From a virus: a stretch of DNA of 53,588 nt. The notes under the pieces are model-generated. The model was given only the letters and a program-made list of their open reading frames with translations, had not been told where the DNA came from and ran no database searches. Below are positions 1-53,588 of the stretch, one piece after another; position 1 is the stretch's first letter; each line of letters opens with the position of its first letter. Location of the stretch: IMG/VR virus record IMGVR_UViG_3300025120_000071, positions 1 through 53,588 of that record; one strand, 5' to 3'. The translations under genes and the position numbers were made by a program.

Positions 1-477
1 GGGCGGGCATCCGCCCGCGGGACTCTTGTACACTCTATAGTAGAAAAGTATTTACTCAATGAAAACACTACAGATTATTTGCCGCACATTAGACAAAGCC
101 TCGAAAACTTACGTCCAATTCTGGATAGCAGGGTCGGAACGATCTACGGCCTCGAGGTACCTCTTTATAGTTCTTACCTCGGTGTTGCTGGCCGATGCGA
201 TTGTGTCGCTGAGTTTGACGGTGTTCCATCCATAGTAGATTTTAAGACATCTAAACGTGTAAAGAAAAAAGAATACATTTCAAATTACTTTGCTCAAATG
301 GCAGGTTATGCGGTGATGTGGGAAGAAAGAACTGGCATGCCGATTACTAATACAGTCATTATCATGGATGTGGATGATAATGAACCTTTAGTCTTTAAAG
401 AACACCGTGACAATCATATTGAACTCCTCATTGATACTAAAAAAGAATACGATAGACGAAAATTATTTTCACATTAA
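1..477 (+). CDS. PD-(D/E)XK (RecB/Cas4-like) exonuclease, 5' end outside window
   Basis: Nuclease of the RecB/Cas4-like PD-(D/E)XK superfamily, expected to cut DNA in phage replication, recombination or host DNA breakdown. The frame is open back to base 1, so the gene starts upstream. A TTG at 79 is not needed as a start, because family motifs lie before it: GTLVHSIVEKYL at about bases 22-57 carries the motif I histidine. Downstream, GRCDCVAEFDG and IVDFKTSK give the D and the D/E-x-K core, and the QMAGYAV segment gives the Q-x3-Y motif. The stop is at 475-477, followed by a promoter. The family assignment is from motif order; the biological substrate is inference. Confidence 0.75.
   Translation, partial: GRASARGTLVHSIVEKYLLNENTTDYLPHIRQSLENLRPILDSRVGTIYGLEVPLYSSYLGVAGRCDCVAEFDGVPSIVDFKTSKRVKKKEYISNYFAQMAGYAVMWEERTGMPITNTVIIMDVDDNEPLVFKEHRDNHIELLIDTKKEYDRRKLFSH
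3..18. repeat. GC-rich perfect hairpin inside the nuclease gene
   Basis: GCGGGC (3-8) and GCCCGC (13-18) are perfect inverted arms around ATCC. This is by far the most GC-rich patch at the edge of an otherwise AT-rich window. It is read through as codons (G-R-A-S-A-R-G) just before the nuclease motif I, so it is compatible with coding sequence. Whether it has a role or is chance is not known. Confidence 0.4.
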
Positions 478-527
478 ATGCATTTAACGGTGTACATTTG
501 CTGAAAACTGTGGTATAATAGATCTAT
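478..527 (+). promoter_or_regulatory. sigma70-like early/middle promoter P1
   Basis: The -35 box TGTACA (491-496) and the -10 box TATAAT (514-519) are 17 bp apart, with TG before the -10 (extended -10). Upstream is ATGCATTT (478-485), inside the palindrome TTAAATGCATTTAA (474-487). The palindrome ATAGATCTAT (518-527) covers the predicted start site. It precedes an AGAGGAG ribosome binding site (537-543) and the gene at 553. No other clear promoter is seen until 9818, so it may drive the whole 553-9814 stretch. Confidence 0.8.
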
Positions 528-552
528 AATAAAGAAAGAGGAGAATTTTATT

Positions 553-735
553 ATGGAATACATTACTACACAGGTTCTTAAAATGTCTCAATTAGAAGCA
601 TTCCGGAATGAATATACAGCATTAACAGATGTTGTAAAACCCGGTGCAGATATTCTAGACAGAATTGGTTACCTTGAACAAACACTCGATCTAGTGGATA
701 TGGGTGAAATCCTTATTAACATGAGGAGTAAATAA
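553..735 (+). CDS. small hypothetical protein (60 aa)
   Basis: First gene behind promoter P1, with a strong AGAGGAG ribosome binding site 9 bases before ATG. The 60-residue product is predicted helical, with no signal peptide, membrane segment or motif I recognise. Its stop overlaps the next start by one base (TAATG), so the two are probably translationally coupled. The position, as first gene of an early-type operon, fits the small host-takeover or regulatory proteins common in T4-like phages, but this is inference. Confidence 0.7.
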   Translation: MEYITTQVLKMSQLEAFRNEYTALTDVVKPGADILDRIGYLEQTLDLVDMGEILINMRSK

Positions 736-1271
736 TGACAGTATATCTCGATATGGACGGAGTCATTGCAGACTTCTTTAGTGGCATCGAATTAAAATAC
801 GGTGTAGATCATTGGAAGTCTATTCAAGATCGTGAAATCAAATTCAAAGAACTTGCTAACACAAACTTCTTTTACACACTTCCAATCTTTAGAGAAGATC
901 GTGGACCTCGGCGAGCAGGTCCTAGTATATCCTGTGAAATCATAAGATTTGTAAAAGAAATATCCAATGGCGATTGGGGAATTTGTTCTTCACCATTACG
1001 TGGTGATACAATGAATTCATCTTATTGGAAACGCAGATGGTTAGAAGATAAAGATTATATGCCACCTTTAGTTGAGAACATGATCTTTACTGGTAACAAA
1101 CATAAGTATGCTTGGAATGCACTAACTCGCAAGCCAAACATTTTAGTTGATGATAAACCTGAAAACATCAAGCGTTGGATAGAAGCTGGAGGTATTGGTA
1201 TTCGCTTTCAAGCAAATGAAGATGATCTAGAAGAATACCTATTTGTAGAACTGGAGAAAGCATGCCAATAA
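735..1271 (+). CDS. HAD-superfamily 5'(3')-deoxyribonucleotidase-like protein
   Basis: Probable HAD-fold nucleotidase that would remove phosphate from (deoxy)nucleoside monophosphates. Motif I is DMDGVIADF at residues 6-14, with Asp6 as nucleophile and Asp8 as acid/base. Motif IV is VDDKPEN with D139 and D140, followed by IKRWIEAGGIGI, as in the NT5C-like family. At 178 aa the length fits a single-domain member with a small cap. The gene is coupled to its neighbour at 735 and overlaps the next start at 1262. Substrate specificity is not visible; a role in nucleotide pool control is the usual phage context. Confidence 0.8.
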   Translation: MTVYLDMDGVIADFFSGIELKYGVDHWKSIQDREIKFKELANTNFFYTLPIFREDRGPRRAGPSISCEIIRFVKEISNGDWGICSSPLRGDTMNSSYWKRRWLEDKDYMPPLVENMIFTGNKHKYAWNALTRKPNILVDDKPENIKRWIEAGGIGIRFQANEDDLEEYLFVELEKACQ

Positions 1272-1501
1272 GCACAATACTCAATATGCGTACAGAATTT
1301 GAAGATATAACTGAAAATTATAATATGAACGGGCATGCTGGTAGTAGTATAAATAGTCTTAATTGGTTTGTTGAGAATGGACATAAGTCCAACTCACTTC
1401 GTAATGGATTTGATGATGCAATGGAAATAGCAAACAAAATCCTAGCGGAGGCTAATCAATGGCAAAAACTCTCGAAAAAGGATCATTATTCGAGCATTTA
1501 G
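1262..1501 (+). CDS. hypothetical protein (79 aa)
   Basis: I do not recognise this short soluble-looking protein. It starts inside the end of the nucleotidase gene (10 bp overlap; the upstream GGAGAAAG can serve as ribosome binding site). It runs 43 bp into the next gene, which has its own ribosome binding site. The central part (GFDDAMEIANKILAEAN) is predicted helical. The long overlap could mean a shorter real product, but no earlier stop is present. Confidence 0.55.
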   Translation: MPISTILNMRTEFEDITENYNMNGHAGSSINSLNWFVENGHKSNSLRNGFDDAMEIANKILAEANQWQKLSKKDHYSSI

Positions 1502-1818
1502 ATGCGGATGGTGATGGCATTATTACAGATAGTGAAATGGCAAGAGCAAAAGAAATAGCAGAGTTTGAACATAAGCAAGCTATGCAACAGAATGAAGATG
1601 CAAAGGAAGATCAAATTAGACGTATGGCGTGGTTTGCACTATGGGGTATGCTTTTATATCCTGTTGGTATTTTTTGTGCAGATATGATTGGTTACGATAC
1701 AACAGGACAATTACTTGCAGATATCGCGCCTACATACTTTGTTGCAATTTCAGCTCTAGTCGGTGCTTTCTTTGGTGCACAAGCGTACCAGAAAACAAAG
1801 AAGAATGGCACTAGTTAA
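1459..1818 (+). CDS. EF-hand membrane protein with two transmembrane segments
   Basis: The N-terminal part holds a textbook EF-hand calcium loop, DADGDGIITDSE (residues 15-26), with D15, D17, D19 and E26 at loop positions 1, 3, 5 and 12. A charged helix (27-55) follows, then two hydrophobic segments at about 57-78 and 85-107, and a basic tail. The start is chosen at ATG 1459, behind GCGGAGG. Two membrane segments with a charged tail also suit a holin, but similar EF-hand membrane proteins of unknown role occur in other marine T4-like phages (from memory). Calcium binding and holin activity are both inference. Confidence 0.7.
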   Translation: MAKTLEKGSLFEHLDADGDGIITDSEMARAKEIAEFEHKQAMQQNEDAKEDQIRRMAWFALWGMLLYPVGIFCADMIGYDTTGQLLADIAPTYFVAISALVGAFFGAQAYQKTKKNGTS

Positions 1819-2024
1819 TGTACCAAGCCCTAGTGTGGGTGTGTTTAATGTCAAATCCAGCAGAGTGCATAACTTTAGAAGATCAAAGAGGCCCATACAA
1901 GACTTATGAAAGATGTGAATCCCGTGCTTATGAAATGTCTCGTGCAGTTCATATACATATGAAGGGATACAAACCAAAGAGGTGGTCATGCCGTGGTTTA
2001 GCAAAGGGCCAGCTTACTAAATAA
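1818..2024 (+). CDS. small cysteine-containing protein, possibly exported
   Basis: A 68-residue product whose start overlaps the previous stop (TAATG). The first 10 residues are hydrophobic (YQALVWVCLM). They are followed by a short Cys-containing region with four cysteines in all (C9, C17, C33, C58). This would suit a small periplasmic or membrane-attached protein held by disulfides, but there is no basic N-terminus and the signal is short. No family is recognised. Confidence 0.6.
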   Translation: MYQALVWVCLMSNPAECITLEDQRGPYKTYERCESRAYEMSRAVHIHMKGYKPKRWSCRGLAKGQLTK

Positions 2025-2037
2025 TTGAAAGTATATT

Positions 2038-2802
2038 ATGCGTAATTTAGTCTTCCAATATTATATTCCTTATGAGTCTTTTGATGCTGATATGGGTGGA
2101 GTGAATATGCCTGAATGGGCAAAGGCTGGACAAAGATCTGCTATGGCATATGCTGATGCATGTGGTGCTGAATACATGCTTAGCCACGATAGATATTTTA
2201 CACACCTTGATCCTCGTTTAGATTCTCTGCGATTATTTTATGATTCGCAGTTTGAACAATACGATAATATCTTTTGCTTAGATTTAGATATGCTTATCTC
2301 CAGTAAAGATAATGTATTCATTCGTGACATTCAAGATGTTGCAATGGTACATGAATATGGTGTGCATACCGGTGGACCTGCAGGATGGTTGCGTAATGTA
2401 ATGGATAAGCCTCTACATGAAAGAGGTGTTATTGCATACGGTAAACATTTATTTGGCCAAGACTGGATGTTCCCTAAATCAACTCGTTATCCAGATGAAA
2501 GGTTCCGTTATCTCAATGGAGGCTTTCAATTGTGGAGTAAAGAAGGTCGAGCAAAAGCCAAAGAGCACTTCACTTCTGTAGATGACTATGTCCTTCACAC
2601 TCGATATACAGAACAAATGTATGTCAATCTTCAACTATCACAACCCATTTTTAATGTAACCGAGTTTAGTACAACTTGGAATCGTATGCCATATCAATGG
2701 CGCGGTAAACCTGACGGTAAACTCAATCACTTCTTGGCTCGTACAAAATTTGAAATGCCAAGACTAGAACATACGGAGTTAAGTATATGGCAACCTTCTT
2801 AG
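2038..2802 (+). CDS. putative glycosyltransferase (GT-A, GT8-like)
   Basis: First gene of the glycan island. It begins with the short beta-strand MRNLVFQYYIP, a start type shared by several neighbours. The metal-binding DxD motif is LDLDML (D82, D84), and it carries the GGFQLWS segment typical of acceptor-side loops in this group. A GT-A fold using a nucleotide-sugar donor with a divalent metal is expected. Sugar and acceptor cannot be told. No new promoter is seen before it, so it probably depends on read-through from P1. It overlaps the next gene by 16 bp. Confidence 0.65.
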   Translation: MRNLVFQYYIPYESFDADMGGVNMPEWAKAGQRSAMAYADACGAEYMLSHDRYFTHLDPRLDSLRLFYDSQFEQYDNIFCLDLDMLISSKDNVFIRDIQDVAMVHEYGVHTGGPAGWLRNVMDKPLHERGVIAYGKHLFGQDWMFPKSTRYPDERFRYLNGGFQLWSKEGRAKAKEHFTSVDDYVLHTRYTEQMYVNLQLSQPIFNVTEFSTTWNRMPYQWRGKPDGKLNHFLARTKFEMPRLEHTELSIWQPS

Positions 2803-3392
2803 AAATTGCTGGTGAAGCAAGGCGTGGAATTAACTGGGAAATTGTAAATGGTTTCCGTACGGATAAAACCATGGATGCTGAAATATGGGATATGAGAGAT
2901 CTTCCTATGAAAAAACCTGCAGCTTCGTATGATGGAATTTATTCTGAACATTTTATTGAGCATATACATAAGTACCAAGGAATCAATTTCTTTAAGGAAG
3001 CATTTAGATTACTAAAACCTGGCGGAACTCTTCGTACTGTATGGCCTAAGTATGAAATTATTGAATGGCTTGTTGGTCCAGAAGATTTAAGTAATAATAC
3101 TTTTGTAAACCATTACTACCAAGTGTATGTAAAAAAACACAAGTTTCCGGAAGAAGGTAATGAACATAGAAGACCACAAGAGCAAGTTGCATTAGGATTA
3201 TTACATCAAGGTGGTGAGCATAAGTATCTTTGGGGCGAAGCTGAAATGATTGCTACATTAAAAGATCTTGGTTTTTCTAGTGTACAAACTTGGCCGTATG
3301 GTGTTAGTGGTAGAGCAGATTTTAATGGAATTGAAAAGCCTGATGTTATTAGGGCTGCACATTCTGGAGTAGTGGAAGCAACCAAATGGTAA
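2787..3392 (+). CDS. class I SAM-dependent methyltransferase-like protein
   Basis: The sequence resembles the Methyltransf_11 group: an acidic strand (AEIWDMRDLPM), then YDGIYSEHFIEHI (about residues 49-61), and LLKPGGTLR (about 75-83), the usual motif III of these enzymes. The glycine-rich motif I is weak (IAGEARRG at 7-14), so the N-terminus is compact. The start is ATG 2787 behind CGGAG. Methylation of a sugar or glycan is the likely job, given glycosyltransferases on both sides. The substrate is unknown. Confidence 0.6.
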   Translation: MATFLEIAGEARRGINWEIVNGFRTDKTMDAEIWDMRDLPMKKPAASYDGIYSEHFIEHIHKYQGINFFKEAFRLLKPGGTLRTVWPKYEIIEWLVGPEDLSNNTFVNHYYQVYVKKHKFPEEGNEHRRPQEQVALGLLHQGGEHKYLWGEAEMIATLKDLGFSSVQTWPYGVSGRADFNGIEKPDVIRAAHSGVVEATKW

Positions 3393-3772
3393 CTATAATT
3401 ATCGATTGCACTAAGTCTCATTATAAGTTTCTTGAGTACTGGAATCCGTTGCAACTAAAGCATGCTAAAATAGAGTTTATTTTTAATGAGCATTCAATCT
3501 TATATGCAATAAAAAAAGCAAGCAATAAACATGTATTTGTTACTTCAACAAATTTAATACCGACATATGAAACAATGGTCAAGCTAGAAACATTGCGGGA
3601 AAATACTATGTTAGCTCCGCAAAATCACATTGGTATAAGTACTAACTCAATTACACCTGTTAGCTATGAAAGAGATAAGTGCTTATCGATGGATGAAACC
3701 TTTAGTATGAATTCATATATAGATAAATTCAATCCAGAAATAATTGAAGAAGGAAGTATGTATAGTGTCTAA
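3386..3772 (+). CDS. hypothetical protein in glycan island (128 aa)
   Basis: No domain is recognised. It opens with a buried strand (TIIIDCTKSHY) and has a Rossmann-like alternation of short strands and helices in its first half. It may be a remnant or auxiliary piece of a sugar-transfer enzyme, but nothing catalytic is visible. It overlaps both neighbours by a few bases (7 bp before, 8 bp after), which places it firmly in the operon. Confidence 0.55.
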   Translation: MVTIIIDCTKSHYKFLEYWNPLQLKHAKIEFIFNEHSILYAIKKASNKHVFVTSTNLIPTYETMVKLETLRENTMLAPQNHIGISTNSITPVSYERDKCLSMDETFSMNSYIDKFNPEIIEEGSMYSV

Positions 3773-4430
3773 TATAATTCTACAACATTTTGATGGTGAA
3801 TTGCGAGAACTGGATCATTTATCAATTGAAAACATGAAGCAGTATGCTCATACACACGGTGCTGAATACCAGCTAGTTAGGGGTAAACCATTTAGGGAAC
3901 ATCTGACGGGTGCATGTCAGAAGGTGCATATGTTATCAGATCATTATGATCAATATGATCAGGTGCTTATGGTTGATATTGATATGTTTGCACCGAAAGG
4001 TATGTTTACAAATGTATTCGGAGTTTCTGGTATTGGTCTATATGCTAGCACTCAACAAATGTTACATCGTAAAATAGCAAACACCGCTGGTGGCAGTATG
4101 CTCTATCCTTACTGGGGCGGAGCAATATACAAAATGAATCTTAAAACTCGAATGATTTTAAGAGAACAGCTAGGTGGTGATGAGTCTTGGATGGATAAAT
4201 TTAATGAAGCATATAAGTTTGAGGATGAAGGCATTATGCACATCCTTGCTAAGAAAGCTAACTTTCAACCTGAAGACGCGTATATGCATCAAAAGTGGTG
4301 TCAGTGTTCTTTCTTACCTAATCCCGAAAAAGCTGGATTTATTCATGTGAGAACAAAGATTACACCACAAGGACCTAAGAAAGAAAAGATTGAAAACTAT
4401 TATGATCTTAAAGTAAAAGGTATCTTATGA
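3765..4430 (+). CDS. putative glycosyltransferase (GT-A, DxD)
   Basis: GT-A type glycosyltransferase with the metal-binding motif VDIDMF (D71, D73) and a YWGGAIYKM acceptor loop. I place the start at GTG 3765, behind GAAGGAAG. The resulting N-terminus MSNIILQHFDG matches the short first strand of the sister enzymes at 2038 and 5437. A TTG at 3744 in the same frame would add seven unlikely residues. It overlaps the upstream stop by 8 bp and the glf start by 4 bp. Donor and acceptor are unknown. Confidence 0.65.
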   Translation: MSNIILQHFDGELRELDHLSIENMKQYAHTHGAEYQLVRGKPFREHLTGACQKVHMLSDHYDQYDQVLMVDIDMFAPKGMFTNVFGVSGIGLYASTQQMLHRKIANTAGGSMLYPYWGGAIYKMNLKTRMILREQLGGDESWMDKFNEAYKFEDEGIMHILAKKANFQPEDAYMHQKWCQCSFLPNPEKAGFIHVRTKITPQGPKKEKIENYYDLKVKGIL

Positions 4431-5437
4431 ACATATTAGTTGTAGGTGCCGGTTTTGCCGGTGCTGTAGTTGCACATGAATTGGCCAATGCTGGACATAA
4501 GATTCAAGTCATTGAGAAACGCAACCACATTGCTGGTAATGCATATGACTACACTAACAAGCACGGCATCCGCATTCACAAATATGGACCACATTTATTC
4601 CATACAAACAATAAAAAAGTTTATGACTGGGTTACGCAGTTTGGTGAATGGGTTGAGTATAGACATAAAGTTAAAGCGATGCTAAGCACTGGTCAGTATG
4701 TTACTCTTCCAGTCAATAGTGAAACCAAAGAAATCGTTGGCGAAGAAAATATTATTAGCACGTTCTATGCACCATACACATATAAAATGTGGGGAAAAAC
4801 TATAGAAGAACTCGATCCATCTATTATTAAAAGAGTTGCAATAAGAGATGATGATAACGAAGAGTACTTTCCAAATGACGAGTTTCAGGCTTTACCGAAA
4901 GATGGTTATGAAAAAGTCTTTAAGCAGATTTTAAATCATGAAAACATAACAGTTGAATTAAATAAACCTTTTAAAAAATACATGGAAAGTAAATATGATC
5001 ATGTATTTAATTCAATGGCGATTGATGAGTATTATGATTATGAGTTTGGTGATCTACCATATCGCTCTATCAAATTCCATAATGTAGATCTACCATTGCC
5101 AAAACTATTACCGACCGCTGTAGTTAACTTTACACACGATGGACCATACACTCGAATGACAGAGTGGAAGAACATGCCATCACATGGTATTAACGATGTA
5201 ATGACTTCTGTAACATATGAAGAACCATGTGACTATAAAGATAATAACCATGAGCGATACTATCCAGTTAAAGATATAGATGGTGGTAATAGGGACATAT
5301 ATAATAAGTATAAGAACATAACAAAAGAAAACATGACATTCATAGGAAGATGCGGTATGTACGTATATGTTGATATGCACCAAGCTATAAGTTCTTCTCT
5401 TGCTACAACTGAAAAATTTATTAAGGAAAACACATAA
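4427..5437 (+). CDS. glf: UDP-galactopyranose mutase
   Basis: Interconverts UDP-galactopyranose and UDP-galactofuranose, using reduced FAD; this supplies galactofuranose to glycosyltransferases. The N-terminal FAD site is VVGAGFAGAV (5-14), followed by an acidic strand end (VIEKRNHIAGNAYD). The family signatures HKYGPHLFHTNN and TFYAPYTYKMWG, and the C-terminal GRCGMYVYVDMHQAI, are all present. At 336 aa it is close to full length for bacterial UGM (about 370). It sits between glycosyltransferases that could use its product. This is the most certain enzyme of the island and implies a galactofuranose-containing glycan. Confidence 0.93.
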   Translation: MNILVVGAGFAGAVVAHELANAGHKIQVIEKRNHIAGNAYDYTNKHGIRIHKYGPHLFHTNNKKVYDWVTQFGEWVEYRHKVKAMLSTGQYVTLPVNSETKEIVGEENIISTFYAPYTYKMWGKTIEELDPSIIKRVAIRDDDNEEYFPNDEFQALPKDGYEKVFKQILNHENITVELNKPFKKYMESKYDHVFNSMAIDEYYDYEFGDLPYRSIKFHNVDLPLPKLLPTAVVNFTHDGPYTRMTEWKNMPSHGINDVMTSVTYEEPCDYKDNNHERYYPVKDIDGGNRDIYNKYKNITKENMTFIGRCGMYVYVDMHQAISSSLATTEKFIKENT

Positions 5438-6315
5438 TGAAAAATATAATTTACCAATACTGGAAAGGCGATTTAAAGCCTGGTGTTAAATATAGCTGTA
5501 AGCTTATGAAAGAATATGCTAAACGTATTGGTGTAGAATATAGATTTGATCATAATAAAACAATTGCCGGTAACGTAGTTAATGTTCCAATCTATTATGA
5601 ACCAGCCAATCCATTAGTGTCTGATGACTTTGATGAGTATGACAATGTTATGCTATGTGATGTTGATGTATTTCCAACTGAAGGATTATCTGATAACATT
5701 TTTGATTTATTAGATGGAGAAGATGCCGGTATTTGTACAGAACCAAAGCAGCCTTACTTTAGAACCATATACGCATCTGGTGGTATTACTAGTGACATTG
5801 ATAAGCGTTGGGCAAAAGTGTGTAAAGATAACTGGGGTGTAGATTATCCTGTCGACAAACTGGATAGACCAGAAGTATTTAATACTGGTGTTGTAGTTAT
5901 CTCTAAAGCTGGTTTAAAGAAGATGAAAACTGAATGGCCAACATTTCAAGAATATGTAAACCAAATGCGTGAATTCCCTAATTTTTATAGACTATTCCAA
6001 GACTATTTTTCAGCGTTTATTCACTTACCTAATTTTAATCTAAAGCGATTACCTAATGAATGGAACTGCTATATGCATAAAGTAGGTTCACATCCAAACG
6101 CAAAGATTGGTGACAATAGACCAGAGAATGCTAAGTTAGTTCATATTATGTTCCGTACAGCAGATGATTGGTCAACTGATATTCTTTGGAGAATTACTAA
6201 TAAACCGGTAGCCGAATGGAATTTACATCTACACAAAGAGTGGCCAAACGAGCCATCGAAAACAGATAATAGTTTACTAGGCCAACTAAAGGATATTTCC
6301 AATGTTAACAGCTGA
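5437..6315 (+). CDS. putative glycosyltransferase (GT-A, DxD)
   Basis: Begins MKNIIYQYWKG like the two sister enzymes upstream. It carries the metal motif CDVDVF (D75, D77) and FNTGVVVISK, the asparagine-containing acceptor loop typical of GT8-like proteins. Its start overlaps the glf stop by one base (TAATG), so it is probably coupled to the mutase and is a candidate galactofuranosyltransferase; this is inferred from position only. The last 14 bp overlap the next gene. Confidence 0.7.
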   Translation: MKNIIYQYWKGDLKPGVKYSCKLMKEYAKRIGVEYRFDHNKTIAGNVVNVPIYYEPANPLVSDDFDEYDNVMLCDVDVFPTEGLSDNIFDLLDGEDAGICTEPKQPYFRTIYASGGITSDIDKRWAKVCKDNWGVDYPVDKLDRPEVFNTGVVVISKAGLKKMKTEWPTFQEYVNQMREFPNFYRLFQDYFSAFIHLPNFNLKRLPNEWNCYMHKVGSHPNAKIGDNRPENAKLVHIMFRTADDWSTDILWRITNKPVAEWNLHLHKEWPNEPSKTDNSLLGQLKDISNVNS

Positions 6316-6892
6316 AATAGATCATGTAGAATCAGTTGAAGAATTTTATAAAGAAATTCGTACTCAGCAAGAATTGTTTCATGGTGATCATTATTGCGCA
6401 ATGCATGATGCAATTCAAAAGTTTATGAAAGACTGTAGGTCGTATAAAGAACTTGGTACACACCAAGGTGCTAGTGCTGCAGCTGCAATGTTAGGTGAAC
6501 ATAAGCCAAAGTATATGGAATTAATTGATATTGATCATGTTAAATATCGTAAAAATCTTAAGAGATTAGCAGAACCATATTGTAAAGAACACGGCATTGA
6601 ACTTGTAGTACGTGAAGCAGATTCTGGTGGTCTTGGTTCTATGTCCAATAAAGCAGTGGATATGCTTATGATTGATTCAATTCATAAGAGACCACATATG
6701 GAAAAAGAATTACAGATTCACGGGCAAATGGTTACTAAATATATCGTAGCCCACGATACTAGTAAAGCACAATCAAGTAATTTAATTGAGCTTTACGAAT
6801 GTTTAGTTAATTTTTGTATAGACAATCCATCTTGGAAAGTCTTAGAACGAGGTGTTGAAAACGTTGGATACACCGTATTGAAAAGGAGTTAA
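6302..6892 (+). CDS. class I SAM methyltransferase (CmcI / Methyltransf_24-like)
   Basis: Motif I is KELGTHQGASA (residues 49-59), as in the cephalosporin hydroxylase/CmcI-like methyltransferases (EiGtyqGgSa). It is followed by an acidic strand ELIDIDHV (73-80), then MLMIDSIHKRPHMEKEL and YIVAHDT in the usual positions for this family. The likely role is O-methylation of a glycan. It overlaps the upstream glycosyltransferase and is followed after three bases by the next gene. Confidence 0.65.
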   Translation: MLTAEIDHVESVEEFYKEIRTQQELFHGDHYCAMHDAIQKFMKDCRSYKELGTHQGASAAAAMLGEHKPKYMELIDIDHVKYRKNLKRLAEPYCKEHGIELVVREADSGGLGSMSNKAVDMLMIDSIHKRPHMEKELQIHGQMVTKYIVAHDTSKAQSSNLIELYECLVNFCIDNPSWKVLERGVENVGYTVLKRS

Positions 6893-6895
6893 ATA

Positions 6896-7132
6896 ATGGA
6901 AGCACTACTTATTATCGCAGCATTAGCAGCCGGAGCACATTATCTTCAAGATGATGATGTGCCTAATAGCGCAATTCACAGTTCACAGACTACAAAAAAT
7001 ATTTCAACTTTTAAAGCAGATATCAATCATGAATTAAGCTTAGCCCAGATTGATTGGAGCAAAGCTGGCAACTTTAAAGTTGGTGATTCACCTGAAACTG
7101 GTGTGCAGTGGGTATTTTTAACAGGTAAGTAA
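6896..7132 (+). CDS. small exported or membrane-anchored hypothetical protein
   Basis: The 78-residue product starts with a hydrophobic stretch (about residues 3-17, rich in Ala, Leu and Ile) that may be a signal anchor. A soluble, polar C-terminal part follows. The ribosome binding site is AAAGGAG. No family is recognised. It may be a periplasmic or membrane helper within the glycan operon. Confidence 0.55.
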   Translation: MEALLIIAALAAGAHYLQDDDVPNSAIHSSQTTKNISTFKADINHELSLAQIDWSKAGNFKVGDSPETGVQWVFLTGK

Positions 7133-7133
7133 A

Positions 7134-7829
7134 ATGCAAGCGTATGCAATCGTAATTAAAGATCACGAAGTATCTGAGACTGGTTATAACAATCTAAAAG
7201 TTTCTTCTGAAAAATTTAAAAATTCTTTTAAGATTAGAAGGTTCGATGCTATTTTACCTAAAATGGCAAGAACCGTTATGTCTGGTAATGGTCTTAAATG
7301 GAAGTATCCTTGGGAAGGGAAAGAAACAGATTTGAAAACCGGTTTGATTAAATCGGCATATCAAACTGCGAATAAGAATACAAGGATTGCGTGTGCATTA
7401 AGTCACTGGTTATTATGGCATAAATGTTTAACAGAAGATACACCTCTTCTTATACTAGAACACGATGCGTTGTTTATTGAAAAGCTAGAACATAGTTCAA
7501 TACTAAAAAGCAAATTTGATATTATAGGAATTAATAGTCCAGCGGCCGCAACACGAAAAGCTCATGAATTTCACGACAAAGTTCAAGCTGGTAGATCATT
7601 GATCCAACCGGTTCCTACAGTTGATGAATTTAATGTGCCACAAGGATTGGCTGGAAATAGCGCATATATAATTAAACCAGCTGGAGCAAAGTCTATATTA
7701 GATGCTGCTCGAGAACATGGCCTTTGGCCAAATGACGCATTAATGTGTAAGCAGATTATTTCAAACCTAGGTGTGACTAAGACTTATTATACTCGAGTTC
7801 AAGGTCTACCATCAACAACGGTGAGTTAA
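7134..7829 (+). CDS. glycosyltransferase family 25-like protein
   Basis: Resembles GT25 (LPS biosynthesis) enzymes. It has a first strand with a nucleotide-handling loop (AYAIVIKDHE), the helix ACALSHWLLWHKCL (about 82-95), and the acidic motif LILEHDALF (E109, H110, D111), where the family usually has EDD. Near the C-terminus, AYIIKPAGAKSIL matches the family's aYlis..gAk.ll element. It probably adds a sugar to a lipopolysaccharide-like or virion glycan. It is followed immediately (no spacer) by a second GT25-like gene. Confidence 0.75.
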   Translation: MQAYAIVIKDHEVSETGYNNLKVSSEKFKNSFKIRRFDAILPKMARTVMSGNGLKWKYPWEGKETDLKTGLIKSAYQTANKNTRIACALSHWLLWHKCLTEDTPLLILEHDALFIEKLEHSSILKSKFDIIGINSPAAATRKAHEFHDKVQAGRSLIQPVPTVDEFNVPQGLAGNSAYIIKPAGAKSILDAAREHGLWPNDALMCKQIISNLGVTKTYYTRVQGLPSTTVS

Positions 7830-8480
7830 ATGAGAGCATTTGTAATAACAATTGAAGATAATGAAAGATCAGTGAAATATGCTCAACGATGTATTGAATC
7901 AGGTAAAAAACACGGGCTTGAAATAAAACAATTTAATGCGTTTACTCCTAAAGATAATCCTGAAAAATTTTTAAAGTCTCGTGGAATTAACCCAAATAGA
8001 TTTAAAGAAAAATATTCAAGACCAGAAAATTGTATGTCTGCTTTTATTTCTCACTATTCATGCTGGGAAATATCTCGAGACATGAATGAAAAAGTAGTTA
8101 TATTTGAACATGATGCTCTTATAACTGGACAAGTTCCAGTTGATGTTGAGTTTGATAAAGTCATGACATTTTCTAAACCTTCTTATGGAAAATACAATAC
8201 TCCACTTAAACTTGGTGTAGATGGACTAATTCAAAAACAATACTTTGGTGGTGCTCATGGTTACATCGTTAAACCAGAAGGCGCTAAAGAATTAGTTAGC
8301 AAAGCGGTGTCGCACGCAGGACCTACGGATATATACCTCAATACGCAAAATTTCCCTTGGTTGCAAGAATACTATCCGTGGGTCTGCATGGCTGCTGATT
8401 CATTTTCCACAATACAAAATGAAACCGGTTGTTTAGCTAAACATAATTATAAAATAGGATATAAGATAATCGATGCCTAA
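7830..8480 (+). CDS. glycosyltransferase family 25-like protein (second copy)
   Basis: A diverged paralogue of the gene just upstream. It shares the MRAFVITIEDNE opening, the SAFISHYSCWE helix, the acidic motif VIFEHDALI (E93, H94, D95) and the HGYIVKPEGAKELV element. The start codon follows the previous stop directly. A tandem pair suggests two successive transfers in one glycan or a recent duplication. The identity of the sugars is not visible. Confidence 0.75.
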   Translation: MRAFVITIEDNERSVKYAQRCIESGKKHGLEIKQFNAFTPKDNPEKFLKSRGINPNRFKEKYSRPENCMSAFISHYSCWEISRDMNEKVVIFEHDALITGQVPVDVEFDKVMTFSKPSYGKYNTPLKLGVDGLIQKQYFGGAHGYIVKPEGAKELVSKAVSHAGPTDIYLNTQNFPWLQEYYPWVCMAADSFSTIQNETGCLAKHNYKIGYKIIDA

Positions 8481-9153
8481 AATGCCAGATAATTTATTCC
8501 TAACAGGATGTGATGAAAAAACTGAATGGCAGCTGCCATGGTTTTTAGAAAACTATTTTAAACATAACAATACGCCTATTGCAATTGGCAATTTCGGTAT
8601 GTCTGATGAGATGTTACGTTGGTGTGAAACTAAAAGCCATGCTTTTTGCTTAATGCATCATGATCAAGTTGGTCAGTTTGAAAAAGCTTGGTTCTTGAAA
8701 CCAGCTGCAATGTTAAAAGCACCGGGTAAAAAAGTAGTATGGCTTGACACGGATTGCCAAGTAATGTCAAATTTAGATCATATCTTTCGAATCCTTGTAC
8801 CAAATAAACTTAATATGGTAATGGATAGGCCTTGGCTTAAGCGTAGGAAAGAAGAGTGGTTTAATTCAGGTGTTGTAGGATTTATCGGTAAGCCAGAAAT
8901 TCTACATAAATGGGCTAAGCAAGTTGAAGATACACCTAACGTTGGTGATCAAGAAGTATTACACTCAATGCTTGATCCTCTTAATAGACAGATATATATT
9001 CATGAGTTACCGAATAAATGGAATTGGCTAAGGCTACAAATTGAACATGATAATGAAGATTCAAATGATAAGAAAATTATGCATTGGACTGGTGCTAAAG
9101 GTAATGATAGGATTAAAGGGTTGATGAAGATTAAGGAGACTATTCGTGCCTAG
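8473..9153 (+). CDS. putative glycosyltransferase (GT8-like)
   Basis: GT-A type protein with the DxD motif VWLDTDCQV (D92, D94), then FNSGVVGFIG and GDQEVLHSML, which in GT8 enzymes line the donor and acceptor sites. A conserved HWTGAKGN lies near the end. The start is ATG 8473, eight bases inside the previous gene; an alternative ATG lies at 8482. It overlaps the next gene's GTG start by 8 bp. Confidence 0.7.
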   Translation: MPKMPDNLFLTGCDEKTEWQLPWFLENYFKHNNTPIAIGNFGMSDEMLRWCETKSHAFCLMHHDQVGQFEKAWFLKPAAMLKAPGKKVVWLDTDCQVMSNLDHIFRILVPNKLNMVMDRPWLKRRKEEWFNSGVVGFIGKPEILHKWAKQVEDTPNVGDQEVLHSMLDPLNRQIYIHELPNKWNWLRLQIEHDNEDSNDKKIMHWTGAKGNDRIKGLMKIKETIRA

Positions 9154-9814
9154 AACAGTACATATTATTGGCAATGGCGATTCAGCAGCACTGTATCATG
9201 AAGAAACACGTAAAGGTTTAAAGCTTACATGCAACTTACCACCATTTGCTGTGGAGGATGCATATGCTACGTGCATGGTTGACTTTAAGATGATGCACAC
9301 TATTAATACCGGTGTGATTGATGTTCCTGGTGAATGGATTCTCGGTGCTCGTCCTAAGTTGTATATGGAAAAACATCCAATCTATTACACTAAACGTGCT
9401 CCACAAATTAAACAATTTTATACTAAACTTCCAAAGTATGCTGCAAACTACACAGACTTTAATTGTGGCCATATGGCAACATACTTTTCACTGGAGCATC
9501 TTAAAGCTGAAGTGATCCATATGTATGGATTTGATTCTATCTTTGATTTTAATTTAAGATCAAGTACAGATTTTTATATTACTTCTGATAGAGGCAATAT
9601 GAATAATAATCGGTTGACTAATAACTGGCGGCCACTATTCAATAGCATGTTTAAAGATTTTAAAGATACAAAAATAAACTTGCATCACTTCCATAGTCTA
9701 TTGAAGTTTGACGTACCATCTAATGTAGAGGTTCATAGTTATAAAAAACGTGGAGAGATTGTAGATGCTGGCAAAGGAAACGGTCAAATAAAAACTATAG
9801 ACTTAAGAGATTAA
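9146..9814 (+). CDS. Rossmann-like protein, possible sialyltransferase/DUF115-like enzyme
   Basis: Starts at GTG 9146 behind AAGGAG. The glycine-rich loop HIIGNGDSAAL (6-16) and the later NCGHMATYFSLEH and VIHMYGFDSIF segments resemble the DUF115 / GT42-like group of bacterial surface-glycan enzymes. That assignment rests on two motifs only. It is the last gene of the glycan island, and a new promoter follows at 9818. An alternative is an unrelated nucleotide-binding protein. Confidence 0.5.
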   Translation: MPRTVHIIGNGDSAALYHEETRKGLKLTCNLPPFAVEDAYATCMVDFKMMHTINTGVIDVPGEWILGARPKLYMEKHPIYYTKRAPQIKQFYTKLPKYAANYTDFNCGHMATYFSLEHLKAEVIHMYGFDSIFDFNLRSSTDFYITSDRGNMNNNRLTNNWRPLFNSMFKDFKDTKINLHHFHSLLKFDVPSNVEVHSYKKRGEIVDAGKGNGQIKTIDLRD

Positions 9815-9817
9815 CTA

Positions 9818-9854
9818 TGTACATTTACTCTTAATTGTGGTATAATAGATCTAT
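9818..9854 (+). promoter_or_regulatory. sigma70-like early/middle promoter P2
   Basis: TGTACA (9818-9823), a 17 bp spacer, TATAAT (9841-9846) preceded by TGTGG, and the palindrome ATAGATCTAT (9845-9854). It lies just after the glycan island stop and 16 bp before the ATG of the protease-like gene. It has no ATGCATTT element upstream, unlike P1, P3 and P5. Confidence 0.8.
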
Positions 9855-9870
9855 AATTAAAGAGGACACT

Positions 9871-10260
9871 ATGATTTTTGTAGAGGGTGGTACAAGAAAA
9901 CAGAGGCAATTAACATATGATTTAGTACAATTTGCTTGGAAAACTTTAATGCCAAGAATTCGTAAGTGTGAAGTCAATGTTAAGATTAAAAAAGTTGTAG
10001 CATATGAAGGTACATGCCTTGATATTGATAAAAGAGTTTATGAAATAGAAGTTGATAAAAAATTAAGAGGTGATGACTTTATAACTACTATATTTCATGA
10101 AATGGTTCATGTCAAACAATATGTTCGTAAAGAATTATTTTCTGAAGTTAATTTTTATTCTAATAGAGAAGAGTATCTAAAACTTCCATGGGAAATAGAA
10201 GCATATAAACTGCAAGAGGTATTACTTGAAAAATGGAACAAACACAAGAAGACATCCTAA
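9871..10260 (+). CDS. Zn-metalloprotease-like protein with HExxH (SprT-like)
   Basis: Contains IFHEMVHVKQY, with the zinc-binding HEMVH at residues 76-80 and a downstream acidic site PWEIEAYKLQ (about 109-118) that could give the third ligand. This is the pattern of small SprT-like or phage metallopeptidases. I place the start at ATG 9871 behind AGAGGAC. A longer reading from 9835 would begin inside the -10 region of promoter P2 and is rejected. At 129 aa the protein is short, so it may be a compact peptidase domain. The target is unknown. Confidence 0.7.
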   Translation: MIFVEGGTRKQRQLTYDLVQFAWKTLMPRIRKCEVNVKIKKVVAYEGTCLDIDKRVYEIEVDKKLRGDDFITTIFHEMVHVKQYVRKELFSEVNFYSNREEYLKLPWEIEAYKLQEVLLEKWNKHKKTS

Positions 10261-10388
10261 GAAATAATGTAAAAGAATTGCAAAGGCAATTACAAGAATC
10301 TTATAAGCGTATTAAAGAATTGCGAGAAGAGCTGGATAATACTAAATCTCGTGGAAATACTCATACAGACTATGGAACTGCAGGATAA
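10233..10388 (+). CDS. small coiled-coil protein (51 aa)
   Basis: A 51-codon frame from ATG 10233 to TAA 10388, overlapping the end of the protease-like gene by 28 bp. The middle (NVKELQRQLQESYKRIKEL, then REELD) has a clean heptad pattern and would form a coiled coil; the tail is polar. It has no strong ribosome binding site of its own, so coupling to the upstream gene is likely. The coiled-coil pattern and the lack of another gene here support it as real. Function unknown. Confidence 0.6.
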   Translation: MEQTQEDILRNNVKELQRQLQESYKRIKELREELDNTKSRGNTHTDYGTAG

Positions 10389-10403
10389 AAAAAATTAAAT
10401 AAA

Positions 10404-10454
10404 ATGCATTTTAGGGGTTTACATTTAGTTAAAACTATGGTATAATAGATCTAT
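10404..10454 (+). promoter_or_regulatory. sigma70-like early/middle promoter P3
   Basis: TTTACA (10418-10423), a 17 bp spacer, TATAAT (10441-10446) and the palindrome ATAGATCTAT (10445-10454). ATGCATTT (10404-10411) lies six bases before the -35 box, inside the palindrome AAAATGCATTTT (10401-10412). The AGAGGAG ribosome binding site of the next gene is at 10464-10470. Confidence 0.8.
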
Positions 10455-10478
10455 AAAATGAAAAGAGGAGTTCATATT

Positions 10479-10787
10479 ATGTTTACAAATTCACAAATGC
10501 TACTGCAGTCCTACATCGAAGCTAAAAATGCTGAAGGTAAGAAGTGGATGGATGAAAATCCTGGTTCTTACTACGGTATGACCGTGACTGACCCAGCACA
10601 TTGGGCAGAGCAAGGTATTACTACTGTCGAGCAGTATGAATACCAAATGGAGTACTATGGTCTGTTTGACTATATTGCTGGCTTAACATCAAAAGGCAAT
10701 GCTCGGTATTTGCTAAGCCTTTGTACCACTATGGACGATTTGGATGTGGCATATGCCGAGTTCAATTGTAATCGTGAGGTTGCATAA
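10479..10787 (+). CDS. hypothetical protein (102 aa)
   Basis: First gene behind promoter P3. The start is taken at ATG 10479, 8 bases after AGAGGAG; an in-frame ATG at 10458 lies upstream of that ribosome binding site and is unlikely. The product is acidic and rich in Tyr and aromatic residues (ENPGSYYG, EYQMEYYGLFDYI), with no recognised domain. It is coupled to the next gene by a TAATG overlap at 10785-10789. Confidence 0.65.
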   Translation: MFTNSQMLLQSYIEAKNAEGKKWMDENPGSYYGMTVTDPAHWAEQGITTVEQYEYQMEYYGLFDYIAGLTSKGNARYLLSLCTTMDDLDVAYAEFNCNREVA

Positions 10788-11035
10788 TGTTAGACACTAC
10801 TAAAATCTATGATACTGAAGGTGTCTTTTCTTATTTTACAACACATCCATTCGATGAGTACAATGGTGATGGTGTAAGTCTTACAGATAAGTTTGCAGAA
10901 CTTAGAGAGGAATATGAAAAGTCTGGCAAAAAACTTATCAATCTAAAAACATATAATAATAGTGGATTTAACCATGTTACTCAAGAACAAGATAAAGAAC
11001 CAGAGTTCGGTATCGAAGTTGAGTGGATATGGTAA
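10787..11035 (+). CDS. hypothetical acidic protein (82 aa)
   Basis: Follows the previous gene with a one-base overlap. It is small, acidic and soluble-looking, ending in FGIEVEWIW. No motif is recognised. The structured non-coding stretch begins directly after its stop, so it may be transcribed on the same RNA. Confidence 0.65.
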   Translation: MLDTTKIYDTEGVFSYFTTHPFDEYNGDGVSLTDKFAELREEYEKSGKKLINLKTYNNSGFNHVTQEQDKEPEFGIEVEWIW

Positions 11036-11040
11036 AAAGT

Positions 11041-11093
11041 TTAGTAAGTATGCTCCTGTCTCGCTCCTCTCTCAGTTGATGCATACTTACTAA
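11041..11093 (+). repeat. perfect 13 bp inverted repeat with anti-Shine-Dalgarno loop
   Basis: TTAGTAAGTATGC (11041-11053) pairs perfectly with GCATACTTACTAA (11081-11093). The 27-base pyrimidine-rich loop contains CTCCTCT (11064-11070), the exact complement of the AGAGGAG ribosome binding site found before the genes at 553, 10479, 11331, 11844 and 14340. No T-run follows, so it does not look like an intrinsic terminator. Confidence 0.7.
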
Positions 11094-11260
11094 TCCAATA
11101 GTCGAGCGGTATAACGCGGTTAAGCCTGTAAACGACTTTAAAATAAAGACGCAGGTGGGAAATATAGAGTGCCCTCATAAGAAAGACTCACCGTCACAAC
11201 AGTGTGACAACAACAAAGGAGAACGGACTGCGGTCCAGCAACTAGCGTTTATTTGTTAGC

Positions 11261-11301
11261 TCTGCGAAATTTGGAAAGAAACACCGCAGAAGGTTTCTTT
11301 C
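11261..11301 (+). other. possible H-type RNA pseudoknot
   Basis: GAAAGAAAC (11274-11282) pairs with GTTTCTTTC (11293-11301) in a 9 bp stem. Its 10-base loop contains CGCAGA (11285-11290), which is the exact complement of TCTGCG (11261-11266). The two pairings interleave as in an H-type pseudoknot. One connecting loop would be only two bases, which is tight, so the two stems may instead be alternatives. Confidence 0.4.
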
Positions 11302-11307
11302 TATTAA

Positions 11308-11315
11308 TATAAATA
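11308..11315 (+). promoter_or_regulatory. T4-type late promoter
   Basis: Exact TATAAATA box, 15 bases before the ATG of the gene at 11331, with AGAGGAG (11319-11325) between. TATAAATA is the T4 late consensus read by the gp55-type sigma with gp33. Here it would switch on a small membrane protein and its neighbour late in infection. Confidence 0.75.
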
Positions 11316-11330
11316 GTAAGAGGAGATGTA

Positions 11331-11471
11331 ATGAAGTGGTATGATTTTTTACTGATTGGAGTGTTTGCATACATTCTAAGTCAAGGTTTACTATATAGCT
11401 TAGCTTGGGCTGTAGTTGCATGGGTTACCTTTAACGTTTATTTGAATCAAAGGAGACTTGGTAATGTCTGA
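11331..11471 (+). CDS. small membrane protein (46 aa)
   Basis: A 46-codon frame starting at ATG 11331 behind AGAGGAG and a late promoter, ending at TGA 11471. Nearly the whole product is hydrophobic: about residues 5-20 and 21-37 could form one long or two short membrane segments, ending in a basic tail (NQRR). It overlaps the next gene by 8 bp. Late timing, size and topology would suit a holin, lysis-accessory or virion membrane peptide, but no family is recognised. Confidence 0.65.
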   Translation: MKWYDFLLIGVFAYILSQGLLYSLAWAVVAWVTFNVYLNQRRLGNV

Positions 11472-11727
11472 TGACTTTTTCGATTTTGGTTTTACTGCGG
11501 TAGATGAAACCGAATTGCAGGCTGTACAAGATGCACAAAAAGCTGCAGGTGATGTAGCCACTACTGCTAATGTTACTCAGGAAAAATTGGATAAACTATA
11601 TAATGCTATCATACCTCTACTTAATAATCTCAAAAAGAACCCAGAAAAAGAATATATTCTGTGGCCTCAAAGGATTGAAAAGGTCGAGTCTTTCGAATCT
11701 CACCTCCTTAAAATTTACAAATCATAA
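11464..11727 (+). CDS. conserved-looking hypothetical protein (87 aa)
   Basis: Starts at ATG 11464 behind AAAGGAG. The N-terminus MSDDFFDFGFTAVDETEL is acidic and aromatic. The middle is an amphipathic helix (VTQEKLDKLYNAIIPLLNNL). The end, EYILWPQRIEKVESF, has the look of a short motif I associate with other T4-like marine phages, without a known job. It is probably expressed late with the membrane protein upstream. Confidence 0.65.
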   Translation: MSDDFFDFGFTAVDETELQAVQDAQKAAGDVATTANVTQEKLDKLYNAIIPLLNNLKKNPEKEYILWPQRIEKVESFESHLLKIYKS

Positions 11728-11778
11728 AAAAAAATCACAACGTATTGATTTCATTAGGAACTTTACGTCACTTTTTCC

Positions 11779-11815
11779 TGTACATTTTCGTAAAAATAGT
11801 GTATAATAGATCTAT
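11779..11815 (+). promoter_or_regulatory. sigma70-like early/middle promoter P4
   Basis: TGTACA (11779-11784), 17 bp spacer, TATAAT (11802-11807), palindrome ATAGATCTAT (11806-11815). AGAGGAG (11830-11836) follows. It lies in the gap between 11727 and 11844 and would start the operon that runs to 14205. Confidence 0.8.
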
Positions 11816-11843
11816 AAAATGGAAAAGGAAGAGGAGTCCTTAA

Positions 11844-12125
11844 ATGTATACTTACTTGAAAAATGTTACTAAGATTGAATCAGATCTCATGAAAGAAATT
11901 ATTGCTTGGGAAGGTGAAGATAAAGAAATGGCTAACTTCGTTGCCCAGGATCGCTTGGATGTACAAGAAGCTAAAAACCGTTTCTTTAAAGGTCATATGG
12001 GTTCTCTTAGTTCTTTCATCGATCGCTTAGATACATGTGTTCGTGAAAGACTAGTAGTTGCTTTTGCTGAAGATCTTGGTTCAGATTGGGTTGAAACAAA
12101 TCTTGGTTATAGGGTGAATGTATAA
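11844..12125 (+). CDS. hypothetical protein (93 aa)
   Basis: First gene after promoter P4, with AGAGGAG seven bases before ATG. The product is soluble-looking and mostly helical. No motif is recognised. It is coupled to the next gene (TAATG overlap at 12123-12127). Its place suggests early or middle expression. Confidence 0.65.
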   Translation: MYTYLKNVTKIESDLMKEIIAWEGEDKEMANFVAQDRLDVQEAKNRFFKGHMGSLSSFIDRLDTCVRERLVVAFAEDLGSDWVETNLGYRVNV

Positions 12126-12331
12126 TGGGTATGTCAAGTTACGTAATGGATATTGAAGAAAAGTTTGTTGATTTAATGGCTGATATTGCTATTGATTCAG
12201 AATCATTTCAAGAGTATTCAAAAAGAACAATTCGGCATCATAAGATGGTACCGCATTTAAATAGTGAAGAAATCTCTCATATCATTGATAATGTTTGGTA
12301 TGAAATGACTGTACAATTAGGAGCAAATTAA
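12125..12331 (+). CDS. hypothetical protein (68 aa)
   Basis: Small acidic helical protein with histidine clusters (RHHKMVPH). The start overlaps the previous stop by one base. Nothing catalytic or structural is recognised. The next gene begins two bases after its stop, so it is part of one operon. Confidence 0.6.
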   Translation: MGMSSYVMDIEEKFVDLMADIAIDSESFQEYSKRTIRHHKMVPHLNSEEISHIIDNVWYEMTVQLGAN

Positions 12332-12332
12332 T

Positions 12333-12638
12333 ATGGGTATTGTTATTACTAAAGACTCAACTTATGAAGAACGTATGTCTGCTATCCGTGAATCTGCAGA
12401 AAGATTTACTAAGGTCAAAGCACGGCGTGCAAGACTAGCTGCTAGTGCTGCTCGTGTTCGTAAATATGTTGATGAGGTTGAAACCCCACGTCGTAAAGAC
12501 GAGGCTGATGTGTTCGATGCAACTATGGCTAAGATGGATGACAACCACAACCATTATCAAGATGCACCTCAATATGCGGAGAAATACTATGGCGACAAAA
12601 TGCGCGATACTGTTGCTATGGATAACGATTGGAATTAG
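12333..12638 (+). CDS. hypothetical basic helical protein (101 aa)
   Basis: The first two thirds are strongly charged and helical (KVKARRARLAASAARVRKYV). The last third is acidic with a His/Asn cluster (DDNHNHYQDAP). It could bind nucleic acid through the basic helix, but no family is recognised. Its 3' end overlaps the start of the lipoprotein gene by 50 bp. Confidence 0.6.
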   Translation: MGIVITKDSTYEERMSAIRESAERFTKVKARRARLAASAARVRKYVDEVETPRRKDEADVFDATMAKMDDNHNHYQDAPQYAEKYYGDKMRDTVAMDNDWN

Positions 12639-12876
12639 TGGCTGCAATCCTGCAGTAGCACAAGATTGTTTCTATGAGCAACAAGTTCAATATAAGAACG
12701 GTGAAACCATCACCGCATTCCAAAGGTACGATTGTACTAATTCTCCACCACCAAAAATTATCGTGGTTGAGAAAGAAGCAGAGCCAAAAACTTTAGGTGA
12801 TTGGCTATTCAGACTTGAAGAAAATGATTCTTTAAGTCATGTTCTAGAAGTTCTAGTCAGTGGAGGAGTTCTATGA
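12589..12876 (+). CDS. small predicted lipoprotein or exported protein (95 aa)
   Basis: I start it at ATG 12589, behind GCGGAG; a much longer frame from 12445 only reads the upstream gene out of phase. Residues 1-17 form a signal peptide (MATKCAILLLWITIGIS) followed by GC, a lipobox-like cleavage site at Cys19. An alternative signal peptidase I site is AVA-Q (24-25). The mature part has a PPP stretch and a charged tail. A spanin-like lipoprotein is possible, but evidence is thin. Confidence 0.6.
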   Translation: MATKCAILLLWITIGISGCNPAVAQDCFYEQQVQYKNGETITAFQRYDCTNSPPPKIIVVEKEAEPKTLGDWLFRLEENDSLSHVLEVLVSGGVL

Positions 12877-12998
12877 TTAGATTTATGTTAGGTGTTATTA
12901 CTGGAGTGGCACTCATTATATTATATCCAGATATTCTAACTTGGTTTGTCGATAGTGGCAGCCGTGATGCAATCATTGAAAGTTTGAAGGAGCTATAA
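12873..12998 (+). CDS. small membrane protein (41 aa)
   Basis: A 41-codon frame from ATG 12873 (behind TGGAGGAG) to TAA 12998. Residues 4-26 form one membrane segment (MLGVITGVALIILYPDI and on), and a charged helix ends the protein. It overlaps the upstream lipoprotein by 4 bp (ATGA) and is followed after one base by another lipoprotein gene, so the three probably act at the envelope together. Function unknown. Confidence 0.65.
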   Translation: MIRFMLGVITGVALIILYPDILTWFVDSGSRDAIIESLKEL

Positions 12999-12999
12999 G

Positions 13000-13659
13000 A
13001 TGAAAAAGATTATGTTACTACCTATTGTTGCAATGGCCGCAGCATGCGATAAGACACCGCCTGATGTGTCTATGTCTAAAGAATTGTTTGAGTACAAGAA
13101 AGCTCAAGTTGAGAATCAGATTGATGAGATGCCAAAGTGGTATACTGCTATTCCATCCGAAGAAAATGCAGTTTATGCAGTCGGTACTGCGGTAACTCCA
13201 GATCTGCAACTTGCAGTTGATATTGCTGTATTGTCAGCTAAGACAACTTTAGCTGATCGAGTTGATAGCCGTATTCGTTCTCAGATGAAACTATTCAAGA
13301 CTAAAGTTGGTGCAACTGATTTTGATGCCACCGTTCAAAACAACTTTGAACAAGTAACTCGTAACTTAATTGCTGATGCAGATGTTGCCGGTTACTCTGT
13401 TAAAGAACAACAGATCGTTCAGAACGGTACTCAGTATCGTGCTTATGTTTTACTTGAGTATAGGAATGCTACAGCTAATGCTGTTATTAAAACTCGTATT
13501 AGTCAGAATGCGGTTCTAATTGAAAAGCTTCGTGAAACAAAAGCATTTAAAGAACTCGATACTAATGTAGCTGCACAAAAAGCTGATGAACTTGCTGAAG
13601 CAAAAGTGCTTGTAGACGCAATTAACGGTGTACAATCGGATGAAACTGTGGTAGAATAG
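13000..13659 (+). CDS. predicted lipoprotein, LPP20-like
   Basis: The signal peptide ends in AMAAAC, a lipobox with Cys16. The mature part has EMPKWYTAIPSEENAVYAVGTA, then DLQLAVDIAVLSAKTTLADRV, the pattern of the LPP20 family of bacterial lipoproteins. At 219 aa it is close to the usual length. It is expected in the periplasm, anchored to a membrane. A phage copy could alter the host envelope or be a superinfection or lysis factor; this is inference. Confidence 0.65.
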   Translation: MKKIMLLPIVAMAAACDKTPPDVSMSKELFEYKKAQVENQIDEMPKWYTAIPSEENAVYAVGTAVTPDLQLAVDIAVLSAKTTLADRVDSRIRSQMKLFKTKVGATDFDATVQNNFEQVTRNLIADADVAGYSVKEQQIVQNGTQYRAYVLLEYRNATANAVIKTRISQNAVLIEKLRETKAFKELDTNVAAQKADELAEAKVLVDAINGVQSDETVVE

Positions 13660-13663
13660 AATA

Positions 13664-13849
13664 ATGGAAAATCTTTCTAGTGATCGAATGATGGCAGTAC
13701 GTGTATTCGAAGGTGAGCTACAGCGTATGAAAATGATTACTGGCGGTGATTACGATACAACTCAAAAAATCGTACGCCAGTATATGCAAGAACGCATCAA
13801 TGATATGACTAGAAAAGGCCATTATAAATCAACAGATGTGGAGTATTGA
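13664..13849 (+). CDS. hypothetical protein (61 aa)
   Basis: Small helical protein beginning MENLSSDRMMAVRVFEGELQRM, with no recognised motif. It lies four bases after the lipoprotein gene. Its last codons overlap the ribosome binding region (GTGGAG) of the next gene, so expression is likely coupled. Confidence 0.6.
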   Translation: MENLSSDRMMAVRVFEGELQRMKMITGGDYDTTQKIVRQYMQERINDMTRKGHYKSTDVEY

Positions 13850-13854
13850 TAATT

Positions 13855-14205
13855 ATGACAATGCACTTGGTTCGTGGTATGACTACCATTAGTACTCGTA
13901 AGCGTAAGGCTCGGCAAAAGACTGCTGCAGTCCTTGAAGAAGAACGTAAGACAGCGCAGCTCCTCAAGTCTTTAGGCTATGATCGCAACGCTGGCCGTAA
14001 GTACAAGGCACCAATGCCTAACTATACGGTGCGTAGTACTATTCCAACGAGCGATGTTATAATGCCAGTGTCCGGCAAGCGGCATGAAAACCGTTATACC
14101 GGCGATGAGCTTGCCGGCATTGGCACCCTCCATAAATCCAACATGGTTCCTATTCGTAAGGATAGTAATGATGCACATGAAATCGCCAGAATGCGTAGGG
14201 GATAA
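13855..14205 (+). CDS. hypothetical basic protein (116 aa)
   Basis: I take ATG 13855 as start, 12 bases after GGAG; a TTG at 13846 in frame is possible and would add three residues. The N-terminal half is very basic (STRKRKARQK), then proline-rich (YKAPMPNYTV), then polar. This suggests a nucleic-acid- or capsid-associated protein, but nothing specific is recognised. It is the last gene of the P4 operon. The gap to 14339 holds promoter P5. Confidence 0.6.
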   Translation: MTMHLVRGMTTISTRKRKARQKTAAVLEEERKTAQLLKSLGYDRNAGRKYKAPMPNYTVRSTIPTSDVIMPVSGKRHENRYTGDELAGIGTLHKSNMVPIRKDSNDAHEIARMRRG

Positions 14206-14267
14206 ACTATACATCATTTGTTTATGAATGCACACCAGAAGGTGCCACTAAAAAAAGTTACAGCAAT

Positions 14268-14309
14268 ATGCATTTTTTCCTTTACTTTTACGTCAAAGTG
14301 TGGTAGAAT
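14268..14309 (+). promoter_or_regulatory. sigma70-like early/middle promoter P5
   Basis: TTTACT (14281-14286), 17 bp spacer, TAGAAT (14304-14309) preceded by TGTGG. ATGCATTT (14268-14275) ends five bases before the -35, as in P1. The GATC palindrome at the start site is replaced by AGTAGTATAA. AGAGGAG (14327-14333) precedes the next gene. A second TATAAT at 14315-14320 lacks a matching -35. Confidence 0.7.
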
Positions 14310-14339
14310 AGTAGTATAATAAAGAAAGAGGAGTATATT

Positions 14340-14528
14340 ATGGAAAAAACATATGCATACAAGTACGGTGAGTTACTAATACTTGCACAAACACTAGCTC
14401 ATACAGTTAAAGAAGATATTCGGCTGGATGCAAATGGGCCATATGCTTTTGCCCATAAACTTGTATTAGCTCAAGCTAATGCAGTTCAAGATCTTATTGC
14501 TGAACATGAAGAAAGAGGTAAAGAATAA
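14340..14528 (+). CDS. hypothetical protein (62 aa)
   Basis: First gene behind P5. The product is helical and mildly hydrophobic in the middle (ELLILAQTLAHTV) but has no clear membrane segment. The stop overlaps the next start by one base. Not recognised. Confidence 0.6.
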   Translation: MEKTYAYKYGELLILAQTLAHTVKEDIRLDANGPYAFAHKLVLAQANAVQDLIAEHEERGKE

Positions 14529-15646
14529 TGGCAAAACGTAAACAGAAACTTAGAGCTAAAGCTAAAACCGGTTTATCGGCAGTTCCTATTGATAAAGGAT
14601 TTAGTGTTGCTATAGATTACTTTCATATGAATGTTGATCGTAAAGATCTTATTAATACTATGAAGTCATATGTAAAAAAGAATATGGATAAAGAACAAGC
14701 ACGATATGTTCTATCATGTCCAGATTATAAGTTCTATGCGTTTACTCATAAATGTGCTACTGCATTTTGGATTGATGCTGGTTTACCTTCAGATGATAAA
14801 GTAAAACAATATGCTGAAGGTCTATATCAACATTTAACTGAATGCACTGAAATGGGTAAGAAGCTATACTTTGAAAAACAAGCTAAGCTAAAAGACTCAG
14901 ATAAAATTATATCTCTTTCTCCGATGCAAAGATTACAGAACAAAATAGGTAATACCATCATGCAAGATCTCCTTGATCTAGAAGATCAATGGATGGATGG
15001 AGAGAAAGCTGAACTAGATATCTACCAAGAATTTAAACGACACGGTTTGCCTAACAGCGCTACTAATGCTGTAAGGCCGGTGATTGAGGGATGGTTACTT
15101 GATTATGGTGATGCATACCATAAGCGTTGTCCTGATGCTGTTGAAGGTTATGCACATGTGAAAAGACCTGAACTCAATCGCCGCATTAAATGTTGTGAAG
15201 CTATGCTAGCTGATCTAGATAAACTTAAAGCTGCAGCCAAAGCTACTCGAGCTACAAAGGTGAAAGGTCCTAAAGCTGCGGATAAACAAATCACTCGAGT
15301 TCAATATAAGAAAGAAGATAATGAGTTCAAGCTAGTGTCTATACCACCTATTAAAATAGTCGGTCAAACTCGCTTATTCACATTTAATACTAAGACTCGT
15401 ATCCTTTCTGAGTATATTACTCAAGCTGCAAATGGATTTGAAATCTCAGGTACATCACTTAAGAATTTTGATAAAGTTAATAGTAGATGTACTAAGCTTA
15501 GAAAGCCTGATGAATTCATTGCTATTATTCAGAATAAGAGTGTAACTCAAATCGATAAGGAGTTTAAACAACTTACTACTAAAGTCAATGTACCGAATGG
15601 TAGATTGAATATGGATACAATATTACTAAGGGCATTAGACAAATGA
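14528..15646 (+). CDS. hypothetical protein upstream of gp33 (372 aa)
   Basis: A 372-residue soluble protein with a basic N-terminus (AKRKQKLRAKAKTG) and a Lys/Ala-rich linker (about 233-255). A C-terminal part of short beta strands follows (TRLFTFNTKTRILSEYI). I do not recognise a family. It sits between promoter P5 and gp33/gp32, where marine T4-like phages usually carry conserved genes of unknown role. The basic ends suggest contact with nucleic acid. It overlaps the gp33-like start by 4 bp. Confidence 0.6.
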   Translation: MAKRKQKLRAKAKTGLSAVPIDKGFSVAIDYFHMNVDRKDLINTMKSYVKKNMDKEQARYVLSCPDYKFYAFTHKCATAFWIDAGLPSDDKVKQYAEGLYQHLTECTEMGKKLYFEKQAKLKDSDKIISLSPMQRLQNKIGNTIMQDLLDLEDQWMDGEKAELDIYQEFKRHGLPNSATNAVRPVIEGWLLDYGDAYHKRCPDAVEGYAHVKRPELNRRIKCCEAMLADLDKLKAAAKATRATKVKGPKAADKQITRVQYKKEDNEFKLVSIPPIKIVGQTRLFTFNTKTRILSEYITQAANGFEISGTSLKNFDKVNSRCTKLRKPDEFIAIIQNKSVTQIDKEFKQLTTKVNVPNGRLNMDTILLRALDK

Positions 15647-15885
15647 CAGTAGAAGAACAATTTCTCAATAAAGCTAAATTTTCAAAGATGGTAGAAAAAG
15701 CAGTAGGTGATTTAAAGATTACCTACATGGATGCTATTCTATACATCTGTGAAAAGAACGATATTGAGCCAGAGGATGTAAAGAAATTTGTATCCCCTAT
15801 CATAAAAGGAAAGCTTGAAGCTGAGGCTATGAATCTTAACTTCATTCCAAAAACTAATTCAATTGATTCAGCATTGTTTGAATAA
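15643..15885 (+). CDS. gp33: late transcription coactivator gp33-like
   Basis: Small acidic protein that in T4 bridges RNA polymerase to the sliding clamp and, with gp55, activates TATAAATA promoters. The pattern fits cyanophage-type gp33: a KFSKMVEKAV helix, YMDAILYICEKNDIEPEDV, then VSPIIKGKLEAEAMNLNF. The C-terminal tail ends in SALFE, a hydrophobic/acidic end like the clamp-binding tail of T4 gp33. It is 80 aa against 112 in T4. Its place next to gp32 and the presence of late promoters in this window support the call. Confidence 0.7.
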   Translation: MTVEEQFLNKAKFSKMVEKAVGDLKITYMDAILYICEKNDIEPEDVKKFVSPIIKGKLEAEAMNLNFIPKTNSIDSALFE

Positions 15886-15891
15886 GTTGAA

Positions 15892-15899
15892 TATAAATA
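15892..15899 (+). promoter_or_regulatory. T4-type late promoter before gp32
   Basis: Exact TATAAATA, 64 bases upstream of the gp32 start and overlapping the region of the sigma70-like promoter P6. It would keep gp32 expressed after the switch to late transcription. Confidence 0.7.
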
Positions 15900-15901
15900 G
15901 T

Positions 15902-15930
15902 TGTACATTACAGTCATACTGTGTTATAAT
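15902..15930 (+). promoter_or_regulatory. sigma70-like early/middle promoter P6 (gp32)
   Basis: TGTACA (15902-15907), 17 bp spacer, TATAAT (15925-15930). It shares the -35 and -10 with P1-P4, but not the ATAGATCTAT palindrome (here TAATAAATCATA). It lies three bases after a late promoter box. AAAAGGA precedes ATG 15964. Confidence 0.75.
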
Positions 15931-15963
15931 AAATCATACATTGCAATATAAAAAGGAAATACA

Positions 15964-16869
15964 ATGTCATTCGAAAATCTAAAACGCAACCGCGATCAAA
16001 TCTCCAAATTAGTTCAAGCAGCAGAAGCCGTCGGTGGCGGTGAAAAAAAGTCATACGCTGATGAACGTGAATGGAAACCAACAGTAGATAAAGCAGGAAA
16101 TGGATATGCCGTACTCAGATTCTTGCCAGCCGCAGAAGGTTCAGACTTACCGTGGGTTCGATATTGGGACCATGGATTCAAAGGACCAACCGGTCAATGG
16201 TATATCGAAAACAGCCTTACATCTATTGGTCAACCTGATCCTGTTGGCGAACTCAACTCACGGCTCTGGAATTCCGGCCATGAAGAAGATAAAGATACTG
16301 CCCGGAAACAAAAGCGTCGACTACACTATGTAGTTAATGCATTGGTTGTAGAAGATCCTTCTGCTCCACATAATGTTGGCCGTGTAGTACTCTATAAGTT
16401 TGGTAAGAAAATCTTTGATAAAGTTATGGATGTTATGCAACCATCATTTGCTGATGAGAAAGCTGTTAATCCATTTGACTTTTGGGATGGTGCAGACTTT
16501 AAACTTAAGATTCGGCAGGTTGAAGGTTATCGTAACTACGATAAATCTGAATTTGCTTCACCTGTAGCATTGTTCGGTGGTGATGATACAAAGCTAGAAG
16601 AGGTATATGGTAAACAACATAACCTTAATGAGTTCACTGATCCTTCGAACTATAAGACTTATGATGAACTCAAAGCTAAACTTGCACGGGTTCTTGGTGA
16701 ATCACCTCAAGCTATGGGTGCACCTACCATGCAACAGGAATCTCAAATGAATGTTCCTGCTCCGGCACCTGAGTATAAAGTATCAGAGCCAATCACTGCA
16801 GAAGAAATGAATGTTACTAGTGATGATGATACGATGTCTTACTTTGCTAAGTTAGCTCAAGAAGATTAA
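15964..16869 (+). CDS. gp32: single-stranded DNA-binding protein gp32
   Basis: Binds ssDNA cooperatively in replication, recombination and repair. The order of parts is that of gp32: an N-terminal basic segment (MSFENLKRNRDQISKL), a core with WKPTVDKAGNGYAVLRFLP, YIENSLTSIG, RRLHYVVNALVVEDPSAPHN and VVLYKFGKKIFDKV, and an acidic tail ending DDTMSYFAKLAQED. At 301 aa it equals T4 length. It contains no cysteine, so the zinc ribbon of T4 gp32 is missing; the region from about residue 75 to 110 is rewritten. Two promoters precede it. It converges with the next gene, overlapping by 4 bp. Confidence 0.93.
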   Translation: MSFENLKRNRDQISKLVQAAEAVGGGEKKSYADEREWKPTVDKAGNGYAVLRFLPAAEGSDLPWVRYWDHGFKGPTGQWYIENSLTSIGQPDPVGELNSRLWNSGHEEDKDTARKQKRRLHYVVNALVVEDPSAPHNVGRVVLYKFGKKIFDKVMDVMQPSFADEKAVNPFDFWDGADFKLKIRQVEGYRNYDKSEFASPVALFGGDDTKLEEVYGKQHNLNEFTDPSNYKTYDELKAKLARVLGESPQAMGAPTMQQESQMNVPAPAPEYKVSEPITAEEMNVTSDDDTMSYFAKLAQED

Positions 16870-18380
16870 AAAACAACTGCTTCCCTCACCGGATCCTCAC
16901 TGTTATTAGCAGAAGGAGCCGGTGGGGTAATCACTGTAGTAGAACTTCCATTATTAGTAGTTGATGCATCTACAACAGCTGGCGATAAAATTCTAGACTG
17001 TTGTTCACTTTGTAACATTTTAATTTCTTCATTAATAGCAGCTGTTCTTTGAGCATTATCAGATCTTGAAAATGACGGACTTGATTTCATTGTAGTAAGA
17101 GTTTTAATTCTATTAGAAATAGAAGAATTAGACATGTCGCTAATGTCTTCTTTCTTTTCAATATCTACCTCTATTTGATCTCGCTTTTCAAGTATTGGTT
17201 CTAGCTGTTTTTCTAATGCTGCTTGTCGATCCATTAGAATTTTATTGATTGCAAAGAAAAGAGTATTGGTATCTTCAATTGATGATAGCTTTACGCCATC
17301 TTCATTTTTAGTATTTTCTAAATCAATGCCAGCTTCTTCTCCAGCTTTTCTTACTCTTTCTAAACTTTGATTACCCGGTGCAATATCACCAAACTGAGCT
17401 TGCCTTGCACTAAATATTGCTCCTTTAGAAGTTTCTGTTGCGGCTATTTGATCTTGTATCTTTTTTTGAGCTGCTAAATCTTCAGAGCTCATTTTCTTAT
17501 CAATTTCTTCATTTTCTTTATTAGTTGTAATAAGAGGATCAAAAAGTTTATCTAAAAAGTTTTTAGTAGATTCAATCATATCATCTCTAAACTTAGTCAT
17601 CTTATCACGTAAAGGTTGAATCATTTTATCAACTGAACTTCTAAACTCATCATTAGTAAAATATCCTATAGCTAAACCTAATACTGCTGCTGTAGCTATT
17701 ACTACTAATCCTACTGGTGATAATAGAAATCCAACTAATTTTGGTACTAGCTTAAATAATAATTTAGGCATAAAAGCAGCTACAGCAGATGCAGCCCCAG
17801 CCGCTAGGAATGTAGCTTTATCTGCTTTTCCAATTTCTTCTCCAAAAACATCAGATAGAATTCCTGCTATTTTTTCTCTAGATGCTTCACTGAATATGGC
17901 ACCAATAACCGCACCTAACAAACCAAACTTAGCACCGAAAAGAAATCCGAAAGCACCTCCCATAGTTGCCCATTCAGCAACGTTACCTAATGCGTCACTA
18001 CCAGTTAGTTTAGCAATACCTTGACCAATTTCATCAGCTAAAATTCCTGCAATTATAGCTAAGCCACCACGTTTAAGAAGTCCTGCTAATACACCACCAA
18101 CTAATGGTATTAAGTTACCTACATCAAAATCAAAAAATCTACCTTTGCCGGAACCATCTTCTCCAGCTTTCTTAACATCAATTGCTTTTGGCCCGCCGCT
18201 TTTTCTACTTTCACCTAATTCATCTAAATCATCAGCATTACTTTCGGCTTCTAATAAGTCTGTAAATTTTTTAAAGCCAGCCGATAGCGCATCAACTCGA
18301 GCACTAGTGTAGGTTTGCTTTGCACCTAGCACTTGTCGATTTTTTATTAAGGTATCATTGATATCTGCTAATGTCGTCAT
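16866..18380 (-). CDS. tape-measure-like tail protein (gp29 position)
   Basis: A 504-aa protein with several Gly/Ala-rich hydrophobic stretches between about residues 90 and 245 (IPLVGGVLAGLL, ATMGGAFGFLFGAKFGLLGAV, LLSPVGLVVIATAAVLGLAIG). Charged coiled-coil regions follow (about 255-460). This is the make-up of tail-length/tape-measure proteins, which are packed inside the tail tube. It directly follows the gp26/gp51 pair (ATGA overlap at 18377-18380), the slot of gp29-type proteins and of tape measures after tail chaperones in other phages. Sequence identity to T4 gp29 is not evident by eye. Confidence 0.6.
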   Translation of the reverse strand: MTTLADINDTLIKNRQVLGAKQTYTSARVDALSAGFKKFTDLLEAESNADDLDELGESRKSGGPKAIDVKKAGEDGSGKGRFFDFDVGNLIPLVGGVLAGLLKRGGLAIIAGILADEIGQGIAKLTGSDALGNVAEWATMGGAFGFLFGAKFGLLGAVIGAIFSEASREKIAGILSDVFGEEIGKADKATFLAAGAASAVAAFMPKLLFKLVPKLVGFLLSPVGLVVIATAAVLGLAIGYFTNDEFRSSVDKMIQPLRDKMTKFRDDMIESTKNFLDKLFDPLITTNKENEEIDKKMSSEDLAAQKKIQDQIAATETSKGAIFSARQAQFGDIAPGNQSLERVRKAGEEAGIDLENTKNEDGVKLSSIEDTNTLFFAINKILMDRQAALEKQLEPILEKRDQIEVDIEKKEDISDMSNSSISNRIKTLTTMKSSPSFSRSDNAQRTAAINEEIKMLQSEQQSRILSPAVVDASTTNNGSSTTVITPPAPSANNSEDPVREAVVF

Positions 18381-18553
18381 GTGTTATTTGCTGCTTCTTT
18401 TTCTTTCAGATGATCTAACAGTAATGTTAAATATACTTCCCTTTCCCATGGCATCATATTATCTAATTCTGTTAGAGAATAATTAAAGTGTTGCATCATT
18501 TGAAAGTTGGTACGATAATAATTCTCTAACGAGTCATGAGAAAGGTTTATGAA
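18377..18553 (-). CDS. gp51: gp51-like baseplate hub assembly domain, probably made by -1 frameshift from gp26
   Basis: A 58-codon frame lying between gp26 and the tape-measure-like gene. It contains NYYRTNFQMMQHFNYSLTE and MMPWEREVYLTLLLDHLKEK, the conserved core I associate with gp51/gp26-type hub assembly proteins. It has no ATG, GTG or TTG before that core; the first ATG (residues 19-20) is inside it. The frame is entered exactly at an eight-T run in gp26 (18552-18559), in the -1 phase. A gp26-gp51 fusion of about 292 aa would result. An ATA start or a sequencing slip in the T run are the alternatives. Confidence 0.65.
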   Translation of the reverse strand, partial: FINLSHDSLENYYRTNFQMMQHFNYSLTELDNMMPWEREVYLTLLLDHLKEKEAANNT

Positions 18554-19254
18554 AAAAAATCTTGCAGCCCCTCCAATTTATGTTTGTTATGTACGTTACA
18601 TGCTTTACAATTAAATTCAATATCTAATGTTATCTTTGGCACATTTTCTATAAAAGTTTGAATACGTTGAAATTGTTCACCAGTTAATGAATTAACAAAT
18701 CGTTCTATTTCTTCTTTTGGCTCATCAGCTAAATTAATATTTTCTTCTTCTGTTCTTACAGATTTGATACATGTTGCTAGCATTTCAAATATAGAATTAG
18801 TATTCATTTCCATAATAGTATCACTGCTGATAAAATCTTTATATGTAGGATATTTCATATCTAAATGAATATCACTAGTCAATTCAATTTTTTGTGGTTT
18901 TAATTCACCTTCAAGTTTAATCATATCCAGATCAACTTCTACATCAGACTTTGCTTGGCATGCTTGGCATGTACCGCTAACAGTAACTTTTTCGCCGACA
19001 GATTTAGATCTTATCTTAGTAAAAATATAGTCAGTATCAAATGTAGAAAGCTTAGAAACATCTGTTTCTTCTTGTATGCATGAACCAATACAATTAAGTA
19101 TTGAAGAAATTATTTGCGATTGATCTTTTGACTCATATGCAATTAATAAATTCTTTTGTTCTTTCACCAAAAACGGCCTGTATCTTACAGATTTTTGAGT
19201 TGACGGTATAGTTAATTCATACTCTGGATTTTCATTCAATCGTGGTAATGCCAT
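18547..19254 (-). CDS. gp26: baseplate hub subunit gp26
   Basis: Hub assembly protein of T4-like phages. Recognised by the start MALPRLNENPEYELTIPST, the KSVRYRPFLVKEQKNLL segment, and two CxxC knuckles (C96/C99 in GTCQACQ; C216/C219 in NCKACN) that can bind one zinc. Its last codons run through the T-rich slippery site, so two products are expected: gp26 alone (235 aa) and a gp26-gp51 fusion. In lambda-like tails the same arrangement (chaperone, frameshift extension, tape measure) is standard. Confidence 0.75.
   Translation of the reverse strand: MALPRLNENPEYELTIPSTQKSVRYRPFLVKEQKNLLIAYESKDQSQIISSILNCIGSCIQEETDVSKLSTFDTDYIFTKIRSKSVGEKVTVSGTCQACQAKSDVEVDLDMIKLEGELKPQKIELTSDIHLDMKYPTYKDFISSDTIMEMNTNSIFEMLATCIKSVRTEEENINLADEPKEEIERFVNSLTGEQFQRIQTFIENVPKITLDIEFNCKACNVHNKHKLEGLQDFFS
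18553..18559 (-). promoter_or_regulatory. slippery heptamer T TTT TTT for -1 ribosomal frameshift
   Basis: On the minus strand the gp26 codons read GAT TTT TTT TCA TAA, giving the ideal X-XXY-YYZ heptamer T TTT TTT only five codons, including the stop, before the gp26 end. A -1 slip reads TTC ATA AAC and continues for 58 codons into the gp51-like region. The site is seen directly; its use is inference. Confidence 0.6.
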
Positions 19255-19267
19255 TTATAATTTACTC

Positions 19268-19939
19268 CTAACCAAGAAATTGCGAAAGTGATCCAAGCCC
19301 GGCTGAAGCTTGAATCCACCGTTGTCCACCACTTGCTCTTTGCCAGTTAGTATATGACAACTGTACATTAATTTGTACCAATCCATCCAATTCGTTATTT
19401 AATTCTACTTGTCCAATTGTAGTAGGGAATGCATCAATTAATTCAACAGAATAAACTGATCCACCACCAAGACCTACATTAATGTTTATAGGACCTATGT
19501 CTGTACCAATATTTTTTATTGGCTTTCTTAATTGATGTATTTTAACAGGCTTAGCATAGTCTCTTTTATATCCTACTGTTTGACCTGTTTCATCTATTAC
19601 TCTTTCACGCCATGCATCGAAATATTTACGAGTACCGTAATCATTAAGAGCTACAAATGATAGTGATACATCATCAACAGCATAACCATAAGCAACCTTT
19701 TCAAATTGCATACCAGTTCTACGATCAAGTGTTAAGATTTGTTTTCCCGGTAATGTTGCAGATGCGCATAATAAATTTAGATCACCGCCTCCCATATTAC
19801 CAGAAGTTAAAAGAGTAGTTAAAGCTCCAAAAATACCACCAGAACTAAATGTCCCAGGAAGTTCAACTAAAAATTGATTTGATCGTGCAAATCCAAGCTT
19901 TGCTGAAGCAAGAGATTTAAGTTGGTCTATAGTACTCAT
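19268..19939 (-). CDS. tail tube family protein (gp54/gp19-like)
   Basis: Shows the gp19-type tube fold pattern: FLVELPG near the start, CASATLPGKQILTLDRR, FEKVAYGYAVDDVSLSFVAL, a YFDAWRERVID helix, then SVELIDAFPTTIGQVEL and INVQLSYTNW. At 223 aa it is longer than T4 gp19 (163) and shorter than gp54 (320). Lying among hub genes and opposite gp48, it is more likely the tube initiator gp54 than the main tube protein. Its start overlaps the upstream gene by 4 bp. Confidence 0.65.
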   Translation of the reverse strand: MSTIDQLKSLASAKLGFARSNQFLVELPGTFSSGGIFGALTTLLTSGNMGGGDLNLLCASATLPGKQILTLDRRTGMQFEKVAYGYAVDDVSLSFVALNDYGTRKYFDAWRERVIDETGQTVGYKRDYAKPVKIHQLRKPIKNIGTDIGPININVGLGGGSVYSVELIDAFPTTIGQVELNNELDGLVQINVQLSYTNWQRASGGQRWIQASAGLGSLSQFLG

Positions 19940-20526
19940 ATTGCTTTCCTTGATTGCTTATACACATTAGCAGCACTCGACTTTTCCCAACTTGCAGTTG
20001 GTAAGAATGTTGCAATCTCCCACTCGGGTGCGGGTACACGCGCGAGTCTTGATTTAACATGTGCGGTTAAGTAATGCTTAAAACATGGCTGAAAATATCT
20101 CATTTTAGATGAAGCCATTAACATTTTGTATGACATTTGAAACCGTGTAGTTTCATCATACTTTTTGTTATTAGTTATATCTAATAATGCATCAAGGAAT
20201 TTAGCTCTCAGTAAAGGAGGCAAGTAATGTAGATTCAAACCATAGAAACCTTTCTCTGCGGGTCCTACGATGATAGCCAAGGGAAATCGATCGTAGAAGG
20301 GCAAAGTGTCCTTTGTTTTTGGATCATAGAAAAACATGTTCATAGATCCAATTAAAGGTTGTTGTCTATTTACAAGCTTTACTTCTTCGGCGTTCATTAA
20401 CGCTGTCCGATTCACTCTACGCATTTGTTGTGCTTTACGCCTGAACCAATCCTGTGCCTCTTTAGTTCTAGGATTAATCCCGGCTCTAAAAGCTTCGTAG
20501 CCAAGTTTTGCAAATAGATTACTCAT
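19936..20526 (-). CDS. structural/packaging protein, possibly gp2-like DNA end protector
   Basis: The segment MFFYDPKTKDTLPFYDRFP, followed by GFYGLNLHYLPPLLRAKFL, is a strongly patterned block that I associate with a protein sitting beside gp4 in T4-like phages, often labelled DNA end protector gp2. The N-terminus is basic (about residues 20-45). The pairing with gp4 fits T4 gene order (2, then 4). The assignment to gp2 is from context and memory; a neck or virion protein is the alternative. Its ATG lies only five bases after a minus-strand TATAAATA. Confidence 0.5.
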   Translation of the reverse strand: MSNLFAKLGYEAFRAGINPRTKEAQDWFRRKAQQMRRVNRTALMNAEEVKLVNRQQPLIGSMNMFFYDPKTKDTLPFYDRFPLAIIVGPAEKGFYGLNLHYLPPLLRAKFLDALLDITNNKKYDETTRFQMSYKMLMASSKMRYFQPCFKHYLTAHVKSRLARVPAPEWEIATFLPTASWEKSSAANVYKQSRKAI

Positions 20527-20531
20527 ACCTG

Positions 20532-20539
20532 TATTTATA
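20532..20539 (-). promoter_or_regulatory. minus-strand TATAAATA box, possible late promoter
   Basis: TATTTATA on the plus strand. It overlaps the stop codon of gp4 and lies five bases before the ATG of the next gene. Late transcripts usually start some six to seven bases after the box, so an RNA from here would be nearly leaderless. It may be a chance match. Confidence 0.4.
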
Positions 20540-21035
20540 TCTTTTTCTTAGGCTTTTTACGATATGGTTTCAATGGTTTTAGTGGTTTAAGTTTACCCGG
20601 CTGATCTTTCATTATCCCCATAGACTTCAATGTATTCTCTGTCCAGATTTGAAATGTCCATCCCCTATCCTTTGCAAAGCTATTAGCAGCTTCCCACTTA
20701 TTCATATTCTTTACATAGGTCATTGCTTCACCTATATATCTTTTACTCTTATTAGGATTCTTAGGAACCTTTGTTTCTTTATCTGGTTTAATTTCAACTA
20801 AGATTGTTTTGCCATCTGCGAATGTTATCTTTAGATCTACAAAGTACCTGTGCATCTTCTTGTCTATATCCCAGAAATAAGGTACAACAGTTTCTTCTGA
20901 GCTCCAAGATTTGACAGAAGGATTACTATCGCACCACATAAAGCATAGCTTTTCCCAATGAGAACGATAGGTTACTTTATCAGGATCACCACTATACTTT
21001 TTTATGTTGGGTTTATACTTACCAGAATACGCCAT
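20535..21035 (-). CDS. gp4: head completion protein gp4 (gp50), TnsA-like nuclease fold
   Basis: In T4 it finishes filled heads before tail joining. The start AYSGKYKPNIKKYSGDP, RSHWEKLCFMWCD and the SWSSEETVVPYFWD block match the gp4 family. A PD-(D/E)XK nuclease core is visible: E28, D67 (YFVDLKI) and E81-x-K83 (VEIKPDKE), as in TnsA-like proteins. At 166 aa it is close to T4 gp4 (150). The tail is basic (KPYRKKPKKK). It is the first gene of the minus-strand late block, 30 bases after a TATAAATA box. Confidence 0.85.
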   Translation of the reverse strand: MAYSGKYKPNIKKYSGDPDKVTYRSHWEKLCFMWCDSNPSVKSWSSEETVVPYFWDIDKKMHRYFVDLKITFADGKTILVEIKPDKETKVPKNPNKSKRYIGEAMTYVKNMNKWEAANSFAKDRGWTFQIWTENTLKSMGIMKDQPGKLKPLKPLKPYRKKPKKKI

Positions 21036-21042
21036 TTTTCGT

Positions 21043-21050
21043 TATAAATA
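21043..21050 (+). promoter_or_regulatory. T4-type late promoter, rightward (gp48 operon)
   Basis: Exact TATAAATA 32 bases before gp48. It would start the long baseplate transcript. It faces the leftward box at 21065-21072, with only 14 bases between them. Confidence 0.8.
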
Positions 21051-21064
21051 GTTCAAGATATTTT

Positions 21065-21072
21065 TATTTATA
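21065..21072 (-). promoter_or_regulatory. T4-type late promoter, leftward (gp4 operon)
   Basis: TATTTATA on the plus strand, giving TATAAATA on the minus strand, 29 bases before the gp4 ATG. Predicted start sites of this and the rightward promoter (21043-21050) would nearly coincide, so the two face each other. Confidence 0.75.
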
Positions 21073-21082
21073 GGATAATCAT

Positions 21083-22351
21083 ATGGCATCTGGTCAAAAG
21101 CAACATTACATTAGTAAACAAGTACCTCCTTCAGCTTCTCCACGTACCGGCGGTAATCCGGGTGGCACTACTCTTACTGCACGAAGTCAGGCTGATACAA
21201 CTTCTTTGGGTGGTAAAAAAGCTACTGTTGTAGAAGAAAAAGTAAGTGGACATCTTAATAGAAGAAAAGTAAGACTTGTATATCCATTACATAATGATGT
21301 CAATCATCCAGCTAAAATTAAGTTTACTGCATATAAAGTTGATGCATATACAATTGACCCAAAGGCTTTAGCAGAAATATTTGATGTGCCATTGCTCGGT
21401 TGGGGCAATAGTAAAGCTATGACTATTAAAGAAAATAAAGCTCAAAAGCAGACTAAAGAAAAAATGAATTTGCCAGATGAATTAAGTGGTGTTCAAATGA
21501 GTGGCAGTGAACCGAAACCTCGAACTGCAACTGTTGGAGGTTCTGTAAATCCATTTGAAGTTGAAAGAGCGGTAATGGCTAAAAATGCTGAAGCAACTGC
21601 TGATGCAAGAAATGGCGCAAATATACCTGACACTACAAATGTAAAAGCTACTCCGGCCGATGGCGTTCCAATAATGGAATTATATTTTCCTCAATCGCTT
21701 ACATTCAATGATGATGTAAACTATAATCAAGTTGATCTTGGACCAGCAGGTCTAACAGGCCTTGCCGCAATTAATAATGGTAAGAGTCTATTAAATGCTG
21801 TAGGTAAAGGAATTAGCGAAGGGGTAGAATCTATATTTAACTTAGCAAGAGGTACATTATCAGCTGAAGCCGCGCAGGTGGCCGGTGCACGTGCAGCACA
21901 GTTTATACCAAAGGAAGGCGTGCGCGCGGCGATTACAACTGCGATTCAAACTGGAGTTAATCCCGGAACACGATTGCTTTTTGATAAACCAAACATTCGT
22001 CAGTTCTCATTTACATTTAAGTTAATTGCTACTTCTGCACAAGAAGCAAGTCAAATTGAAGCGATTATCAAAACATTTAGAATGGAAATGTATCCGGAAA
22101 CAATTAATATTGGTGCCGGTATTCCAGCAGGATATAAGTTTCCTAATTTGTTTAAGATAGAATTTAATATGAGAGGTGCTAATATGAAAGTACCAGCTTT
22201 ACAGTTTTGTTACTTACGAAGTGCACAAGCTTCATATAATGCCACTTCAATGACATTTCATGATGACGGTCATCCTACTGAAGTTGATCTTACTCTTGTA
22301 TTCCAAGAATACAGAGCACTGTCAAAACAAGATATTCAAGGCGGTTACTAA
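21083..22351 (+). CDS. gp48: baseplate tail tube cap gp48
   Basis: Sits on the hub and starts the tail tube together with gp54. The C-terminal half has the tube-fold pattern (FDKPNIRQFSFTFKLIATS, IIKTFRMEMYPE, FKIEFNMRG, VDLTLVFQEYRAL) and the N-terminal half has RRKVRLVYPLHNDV and PIMELYFPQSL. At 422 aa it is somewhat longer than T4 gp48 (364), with an Ala/Gly-rich insert (about 220-285). It is preceded by a late promoter and overlaps gp53 by one base. Confidence 0.75.
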   Translation: MASGQKQHYISKQVPPSASPRTGGNPGGTTLTARSQADTTSLGGKKATVVEEKVSGHLNRRKVRLVYPLHNDVNHPAKIKFTAYKVDAYTIDPKALAEIFDVPLLGWGNSKAMTIKENKAQKQTKEKMNLPDELSGVQMSGSEPKPRTATVGGSVNPFEVERAVMAKNAEATADARNGANIPDTTNVKATPADGVPIMELYFPQSLTFNDDVNYNQVDLGPAGLTGLAAINNGKSLLNAVGKGISEGVESIFNLARGTLSAEAAQVAGARAAQFIPKEGVRAAITTAIQTGVNPGTRLLFDKPNIRQFSFTFKLIATSAQEASQIEAIIKTFRMEMYPETINIGAGIPAGYKFPNLFKIEFNMRGANMKVPALQFCYLRSAQASYNATSMTFHDDGHPTEVDLTLVFQEYRALSKQDIQGGY

Positions 22352-23097
22352 TGCAATACTTCAATAAATTTCCTCGAGCTTTTTATATATTTGGAGACCA
22401 AGAAGCACAGGGCACTGGTAAGATATCCAGTGAACTCGTTCAAGATATATCAGCATATTCTGATGTGCTAGATCGTATTGCAGATAATGTGGCATTCCAT
22501 ACTTTTTATGATGTGCAAGAAGGAAATAGACCTGACCAGTGCTCTTATGATATATACGGTACACCTATTTACCATTGGACATTTTTTCTTTTAAATGACC
22601 ATTTAAGAAAGCAAGGTTGGCCAGTAACAAATGAAGAAATTATTAAAAGAGCAAAAATAGACTTTCCACATTTTACATATACAACTAAAGATTCATTAAC
22701 AAATACACATAAAGTAGGTGAAACTGTAGTTGGACTAAACACTGCTTCTAGAGGATCAGTGCTTCGTAGAAATTTAGATATTGGCCAAGTTACTGTGGCA
22801 GCGCAATCTGCATTTGCAATAGGTGAAGCAATAAGTAACGTATCTGCTGCTGTTAGTACTCAAACAGTTACTACAACCGGGGCATCTTTAGAATATCTTT
22901 CAGCACATCATTACGAGAATGGTAGTGGTGAAATAGTAGATATTGATCCAGCCGTTGGCCCCGGTGCACAGCTTACAGAAGTAACACATCTAGATAGATA
23001 CATAAAAGATAATGATAATCTAAAACAAATTAAAGTAGTAAAACCGGATCTTATTAATCAGGTAGTGGCACTCTTTAAACAGGCTATTAATTCATAA
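22351..23097 (+). CDS. gp53: baseplate wedge subunit gp53
   Basis: Recognised by the start YFNKFPRAFY, the middle IADNVAFHTFYDVQEGNRPD and the signature YGTPIYHWTFFLLND. gp53 joins the wedges around the hub. The 248 aa are close to T4 (196) with a short Ala-rich insert. Overlaps of one base on both sides show tight coupling to gp48 and the next hub gene. Confidence 0.8.
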   Translation: MQYFNKFPRAFYIFGDQEAQGTGKISSELVQDISAYSDVLDRIADNVAFHTFYDVQEGNRPDQCSYDIYGTPIYHWTFFLLNDHLRKQGWPVTNEEIIKRAKIDFPHFTYTTKDSLTNTHKVGETVVGLNTASRGSVLRRNLDIGQVTVAAQSAFAIGEAISNVSAAVSTQTVTTTGASLEYLSAHHYENGSGEIVDIDPAVGPGAQLTEVTHLDRYIKDNDNLKQIKVVKPDLINQVVALFKQAINS

Positions 23098-24449
23098 TGT
23101 CAAGTAATACCGAATCAGTAAAGGGTTATTCCCTTGAAAGTGTAATTATTAATTCTTCTCGATTTTTAGATCAAAATGGTTTAGAAATTTTAGGAGTAGT
23201 TACTGATATCGAAATATTTGAAAATATAGAAAACAATTACCTTACCGGCAAAATTGCTATTATTGACTCTATGAGACTCTATGATAGAATGGATTTTCAA
23301 GGCACAGAAACAATTACTATATTTCTAAACCAATCTGAAAATCCTAATATGCCTAAGTCAATATCTAAAAAGTTTATTGTACATAAAGTAATTTCTGCTA
23401 AGAAAAATAATGAATCAACAGAAGCTATCTTTTTGAACTTAATAGAATATTCAGAATATGAATCAAATCTTATAAATGTTAATCGTGCGTATAAAGGTAA
23501 TCCTCTTACGATTATGAAAGCTATTACCGAAGAATATCTTGGTAAAGGTATAAAAGAATTTACTTCTTCTAGTACATATCAAGATAAAATGAAAATGATT
23601 ATTCCCAATCTTTCACCGTTAAGAGCTTTATCTTGGATTAAATCACGACTTACTAATGCAAATGGATTACCTACATATTTGTTCTCTACATTTCAATCGG
23701 ATGATTTGTTCTATACAGATTTGAATGCAATGTTAACTCAAACCCCTGTTAATATAAAGTTGCCTTTCTTACATGGAAGTGCCGAAGGTTTTGCAGAAGT
23801 ACGAAATTCTCAAGAAATGATTCCTATAAAATCATATTCATTAGAAAATAATGATGATATGTATAGTCGAATAAGGGAAGGTGTAGTCGGAGCTAAATAT
23901 TCTTTCTATGATAGTTTAACAGGTAGATATAAAACGCATTCATTTGATATTGAGAATGATGCATTATCTCAACTTGAATTAAAAGAATACGAAAGAGTAA
24001 CATTTTCAAATAATTATGAGATCAATGAAAAAGCTATACAGAAATATGAATCAGAACACATATCACAATTTTCTCAATCCGGTGCTTTTGAAGATGGATC
24101 AAATCAATTTAAGTCTATAGATCAAGAAGGTGATGCAGAAGCACATAATAAAAAATCGATTGGTAAAGCATTAAAAAGTTTTCTTATTAAATCTCCTGTC
24201 AATATAGTAATTGATGGTAGAGGATTTATTTCCGGAGACTACCATAGAACAATCGGCAATACGGTAAGAGTATTATTCTTGGCTAATCGACCAGCAGATT
24301 CTGAATCCAAAATAGATACAAAGAAATCCGGTGACTATATCATATACGCAGCTAAGCATACACTTACTGCAGAAAAATATATGTTAACATTGCAGTGTGT
24401 AAAAATATCTTCATATAAAGAAGACTCAATTCTAGGAATATTATCATGA
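23097..24449 (+). CDS. baseplate hub protein, gp27-like
   Basis: A 450-aa protein just before the gp5-like gene. The beginning has beta strands of the kind in hub proteins (YSLESVIINSSRFL, LEILGVVTDIEIFENIENN, LTGKIAIIDSMRLYD). Later segments (KYSFYDSLTGRYKTHSF, IVIDGRGFISGDYHRTIGNTVRVLF, YIIYAAKHTL) fit the gp27/gpD fold that forms the trimeric hub ring. T4 gp27 is 391 aa. The position between gp53 and gp5 supports the call, which is inferred from pattern and context. Confidence 0.65.
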   Translation: MSSNTESVKGYSLESVIINSSRFLDQNGLEILGVVTDIEIFENIENNYLTGKIAIIDSMRLYDRMDFQGTETITIFLNQSENPNMPKSISKKFIVHKVISAKKNNESTEAIFLNLIEYSEYESNLINVNRAYKGNPLTIMKAITEEYLGKGIKEFTSSSTYQDKMKMIIPNLSPLRALSWIKSRLTNANGLPTYLFSTFQSDDLFYTDLNAMLTQTPVNIKLPFLHGSAEGFAEVRNSQEMIPIKSYSLENNDDMYSRIREGVVGAKYSFYDSLTGRYKTHSFDIENDALSQLELKEYERVTFSNNYEINEKAIQKYESEHISQFSQSGAFEDGSNQFKSIDQEGDAEAHNKKSIGKALKSFLIKSPVNIVIDGRGFISGDYHRTIGNTVRVLFLANRPADSESKIDTKKSGDYIIYAAKHTLTAEKYMLTLQCVKISSYKEDSILGILS

Positions 24450-25339
24450 AGTATTATGGTGACAATACTCGATGGTTTATGGGAACAGTGGTTAATATTA
24501 ATGATCCATTGGAACTTGGCAGAATTAAAGTAAGAATCTTTGGTATGCATACTCATAATACAGCTCATATTGAAGATGGCGATTTACCGTGGGCTCAAGT
24601 TGTAATACCAGTAACAGAAGGTGGATCTTCTGGTATCGGTACTAATATCGGTATAAAAGTACAAGCTCAAGTGTATGGTGTCTTTATGGATGGTAAGGAT
24701 TCTCAATTGCCACTAGTACTTGGATCTGTTCCAAAATATGAAAGACCTATTACTACTCAAATGCTCGATACTGAATCAACAGTAGCAGATCAGTTACAAC
24801 ATGATGAAAGAGTACATTATCCACCTGGGATTGGCCCTATCGATAATACTGATGTTGATAATAGATATCTTGTTGGAGCTGACAATATTGAAAAGGCATT
24901 TAACTTTTTTCTTACAAAAGAAGGTGGTGGATTCGAACCGCATGTAGCATGTGGTATTCTAGGAAATTTCTATATCGAATCCGGTGCATCAATGTCTGGC
25001 GGAGACTTAAATACTATTGCTCAGTCTGCACCGCCTGAAAGATCATTTGGTATAGCGCAATGGAACTCATCTTCGAATGCAGGATATCGATATCAGAATC
25101 TACAATCATTTGCAGCCGAACGTAACTTATCATGGACTACTTTATATGCGCAATTGCTTTTTACAATTAAAGAATTAAATGATCACAAAACATATTACAA
25201 ATACGCAGAGCTAAAGAAAGCTAAGACAATCGAGGAAGCTACCTTTATATTTGAATCACGATTTGAGAATCCAAAGATTAAAAAACAAAAAGAAAGAGTG
25301 GAAGCTGCAGAAGAAATATATAGGAGACTGTGTACATAA
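24446..25339 (+). CDS. gp5-like tail hub protein with OB fold and tail lysozyme domain
   Basis: Residues 1 to about 95 form a gp5-type OB fold (WFMGTVVNINDPLELGRIKVRIFG, then LPLVLGSVP). Residues 144-297 match the phage tail lysozyme (Phage_lysozyme2) pattern: AFNFFLTKEGGGFEPHVACG, ILGNFYIESGASM with E at about 177 as likely catalytic residue, SFGIAQWNSS, and YAQLLFTIKEL. It would cut peptidoglycan during DNA entry. Unlike T4 gp5 (575 aa) it has no beta-helix needle; the needle-like repeats are in the gene at 27450. It overlaps both neighbours. Confidence 0.75.
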   Translation: MKYYGDNTRWFMGTVVNINDPLELGRIKVRIFGMHTHNTAHIEDGDLPWAQVVIPVTEGGSSGIGTNIGIKVQAQVYGVFMDGKDSQLPLVLGSVPKYERPITTQMLDTESTVADQLQHDERVHYPPGIGPIDNTDVDNRYLVGADNIEKAFNFFLTKEGGGFEPHVACGILGNFYIESGASMSGGDLNTIAQSAPPERSFGIAQWNSSSNAGYRYQNLQSFAAERNLSWTTLYAQLLFTIKELNDHKTYYKYAELKKAKTIEEATFIFESRFENPKIKKQKERVEAAEEIYRRLCT

Positions 25340-27450
25340 TGGCTATTGTAGTAGATAGAGATGGGAATCCTATTAATGGGAATCAATTAAAACCTGTTAA
25401 ACGTGTTCCTCTTAAGAATAAACAGAAAGAAGTAAGAGAATTGTCTGCTACAGAAAAGGCAGCAGTAAAAGCACGTGAAAGACAAGCACTTAAATTATTT
25501 TCTGAATTTGCATCAGGTTCTGCAACCTTCGGTCAAACTGTTTCTGGATTTAAATCAATAGCAGAATCTGCAAAGCCACGCGGTAAGAAAAAAGATCCTA
25601 CACCATCTCAGATGGGTGCATCTGTACCAAAAGTTGCAACTGTATCAGTGCCTACTCAGAAAAGCGCGATTGATACTCTTACAGCTCGATCCACTCGATC
25701 TGATGTAGTAGTAGATCAAATCATAGCTGATGGTAGTCCAAAAGGTATTGAGAAAGCGTTAACCGAAGCAAAAGCTTTATCACCGGCAATGATTAAAGAT
25801 GCGGTGAATCAGGCTAATAGTGCAGCAAATGATCCAGTTGCACAAGAAAAATTTAGAGAAATAGGTTTAGATCCTATGGCAGTGTCTGCTTTAGTAAGTA
25901 AAATTGATGCTGATGCTTTGACTGCAACAGTACAACCGGATCATAGTAACCAAGCTGTAACTGAAGTAAAAGATATTGCCTCTAAACAAATGGCTACTCT
26001 TGACAATCCGTTTGGTTCTTTCAAATCAAAGATTGCAGATCCTAAATTAGGTATTAAAGTTGGTGATCCAATGGCTCAGAGTAGTGGTACAGTTGATAAC
26101 TTACTTTCGAGATTTAAAGCTAACACCGGTACCGCTGGTGGAGCGGGGTTCGGAGCAATTACAGATGTTATTGAAAAAAACAAGTTCGGAGCAATCGGAG
26201 TTGATAAAGCAAATATGATGGGTAACATTGCAGCTTCGACTCAAGGCATACCTACAATAAAAGAACTTGGAGTTGAAATTCCTGGTGCTATCGGTGGCAT
26301 TGATCAGACAACTAGTATTGATATACCTGATATTGTTAACAAGGGCGGATTTACTCAATTATCTGATGTGATTGAAGACGGTCCAATAATGAATACAAAG
26401 CCATCAACACCTATACAAGAAGTAGGTGCAATTACTTCAGGTGCTGCATCTCCTTCACCTCTATATACAAAAGTGCATAGTGTAGAAGAATTAATTCTTG
26501 ATTTAAAATCAGTAAGAAGAGAATATCATACGCTTACTGTTGAATGGACAGGATCTGCTGCAGATCGATCTGTAATACCAAAACAATTCAATGATATTAT
26601 GAAAGCATTTTATGAAGCAATACCTGAAGCAAAGACTTTAGCAGAACAAAAGAAAAATAGTCCCGGTCATTTCTTTATTGAGAAAGACGGTACTGTAACT
26701 CGAATGCTACCACTCGAAGAGTTCGGTGTTTATCCATTAGGTGATCAGTCTGCAGACCTTCAGAAGACAGCAAACAACCTATTAAAATATGGTGTAAATG
26801 TTATCTTCGATGCAGGACATGCAGTGCCGGCTGGAGAAAAAACTAGTTCTACATATAGTCCTCAATCAATTAACGAAGCTCAATATAATTCATTTAAGAT
26901 GATTGCATCTGCATTCCTCCATGTCAATCCCGGAGGTAGAGCACTGGGTTGGGATGAAATCTTTGGTCCACATACAGGCCCAGGTTTTAATGTTCCTGAT
27001 TATATGAGATCACTAGGAGCTAAGATTGGTAAACCTTATATACCAAAGAGAACACCGAAAGTAGAAACAACTGCAGCAGCTGCAGCTGATCGTATTGATT
27101 TAGCATTTCGTATTAGTCGATTATCATATGATTATGAAAGGAATAAATATACTGCAACAAGGACAGAGTTTGGAGTTTCTCAACAGTTTGAATCGATTAC
27201 AGAAGCTATTTCATATGCTTACTTTCCAGAATCAAGGCATGATTTTGCAACAAAGTATAGTGAACCAAATGTTGCATTTGTTAAAATACAAGAGCTCGGT
27301 ATATTAAAAGGTGCAATTGAAAACAATATTGTGCTACCAAGAAATAGTAATCTATATGACGAAGCACATAGACAATATAATGTTAATCTTGCAGCATCAT
27401 CAGAAGCTAATATTGCTGCGGTAGAAGACGGATTTGGAGGAGGCGATTAA
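25339..27450 (+). CDS. large tail protein with amidase-like (PGRP/Amidase_2) domain
   Basis: The start is ATG 25339, overlapping the previous stop. The first 370 residues are low in structure (Ala, Thr and Lys rich). Residues about 375-550 resemble the Amidase_2/PGRP fold: GHFFIEKDGTVTRML (about 443-457) matches the central HxxIdrdGtv strand, and GPHTGPGFNVPDYM (about 542-555) matches the C-terminal ligand loop. At the first ligand site (LTVEWTGS, about 399) Glu or Trp seems to replace the usual His, so activity is doubtful. It lies between the gp5-like and spike-like genes, so it belongs to the cell-wall-piercing part of the tail. Confidence 0.6.
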   Translation: MAIVVDRDGNPINGNQLKPVKRVPLKNKQKEVRELSATEKAAVKARERQALKLFSEFASGSATFGQTVSGFKSIAESAKPRGKKKDPTPSQMGASVPKVATVSVPTQKSAIDTLTARSTRSDVVVDQIIADGSPKGIEKALTEAKALSPAMIKDAVNQANSAANDPVAQEKFREIGLDPMAVSALVSKIDADALTATVQPDHSNQAVTEVKDIASKQMATLDNPFGSFKSKIADPKLGIKVGDPMAQSSGTVDNLLSRFKANTGTAGGAGFGAITDVIEKNKFGAIGVDKANMMGNIAASTQGIPTIKELGVEIPGAIGGIDQTTSIDIPDIVNKGGFTQLSDVIEDGPIMNTKPSTPIQEVGAITSGAASPSPLYTKVHSVEELILDLKSVRREYHTLTVEWTGSAADRSVIPKQFNDIMKAFYEAIPEAKTLAEQKKNSPGHFFIEKDGTVTRMLPLEEFGVYPLGDQSADLQKTANNLLKYGVNVIFDAGHAVPAGEKTSSTYSPQSINEAQYNSFKMIASAFLHVNPGGRALGWDEIFGPHTGPGFNVPDYMRSLGAKIGKPYIPKRTPKVETTAAAAADRIDLAFRISRLSYDYERNKYTATRTEFGVSQQFESITEAISYAYFPESRHDFATKYSEPNVAFVKIQELGILKGAIENNIVLPRNSNLYDEAHRQYNVNLAASSEANIAAVEDGFGGGD

Positions 27451-29462
27451 TGCCAACACCTAGTGATGAACAACTAAAAGCCAAAGTCGGATCACTTGCC
27501 GAAACTCAAGGCATTCAACATGATGGATTCTTTGATCCAACTGGCCCGTATCCTCGTAGAGAGTACTCTGGCACTCAGCAAACTAACCGTGCTGCACGTG
27601 GTATTGATGAGAATAGGCTAAAGCTTGGTGGCGGTGCAGAGCGTTTAGATCTCGAGATCGATGACTTCCCAGCATCTGAATATACAAAGAATCAAGTAAG
27701 AGAATTTGTATCCGGCCATGTAACAGAATATGATGATACACCTGGCCGTAATCGTATCCTTATCAAACATTCGTCTGGTACCGGTATTGATATGTTACCT
27801 GATGGATCTATTATTATTAACTCTACACGTAATACTATTCGTATTAGTGCTGGTGATGAAAAGGTTATTATCGAAGGTGATGGTGATATACAATATAATG
27901 GTAATCTGAATCTCAGTGTAAAAGGTGATTATACTCTTAAAGTTGGTGGTGACTATAATGTAGAAGTCGGTGCTGACCATGTCGAAGATATTAAAGGTGC
28001 ATACCGTCAAGACATTAATAAGAACTTCCAATCATTAGTAAATAAGAATGTATCACAACAGATTACTGGTAATAAGACAGAGTTTATACACGGTAGCCTT
28101 GATACAATGATTAAGTCAAACGAAACACATATCGTAAGTGGTGCAGTTGACTACAATACAAAAGGTATATTAAGGACTACATCGCAGACTGAAGCAATCC
28201 TTACTTCTCCGAGTATTAATATTGATGCAAAAAGTCTTCTTGTTGCAGGGGACTCAGGCACAATAGGTGGTGAGAACATAGTGATGTACAACTATAACAT
28301 GTATACAGGACATTCAATTACTGCAGGTGATACTGTAACTGTACCAACAGTATATGGTGATCTGCAGGGTACAGCGACTCAAGCTATGAAATCAAACGAA
28401 GCAGGTTATCACCCATCAAGTGGATCACATGCTGGCTCTGGTTATGGCTACTCTGCTTCGTCAACATCGGTAGATGCAAAGGCTACTGTATTACCAACCA
28501 ATACGATTATGAATTCATTGATTCATGAAGGTGAGATGGCGGCTAAGGTGATTAATCTTGATCCGGGCAATGTCCTTTATAATATGATTAATCGAGTTGC
28601 AGACTACGCCGGTGTATCAGAAAGAACACTTGATCTACCAGAAATCAGATCTAAGTTAAGAGATATACTGAATCAAGTTAATGAAACATTTATTGGTGCA
28701 GTTGTTTCAGAAGGTACACTATCGCCTGAATATGGTAATGGTACACCGTCAGAAGTTAAACGAATTGTAAAGAATGATGCTACTCCAAGATATGTAAGAG
28801 GCAAACAGGTTATTGGTAAGAGTGTCGGTGCAGAAGCTAAACGATTCAAAGGAAAAGTACAGAATGTAACCGAAACATTATCTGTAGATCCACAATATGA
28901 TCCTCGCCTATACGATATCGATACTACTACTGAATTACAAAAGGGAGTACGTATTGCACGGTTCCTTGGTAGTTATGGAGATAGAGCTAACTTTGATCAT
29001 GTAACAACTAATGCAGATAGACAAGAAATTGCAAAACATCTTGTACCACATGCAAATCTATTAAGAGAATTTATGGATGATGGTGACTTATTTGAAGATT
29101 ACCGTTTATCTGTCGCAGAGGGGATATATGTTCCATCGAGTGGAGAAACTATTACCACCGATGGTATCAATGATCTCAAGTCACAAGGTCGTGCGGTTGT
29201 TTATGAACTATATGGCCTTAACGGTACGAGTGCACACGAGAAGGCATTTGATCTAGCAACATGGTGGAAAGACAGTTTAAAGTTTGAAAAAATGATACTT
29301 GACTATGATACCTATGATCCAGACGGAGCATTGAATACGCAGATCATTATAATCATGCCAAAGTTTGAAGCAGGCGGTTACACCGCAACTTATAAGAATG
29401 AGATTGAAACTCGATTTAATAATGTAGTACAAAGCACAAATGAACTAATTGAATGTCGCTGA
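27450..29462 (+). CDS. tail spike/needle-like protein with gp5 C-terminal type repeats
   Basis: After a short N-terminal region, residues about 85-220 carry the regular strand repeats of the gp5/VgrG needle (IDMLPDGSIIINST, GDIQYNGNLNLSVKGD, YTLKVGGDYNVEVGAD). A linker rich in Gly/Ser follows (about 320-345). The last 200 residues (HLVPHANLLREFMDDGD, SQGRAVVYELYGLNG, SLKFEKMILDYD) loosely recall an M15-type peptidase layout but lack its zinc ligands. It probably makes the membrane-piercing needle that T4 carries on gp5 itself. It is coupled by a TAATG overlap to the amidase-like gene. Confidence 0.6.
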   Translation: MPTPSDEQLKAKVGSLAETQGIQHDGFFDPTGPYPRREYSGTQQTNRAARGIDENRLKLGGGAERLDLEIDDFPASEYTKNQVREFVSGHVTEYDDTPGRNRILIKHSSGTGIDMLPDGSIIINSTRNTIRISAGDEKVIIEGDGDIQYNGNLNLSVKGDYTLKVGGDYNVEVGADHVEDIKGAYRQDINKNFQSLVNKNVSQQITGNKTEFIHGSLDTMIKSNETHIVSGAVDYNTKGILRTTSQTEAILTSPSINIDAKSLLVAGDSGTIGGENIVMYNYNMYTGHSITAGDTVTVPTVYGDLQGTATQAMKSNEAGYHPSSGSHAGSGYGYSASSTSVDAKATVLPTNTIMNSLIHEGEMAAKVINLDPGNVLYNMINRVADYAGVSERTLDLPEIRSKLRDILNQVNETFIGAVVSEGTLSPEYGNGTPSEVKRIVKNDATPRYVRGKQVIGKSVGAEAKRFKGKVQNVTETLSVDPQYDPRLYDIDTTTELQKGVRIARFLGSYGDRANFDHVTTNADRQEIAKHLVPHANLLREFMDDGDLFEDYRLSVAEGIYVPSSGETITTDGINDLKSQGRAVVYELYGLNGTSAHEKAFDLATWWKDSLKFEKMILDYDTYDPDGALNTQIIIIMPKFEAGGYTATYKNEIETRFNNVVQSTNELIECR

Positions 29463-29469
29463 GTTTCGA

Positions 29470-29477
29470 TATAAATA
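29470..29477 (+). promoter_or_regulatory. T4-type late promoter (gp25-gp6-gp7 unit)
   Basis: Exact TATAAATA eight bases after the previous stop and 18 bases before the gp25 start, with ACGGAG between. It would give gp25 and gp6 their own late transcript. Confidence 0.75.
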
Positions 29478-29495
29478 GGATTACGGAGATTTAAT

Positions 29496-29939
29496 ATGCC
29501 AGTAAAAGCTTTTTCGATTGAAGACGGTAACACCAATATCAAGAGTCTAATTGGAGCTCGTAAAGCTTCATATCTAGATATGGACCTTTCATTTGCGGCA
29601 AAGCCGGCTGGCGATCTATACAAGAAATCAAATGCAGCTGCTGTTAAACAAGCTGTAAAGACTTTATTAATGACAAATCAAATGGAAAAACCGTTTGATA
29701 CATCTTTTGGTGGTAACCTTTCAGACTTTATGTTTGAAACAGATACTGAGATTGATGCTAATGAAATAGCAGATAGAATTATTGAAACCGTACATAGACA
29801 TGAGCCAAGAGCTCGAATATTAGATGTTGATGTTACTCTTAGAGCAAGTACTAATGAGGTAAGAGTTACAGTTACATTTCAGATAGTTGCAACTAGCGAA
29901 GTTGTTGAACTTGAGTTTCCATTAGCAAGGTTAAGATAA
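29496..29939 (+). CDS. gp25: baseplate wedge subunit gp25
   Basis: GPW/gp25 family protein that joins the wedge to the sheath. The family core HRHEPRARI (EPR motif, about residues 96-104) is present, as is DLSFAAKPAGDLY near the N-terminus and the VTFQIVATSEVVEL end. At 147 aa it is close to T4 gp25 (132). It is followed two bases later by gp6, its wedge partner. Confidence 0.88.
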   Translation: MPVKAFSIEDGNTNIKSLIGARKASYLDMDLSFAAKPAGDLYKKSNAAAVKQAVKTLLMTNQMEKPFDTSFGGNLSDFMFETDTEIDANEIADRIIETVHRHEPRARILDVDVTLRASTNEVRVTVTFQIVATSEVVELEFPLARLR

Positions 29940-29940
29940 C

Positions 29941-31782
29941 ATGGCAAGTACTATTAAATCTACCGATTTAGACTTTACAAATATTAAACAAAAGCTCAAG
30001 TCTCATTTTCAAAAGAAAACTGAATATAATGATTACGACTTTGAAGCGGCAGGTTTATCTAATTTTCTCGATGTGCTAGCATATAATACACATGTAAATG
30101 CTCTTACCGCAAACTATTCTATGAATGAATCATTTTTGACAACTGCGCAATTAAGAAGTTCAGTTGTATCTCATGCTCAAACACTCGGATATGAAGTTAC
30201 ATCTGCTGCAGCTCCACGTGCAATTGTTAATCTTTCATTGAATCTTACTGGTGTATCAGGTAGGCCAGCACAAATAGCGCTAGCAAAAGGTACCCTTTTT
30301 ACATCTTCAATTGATGGTGTATCATATACATTTAGAACAAGAGAAGCATTCTATGCATTGGATAATGGATCCGGTGTATATAATTTTAAAGCATCTGATG
30401 GCACTGATAATATTAGCATATTCGAAGGCGTAGAAAAAACAAAAACATTTCTTGTAGGTGAAAAAGATGAAAGACAAGTCTATGTTATACCTGACCAAAC
30501 AATGGATAAATCAACAGCTGTAGTTGAAGTATTTGAAACTGCATCATCAAGTACCTTTATAACATATACACCTTTATCACAAGCAATTAATGTAAATGCT
30601 AATACAACTCATTTTTCTATATATGAATCACCTAATGGTTTCTATGAGTTAAACTTTGGTGATGGCATATCATTTGGTAAATCACCAGAACCGGGTGAAA
30701 AGGTTGTAGTAACATATCTATCAACTAAAGCCGAGCTTGCTAATAATGGTACAGTCTTTATTCCAGCAACTACGATTACAATCAACAGTGTTACATATCC
30801 TCTTAATGTTGTAACTGCAACTGAATCAACTGGTGGTGCACCAAAACAAACAGTAGAATCAATTCGACAATTAGCACCTATTGCATTTGCAGCGCAGAAA
30901 AGACTTGTGACATCGCTTGATTATAAAGGTATGATTGAAACAAACTTTCCACAAGTAAAAAATGCTGCAGTCTGGTCAGGAGATCAAAATGTACCTCTTG
31001 ACTATGGTGCAATCTATATTTCACTTAACTTTAAAGCAGGAACATCAGATACAGTAAAACAAAATGTGAAAGATGGCATTATTGGAAACTTTACTAATAA
31101 TCTTTCTGTTATGTCAATGACAACTAAATATACAGATCCTATTGATGTCTTTATGGAAGTTAACGTAGCATTTCAGTTTGATCCGGCACTTACTGGTAAA
31201 ACTCTTGGTGCAATGGAAACAGATATCTATCAATTCTTGCAAACATACTTTGCAGCTAATGTTGAAAACTTTGATACTGTCTTCCGCAAATCTAATTTAG
31301 CTACAGAAATCGATGCACTTGATACTTCTATTTTAAGTTCATCGATTACAGCAAAACCATCATTACGGCAAGATATTACTATTAATGCTCTTAATACATT
31401 TACTTTGAATTATCCAATTAAGATTGCTACACCAGATGATGTATTGCATCGAGTTACATCATCAGCATTTGAATTCAAAGGTGTAGTAGCAACAATTAAA
31501 AATCGTTTGAAGTCAACTGTTTTAGAAATTCAAGACTTAGATGGAAATGTACTGCTTGATAATATTGGTGAATATAACGCTACAGCAGGTACAATTGCAA
31601 TAAATGCATTTGAACCTTCACAAATTATTACTGGACATTCTTATCTTATATTCTCTGTAGTGCCTGAGCAAGATTCTTTTATTAAGCCACTGAGAAATTA
31701 TATACTGAGATTAGATACAGCTAAGTCTTCAGCGACTGCAACCATTGATCGTCAAACCACATCGTTAGAAGTAACCGTGTAA
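29941..31782 (+). CDS. gp6: baseplate wedge subunit gp6
   Basis: Core wedge protein of the baseplate (gpJ-like family). The pattern DFEAAGLSNFLDVLAYNTHVNALTA... near residues 35-60, with SFLTTAQLRSSVVSHAQTLGY after it, is characteristic of gp6. Later ESIRQLAPIAFAAQKRLVT and YKGMIETNFPQVKNAAVWSG match the gpJ-type middle domain. At 613 aa it is close to T4 (660). Its position directly after gp25 is the standard order in this phage group. Confidence 0.85.
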   Translation: MASTIKSTDLDFTNIKQKLKSHFQKKTEYNDYDFEAAGLSNFLDVLAYNTHVNALTANYSMNESFLTTAQLRSSVVSHAQTLGYEVTSAAAPRAIVNLSLNLTGVSGRPAQIALAKGTLFTSSIDGVSYTFRTREAFYALDNGSGVYNFKASDGTDNISIFEGVEKTKTFLVGEKDERQVYVIPDQTMDKSTAVVEVFETASSSTFITYTPLSQAINVNANTTHFSIYESPNGFYELNFGDGISFGKSPEPGEKVVVTYLSTKAELANNGTVFIPATTITINSVTYPLNVVTATESTGGAPKQTVESIRQLAPIAFAAQKRLVTSLDYKGMIETNFPQVKNAAVWSGDQNVPLDYGAIYISLNFKAGTSDTVKQNVKDGIIGNFTNNLSVMSMTTKYTDPIDVFMEVNVAFQFDPALTGKTLGAMETDIYQFLQTYFAANVENFDTVFRKSNLATEIDALDTSILSSSITAKPSLRQDITINALNTFTLNYPIKIATPDDVLHRVTSSAFEFKGVVATIKNRLKSTVLEIQDLDGNVLLDNIGEYNATAGTIAINAFEPSQIITGHSYLIFSVVPEQDSFIKPLRNYILRLDTAKSSATATIDRQTTSLEVTV

Positions 31783-31783
31783 C

Positions 31784-32752
31784 ATGTCATTCGAAACACA
31801 AAAAGATTATTTTAGACTTGCACCGAACTTTAAAACTAGTTTAGTAAAACAAGTACTACCGGAACATTTTGCTGAAGACTATCCAGCACTTGTATCGTTC
31901 TTAGAAGGATACTACGAGTTCCTTGATTCAGATGATAACTTTGGAGGTGCCATCAATGAACTCCTTACAATACGAGATGTACAGGATGCTACTCTTAAAA
32001 ATTTAGATTTTGTGTTTGATGAAATTGCACTTGGTATTTCTTCGGGCCAATTTTTATTTCCAAGAGAAGCATTATTAAACTTTGGAAACTTTTTTAGAGT
32101 CAAAGGATCTTTATACTCAGCCGAAGGATTCTTTCGAGCGTTCTTTAACGAAAACGTAGAAATCATGTATCCTAAAGATAGATTGATGCGAATTGGAGAT
32201 ACATCACAACAAGGTCATATCGGTGCTGAAGCTGATAACCTTTTACAAGATGGTAAAATCTATCAAATTTTTTCTGTATTAATTCGTTCACCTATTTCTC
32301 TTGTTACTTGGGAGACTTTGTATCGTAACTTTGTTCATCCATCAGGTTTTCATCTTGCAGCTGAAACTGTTCTTGAAGGTATTGGCAATGTAACAATCAC
32401 TACAGCTGAATCTATATTTGATCCCTTTGCTAATACCACAAAAGTATATTCTGCGGCCACAATTGAATTCGGTACACCATTTGCCAGTGCTTCTTTACTA
32501 ATACCTGATGATGATGATGCAGATAGTGCATCTCAAAGAATGAATCCATATGTTAAGATGTCGCAATACTCTGCATTCTCAATGGATAGTATTGCATCGA
32601 TGTATAGCAGTATAGATGAATGGGGTGGATACGTTCTTACTATGGATGAAGCAGATTCTACAGGATCTGCAGTTAGATTTGATCATACGCTTAAAACGTT
32701 TGATCAACAGCAATTCCAAACTTATTCTTATGGTTCAACGAGTACTGTCTAG
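31784..32752 (+). CDS. baseplate wedge protein, gp7-like N-terminal region
   Basis: Residues 25-150 carry LVSFLEGYYEFLDSDDNF, LTIRDVQDATLKNLDFVFDE, and FFRVKGSLYSAEGFFRAFFN followed by EIMYPKDRLMRIGD. This block is common after gp6 in T4-like phages, usually labelled gp7-like. T4 gp7 is 1032 aa, so this 322-aa version would be a reduced or different wedge protein. The C-terminal third is Ser/Asp rich. A new late promoter starts just after its stop. Confidence 0.55.
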   Translation: MSFETQKDYFRLAPNFKTSLVKQVLPEHFAEDYPALVSFLEGYYEFLDSDDNFGGAINELLTIRDVQDATLKNLDFVFDEIALGISSGQFLFPREALLNFGNFFRVKGSLYSAEGFFRAFFNENVEIMYPKDRLMRIGDTSQQGHIGAEADNLLQDGKIYQIFSVLIRSPISLVTWETLYRNFVHPSGFHLAAETVLEGIGNVTITTAESIFDPFANTTKVYSAATIEFGTPFASASLLIPDDDDADSASQRMNPYVKMSQYSAFSMDSIASMYSSIDEWGGYVLTMDEADSTGSAVRFDHTLKTFDQQQFQTYSYGSTSTV

Positions 32753-32759
32753 AAATCAT

Positions 32760-32767
32760 TATAAATA
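32760..32767 (+). promoter_or_regulatory. T4-type late promoter
   Basis: Exact TATAAATA between the stop at 32752 and ATG 32794, followed by TGTAGGAT as ribosome binding site. It would drive the gp8-like, DUF4815-type and DS-rich structural genes. Confidence 0.75.
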
Positions 32768-32793
32768 ACACTAATTAGATTGTAGGATATAAA

Positions 32794-33654
32794 ATGGCAC
32801 AACAAAATGTTAATGTAGGAGCAAGCGGTAACGACGGAACCGGCGATGATCTGCGAACTGCTGGTAATAAGATAAACAATAACTTCTCTGAAGTATATGG
32901 AGATATTAGTGTTTTACAAGCTACTGCTGGTATTGGTGGAAGTGGACTATCATTTGATAGTGGCGGCATTCGATTTGAAGGATCTACTGCAGATTCACAC
33001 GAAACATTACTTTTAGCATCTGATCCTACATCAGACAATACATTATTATTGCCGGATAGTTCAGGCACAATTGCAACAGTATCTCGTATTACACAGATTG
33101 TTGATAGTGCTTATGTGTCATTCATTACAGGAACAGCATTTGATTCAGCATCAACTATTACATTAATAAGAAATAATTCAGTTGACTCTGTACATGCATT
33201 ATTATTAATTGATAGTGCTTATATTCAGTTTAGACAATTAACATCTACATTTGATTCGAATGAAGTAACAGATATTGTAGATAGTAGTTACGTAAAAGCA
33301 TTTGCTGATAGTGCATATGTTAAAGGATTTATTGATTCAAGTCATGTGCATTCAGTAGTCAATATTCTTGATTCTGCTGCAGTATTATCAATTGCAGATT
33401 CATCACAACTCGATTCATCTGACATTATTCAAATGATTGACTCATCTTATACTCAAACAAGAGTGGATGTAGTTAATCTAAGGAACTATACAGTAGCTTC
33501 GGCTCCTAATACTCCACCTCATGGTACTTTGATATTCTGCACCAACGGAAACTCCGGTGCACAATGCTTAGCTGTTTATGATAGTAATGGTGATAGTGCC
33601 GCCGGCCCAGGATATTTTAGACGTATTGCACTTGGTGCAGAGATTAGTACATAA
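32794..33654 (+). CDS. DS-rich structural protein (fibre/whisker-like)
   Basis: Begins with NVGASGNDGTGDDLRTAGNK and INNNFSEVYGD, a start block I know from appendage proteins of cyanophage-like viruses. After it, the sequence is built from many short units with DS followed by a strand (VDSAYV, FDSAST, IDSSYV, ADSAYV, IDSSHV). A small Gly-rich C-terminal domain ends it (GTLIFCTNGNSGAQCLAVYD). It is probably a trimeric beta-rich fibre or collar piece. The same DS motif recurs at 40848 and 41756. Confidence 0.6.
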   Translation: MAQQNVNVGASGNDGTGDDLRTAGNKINNNFSEVYGDISVLQATAGIGGSGLSFDSGGIRFEGSTADSHETLLLASDPTSDNTLLLPDSSGTIATVSRITQIVDSAYVSFITGTAFDSASTITLIRNNSVDSVHALLLIDSAYIQFRQLTSTFDSNEVTDIVDSSYVKAFADSAYVKGFIDSSHVHSVVNILDSAAVLSIADSSQLDSSDIIQMIDSSYTQTRVDVVNLRNYTVASAPNTPPHGTLIFCTNGNSGAQCLAVYDSNGDSAAGPGYFRRIALGAEIST

Positions 33655-33664
33655 GGATTAGAAA

Positions 33665-35017
33665 ATGCCAGCAGTTGTAACAGATGCCCTTAAACGACAA
33701 ATTGCCTCAGACTTTTTTGAGCAATTTACGAGTGATTCAAAAAAGTATTATATTGGTGTAGGTAGATCCGAGCAATGGGATTCTTCAGATACTGTACCGA
33801 CACCAGTTAATACTCCTACAGAGATAAGTGGTTTTAGAGATGGAATGCAATCAGTTAAGAAAGTAACTGGTACTTCATTAGTTGTTCCTCGTAATAACTG
33901 GTCTTCGGGTGCTATTTATTCTCAATACGATGATCAACAGGGTGGTTATCCAACTAATCCATATTATGTTATGACAGATAATAATCAAGTTTATGTTTGT
34001 CTTGAAACCGGTCGTAATATTCTTGGTGTTGCTCAACCATCAACTATTGAGCCAACTGGATCAAATAATGATTCATTTAGAACTGCTGATGGCTATGTTT
34101 GGAAGTTTATTTTTACTATATCTGCCGAACGTGGCAATGACTTTATGTCTTCTAACTTTATGCCAGTTCAACTTCAAGGCATTACGGATTCAAACTCCAC
34201 CGGTATTCAGTTAAAGCAAAAAGAAATTCAAGATAATGCTGTTGCAGGTCAAGTTTTATCATGCATTATTACAAATGGAGGAGCTAGTTATACTTCTAAT
34301 CCTACAGTAACTATAACAGGTACTGGTTCAGGTGCGCTTGTGGATGCAGCGATTGACTCATCAACTGGACAACTCGTAAGACTTCGCATGCGAGATTCTG
34401 GTGCTTCAGCACAGGTCTTAGGATCTGGTTATACAAGTGCTAATGTAGTAATTACTGGAGGTGGATCACCTACATTAAATGCATCTGCTCGAGCAGTGCT
34501 TGGTCCGGACTCTGGTATTGGCAGAGATTCAAGAGAAGATCTTAAGTCAACTTCAATTATGTTCCATGCTCCATTGCTTGGAACTGATAGTGATTTTATT
34601 ACTGATCAAGATTTTAGACAAGTTGGATTGGTAAGAGATCCTCTTACGCCAACCGGTGTAGTATTTAATGATACAACTGGCAATGCTCTTTATAATATGT
34701 CGCTTTCTTCTATTGTTACATCTTTTACTAAAGATAAAACAATACAAGGTCAAACATCTACAGCAAAAGCTTATATAGATAATATTGATTCAAATAGATT
34801 ATATTATCATCAAACAACTGCAACTGGATTTGGTACATTTGTATCAGGTGAAACAGTAGAAGAAGTTGATGGTGCAGGTGAAGGAGTGATTGATTCAGGT
34901 GCTGCTTTACCAGAAGTTGATCCAGAAAGTGGAGCAATTCTGTTTATCGATAATCGTTCTCCGGTAGTTCGAACTGCTGCTCAAAACGAAGACATTAAAG
35001 TTATTATCCAATTCTAA
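33665..35017 (+). CDS. gp8: baseplate wedge subunit gp8-like
   Basis: The N-terminal part has KKYYIGVGRSEQWD, LVVPRNNWSSGAIYSQYDD, NPYYVMTDNNQVYVCLETGR, and TADGYVWKFIFTISAE with FMSSNFMPV after it, the gp8 signature. The 450 aa exceed T4 gp8 (334); the extra part (about 190-290) is Gly/Ser/Thr rich with beta repeats. gp8 forms a dimer in each wedge. Its position after gp6/gp7-like genes agrees. Confidence 0.78.
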   Translation: MPAVVTDALKRQIASDFFEQFTSDSKKYYIGVGRSEQWDSSDTVPTPVNTPTEISGFRDGMQSVKKVTGTSLVVPRNNWSSGAIYSQYDDQQGGYPTNPYYVMTDNNQVYVCLETGRNILGVAQPSTIEPTGSNNDSFRTADGYVWKFIFTISAERGNDFMSSNFMPVQLQGITDSNSTGIQLKQKEIQDNAVAGQVLSCIITNGGASYTSNPTVTITGTGSGALVDAAIDSSTGQLVRLRMRDSGASAQVLGSGYTSANVVITGGGSPTLNASARAVLGPDSGIGRDSREDLKSTSIMFHAPLLGTDSDFITDQDFRQVGLVRDPLTPTGVVFNDTTGNALYNMSLSSIVTSFTKDKTIQGQTSTAKAYIDNIDSNRLYYHQTTATGFGTFVSGETVEEVDGAGEGVIDSGAALPEVDPESGAILFIDNRSPVVRTAAQNEDIKVIIQF

Positions 35018-35028
35018 AGGTATAAAAA

Positions 35029-38000
35029 ATGGCAATCACCCTCAGTAATACTATATTCCCATCTAAATATAAAGATGACTTTGCCGATAGTGATGGGTAT
35101 TATCGCATGCTATTTAATAGCGGTAGATCGTTGCAAGCTCGTGAACTTACACAGATGCAAACAATACTGCAAAGGCAGATTGAAAGACTAGGTTCTCATA
35201 CATTTAAAGAAGGCTCTGTAGTAAAGCCAGCAGAACAGATTCTTAATAACGCTTATGAGTTTGTAAAACTAGATCCTACATCAAATGCACTGGGTACTAC
35301 TGGAATAGTGGGTACAACATTTACTGGCCAAACATCTGGAGTTACAGCTCGAGCAATTGAGGGTGTTCAAGCAACTGGCTCTGATCCGGATACTATTTAC
35401 TTTGCATATACAAATGCCCCGTCTTCGCAATCTGGTACAACTACAGTAAGGTTTACTCCTGGTGAAGTAATAACAAATGGATCTGCTGTTCTTACAATAC
35501 AAATTACAAATACAGTTGCAAATCCTGCAGTTGGTCGTGGAACTCGATTATCGCTTGGATCCGGTATTTACTATGTTCAAGGTTATTTTGTATTTACCGA
35601 AGCACAGTCTACAATTGTTTCAAAGTATACTGATACTCCTACAGAAACTATTGGTTTTACTATTAATGAAAAAATTATTGATGTAGATGATGATGACGGA
35701 CTATACGATAATCAAGGCGCTACTCCAAACGTTTCTGCGCCTGGAGCAGATCGTTATCAAATTAAACTTTCATTAACAACTGAAACAGCAGCAGATGCTA
35801 CTCTTAATTTTATGCCAATCTTGAATATTCAAGATGGTGTTGTATATCGAAGCACAGATGAAAATAATACGTATAATATTATTGGTGATGTAGTTGCTAC
35901 AAGAATTAAAGAAAACTCTGGTAACTATCTAGTTAAAAGATTTAAAGTCGATATCAGCGAAGATTCTGATAAAGATCATCTTCTTTTAAATGTAAGTGAT
36001 GGTATCGCAGTTATTGATGGTTATCGCGCGGCTAAATATGCACCTACTGTAATTCGAATGGATAAGCCTGCAACAATCGATGAAATACAAAATGAAGTAA
36101 CAGTTGCTAATTATGGTAATTATGTTTTAGTTGACGCTACTATGGGTACAAATAATACAAAAGGTTTGCCCGGAATCAATACATTTGAAAAGTTTAACTT
36201 AAGAAATGCTGGTGGACACGCTGGATCTACAATTGGTACTTGTAGAATAAGAGCTGTATCAGAAGATACAGGAACTTTTATGAGATATTATTTATTTGAT
36301 ATTCAAATGTTGCCGGGGCAAAATTTTAGAAACACCGTGTCAATTGGCACTTCGGTTAATGATTATATTAATTTACATAGACCACTAGGTAAAGCAATAT
36401 TGAATGATGTTTTCCAAAATAATGCTCTTTTTCAATTGCCAGAATTAAGACCACAATCTGTTGATGATATATCTCTTACAGCTCAACGCAGATTTTCAGT
36501 TACAACTGATGGAACTGGAAATGCATCACTTTCGCTATCAGCTACTGGTGAAACATTTGCAAATGTAGGCGATTGGTTTTTTGCTAAAGCAGATAGCGAT
36601 GTCTTTACAGGAACTGTAAGTAATACTGGTGCAGGAGCAGCTGCAGCAAACTTAGGTGGATTACCTGCAAGTTCTACAATTGAAGTTCTTGGATATGTTA
36701 AAAAAGGAAAAGCTTCAGTAAGAAACAAAACACTGAATGAAACAACTGTTACAGCTTCAGTGGTAAATGGCGAACTACTTCTTGGTAAAGCAGATATTTT
36801 TGAAGTAACTCGTATTCGCGAAAACGATTCTGATGGTAGAGATTTTACTAATAAATTTATACTAGATAATGGCCAAAGAGATAATCATTACCGGAACGGT
36901 AGATTAAATCTAAATCAAGGTGTTGCAACACCAAGTAGTCCTGTATTTGTAAGATTTAAATATTTTACTCACGGAGTAAACGGTGACTTTTTTGCAGTTA
37001 ATTCATACATTGGTCAAGTAGATTACGATAAGATTTCGAGTCATACTCTATTAACTGGAGAAACTATAAACTTAAGAAGAGCTCTTGATTTTAGATCTGT
37101 AATGGATGCTGATAGCGACTTTGTTAATTCTGGTACCGGTGCACGAATTAATGAGCTTCCTCAAGTAAATGATACAATTCAAACCGATACAAACTATTAT
37201 TTACATAGAGGTTCAATACTTACAATTAATACAGAAGGAAACTTAGTATTAATTGATGGCCAAGATGCTTTTTCACCTAAGCTTCCACCACTGCCAATTA
37301 ATTCATTACCTTTGTATAACATTTTCTTAGGTGGCAACACTCTTAACGATTCAGATAATATAATTCAAAAGATCGATCATCGTAGATATACTATGAAAGA
37401 TATCGCCGAACTTGAAAAACGCGTTGATAAAATTGAAGAACAAACTGCATTGAATCTTTTAGAAATTGATACTAAAAACTTTAAGGTATTAGATTCTGCT
37501 GGCTTAGATAGAACAAAGTCTGGTTTCTTTGTTGATAACTTTTCAACACAATCATTTTCAGCATTTAATTCAACAGATTACAGGGCATCAATTGATCCTT
37601 TATTAAATCAACTACATCCAGCTTTTACTGAAGACAATGTTCGGATGATATACGATTCAGCAGCTTCGTCTGGTGTTATTCGCAAAGGCGATAACATTTA
37701 TATGACACATAGTTCTGTACCTTATATTAGTCAAACTAAAGCTTCAAGGGGAGTAAAACTAAATCCATTTGAAGCAGTCATCTATCATGGTGATATTGAT
37801 CTTTCTCCATCATCTGATGAGTGGAGAGAAACACAAATTAGAACTAAAAAAATTATGAATGGTGGAAGTAAACTTAATACTACGCAGGCATATTTATGGA
37901 ATAACTGGCAATGGAACTGGGGTGGAACTTCAATTAATGATTTAGCAGTAGGTTCTACTACTAATACAAAAACAACTACTACTAGTGCTAAAATTACTTC

Positions 38001-39075
38001 AGACACGAATAAAGTAGTATCAGAAGAAACATTGCTTGAAGTTACAGCCGAACGAGTAGTTAATGTTGCGCTTATACCATTTATGAGATCACGTAAAGTA
38101 TTCTTTAAAGCACAAGGTTTAAGACCTAGCTCAACAGTGTATCCTTATTTTGACGGTGTACGTGTAGATAATTTTGTAAGAGAAGAAACATTTACACGAA
38201 TGTCAACACTTGATATTGAATATGGTAACTTACATAATCAAGCTGGAACACACCCAGAAGGATCAAGTGCGCTTACAACTGATGTTAACGGTGCAGTTGA
38301 AGGATCATTCTTTATTCCTAATACTAATGCAATCAGATTTAGGACAGGAACTTTAGAATTTAAGATATTAGACATTAGCGCTGATGATGAAAGGAATGCT
38401 GGTACAATTGCTCGAGCATTATATGCATCTACTGGATATTTAGATACAATAGATCAAGATATTAAATCTACACGTATATTAAATATTGAGCATGTACAGA
38501 CTGTACAAAATAGACCACAAATATCGTACGGCGGTGGCGGCGGCGGTGGCAAATATGGCGAGCATGGTCATACACAGGGCGCAAATTATCAAGATTACCC
38601 AGGATCTAACTCTTGGGGCTCATCATCAGGTATGAATAACACCGAAGCACACAATGGTTATGGCTATGGGTTCCATGACCAAGGTCATGGAACTTCCGGA
38701 AGTTCCAATGATGGTACAGTTCTTTGTAGCTTATTACATAGAAGAGGTTATCTAACTGAGGATATATGGCGCTTAGATGCTGCTTATGGACAAATGACTA
38801 GAGATACAGATCCAGATGTTTATGATGGTTATTACGCTTGGGCTCAACCGATAGTAGAATGGATTGAGAAAGATACAATGTTAGCAAAAATAGGATTCCA
38901 CACATTGGCACTACCATTAGTTTCTTCTTGGGCAAAACACATTGCACATAGAATGGAACCAGAAATGCATAAAGATAATAAGCTAGGAAAGTTTATACTT
39001 ACCTTTGGAACTCCGATATGTAGATTGATAGGTTCTACAATAAATAAGAATATAGGAATGGAGCCAAAGCAATGA
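35029..39075 (+). CDS. very large baseplate/tail protein (DUF4815-type), gp10 position
   Basis: A 1348-aa protein starting with SNTIFPSKYKDDFADSDGYY and LFNSGRSLQARELTQMQTIL, the head of the DUF4815 family found in T4-like baseplates. Long beta-rich stretches follow, then a coiled segment (DIAELEKRVDKIEEQTALNLL, broken here for length, about 788-810). A Gly-rich linker (about 1165-1230) leads to a helical C-terminal module (LCSLLHRRGYLTEDIW, then DGYYAWAQPIVEWIEKD) that recalls the CFI-box-CTERM-like end modules of other proteins. It is likely an outer wedge or fibre-attachment protein. It overlaps the next gene by 4 bp. Confidence 0.65.
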   Translation: MAITLSNTIFPSKYKDDFADSDGYYRMLFNSGRSLQARELTQMQTILQRQIERLGSHTFKEGSVVKPAEQILNNAYEFVKLDPTSNALGTTGIVGTTFTGQTSGVTARAIEGVQATGSDPDTIYFAYTNAPSSQSGTTTVRFTPGEVITNGSAVLTIQITNTVANPAVGRGTRLSLGSGIYYVQGYFVFTEAQSTIVSKYTDTPTETIGFTINEKIIDVDDDDGLYDNQGATPNVSAPGADRYQIKLSLTTETAADATLNFMPILNIQDGVVYRSTDENNTYNIIGDVVATRIKENSGNYLVKRFKVDISEDSDKDHLLLNVSDGIAVIDGYRAAKYAPTVIRMDKPATIDEIQNEVTVANYGNYVLVDATMGTNNTKGLPGINTFEKFNLRNAGGHAGSTIGTCRIRAVSEDTGTFMRYYLFDIQMLPGQNFRNTVSIGTSVNDYINLHRPLGKAILNDVFQNNALFQLPELRPQSVDDISLTAQRRFSVTTDGTGNASLSLSATGETFANVGDWFFAKADSDVFTGTVSNTGAGAAAANLGGLPASSTIEVLGYVKKGKASVRNKTLNETTVTASVVNGELLLGKADIFEVTRIRENDSDGRDFTNKFILDNGQRDNHYRNGRLNLNQGVATPSSPVFVRFKYFTHGVNGDFFAVNSYIGQVDYDKISSHTLLTGETINLRRALDFRSVMDADSDFVNSGTGARINELPQVNDTIQTDTNYYLHRGSILTINTEGNLVLIDGQDAFSPKLPPLPINSLPLYNIFLGGNTLNDSDNIIQKIDHRRYTMKDIAELEKRVDKIEEQTALNLLEIDTKNFKVLDSAGLDRTKSGFFVDNFSTQSFSAFNSTDYRASIDPLLNQLHPAFTEDNVRMIYDSAASSGVIRKGDNIYMTHSSVPYISQTKASRGVKLNPFEAVIYHGDIDLSPSSDEWRETQIRTKKIMNGGSKLNTTQAYLWNNWQWNWGGTSINDLAVGSTTNTKTTTTSAKITSDTNKVVSEETLLEVTAERVVNVALIPFMRSRKVFFKAQGLRPSSTVYPYFDGVRVDNFVREETFTRMSTLDIEYGNLHNQAGTHPEGSSALTTDVNGAVEGSFFIPNTNAIRFRTGTLEFKILDISADDERNAGTIARALYASTGYLDTIDQDIKSTRILNIEHVQTVQNRPQISYGGGGGGGKYGEHGHTQGANYQDYPGSNSWGSSSGMNNTEAHNGYGYGFHDQGHGTSGSSNDGTVLCSLLHRRGYLTEDIWRLDAAYGQMTRDTDPDVYDGYYAWAQPIVEWIEKDTMLAKIGFHTLALPLVSSWAKHIAHRMEPEMHKDNKLGKFILTFGTPICRLIGSTINKNIGMEPKQ

Positions 39076-40643
39076 GTACTTCTCTCGGATATAACATTAA
39101 TAGAAATCCTATAGCTCAATCATTTTATGTTGATGAACCAAGGGGATGTTACATAACTAAAGTAGATCTTTACTTTAGTGCTAAAGGATCGTCAGCTCCA
39201 GTTATGTTACAAATTAGACCAATGGTTAATGGGTTCCCTTCTACTACGGAGATTGTTCCTTCATCAACAGTATATGTTAATACAGCGAATGTTAACACTT
39301 CAGCTGATGTGTCTTTAGCGACAAGCTTTGAATTTGAGGAGCCAGTTTATCTAAAAGGCTTAACTGATTATTGTATTGTATGTACAACAACTGATCCGGA
39401 TTATACTATCTATATTGCACAAATCGATGAGTATGAAGTAGGAACTACTGCAAGTCGAGTTAATCGCAACCCAGCATTGGGATCTCTTTTCTATTCTCAA
39501 AATGGTGGAACTTTTAGTCCAGCTCAACACCAAGATTTAACTTTTGTAATTCATAGAGCAGAGTTTACTCCAGGAAATGCAACTGTTTCTCTTAAAAATG
39601 CACCTCTTCCTATGAAGCTACTTGACGCAGATCCAATAACAACAACAGCTAGTAGTACTACAGTACATATTGCACATGAAGGTCATGGCTTTCAAGTCAA
39701 TGATCCTGTAACTATATTAGGTATGGATTCATCAATTACTATTGGCGGATTAGCTACTACACAAATTATGGGATCAAAAACAATTAGCGCAGTCGATTGG
39801 ACTGGATATACAATTACTGCAGGTGCCGCAGCTGACTCTGATGATATTGGTGGTGGCGTAAACGTAAAAACATCTAAGAATATTCCATGGCACGTAATGT
39901 ATTTAAATCAACAAACATTAATGCCTGAAAATACTAGTGTAGCAACTGGCTTTAAAGGTACTACTGGAAAATCTTTTGCTGGAACGGAAACAGCATACCA
40001 AAAACTCTCAGACTTTGTTGCACTTAAACCAAATGACACTATATATTTTGATGTACAGCATGTAGTAGCAAATGATGTAATTGAAACATCAGAACTTGGT
40101 GCTAATGTTAAATCTTTAGAAATGCAAATGGCGCTTGGCACAGATAATAAACACGTTGCACCTATGGTTGATATGCAAAGATCATCAGCAACACTTATAA
40201 ATTACCAAATTGATAGGCAAGCTTCTGGAGTTACAACTGGATTTAATGTCCCTATTAATTATGTAGCTGAAACAAGTAAAAATAGTGGATCATCTGCAGC
40301 AAAACATATTACTCGTGTAGTTAAATTAGTAGAACCAGCGGTTGGGTTAAAAGTATTACTAGCAGCGAATAAAAGAGCCGGTGCTCATTTTGACTTGTAT
40401 TGGAGAGCATGCGAAGCAGATCAAAATATATATGATAAAGATTGGACATTAGAAGCAACAACTAGCAATAATCCTAATGCAATGAATCCATATACTTATC
40501 ACGAATACGAGTATTTGATTGGTGGTACAACTGGCACTTTACCAGAGTTTAGTAACTTTCAATTAAAAATTGTAATGGGTACAACAAATACTGCTCGAGC
40601 TCCGCGGTTTAAAGATTTAAGAACAATTGCATTGAGCGTATAA
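39072..40643 (+). CDS. baseplate/tail structural protein (523 aa)
   Basis: Starts with NPIAQSFYVDEPRGCYITKV and DLYFSAKG, a block that accompanies DUF4815-type proteins in related phages. The rest is beta-rich with a ligand-binding-like insert (GHGFQVNDPVTILGMDSS, about 205-222). It probably packs with the 1348-aa protein in the outer baseplate. It is coupled to both neighbours by short overlaps. The exact T4 equivalent is not clear. Confidence 0.6.
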   Translation: MSTSLGYNINRNPIAQSFYVDEPRGCYITKVDLYFSAKGSSAPVMLQIRPMVNGFPSTTEIVPSSTVYVNTANVNTSADVSLATSFEFEEPVYLKGLTDYCIVCTTTDPDYTIYIAQIDEYEVGTTASRVNRNPALGSLFYSQNGGTFSPAQHQDLTFVIHRAEFTPGNATVSLKNAPLPMKLLDADPITTTASSTTVHIAHEGHGFQVNDPVTILGMDSSITIGGLATTQIMGSKTISAVDWTGYTITAGAAADSDDIGGGVNVKTSKNIPWHVMYLNQQTLMPENTSVATGFKGTTGKSFAGTETAYQKLSDFVALKPNDTIYFDVQHVVANDVIETSELGANVKSLEMQMALGTDNKHVAPMVDMQRSSATLINYQIDRQASGVTTGFNVPINYVAETSKNSGSSAAKHITRVVKLVEPAVGLKVLLAANKRAGAHFDLYWRACEADQNIYDKDWTLEATTSNNPNAMNPYTYHEYEYLIGGTTGTLPEFSNFQLKIVMGTTNTARAPRFKDLRTIALSV

Positions 40644-40858
40644 TGTCTGATTTTATTAATGTTGCAGGTGAAAATAGTTTAGTGCGAGATAAAGAATCTG
40701 GTGCAATATTAAATACTAACAAAAGTGAAATATATCAAGCTAAAGCAAGAAAAAAAGCTAAGGCACAAGCAAAGCATGAATTAGATAACTTAAAGCAAGA
40801 TGTTAGTGATATGAAGATTATGCTTTCAAAAATACTGGAAAAGATAGATGGCGCGTAA
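40643..40858 (+). CDS. small structural-operon protein with coiled coil (71 aa)
   Basis: The N-terminal half (FINVAGENSLVRDKESGAIL, NTNKSEIYQ) is a short block found beside DUF4815-type genes in related phages. The C-terminal half is a coiled coil (KHELDNLKQDVSDMKIML). It overlaps the previous stop by one base and the next gene by 11 bp. It is likely a minor baseplate or assembly protein. Confidence 0.6.
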   Translation: MSDFINVAGENSLVRDKESGAILNTNKSEIYQAKARKKAKAQAKHELDNLKQDVSDMKIMLSKILEKIDGA

Positions 40859-41735
40859 AGTCAATTATAATACTACTGATACTCTATCTACTTTTCAAAC
40901 GAAAGTAAATTTAGAAGCAGATTATGTTGGTGATCTAGACGATCTTAATGCACAGCTTAAATTTGGTGCACTTTTTTACACGCCAGGTATTCTTGATTCT
41001 GCACAAGGTGGTTTTGCACACCAACATTCTAATAGATCCATGTCATTAATAAATGCTCTTAATGCGATTGAAAGCGGATATGAGTATGTTCATGGATTAT
41101 TCAATGATTCTACTGGTGTACTAAATGTACATAATCTTCTTGCAGATTCTGGTCAATTTAATAAAGTTAGAACCGGAACTCTTATTACTGATAGTGACTT
41201 TTTAATTTTAGATAGCGCTACATTTACTACAGTAGTAGGACGATCATTAATTTTTGATAGTGCCCACATTGATAGTGCTAGGATTGATTTTGTTTCTGGT
41301 AAAGTTTTAAACTACGATAGTGGATTCAGATTAATTAACCAAGGACCTACTGGCGTTCTGGCGATCGTACATGGTGTTCCAGCATATTGGCCAGGAGCTG
41401 GAGATTTTAATATATTAAGATTTGACAGTGGATTAACTGCTGACAGCGGAGCTTTTACTAATTTATCTGGTATTAATCTAAATTATGATAGCTCAACACT
41501 TGATACTTTGAGCGTTGATAGTGTACATCTACCAAATAACACGTATATGAATGAGTTGTTATTAGAAAGTTCTACATTTGATCAATTGAACTTTGACAGT
41601 ATTGGCATTACAGATCTTAAAAAATTAGTGTTAACTGGTAGATCACCACTTGATTCTTCTACTTCTGCAGCTGTAGGTTCTATTGTGTTAGCTGGACATT
41701 TAGTATCTACCAATAATGACTCAGCAATATTATAA
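40848..41735 (+). CDS. DS-rich structural protein A (295 aa)
   Basis: N-terminal block KVNYNTTDTLSTFQTKVNLE with YVGDLDDLNAQLKF, then a chain of short DS units (DSDFLILDSATF, FDSAHIDSARIDF, YDSGFR, LDTLSVDSVHL). It is a paralogue of the next gene, sharing GDLDDL and the TNLSGIN-LNYDS segment. The units would suit a beta-solenoid or trimeric fibre. The late promoter of the next gene overlaps its last codons. Confidence 0.6.
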   Translation: MARKVNYNTTDTLSTFQTKVNLEADYVGDLDDLNAQLKFGALFYTPGILDSAQGGFAHQHSNRSMSLINALNAIESGYEYVHGLFNDSTGVLNVHNLLADSGQFNKVRTGTLITDSDFLILDSATFTTVVGRSLIFDSAHIDSARIDFVSGKVLNYDSGFRLINQGPTGVLAIVHGVPAYWPGAGDFNILRFDSGLTADSGAFTNLSGINLNYDSSTLDTLSVDSVHLPNNTYMNELLLESSTFDQLNFDSIGITDLKKLVLTGRSPLDSSTSAAVGSIVLAGHLVSTNNDSAIL

Positions 41736-41738
41736 ATA
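41731..41738 (+). promoter_or_regulatory. T4-type late promoter
   Basis: Exact TATAAATA overlapping the stop codon of the DS-rich gene and 18 bases before the next ATG (41756), with TTAGAGGT between. Confidence 0.7.
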
Positions 41739-41755
41739 GGTTTTAGAGGTAAACT

Positions 41756-42496
41756 ATGGCACGTAAAATAAAAGTAAATACAAATGATGCTATTGGAAGT
41801 ATGGTTTCCAAGCTTAATACTATGTCCAATTATCTTGGTGACCTCGATGATCTAGACTCAAGTTTTAAGATAAGTCAATATGTTGATAGCCCTGATGTTG
41901 GTCACTATGATGATTCAAGTTTTGTAAAAGCTATTAATCATTTGAATTACGAGCTTGACAGTATGAATTCATACTTGACAAGTGGTACAGCTACTATAAG
42001 AGTAGGTGGCATTATAGGTGATAGTGCTACATTTACTCGATTAACAGTTGGAGAACTTATCGTTGATAGTGCTACAATTGATTCTGCCACAGTAACATTA
42101 TTAAGAGGTGCCAGTCTAAGGTATGATAGTGCTACATTTGATTCTGCAAGAATTACTAATCTATCTGGTATTAATATTAATTATGATTCAGCTGATTTTT
42201 CAATTATAAAATCTACTGCAATTTTTGGTGACTCTGCTAGAATTACTAGCATTTCTGGTACCGGAGATTTTAACTTTGCCAATGGTCATATATCAAATTT
42301 ATATGTAGATAGTGCTGGAATTGTAAATGCAAGCGTTGAAAACTTTGATGCCAATATTGCAAACATTAGTAATATACTTTCAATGGATGGTGTAGATATG
42401 ACAGATGTCCATCAGTTTACTATTAGAGATTCACTCGGAGCTATTCTATTAGGTGGATATTTGATGTCTACAGATTCTGCACTAAGCATACCATAA
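41756..42496 (+). CDS. DS-rich structural protein B (246 aa), paralogue of A
   Basis: Shares the N-terminal layout of the upstream gene (MARKIKVNTNDAIGSMVSKL, SNYLGDLDDL). It continues with even more regular DS units (IGDSATFTRL, IVDSATIDSAT, YDSATFDSARITNLSGIN, INYDSADF, FGDSARITSISG). Its end (FTIRDSLGAILLGGYLMS) resembles that of A. Probably a fibre or whisker-like baseplate component; gene duplication with repeat exchange is likely. Confidence 0.6.
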   Translation: MARKIKVNTNDAIGSMVSKLNTMSNYLGDLDDLDSSFKISQYVDSPDVGHYDDSSFVKAINHLNYELDSMNSYLTSGTATIRVGGIIGDSATFTRLTVGELIVDSATIDSATVTLLRGASLRYDSATFDSARITNLSGININYDSADFSIIKSTAIFGDSARITSISGTGDFNFANGHISNLYVDSAGIVNASVENFDANIANISNILSMDGVDMTDVHQFTIRDSLGAILLGGYLMSTDSALSIP

Positions 42497-42505
42497 GGAC
42501 ATATA

Positions 42506-43483
42506 ATGGCTATAAGACGACCACTAAAAAGGTATGGCCTTTCTGGGTTACAGGAAATGACTGCAGCTGAGGTAACTGCACTAATAAACTATGCAGTTTT
42601 TAAGTATGGTCAATCTCCTGCAGTTTTATTAAATGTGCAGGCTAGTGGTAACTTAGGAAATATTTCAGATACTCGTAAAAAAGCTGGTGCGGCATCATCT
42701 CAAACAGGTGGAGCTTGGCCAGCATCACAAACATACCCGCCTGAATCAACAACTGGAGAACCTGGAACAGTAACAGTTCAATGGAATAAAGTTCAGCAAA
42801 GTTATGTTAGTCCTTTAGACCCAACTTTATCCACTAATCTTAATCCATGTTATTATGATCCTATTACCGGTATTACTGAAATGACTGCAGCAGATATGAG
42901 AGATACATTTATTGGTCCAGCAATTGATATTATCACCGCATCTACTGTTAGTGCATCTACTGCTGGAACTTATTTTGTATCGACAAGTTCTTCTGAAACA
43001 GATTGCACAGCGAAAGGTATAGTTTTTGTTGATACGCGGGCCAATACTTCTTTATATTCTGCTAGCGGAATTCCTGAAGACCGTGACCAACCTCAAGATA
43101 TTCAGAATTATTATTTGCATTTAAGAAATAATACCGCAACAAATCCAGAGCCATTGCCATCAAATAGTAGACCGGTCAGAATTTATTATAATGGCACTAA
43201 CGCTGAAGGCGTACAAGAAATACCTCAATACGGAACTTATAGTATGAATACGCTATTTCTATACTATATGCAATGGTACACTGTTAATGTACCGGGATAT
43301 AGAATTTCGTATAACTGGAGCGGTAGTGGCAATAGCCGAGGTTCAATGACAGATACTATTCTAAATGGTAATGGTAACTATCAGCAATATCAGGCGAATG
43401 CTAATGACTATCGTGCACAAGAGTTTCCTAATGGATCAGCCGTTACCGCGCAAACACATACACTAAAAATTCTTAGGAGTTAA
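42506..43483 (+). CDS. structural protein (325 aa), possible fibre tip
   Basis: Contains two MTAA blocks (LQEMTAAEVTALINYAVFKY near residues 15-35 and TEMTAADMRDTFIGPAIDII near 122-141), suggesting an internally repeated domain. The rest is beta-rich and full of Asn, Tyr, Gly and Thr, as in receptor-binding parts. It starts nine bases after the previous stop, behind AAGGACAT. No family is recognised. Confidence 0.55.
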   Translation: MAIRRPLKRYGLSGLQEMTAAEVTALINYAVFKYGQSPAVLLNVQASGNLGNISDTRKKAGAASSQTGGAWPASQTYPPESTTGEPGTVTVQWNKVQQSYVSPLDPTLSTNLNPCYYDPITGITEMTAADMRDTFIGPAIDIITASTVSASTAGTYFVSTSSSETDCTAKGIVFVDTRANTSLYSASGIPEDRDQPQDIQNYYLHLRNNTATNPEPLPSNSRPVRIYYNGTNAEGVQEIPQYGTYSMNTLFLYYMQWYTVNVPGYRISYNWSGSGNSRGSMTDTILNGNGNYQQYQANANDYRAQEFPNGSAVTAQTHTLKILRS

Positions 43484-43487
43484 AATA

Positions 43488-43982
43488 ATGAGATTTATCG
43501 ATGCATATTTTACTAACAATGAAAGAACTGTTGTAAGTATACTGTGGGAAAATGATAAGAAAGAAGTAGTAGAAGAAACAGTCTTGGCAGAAGCAAATGA
43601 GGCTGGCTGGGAAAATCTTTTGAATCAACCTGAAGTTACTATTGATAAGTTACATGAAAGAACTGTAAATAGGAATAGAGAACAGCGCGCTATTTTCGAA
43701 GAACAGGTATTAGAAATTGCTAAACGTGACGGATTAATTTACGACGGTGATATAGTTAATACCGATTTGTATAAAATGTTTGTAAAAGCTATTTTTAATA
43801 CCGAACTTACAGAAAAAGAAGTAAAAGAACAACTCTTTATGTTTAAACTAGCATTATTTGAATTAGATAAAATTAAAGAGTCCGATAATCGTGAAATGAA
43901 AGCGGCATTACGAAAAGCTGAAACTCTACCAGTTGCTTTGAAAATTGGATGTGAATTATTCGAGAGCGACCTCTCTTCTTAA
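43488..43982 (+). CDS. hypothetical protein at end of fibre operon (164 aa)
   Basis: Begins MRFIDAYFTNNERTVVSILW and continues mainly helical and charged, with KLALFELDKIKESDNREMKA near the end. This type of protein closes fibre operons in related marine phages (from memory) and could be a fibre assembly chaperone, but this is not shown. Its last 27 bp overlap the end of the converging radical SAM gene, and no terminator is visible. Confidence 0.6.
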   Translation: MRFIDAYFTNNERTVVSILWENDKKEVVEETVLAEANEAGWENLLNQPEVTIDKLHERTVNRNREQRAIFEEQVLEIAKRDGLIYDGDIVNTDLYKMFVKAIFNTELTEKEVKEQLFMFKLALFELDKIKESDNREMKAALRKAETLPVALKIGCELFESDLSS

Positions 43983-45038
43983 TTGAAATTGATTAGCTTT
44001 TCTAAGTTGTGTACTACATTGCTTTCTACATATTCCTGTAGGGTTATTACTAATACTTTCTTGTAAAGTTTTTGTATACCATTCGCTTTTAATTATATCT
44101 TTAAGTGGTGTAAATTTAATATTATGAAGTAAAGCATTAGCTTTGAAATCTTTAACTAATTCAATTTCATTAAAACTTGGTCTATATTGGCTATAGACCG
44201 ATGCGCCAAAATAACAACACGGCCACACTAATCCGTCAAAATTAATATTCAAGTTATTAGTAACTGCCCACTTACAAATTATCTCATTGCTTAAATTAAT
44301 ATTTTCACCTAAAGGCACTTGAGTATTTGTCCACGGTTTATCAGCCCATTCTAATATTACTTCGTTATTATTTTCATCTAAAAACTTATATGGTTTATAG
44401 TTGCCATTTTTGTCTTGCTTAAATCTATCACTCTTTACAAATGCATTATTTTGGCTACCATAAGATTTTGTTAATTCTTTAATTTCTTCCATATAATCTT
44501 GATTATGTTTAAAGATAATACTTTGAGATCTAGTTATAGATTTTCCGTTATCACTAAACGCTTTCATATTATCTAAAACTTTTTGTAATTTAGTATTTCT
44601 TCTATACATAGAATGCATTTCTTGATTAATACCATCAATATCAAATATTGTAATGAAATTTTTTCTATGATGTTTTAAAGCTAATCCACCTAACCACCAC
44701 CAATATTCTTCTGTACGCATTGATCCATTAGTAATATTAGTAAGAGTTGCATCGACTGGTAACATTTCTAATAAATGGTCTATAATTTCATATGCATCTG
44801 GATTCATCATAGGGTCTCCCCACGTTGGCGAAAAAGTAATTGATTTAACATTTTTCAATTGCTCTTTTGTATATACTGATTTTACGGCATCAATACTCCA
44901 GTGCATTAGTGGTATGTTTTCTCTTTTCTTTAACCCACCAGAAGTATGATCGGTACGAGCACATTGCGGACATTTGGCATTACAGTGTGTTGTAAAATCT
45001 AATACAAGACTTATATCTTTATTTTTCCATTTATGCAT
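43956..45038 (-). CDS. radical SAM protein with SPASM-like C-terminus
   Basis: Last gene of the minus-strand biosynthetic operon. The 4Fe-4S/SAM site is THCNAKCPQCAR (C19, C23, C26). SITFSPTWGDPMMNP gives the GGE-like strand in altered form (GDP). The C-terminal part has CKWAVTNNLNINFDGLVWPCC and CRKQCSTQL, a SPASM-like pattern with an auxiliary cluster. It would carry out a radical reaction on a peptide or sugar substrate. Its 5' end overlaps the upstream glycosyltransferase by 8 bp. Confidence 0.8.
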   Translation of the reverse strand: MHKWKNKDISLVLDFTTHCNAKCPQCARTDHTSGGLKKRENIPLMHWSIDAVKSVYTKEQLKNVKSITFSPTWGDPMMNPDAYEIIDHLLEMLPVDATLTNITNGSMRTEEYWWWLGGLALKHHRKNFITIFDIDGINQEMHSMYRRNTKLQKVLDNMKAFSDNGKSITRSQSIIFKHNQDYMEEIKELTKSYGSQNNAFVKSDRFKQDKNGNYKPYKFLDENNNEVILEWADKPWTNTQVPLGENINLSNEIICKWAVTNNLNINFDGLVWPCCYFGASVYSQYRPSFNEIELVKDFKANALLHNIKFTPLKDIIKSEWYTKTLQESISNNPTGICRKQCSTQLRKANQFQLRREVALE

Positions 45039-45792
45039 TTAGTATTATTCCAAAGTCTTTATTAACGACATGATAGAAATGCGCGCCGGCCGATACATCT
45101 CTGTGTGTATTATCTAATATAAAATTCCATTGCAATCCTATATTAGTATATGGAAGATTATATCTTTCTATTATATATGTTAAATAGACTTCATTGTTTG
45201 GTTTCCACTTACTACTTATTTCAGTAGGATATAGATTATCTTCTTTTGCCTTATGATATACATCATAACATTTAGAAAAATCCATCAATCGCGCTGATTT
45301 TTTATTAACGCCAATTACACCAGTATTAATAACTAGATTGCTGTTGTTAATATCATCTAAAAGCAACATTGCGTTTTTACAACATGCTTTTAAATACATA
45401 TCCATAGGATGCCAATTATCATCTTTCGTTCTGTATCCACGTACTTCATCTGGTATTGTTGTATCAATGTTATAAACACAAATTGTATTAAGATCGAAAT
45501 GCTCGAAAAAAGATAGATGTGTATTAATAATTACATCAAAGTCAAGATACAACACTTCATCATACTCTTGTGTTAACTTTTTTATCATACTTATTTTTTG
45601 AAATTGTATAACATCATAGCTGCTTTCAACATCTGTAAATAATTTATAATCAGCACCGCATAACTTAGCATAGGCCTGATGATTGCCTATGATTTGTTCT
45701 TTATATTTTTTAAATTGATTGCGCTTATATGAAGGAGCAGATGTGTGTTTATCTATATCTTCTCGATAAATGCTAAAGATTATTCGTTTCAC
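45031..45792 (-). CDS. putative glycosyltransferase (GT-A, DxD)
   Basis: GT-A protein with YLDFDVII (D84, D86) and NTGVIGVNKKS. I place the start at GTG 45792, behind TTAGGAAT, giving MKRIIFSIYRED like its neighbour. An ATG at 45813 in frame is an alternative that adds seven residues. It overlaps the upstream gene by 20 bp. It resembles the next gene upstream in layout, so the two form a pair. Confidence 0.65.
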   Translation of the reverse strand: MKRIIFSIYREDIDKHTSAPSYKRNQFKKYKEQIIGNHQAYAKLCGADYKLFTDVESSYDVIQFQKISMIKKLTQEYDEVLYLDFDVIINTHLSFFEHFDLNTICVYNIDTTIPDEVRGYRTKDDNWHPMDMYLKACCKNAMLLLDDINNSNLVINTGVIGVNKKSARLMDFSKCYDVYHKAKEDNLYPTEISSKWKPNNEVYLTYIIERYNLPYTNIGLQWNFILDNTHRDVSAGAHFYHVVNKDFGIILNA

Positions 45793-46546
45793 ACCAATTC
45801 CTAACATATTCAAAGTCTTTATTGATGCAATGAATAAACTTAGTATTAGAAGGTATGTAACTAAATTTATCCATAAAATAGTGCCAACCGGTTTGATATA
45901 GATTCTGATACTCTTTTATTTTACACGCAAAAATAGTTTCATTGTCATATCCAAATAAGTTACGTATGTCTTCTGGCCAGAAATCATCTTCTTTTAGTTC
46001 TTTCATTTCTTGTAATATTGTATGAAGCTCTCCAAAATAATCAAGTGCACTTAAATCATTTTTATATGCGCCAACAATGCCGGTATTAAAAACTTCTTTT
46101 GTATGTCCCATCGCTCTGGCATTCCAATATTTAGCCAATGGAGATCGAATACTGTGACTGCTTCTATTAATATCTTTGAATCTCCAGTCTTCAGACATAA
46201 CTGCAATACCTTTTGATAGATCCCATTCTTCAAAGAAGTTTAGTTTTGTTACAGGTATAACATCCATATCTAAGTAAAGTATTTCATCATGTTCAAGTTT
46301 ATATAACAAAAACATTTTATAAAAATTTATAATGTTATATTCAGATATATCTGGACCGAACTGTTTACTAAATTCTATATAGTCATCATCATAAGTAAAG
46401 TGTTTATATTCTACGCCACAATGATTTGCATATTGTTGCTGTCGTTCTAGCAACCAAGAATAGTTTTGGTTAAACTTATCTTTATTTTCAAAGTGAGATA
46501 CAGGTTTTTGTATATCGATATAAAGACTATAGATTATTTTAGACAA
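45773..46546 (-). CDS. putative glycosyltransferase (GT-A, DxD)
   Basis: Opens MSKIIYSLYIDI, with LYLDMDVIP (D93, D95) and FNTGIVGAYKND as acceptor loop. The C-terminal FIHCINKDFEYV is also seen in shorter form in its neighbour (YHVVNKDFG). The same type of enzyme occurs in the plus-strand island (2038, 3765, 5437), so both islands use related transferases. Sugar unknown. Confidence 0.68.
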   Translation of the reverse strand: MSKIIYSLYIDIQKPVSHFENKDKFNQNYSWLLERQQQYANHCGVEYKHFTYDDDYIEFSKQFGPDISEYNIINFYKMFLLYKLEHDEILYLDMDVIPVTKLNFFEEWDLSKGIAVMSEDWRFKDINRSSHSIRSPLAKYWNARAMGHTKEVFNTGIVGAYKNDLSALDYFGELHTILQEMKELKEDDFWPEDIRNLFGYDNETIFACKIKEYQNLYQTGWHYFMDKFSYIPSNTKFIHCINKDFEYVRNWCETNNL

Positions 46547-47189
46547 GACCTATTACCATATATCTTTCATAATTGTTTGACATTACTTTAGTGCCTTTAT
46601 ATATGATACGTGATAATCCAGATTTTTTTACGAAATCGTCTTCACTAATACTACAATTTATGTGATCATCAACATAGAACATGTTATTACTCTGCAAGGC
46701 GAATATACATGTTTTTATATATTTTTTATTAGCAATCAATTCAGGTAAATCTGGCATGTGTTCTGATGATGTATTAATAACTAAATCAGTTCTTTCCCAG
46801 TCCGGAGTTTTCTCTATAGTTTTTACATCTCCATAGGTTGCTTTATATTTTTTATTTTTATAATAACACATTTTTGCAAATGCTTTAAGTGCTTTTTTAT
46901 CTAAATCAATATTTTCTAGTAATCCTATTCCTATGCTATCTTCTAAAAAATCTATAAGAGGGTAACCTAGCCATCCTCCATATAATTGGATAATAGTATT
47001 ATCGAAAGGAAGAAAGCTTCCTCTCATCTTCTTCAATTCATCAGCTAGCCATTTTTTACATTTTAGTTGATCTGGTGATAAACTTATAATCGCTTGTTCA
47101 AAATTGTATTCCATTTTGCTTAGTTCACGCAGAAATTTCCAGTAAAATGGATCAATAATATTGTTCAAAACCTCTGTATCCTTCATCAT
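46539..47189 (-). CDS. putative class I SAM-dependent methyltransferase-like protein
   Basis: Rossmann-like layout with IQLYGGWLGYPLIDFL (about residues 67-82), then an acidic strand LLENIDLDKKAL and DLVINTSSEHMPDLPELI (about 134-152) in the motif IV place. The NTSSEHM element is a pattern I associate with phage-encoded methyltransferase-like proteins. The start at 47189 overlaps the upstream gene by 38 bp; a later ATG at 47114 is possible. Substrate unknown. Confidence 0.55.
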   Translation of the reverse strand: MMKDTEVLNNIIDPFYWKFLRELSKMEYNFEQAIISLSPDQLKCKKWLADELKKMRGSFLPFDNTIIQLYGGWLGYPLIDFLEDSIGIGLLENIDLDKKALKAFAKMCYYKNKKYKATYGDVKTIEKTPDWERTDLVINTSSEHMPDLPELIANKKYIKTCIFALQSNNMFYVDDHINCSISEDDFVKKSGLSRIIYKGTKVMSNNYERYMVIGLV

Positions 47190-47856
47190 CTAAAAGAAAA
47201 CGATTTTTTATTTTATCAGTTTTTCTTCTCCAACCGTTAAATATACAAATATTGTAGTTTTTTTCAAAAAAATAATTTGGTTCTATATCGTCACCGGCTC
47301 TCCAATAACGATTTTCATCTATACCGTATAATCTGGAATAAACTTCATCCCTTGGTATATACAATAGTTTTTCATTTTGGTCATGATCTAAATAAGAATC
47401 TATTCCATTATATTTTAACATGTAATAATCTTGATTTTTTTCAAATTTATTCCACATATCGGTGCAGTCACCGGACCATATCATAATGGATGAATTTAAT
47501 TTTGTGTCAAATTCAGTTATATCATATGGTTTCCAATATGCTTTTATAAGACAAAGCATATTTTCTACACAAAGGTTTTTTAAATGTGTAATATTATTTT
47601 GTATTACTATATCTAAATCTAAAAACATTGTTGATGTTTTAGTCGGATATTCAAAGAGAGTCAGTTTCCACCACCAATTTTCTAAATCATAATCAGGTAA
47701 TGGTTGGATAATAACGTTACGATTTATTCCATTTGCATTTTCTGTATGGCATATAAAATTAAAGTCACCATGAAAGTTTTTACATACCATTCGATATAAT
47801 CGATTAACATGCTCATGGCTAAATTTATCACCCCACTTTAAACATATAATATTCAT
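47152..47856 (-). CDS. putative glycosyltransferase (GT-A, DxD)
   Basis: Starts MNIICLKWGDKFSHEHVNRL, then WWKLTLFEY and MFLDLDIVI (D80, D82), and LNSSIMIWSGD. This is the layout of a GT8/DUF-type glycosyltransferase group with N-terminal KWG. It overlaps both neighbours. Donor and acceptor unknown. Confidence 0.65.
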   Translation of the reverse strand: MNIICLKWGDKFSHEHVNRLYRMVCKNFHGDFNFICHTENANGINRNVIIQPLPDYDLENWWWKLTLFEYPTKTSTMFLDLDIVIQNNITHLKNLCVENMLCLIKAYWKPYDITEFDTKLNSSIMIWSGDCTDMWNKFEKNQDYYMLKYNGIDSYLDHDQNEKLLYIPRDEVYSRLYGIDENRYWRAGDDIEPNYFFEKNYNICIFNGWRRKTDKIKNRFLLDDEGYRGFEQYY

Positions 47857-48509
47857 ATCATGAACCGCTTAGTATTACGCGCTTGATATTTATCTCTGAA
47901 CTCTTTTGGACTACTGCTTTTATTTCTGGATCTATCAGATATAACTATGCTCATTTCTATATTATTATTTTTTGCTATTTGCTGTGCTTTTTCTATCTTA
48001 TGTTGATTAAAATCAAATAATATAAATTGCCATATAACTTTTTTACTTAGTTTTGCACCAAGAAACATTGCTTCAAATACTAGTTCACTATTTTGTTTAA
48101 TTCTGTATTCCGGAACTTCGCCCGGCAAATTATCTAAGCCGAATACCCAAGATACGTTATCACCATGTATACTATATGCATCTTTATACCAGTCTATATT
48201 TTTTTGATGAGCGGCAGTAGCAACATTAAATAGTTTTTTTGGATATTCATTTGTTATGGCTAATATTTCTTTAAACTTTGGATGATATATTGGATCAGAT
48301 ATTTGTCCGCACATATTAATACGGGTAAAATAGTCAGCCATTTTTCTAAAATTATCGATAGATATAGCTGTAGAATTTTTAATTTTATTTTTTGCTCTTG
48401 GGTCTTGACGCTGGCAACCTGGACATTCTAAAACACATTTACTACACATATCTAAGTTACATCTTGCATTATATGCTTGACGCATTATATATTCTTCATA
48501 ATCACCCAT
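47853..48509 (-). CDS. radical SAM core protein without SPASM domain
   Basis: I start it at ATG 48509 behind TGTGGAG; a longer frame from 48593 would overlap the upstream gene by 92 bp. The cluster is CSKCVLECPGCQRQ (CxxxCxxC = C25, C29, C32) with two further cysteines just before (C17, C22). MCGQISDPIYHPKF stands in for the usual GGEP strand. The 218-aa protein covers only the barrel part. The gene just upstream encodes a separate SPASM-like piece, so the two may form one split enzyme. Confidence 0.7.
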   Translation of the reverse strand: MGDYEEYIMRQAYNARCNLDMCSKCVLECPGCQRQDPRAKNKIKNSTAISIDNFRKMADYFTRINMCGQISDPIYHPKFKEILAITNEYPKKLFNVATAAHQKNIDWYKDAYSIHGDNVSWVFGLDNLPGEVPEYRIKQNSELVFEAMFLGAKLSKKVIWQFILFDFNQHKIEKAQQIAKNNNIEMSIVISDRSRNKSSSPKEFRDKYQARNTKRFMI

Positions 48510-48828
48510 TATATACTCCACATTTTTTTCTACATACTCTTGGAGCACGATCAGGTTCATGTAGTATGGAATACATGAACATTTTCCAAACATCAGAATT
48601 TATTATATCATCTACACTTACATTGTTTTCTAATTTTAATTTATCATCTTTAAATCCAAGATTTTCAAATGCTTTTTCTTCTAGATCATCACACCAACAA
48701 CAAGGTAATATAAAACCATCAGCACAATATGCAATACCTTTTACGTATTTCTTTTTTGCATATATCTTCTCACCTTCTTCATCATAGTAAAAAGGTGAGC
48801 ATTCAGGTTTTATATAAGATAAAGTCAT
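48502..48828 (-). CDS. stand-alone SPASM-like Fe-S protein
   Basis: A 108-aa protein with CADGFILPCCWCDD (C35, C43, C44, C46), an interior DVWKMFMYSILHE helix, and CRKKC (C98, C102). This matches the C-terminal auxiliary-cluster region of radical SAM proteins such as the one at 43956 (INFDGLVWPCC, WYTKTL, CRKQC), but without any barrel. Its stop overlaps the start of the radical SAM core gene by 8 bp. It also overlaps the carbamoyltransferase end by 26 bp. A partner or split half of the neighbouring enzyme is the best guess. Confidence 0.65.
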   Translation of the reverse strand: MTLSYIKPECSPFYYDEEGEKIYAKKKYVKGIAYCADGFILPCCWCDDLEEKAFENLGFKDDKLKLENNVSVDDIINSDVWKMFMYSILHEPDRAPRVCRKKCGVYNG

Positions 48829-50209
48829 TTATAACCAATATATCAAGAGCTGTTTTATTAAATGTATTTATTGCTTGTTCAGGAGTCTCAACTATAGGTT
48901 CTCTACAATTGAAACTTGTGTTTAATAATATAGGATGTCCAGTTGCCTGATAAACATGCTGAAGAAGCTCATACAATTTTGGATTTTCTTGTTCATTCAC
49001 CGTTTGTATACGTGAAGTACCATCAACATGAATCACACCGGGTATGGATTCTTTAGCACTATCTTTTGCTTTTACGATACGAGACATATATGGGCTAGGT
49101 TGTGTAATGTCGAAATACCAGTGTGCATGATCCTGTAATATAACAGGAGCAAATGGACGGAAGTCTTCTCGATGTTTTATAGTTTTATTGATTATATCCT
49201 TTATGTTAGGATTGCATGGACTAGCTAAGATACTACGATTACCTAAAGCCCTATGTCCACTTTCAGATTTACCTTGAAACCAACCTACTATTTTACCCGC
49301 TTGTAGTTCCCATGCTAAAGCTTCTAAGTTTACTTTTTTATCACCAACAAATTCATATTCTTTTCCACTATATTTACTAGGAATATGTATCCTACAATTA
49401 AGCATTTTTTCGGCATGCATATATGTTCCTATTGATTGCCCTTCATCGCCAGGTGCTGGTGGAACATACACTGAATTATAGTGTTTAGTAAACTCTTCGT
49501 TCATATAACCATTATATGCTACACCGCCTGCAATACAAATATTATCACATGATTTAAGTGGAAAAACATGCCTCTTAATAAGATCTATAGTATGATGCTG
49601 TAATGTTGCGGCTATGTCTTCTTTCTTAGCATTCAATAAGTAGTCATAGTTTTTATTTTCAATTGCTAAATGTATGGCAATATTATATTCTCCGTATGCT
49701 GATAATCCCATAAGCTTGCTGGCACCTAAGTCTCCAAACCCTAATCTTTTCGAAAAGTAATTCCATAAGATACCGATATTCATCTTATCGGATAGATCTG
49801 TTATGTTGCCGGTTTTATCTACAAAGATACAATTATAATTCCAACCGCGTCCATCTATGGCTAATACGTCAGAAGTATGATATGCTGAATCTAAAAGAGC
49901 GTATGCCGCATGAGATTGATGATGATCAATATAATACTGATTGCCTATCATCTTATAATCCCATAAGTGTTTAGGCTTCCAATCTAAAAACTCTTGTTTA
50001 ATTTTATGATGTGGTATTGATTCCATCCCACCGATAGTTACTGTAAACGCTAAAACTTCATGATCATCCGGTTTAAAATATTCATCATAAAATTTAGCAG
50101 TACCATCAAAGTTATGTTTTATACGACTATATCTTTCTATTTGATTATGAAATACTCCGTCATAAACGTTATGATCATGTGGTCCTAATGCAACACTAAA
50201 TATTTTCAC
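48803..50209 (-). CDS. carbamoyltransferase, NodU/CmcH family
   Basis: Transfers a carbamoyl group from carbamoyl phosphate to a hydroxyl on a sugar or antibiotic-like acceptor, through a carbamoyl-adenylate. Seen: DHHQSHAAYALLDS (about 95-108, Kae1-like metal-binding site), LAIDGRGWN, IAGGVAYNGYMNE, GKSESGHRALGNRSIL (nucleotide site) and HREDFRPFAPVI, in family order. At 468 aa it is about 100 residues shorter than NodU or TobZ, with a compact N-terminus. It overlaps the upstream radical SAM gene by 4 bp. Confidence 0.9.
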   Translation of the reverse strand: MKIFSVALGPHDHNVYDGVFHNQIERYSRIKHNFDGTAKFYDEYFKPDDHEVLAFTVTIGGMESIPHHKIKQEFLDWKPKHLWDYKMIGNQYYIDHHQSHAAYALLDSAYHTSDVLAIDGRGWNYNCIFVDKTGNITDLSDKMNIGILWNYFSKRLGFGDLGASKLMGLSAYGEYNIAIHLAIENKNYDYLLNAKKEDIAATLQHHTIDLIKRHVFPLKSCDNICIAGGVAYNGYMNEEFTKHYNSVYVPPAPGDEGQSIGTYMHAEKMLNCRIHIPSKYSGKEYEFVGDKKVNLEALAWELQAGKIVGWFQGKSESGHRALGNRSILASPCNPNIKDIINKTIKHREDFRPFAPVILQDHAHWYFDITQPSPYMSRIVKAKDSAKESIPGVIHVDGTSRIQTVNEQENPKLYELLQHVYQATGHPILLNTSFNCREPIVETPEQAINTFNKTALDILVINDFILYKT

Positions 50210-51009
50210 AGTACTTTACCAGCTGAAACAATATCTAATATTTGATCTTCTGATCTTTTATCAATATGTTCAGTACACTTTTTACAATAATTCTCAAATT
50301 CAAATAATTCATAGTTCATCATTTTATCTATGTTTTCCTTTGTAACATCAAATTGTCTTGATCCATTAATTACTTTTTTACTACAATGACGAATCTTTTG
50401 AATCTCAAAATCTACTACAGGTACTTTCGGAAATGCAGCACACATCTTACGATCAAATTCTGGTGCTTGTTTAATATTAATAAAATCCGGTGCGCGCGAA
50501 TTAAAAGATTTAAATTTAGTATTTTTATGATCTAATATTGATAAATCATGATTTTCTCTATACTTAAAATAATTAGGTGTCATTATGATAAAATTGTAAT
50601 TGTTTAAATCGTTTTCTTTAAAAAAATTATAGTTTCCTAATTTCTCTATTTTGTCTTCATGAAAATCTAATACTAAGTGCTCAAAATATAATACACTTGG
50701 ATCTTCAATTATATTTGGATAGCGTTTACGCACAAAAGAATTAGATAAAACTGTAGGTATTAAATTTTTATGCTTTTTAATTTCGTCTACAACTTCATTC
50801 AAGTTTTTAATTAGACCGGGTTCACCGCCTAGCAATTGTATTTTAACAACGTATGGTGATAACCCCTTTAGAGTTTTACTAAGGAAATTCATGTCAACGG
50901 TAAGGTTTCTCATTTCCAAAGTCCAAGCTGTACAATAATGACAAGACTTGTTACAAGATTTTGATAAGTAAAAATCTATACCTCTTATATCAAATACATC
51001 ATCATACAT
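50206..51009 (-). CDS. radical SAM protein
   Basis: Cluster site KSCNKSCHYCTAW (C19, C23, C26 counting from ATG 51009) and the SAM-binding LLGGEPGL. The C-terminal part has CAAFPKVPVVDFEIQKIRHC and YCKKCTEH, so further Fe-S ligands are possible. I take ATG 51009 as start; a TTG at 51027 would overlap the upstream gene. The reaction is unknown; a sugar or amino-acid radical modification is likely from context. Confidence 0.8.
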   Translation of the reverse strand: MYDDVFDIRGIDFYLSKSCNKSCHYCTAWTLEMRNLTVDMNFLSKTLKGLSPYVVKIQLLGGEPGLIKNLNEVVDEIKKHKNLIPTVLSNSFVRKRYPNIIEDPSVLYFEHLVLDFHEDKIEKLGNYNFFKENDLNNYNFIIMTPNYFKYRENHDLSILDHKNTKFKSFNSRAPDFINIKQAPEFDRKMCAAFPKVPVVDFEIQKIRHCSKKVINGSRQFDVTKENIDKMMNYELFEFENYCKKCTEHIDKRSEDQILDIVSAGKVL

Positions 51010-51010
51010 A

Positions 51011-52069
51011 TTATGCCATAACACCAATTATCATAGCAGTTGTTAATGCTTCTTCGTCTGTTACATAAGGATGGCAAGGTAAAGATAAAATTGTATCACT
51101 CGCTATCTGCGCGTTAGGACACGGCTTTAACTTAAACATGCTGTTAGCTGATAGTGGTTTATCATAATGAATTTTTGCTCCGAGTTCATCTTTTACTTCA
51201 TCACGTATTTCTTTATTTTCAAACCTTACCACATATTTATGGTAGTTGTGAAGCATGCTCATGTCATCTGGTATCTGACTTATAACTGGTATATCTTGTA
51301 ATGCTTCATGATATTTATAAGCAACTTGGGTTCTTAACAATTGTAGTTCTTTAATGCGATCAAACCTCATTTCAATATATGCCGCATTCGTATAAAACAT
51401 TTTTGAATTATAACCAAGCATTTCATGATCGTTGCCTTTACCATGTCTTCGTAGTTTACGAAGGTAGTCTGCAATTATTTTTACGTTAGTAAGTACCATG
51501 CCTCCACCAGAAAGACCTGATATAACTTTGTTGCTATTGAAACTAAAAGAACTAATATCACCAATTGAACCAGCATATCTACTTTTATAAATCGAGCCTA
51601 GAGATTGTGCGGCATCTTCTATAAATGCTATATTGTTTTCTTTACAGTACTTTTCTATTTCTTTTGTTTCAGTCATATTACCAAACAAGTGAGTATAGAT
51701 AAGTGCTTTAGTTTTACTCGTAGTTTTCTTTTTAATCTCATCAAATGATATGTGGTAAGAATCTAAATCAATATCGCAAAACACCGGTGTGGCTCGAGCC
51801 ATGAGAATGCAAGATGCAGATGAGATCCACGAAAAATCACTGACTAGTACCTCATCACCCGCACTAACGTTAAAACATTTAAGTGAAAAGAATAATGCGT
51901 CTGTAGCACTATTAATAGCAACTGCATGTTCACGGCCAACATACTTTGCAATCTTTTTTTCTAAAAACTCTATGTTCTTTTCGTTATCTTCTTGCATTAC
52001 TTTATCAAATAAGTTTTGATATAGCTCCTTATTTTTAAGATAGTCTTGATCCCAACCTTCATAATTCAT
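51011..52069 (-). CDS. DegT/DnrJ/EryC1/StrS-type aminotransferase
   Basis: PLP-dependent enzyme that usually puts an amino group on a nucleotide-linked keto sugar. Seen: AINSATDALFFSLK (PLP phosphate loop), IEDAAQSLGS (E151, D152), SFSFNSNKVISGLSGGG with catalytic Lys181, and the NYHKYVVRF strand. At 352 aa it is near full length (family about 370). It implies that the operon makes or uses an amino sugar, although dehydratase partners are not in the window. It overlaps the upstream gene by 11 bp. Confidence 0.9.
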   Translation of the reverse strand: MNYEGWDQDYLKNKELYQNLFDKVMQEDNEKNIEFLEKKIAKYVGREHAVAINSATDALFFSLKCFNVSAGDEVLVSDFSWISSASCILMARATPVFCDIDLDSYHISFDEIKKKTTSKTKALIYTHLFGNMTETKEIEKYCKENNIAFIEDAAQSLGSIYKSRYAGSIGDISSFSFNSNKVISGLSGGGMVLTNVKIIADYLRKLRRHGKGNDHEMLGYNSKMFYTNAAYIEMRFDRIKELQLLRTQVAYKYHEALQDIPVISQIPDDMSMLHNYHKYVVRFENKEIRDEVKDELGAKIHYDKPLSANSMFKLKPCPNAQIASDTILSLPCHPYVTDEEALTTAMIIGVMA

Positions 52070-52886
52070 TTAGAATATTCTCCACGTTTGGTTTTTGTAT
52101 CTTTCTATTTTTATAAACTTCAGCACCTTTGTTAGTAGCTTCAAATATCATATCTTTCTTATAGTATATACACTCTTGTATAATCCTTGGCGCAGGATCT
52201 AAAATACTCTTAGTGTAAACATATGTTTCAAATATACCTAGCACATTGGGAATAGGCACTACAAGATTATTAAACCTTGAGTTGATAACACCTATGTCAT
52301 AAATCATAATGCCATGATCTGGATATTTCTGTATTACAGATTTTGCTGCATTATAATATTGGCTATTAGTTCCGTTAAACAAATATTGGAACTGTATGTC
52401 TTTTTCTATTGGCTTGTAAATATCAAACCAAATTCTTTTTTCAAATGGTTTGCCTTCACCGTTTGGATATATGTCATAGTCACATAAGTCTATTACTTCT
52501 TCAGGGCAAAAATATTCTAATGCTTGATTATATTCTACCGGATGGTTCTCAGAATATACTGATATAACTTTATCTCTGAATAGTAAATGCAATAAAAGCA
52601 ATTGATCTATTTTGTATGATTCTCTATCTTTGTAACCAAGAGTCATCATACTTCTACCCATAATCAATGTCACACCGGTATACACAAAATCGTCTACAAT
52701 CACATTATCATAAAAAGTATATTTTTCTGTGATAGCATTAAAGTAGTCTTCTTCAGTAAACAAAGGATGCGATATAATTATAAGATGGGCTGCAGTGCCA
52801 ATACTATTAAGGTAACTACAATATTCATAACTATAATATAATAGACCATCACACGGCTTAGCCGTGCATACTATATTCAAAGCCAA
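52059..52886 (-). CDS. putative glycosyltransferase-like protein (GT-B type)
   Basis: A 275-aa protein with two Rossmann-like halves: LNIVCTAKPCDGLLYYSYEY at the N-terminus and, near the end, ETYVYTKSILDPAPRIIQEC followed by IYYKKDMIFEATNKG, which resembles the donor-binding region of GT-B enzymes. No DxD is present, as expected for GT-B. The call is a pattern match only. It overlaps both neighbours by about ten bases. Confidence 0.5.
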   Translation of the reverse strand: MALNIVCTAKPCDGLLYYSYEYCSYLNSIGTAAHLIIISHPLFTEEDYFNAITEKYTFYDNVIVDDFVYTGVTLIMGRSMMTLGYKDRESYKIDQLLLLHLLFRDKVISVYSENHPVEYNQALEYFCPEEVIDLCDYDIYPNGEGKPFEKRIWFDIYKPIEKDIQFQYLFNGTNSQYYNAAKSVIQKYPDHGIMIYDIGVINSRFNNLVVPIPNVLGIFETYVYTKSILDPAPRIIQECIYYKKDMIFEATNKGAEVYKNRKIQKPNVENILNEL

Positions 52887-53485
52887 GAAATAACCTCATC
52901 AATAGTTGGTTTGTTTTCATTCTCTCTTTGCCTGTTCCATTTTTTATATCCTAAACTCATAACAATATAAACATCTTCATTTACAAAACTAAATCTTTCT
53001 TTTATATAAGGTAAACAAGCAGTATAAGAAACATCGATATTATTTTCTAAACATAAGCAAGATAATGTTAGCATAAACATTCCTATTTCAATAGCTGGTA
53101 TATTTTTATACTTTTTATAACTATGTACATTACATTCTTGATATTCGCGCCCTTTTAATATTAAATTTTGAACATGTAAATTAGGAGGAAAAGCTAATCG
53201 TTGTGTAAAAACTAAAACGTATGGAGCAAGCAATTGCTTATTATGATATGAATTTGTAAAACTAGATTCTTTAGATTGTGTATTTTTTGATAAGTCAAAC
53301 AGTTCTTTCTTTTCATCTATTTTGTCTGGTCCTAATACTAATACTTCATATGGCATAAGATTTTGTTTTGATGGTACCAGTTCATAAGTTTTTTCTAAGA
53401 GACTTTCAACTAACTCTTTTTCCGGAAAAACATCGTCTTTAAACCATTCAACTTGTTTTCTTCTAGATAAAAGTTCTTCTAGCAT
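52877..53485 (-). CDS. nitroreductase-family-like flavoprotein
   Basis: First gene of the minus-strand operon. The opening LEELLSRRKQVEWFKDD, KTYELVPSKQNLMPYEVLVL and the later IEIGMFMLTLSCLCLENNID with ACLPYI fit the FMN-binding nitroreductase fold (R-R-S-x-R-x-F-type start and NxQP-like loop in altered form). At 202 aa it is of usual length. It could reduce a substrate or intermediate of the pathway. AGGAG precedes the ATG, and a sigma70-like promoter lies immediately upstream. Confidence 0.65.
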   Translation of the reverse strand: MLEELLSRRKQVEWFKDDVFPEKELVESLLEKTYELVPSKQNLMPYEVLVLGPDKIDEKKELFDLSKNTQSKESSFTNSYHNKQLLAPYVLVFTQRLAFPPNLHVQNLILKGREYQECNVHSYKKYKNIPAIEIGMFMLTLSCLCLENNIDVSYTACLPYIKERFSFVNEDVYIVMSLGYKKWNRQRENENKPTIDEVISWL

Positions 53486-53496
53486 TATTATCTCCT

Positions 53497-53525
53497 ATTA
53501 TACCATATTTATTCGTGTTTGTAAA
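53497..53525 (-). promoter_or_regulatory. sigma70-like promoter P7 for the minus-strand operon
   Basis: On the minus strand: TTTACA (53525-53520), 17 bp spacer, TATAAT (53502-53497) preceded by ATGG, as in P3. The ATG at 53485 is only 11 bases beyond the -10 box and the AGGAG lies within the first bases after it, so the transcript may have almost no leader. It would drive all twelve genes down to 43956. Confidence 0.75.
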
Positions 53526-53535
53526 CCACTTTTTT

Positions 53536-53543
53536 TATAAATA
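53536..53543 (+). promoter_or_regulatory. T4-type late promoter reading out of the window
   Basis: Exact TATAAATA on the plus strand, 11 bases from the -35 of P7 and pointing the other way. Downstream are a nine-codon frame (53555-53584) and a second ATG at the last three bases (53586-53588). The real late gene lies beyond the window. Confidence 0.65.
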
Positions 53544-53588
53544 AAGTAAAGAACATGTTCGAGTTACTTAGTATCGAGTGGTAAAATG

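Follow-up and report, generated by a model that had tools for sequence, protein, structure and literature searches.

A candidate glycan-tailoring island beside the tail genes of a T4-like marine myovirus

Gene content and setting of the operon

The window analysed here is the whole 53,588-nucleotide stretch of IMG/VR record IMGVR_UViG_3300025120_000071, a record that is itself a fragment. Twelve minus-strand ORFs, called L (first) to A (last) below, run from position 53485 down to 43956, and all 11 junctions between them overlap. All 12 ORFs sit behind one strong promoter, so that the layout given in the original prediction is confirmed. The run converges with the tail genes: a plus-strand tail-side gene (43488-43982) marks a conserved island position, as its homologues occupy the same place in two related loci (L085 and L086) and the same arrangement is found in Pelagibacter phage Mosig. 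The island adjoins VrlC/tail-fibre genes, again as in Mosig, which is the closest isolate and infects Pelagibacter. Around VrlC and the tail fibres, its glycosyltransferase and radical SAM genes are hypervariable, a feature by which pelagimyophage host-recognition clusters are recognized.

Six genes, all on the minus strand like the rest of the run, form a core (K, J, I, H, D, and C). K (52059-52886) is a GT-B-fold glycosyltransferase-like protein: its AlphaFold model has a pLDDT of 92, the best Foldseek matches are PimA, BshA, and other GT-B enzymes, and a DPAPR...E motif is invariant in a 27-member family alignment. J (51011-52069) is a DegT/DnrJ/EryC1/StrS sugar aminotransferase (PF01041, 266 bits for a cut-off of 19.8). 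The solved chain closest to J is annotated as a scyllo-inositol transaminase (E = 4.8e-52), and PADLOC yields only a weak, partial SspA/DndA match for this protein. H (48803-50209) is a NodU/TobZ-type carbamoyltransferase, in which both Pfam domains exceed their cut-offs (PF16861, C-terminal, 221.3 bits; PF02543, N-terminal, 66.2 bits). It matches TobZ/NovN, conserves DGxG, and carries the HHxxH metal motif (HHQxH) of the Kae1-like domain, with H96, H97, Q98, and H100 conserved in at least 97% of 48 rows. D (46539-47189) is a class I SAM-dependent methyltransferase-like protein whose family profile matches Rossmann SAM-binding folds, and C (45773-46546) is GT8-like, with an invariant DxD and a PF01501 score of 24.0 bits for a cut-off of 24.3.

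The remaining core gene, I (50206-51027), encodes a twitch-type radical SAM protein with a BtrN-like predicted fold. Its Pfam Radical_SAM score (27.2 bits) falls just under the cut-off of 29.5, but the three cysteines of the CX3CX2C motif (C20, C24, and C27) are invariant in 32 sequences, as are four further cysteines (C191, C210, C243, and C246) matching the pattern of a four-cysteine auxiliary cluster. BtrN ranks first in Foldseek (E = 2.6e-4) and is the only match below 1e-3, although the fold TM-scores are 0.45-0.48 (below 0.5) and the twitch/SPASM proteins anSME, MoaA, and EpeE follow closely. Identity between I and BtrN is 14%, with a sequence-profile E-value of 0.05, and the predicted structure of I is of low confidence near the radical SAM cluster loop (residues 20-23 and 28-33 have a pLDDT below 50). 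I also matches viperin structures by sequence profile, as well as prokaryotic viperin (pVip) profiles (PADLOC, E = 6e-10; weak and partial), as would be expected if it were a nucleotide-modifying enzyme of the viperin type and the cluster served in counter-defence or interference. However, the match is limited to the radical SAM core (residues 17-97), the NCBIfam model NF038283 gives 29.9 bits for a cut-off of 180, and the four extra invariant cysteines are a twitch-type feature, BtrN being the best fold match. As the match is partial and fails the cut-off, a viperin identity of I was rejected, and the interference reading appears most improbable.

Two further genes bring the number of glycosyltransferases to four, namely two GT8-like proteins with DxD, one PHROG glycosyltransferase with DxD, and one GT-B enzyme by predicted fold. 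B (45031-45813) is a GT8-like paralogue of C (PF01501, 21.1 bits; aligned with C), and E (47152-47856) matches phrog_1962 (E = 2.8e-11) with invariant D80/D82. When K, C/B, and E were compared with solved structures by sequence profile, no match was returned. Some phage glycosyltransferases act on DNA, and the GT-B enzymes matched by the fold of K include T4 alpha-glucosyltransferase, as might be expected if these enzymes hypermodified phage DNA bases (glycosylated, carbamoylated base). T4 alpha-glucosyltransferase is, however, one of many GT-B enzymes matched, Mosig has no annotated base hydroxymethylase, and SAR11 bacteria are nearly devoid of restriction-modification according to PMC7029224. 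With no supporting genes annotated in Mosig and an unspecific match for K, we rejected DNA modification, which is very unlikely. The original prediction is thus supported in part: the genes form a conserved, operon-like unit of sugar-tailoring enzyme families, but no positive evidence was found for DNA as the decorated molecule.

The run begins with L (52877-53485), a nitroreductase-family flavoprotein-like gene that scores 22.0 bits with PF00881 (below the cut-off of 23.5) and whose family profile matches PDB nitroreductases (E = 8.8e-7). It ends with A (43956-45038), a radical SAM protein with a C-terminal SPASM domain (PF04055, 36.8 bits; PF13186, 31.0 bits; both over cut-off). The enzyme types originally named are thus recovered, the Radical_SAM/SPASM domains of A, both carbamoyltransferase domains of H, and the DegT domain of J over cut-offs, and the rest by invariant motifs, family profile, PHROG, or fold.

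Between H and E lie F (47853-48509), a radical SAM protein without SPASM domain (phrog_21308, E = 1.5e-14; CX3CX2C), and G (48502-48828), a stand-alone SPASM/twitch-like auxiliary-cluster protein. The ORF of F extends to 48593, but its start more likely lies at 48509, from where a protein of 218 aa, close to the family median length, would be made. G alone has no profile match, but members of its family match PF13186 and share a pattern of invariant cysteines (C...G-x4-CC...C-x3-C). F and G copies are adjacent in 78 of 80 cases. Their tree distances correlate at 0.85, versus a mean of 0.63 when G copies are reshuffled within the same genome (0.55% of reshuffles reach 0.85), and natural SPASM-radical SAM-carbamoyltransferase fusions of 955-978 aa exist in 11 loci. 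Adjacency, co-divergence, and fusions together suggest that F and G are probably the two subunits of one radical SAM enzyme, in which G would supply the SPASM cluster domain in trans. The N-terminal-twitch radical SAM model NF033640 matches neither F nor G of the window, whereas the relatives L066 and L070 reach 296-303 bits for a cut-off of 170.

Conservation and exchange of the module

The order K, J, I, H, D, C is fixed and recurs among the 58 distinct loci with the carbamoyltransferase. These 58 H loci also contain D (52), I (48), the E-type glycosyltransferase (44), a GT8 gene (44), a nitroreductase-like gene (43), J (42), F (38), G (34), and K (34). Conversely, the 58 distinct loci with I contain H (57), J (54), D (47), and K (46), and the median I-H gap is -3 nt. 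Relatives' copies are open frames, with median dN/dS values of 0.07 for I, 0.09 for H, 0.12 for J, and 0.14 for K (0.07-0.22 across families), and such low values indicate purifying selection on the module genes. Two outcomes that would have spoken against the original prediction, independent insertions with no conserved neighbourhood and broken copies in close relatives, were thus not seen: the same genes recur in 58 distinct loci, so that dozens of related marine viruses have the unit, and recent independent insertions are ruled out by conserved order and selection.

Gene content around the core varies, with 20 gene orders among 28 full loci, and differs in 11 of the 16 pairs of loci whose I proteins are at least 90% identical. 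Exchangeable cassettes between core genes comprise F/G pairs, nitroreductase-like flavoproteins, N-terminal-twitch radical SAM proteins, PP-loop ATPases, and SGNH-hydrolase-like proteins. Enzymes of the radical SAM/SPASM and nitroreductase-like types typically serve in the maturation of ribosomal peptides, and many such radical SAM/SPASM families act on peptides (weak NCBIfam matches). The presence of up to three F/G pairs and several nitroreductase copies in one locus could therefore point to a modified peptide as the product. The operon is, however, free of gaps (genes overlap at 84% of the module junctions and lie within 30 nt of each other at 97%), and sugars are what the four glycosyltransferases, the DegT aminotransferase, and the carbamoyltransferase suggest. 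As a precursor gene of its own would find no space in the run, a ribosomal-peptide cluster was rejected, and a peptide product is improbable.

The module appears to be of viral origin. Among 50,697 phage records, Mosig is the only isolate matching I and K. I was detected in three of 84,980 species genomes, each time on a phage-like contig carrying the same module, and no full-length match was found in 296 further genomes from the order of the Pelagibacter MAG.

Promoter elements and the proposed product

The promoter ahead of L (53497-53525, minus strand) is of sigma70 type, TTTACA-17-TATAAT with an extended -10 (TGGTATAAT). It scores highest in the region (11/12 plus TG), although promoter-like matches in this region are in total not above chance. 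TGnTATAAT lies 5' of 11 of the 28 module loci (0.22 expected) and is missing at the start of nearly all structural genes tested in the window, which suggests that the operon may be expressed before virion assembly. Inside the same promoter region lies AATAAATA (53506-53513, minus strand), an element resembling T4/cyanophage late promoters, so that early-type and late-type elements coexist before the operon. The late-type NATAAATA is found upstream of 20 of the 28 module loci (2.2 expected), and it also precedes structural genes in this window.

The 12-gene unit probably builds and attaches an unusual sugar bearing amino and carbamoyl groups. By analogy with BtrN, I would act on a sugar or cyclitol made by the host and oxidize one of its ring hydroxyls to a ketone, which J would then aminate; the two genes are adjacent, and solved relatives of J include both sugar and inosose aminotransferases. 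H would carbamoylate with carbamoyl phosphate as the donor, D would methylate, and cassette enzymes may bring further oxidation, reduction, or acyl changes, before K, C, B, and E attach the unit to an acceptor glycan. None of the 12 genes is devoted to nucleotide-sugar synthesis or transport, so that the run must depend for these on host functions or on phage genes not seen here, and the inosose synthase family is likewise missing from their Pfam and NCBIfam profile matches. The acceptor would most likely be a polysaccharide on the surface of the host, and its remodelling in the course of infection would stop competing or sibling phages from binding.

The glycan made by these enzymes could instead decorate the phage particle, on its tail fibres or baseplate. 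The tail/VrlC genes are the immediate neighbours of the operon and converge with it, and the late-type element that precedes the operon here and in many relatives, which counts against the host-surface reading, would fit virion decoration as well. As the operon is also led by a strong sigma70 extended -10 promoter, and as no glycoprotein acceptor is evident, we regard virion decoration as rather unlikely. Overall, we hold it to be about an even bet that 43956-53485 is an island by which a T4-like marine myovirus tailors glycans from within its host-recognition region, through sugar oxidation, amination, carbamoylation, and transfer onto a glycan, most likely a host surface polysaccharide. More tentatively, the module might represent an exchangeable, phage-only "serotype" chemistry, combining radical SAM oxidation, amination, carbamoylation, and cassette-swapped split radical SAM-SPASM enzymes into glycan units unknown in any cell. 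If true, abundant ocean phages perform sugar chemistry absent from their hosts, diversified gene by gene beside the tail fibres, which would offer a concrete molecular handle on competition among SAR11 phages for the same cell. Biochemistry would gain a radical SAM family confined to phages and a radical SAM-SPASM enzyme that is split by nature.

Comparison with known systems

In the synthesis of butirosin, the dehydrogenase BtrN works together with an aminotransferase of the DegT type. As in the BtrN/BtrS pair (butirosin/2-deoxystreptamine), a twitch radical SAM protein with four auxiliary cysteines and a DegT-family aminotransferase are neighbours in the window, and four-cysteine ligation is that of the BtrN auxiliary cluster (PMC9012708). 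Sequence identity to the butirosin proteins is low, though, and the window lacks an inosose synthase but adds a carbamoyltransferase and glycosyltransferases. H resembles NodU, TobZ, and NovN in both Pfam domains and in its metal motif, but its chain is shorter and it reaches only 138.6 bits with the NF041651 equivalog model of NodU (cut-off 1000), and in 11 relatives an H-family carbamoyltransferase is fused to SPASM-radical SAM. T4-like marine cyanophages also carry LPS gene clusters and Nol-like carbamoyltransferases (PMC3037559), but the cyanophage records yielded no relative of either I or K.

No relevant paper on this gene combination was found. The original claim that no pathway with this exact set had been described holds for the chemistry, but less so for the genes, as Mosig carries most of the set, and glycosyltransferase and radical SAM cassettes were already known in this island type (PMC7029224). 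That 2020 study describes the pelagimyophage host-recognition cluster as a hypervariable island at VrlC and proposes that it changes the host O-chain; it makes no mention of a carbamoyltransferase or an aminotransferase, and the passages covered here give neither a core gene order nor a split radical SAM-SPASM pair. The closest known counterpart is thus Mosig (EXVC030M, MT647606, 60990-71305), where homologues of L, K, F/G, J, I, H, D, C, and E, with protein identities of 28-61%, form a single run next to the VrlC tail genes and are annotated only gene by gene. The Mosig run differs in cassette order, contains in addition an SGNH-like gene and a second gene of the nitroreductase type, and shows no homologue of A or B. 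As this isolate carries the module, the proposed chemistry is testable in culture.

Gene content and conservation of the operon

The window, an IMG/VR virus record of 53,588 bases (GC 34.8%), is a fragment of a T4-like myovirus, and encodes a large tail protein related to VrlC-type proteins (35029-39075). Twelve ORFs run along its minus strand from 53485 to 43956, with an overlap at every junction. From the 5' end, they code for a nitroreductase-like protein (L), a GT-B glycosyltransferase-like protein (K), a DegT aminotransferase (J), a radical SAM protein (I), a carbamoyltransferase (H), a stand-alone SPASM-like protein (G), a radical SAM protein (F), a glycosyltransferase (E), a methyltransferase-like protein (D), two GT8-like glycosyltransferases (C and B), and a radical SAM protein with SPASM (A). 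These families bear out the enzyme types named in the original prediction, whose gene list is therefore right. The gene model of F requires a correction: translation probably begins at 48509, which leaves the short overlap that is usual with G and yields a protein of 218 aa, the median size in the F family.

Searching for the same gene set in other genomes, we found that it recurs with a fixed core order, and that H and I are linked in both search directions. We took the 80 IMG/VR loci best matching H, dropped identical H proteins, and examined the contiguous same-strand gene run of the 58 remaining entries, among them the isolate Pelagibacter phage Mosig EXVC030M (MT647606), assigning genes to families by BLAST and single-linkage clustering. 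D is present in 52 of them, I in 48, an E-type glycosyltransferase and a GT8 protein in 44 each, a nitroreductase-like protein in 43, J in 42, F in 38, and G and K in 34 each, many absences being accounted for by contig ends, as contigs are often cut. Nearly all H loci possessing the genes retain the order K-J-I-H-D-C, and 97% of 653 junctions lie within 30 nt (84% overlapping). Conversely, the best 80 matches to I represent 58 distinct loci, 57 of which carry H on the same strand (median I-to-H gap of -3 nt), along with J (54), D (47), and K (46). Median dN/dS between close pairs is low for all genes evaluated (I 0.07, H 0.09, J 0.12, D 0.12, K 0.14, F 0.14, G 0.19, L 0.22). This recurrence and these low ratios indicate that the module genes are maintained and in use.

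Predicted chemistry and the proposed split radical SAM enzyme

Radical SAM protein I carries four invariant cysteines in addition to its radical SAM motif. In a structure predicted for I with a mean pLDDT of 81 (low near residues 20-33), BtrN is the sole PDB match below 1e-3, with modest TM-scores; a structural match of this kind is no proof of the chemistry. BtrN, an enzyme of butirosin synthesis, turns a ring alcohol into a ketone, and four cysteine ligands hold its auxiliary cluster (PMC9012708). J, encoded next to I, is closest among solved structures to aminotransferases of sugars and of inosose/inositol. In the butirosin pathway, ketones of this kind are acted on by a DegT-family aminotransferase. 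H matches TobZ and NovN, and retains the metal-binding HHxxH motif. Given the likeness of I to BtrN, the neighbours and relatives of J, and the matches of H, the simplest pathway would oxidise, aminate, carbamoylate, methylate, and transfer, both the order and the substrate being putative. The run encodes neither a flippase nor a polymerase nor any enzyme of nucleotide-sugar synthesis, and so probably draws on precursors and acceptors of the host.

The cysteine pattern of G (C...G-x4-CC...C-x3-C) fits one auxiliary cluster, and G adjoins F in 78 of the 80 copies among the matches listed in the G search. In genomes with two or three F/G pairs, every G corresponds more closely to the F beside it than to a non-adjacent one, with an F/G distance correlation of 0.85 versus a mean of 0.63 when G is reshuffled inside genomes (0.55% of reshuffles attain 0.85, some of which keep the order unchanged). 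Fused SPASM-radical SAM chains exist among relatives, and in 11 loci (e.g. L070:429-3335) a single chain of 955-978 aa places a carbamoyltransferase behind SPASM and radical SAM. We infer that F and G would form two subunits of one enzyme, acting in the same pathway as H; this is weakest for the window itself, whose F is distant from other F proteins (nearest 35% identical).

The adjacency extends to phage loci yielding no H or I, where the run is often G-F-E-D, like in the window, as if this half of its operon were a separable unit. Runs of this type (split radical SAM, glycosyltransferase, methyltransferase) occur at phage loci L191, L209, L210, L225, and L231, where neither H nor I was found.

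Exchangeable cassettes and promoter elements

Exchangeable cassettes separate the core genes. They encode F/G pairs, nitroreductase-like proteins (in several copies at some loci), radical SAM proteins of the N-terminal-twitch family NF033640 (NCBIfam), SGNH-hydrolase-like proteins, and PP-loop ATPases. The 28 K-to-D loci show 20 gene orders, 19 of them readable and one an empty entry (a rearranged locus), and gene content differs in 11 of 16 locus pairs with I proteins at least 90% identical. Variation of this kind typifies surface-antigen islands. One accessory family (A11, e.g. L039:6131-6913), without members in the window's operon, often immediately precedes the aminotransferase gene; it carries SGNH-hydrolase motifs (GxS block, D-x-HPN at the end) and is perhaps a sugar acyl-esterase or acyltransferase. 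The accessory PP-loop ATPase (e.g. L024:1736-2584) resembles NAD synthase/QueC and is possibly a sugar amidotransferase.

Upstream of the first gene of the operon lies the sequence TTTACA-17-TATAAT, whose -10 is of the extended type. Among 28 module loci, TGnTATAAT is located ahead of the first gene in 11 (expectation 0.22) and NATAAATA, a late element of T4 type, in 20 (expectation 2.2); these counts are not independent, since the loci include several close relatives. In the window, several structural genes are likewise preceded by the late element, and hardly any by the extended -10. Elements resembling late promoters (TATAAATA) lie just upstream of structural genes at 15892, 20532, 21043, 21065, 29470, 32760, and 41731, the total TATAAATA count in the window not being above chance. 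Taken together, early- and late-type elements suggest that the operon may be transcribed both early and late, which fits host-surface remodelling. Such timing is also compatible with decoration of the virion by the operon products, which we consider the less likely of the two.

Distribution and relation to known clusters

Among 50,697 phage records, I and K were found in Mosig alone (61% and 49% identity, respectively). Its run (60990-71305) contains homologues of L, K, F, J, I, H, D, C, and E, plus a G-like gene, and converges with tail genes, VrlC included, as the window operon does with its own. A second glycan cluster lies on the plus strand of the window (2038-9814), coding for a UDP-galactopyranose mutase (4427-5437, PF03275), GT25 and GT8-like glycosyltransferases, and two methyltransferases; Mosig likewise has a second glycosyltransferase/methyltransferase cluster (124832-131228).

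Scanning 84,980 bacterial and archaeal species genomes for I with short exact patterns, which may miss distant relatives, returned three contigs, all in marine metagenome-assembled genomes. As all three carry the module, two of them with flanking tail genes, they are probably misbinned phage contigs. Of 297 genomes from the order to which the Pelagibacter metagenome-assembled genome belongs, that genome alone has a full-length I match. Within the collections searched, the module is viral.

Zaragoza-Solas et al. 2020 reported a hypervariable host-recognition cluster at VrlC in pelagimyophages, in which 'radical SAM' gene cassettes occur along with glycosyltransferases, and proposed O-chain modification as its role (PMC7029224). 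LPS clusters and carbamoyltransferases are already known in cyanophages (PMC3037559). Relative to the papers considered here, four features are new: a defined core whose genes are reciprocally linked; a phage-only radical SAM protein (I) that has a predicted fold like that of BtrN and is encoded next to an aminotransferase and a carbamoyltransferase; a split radical SAM-SPASM pair whose members co-diverge; and a natural fusion with the carbamoyltransferase.
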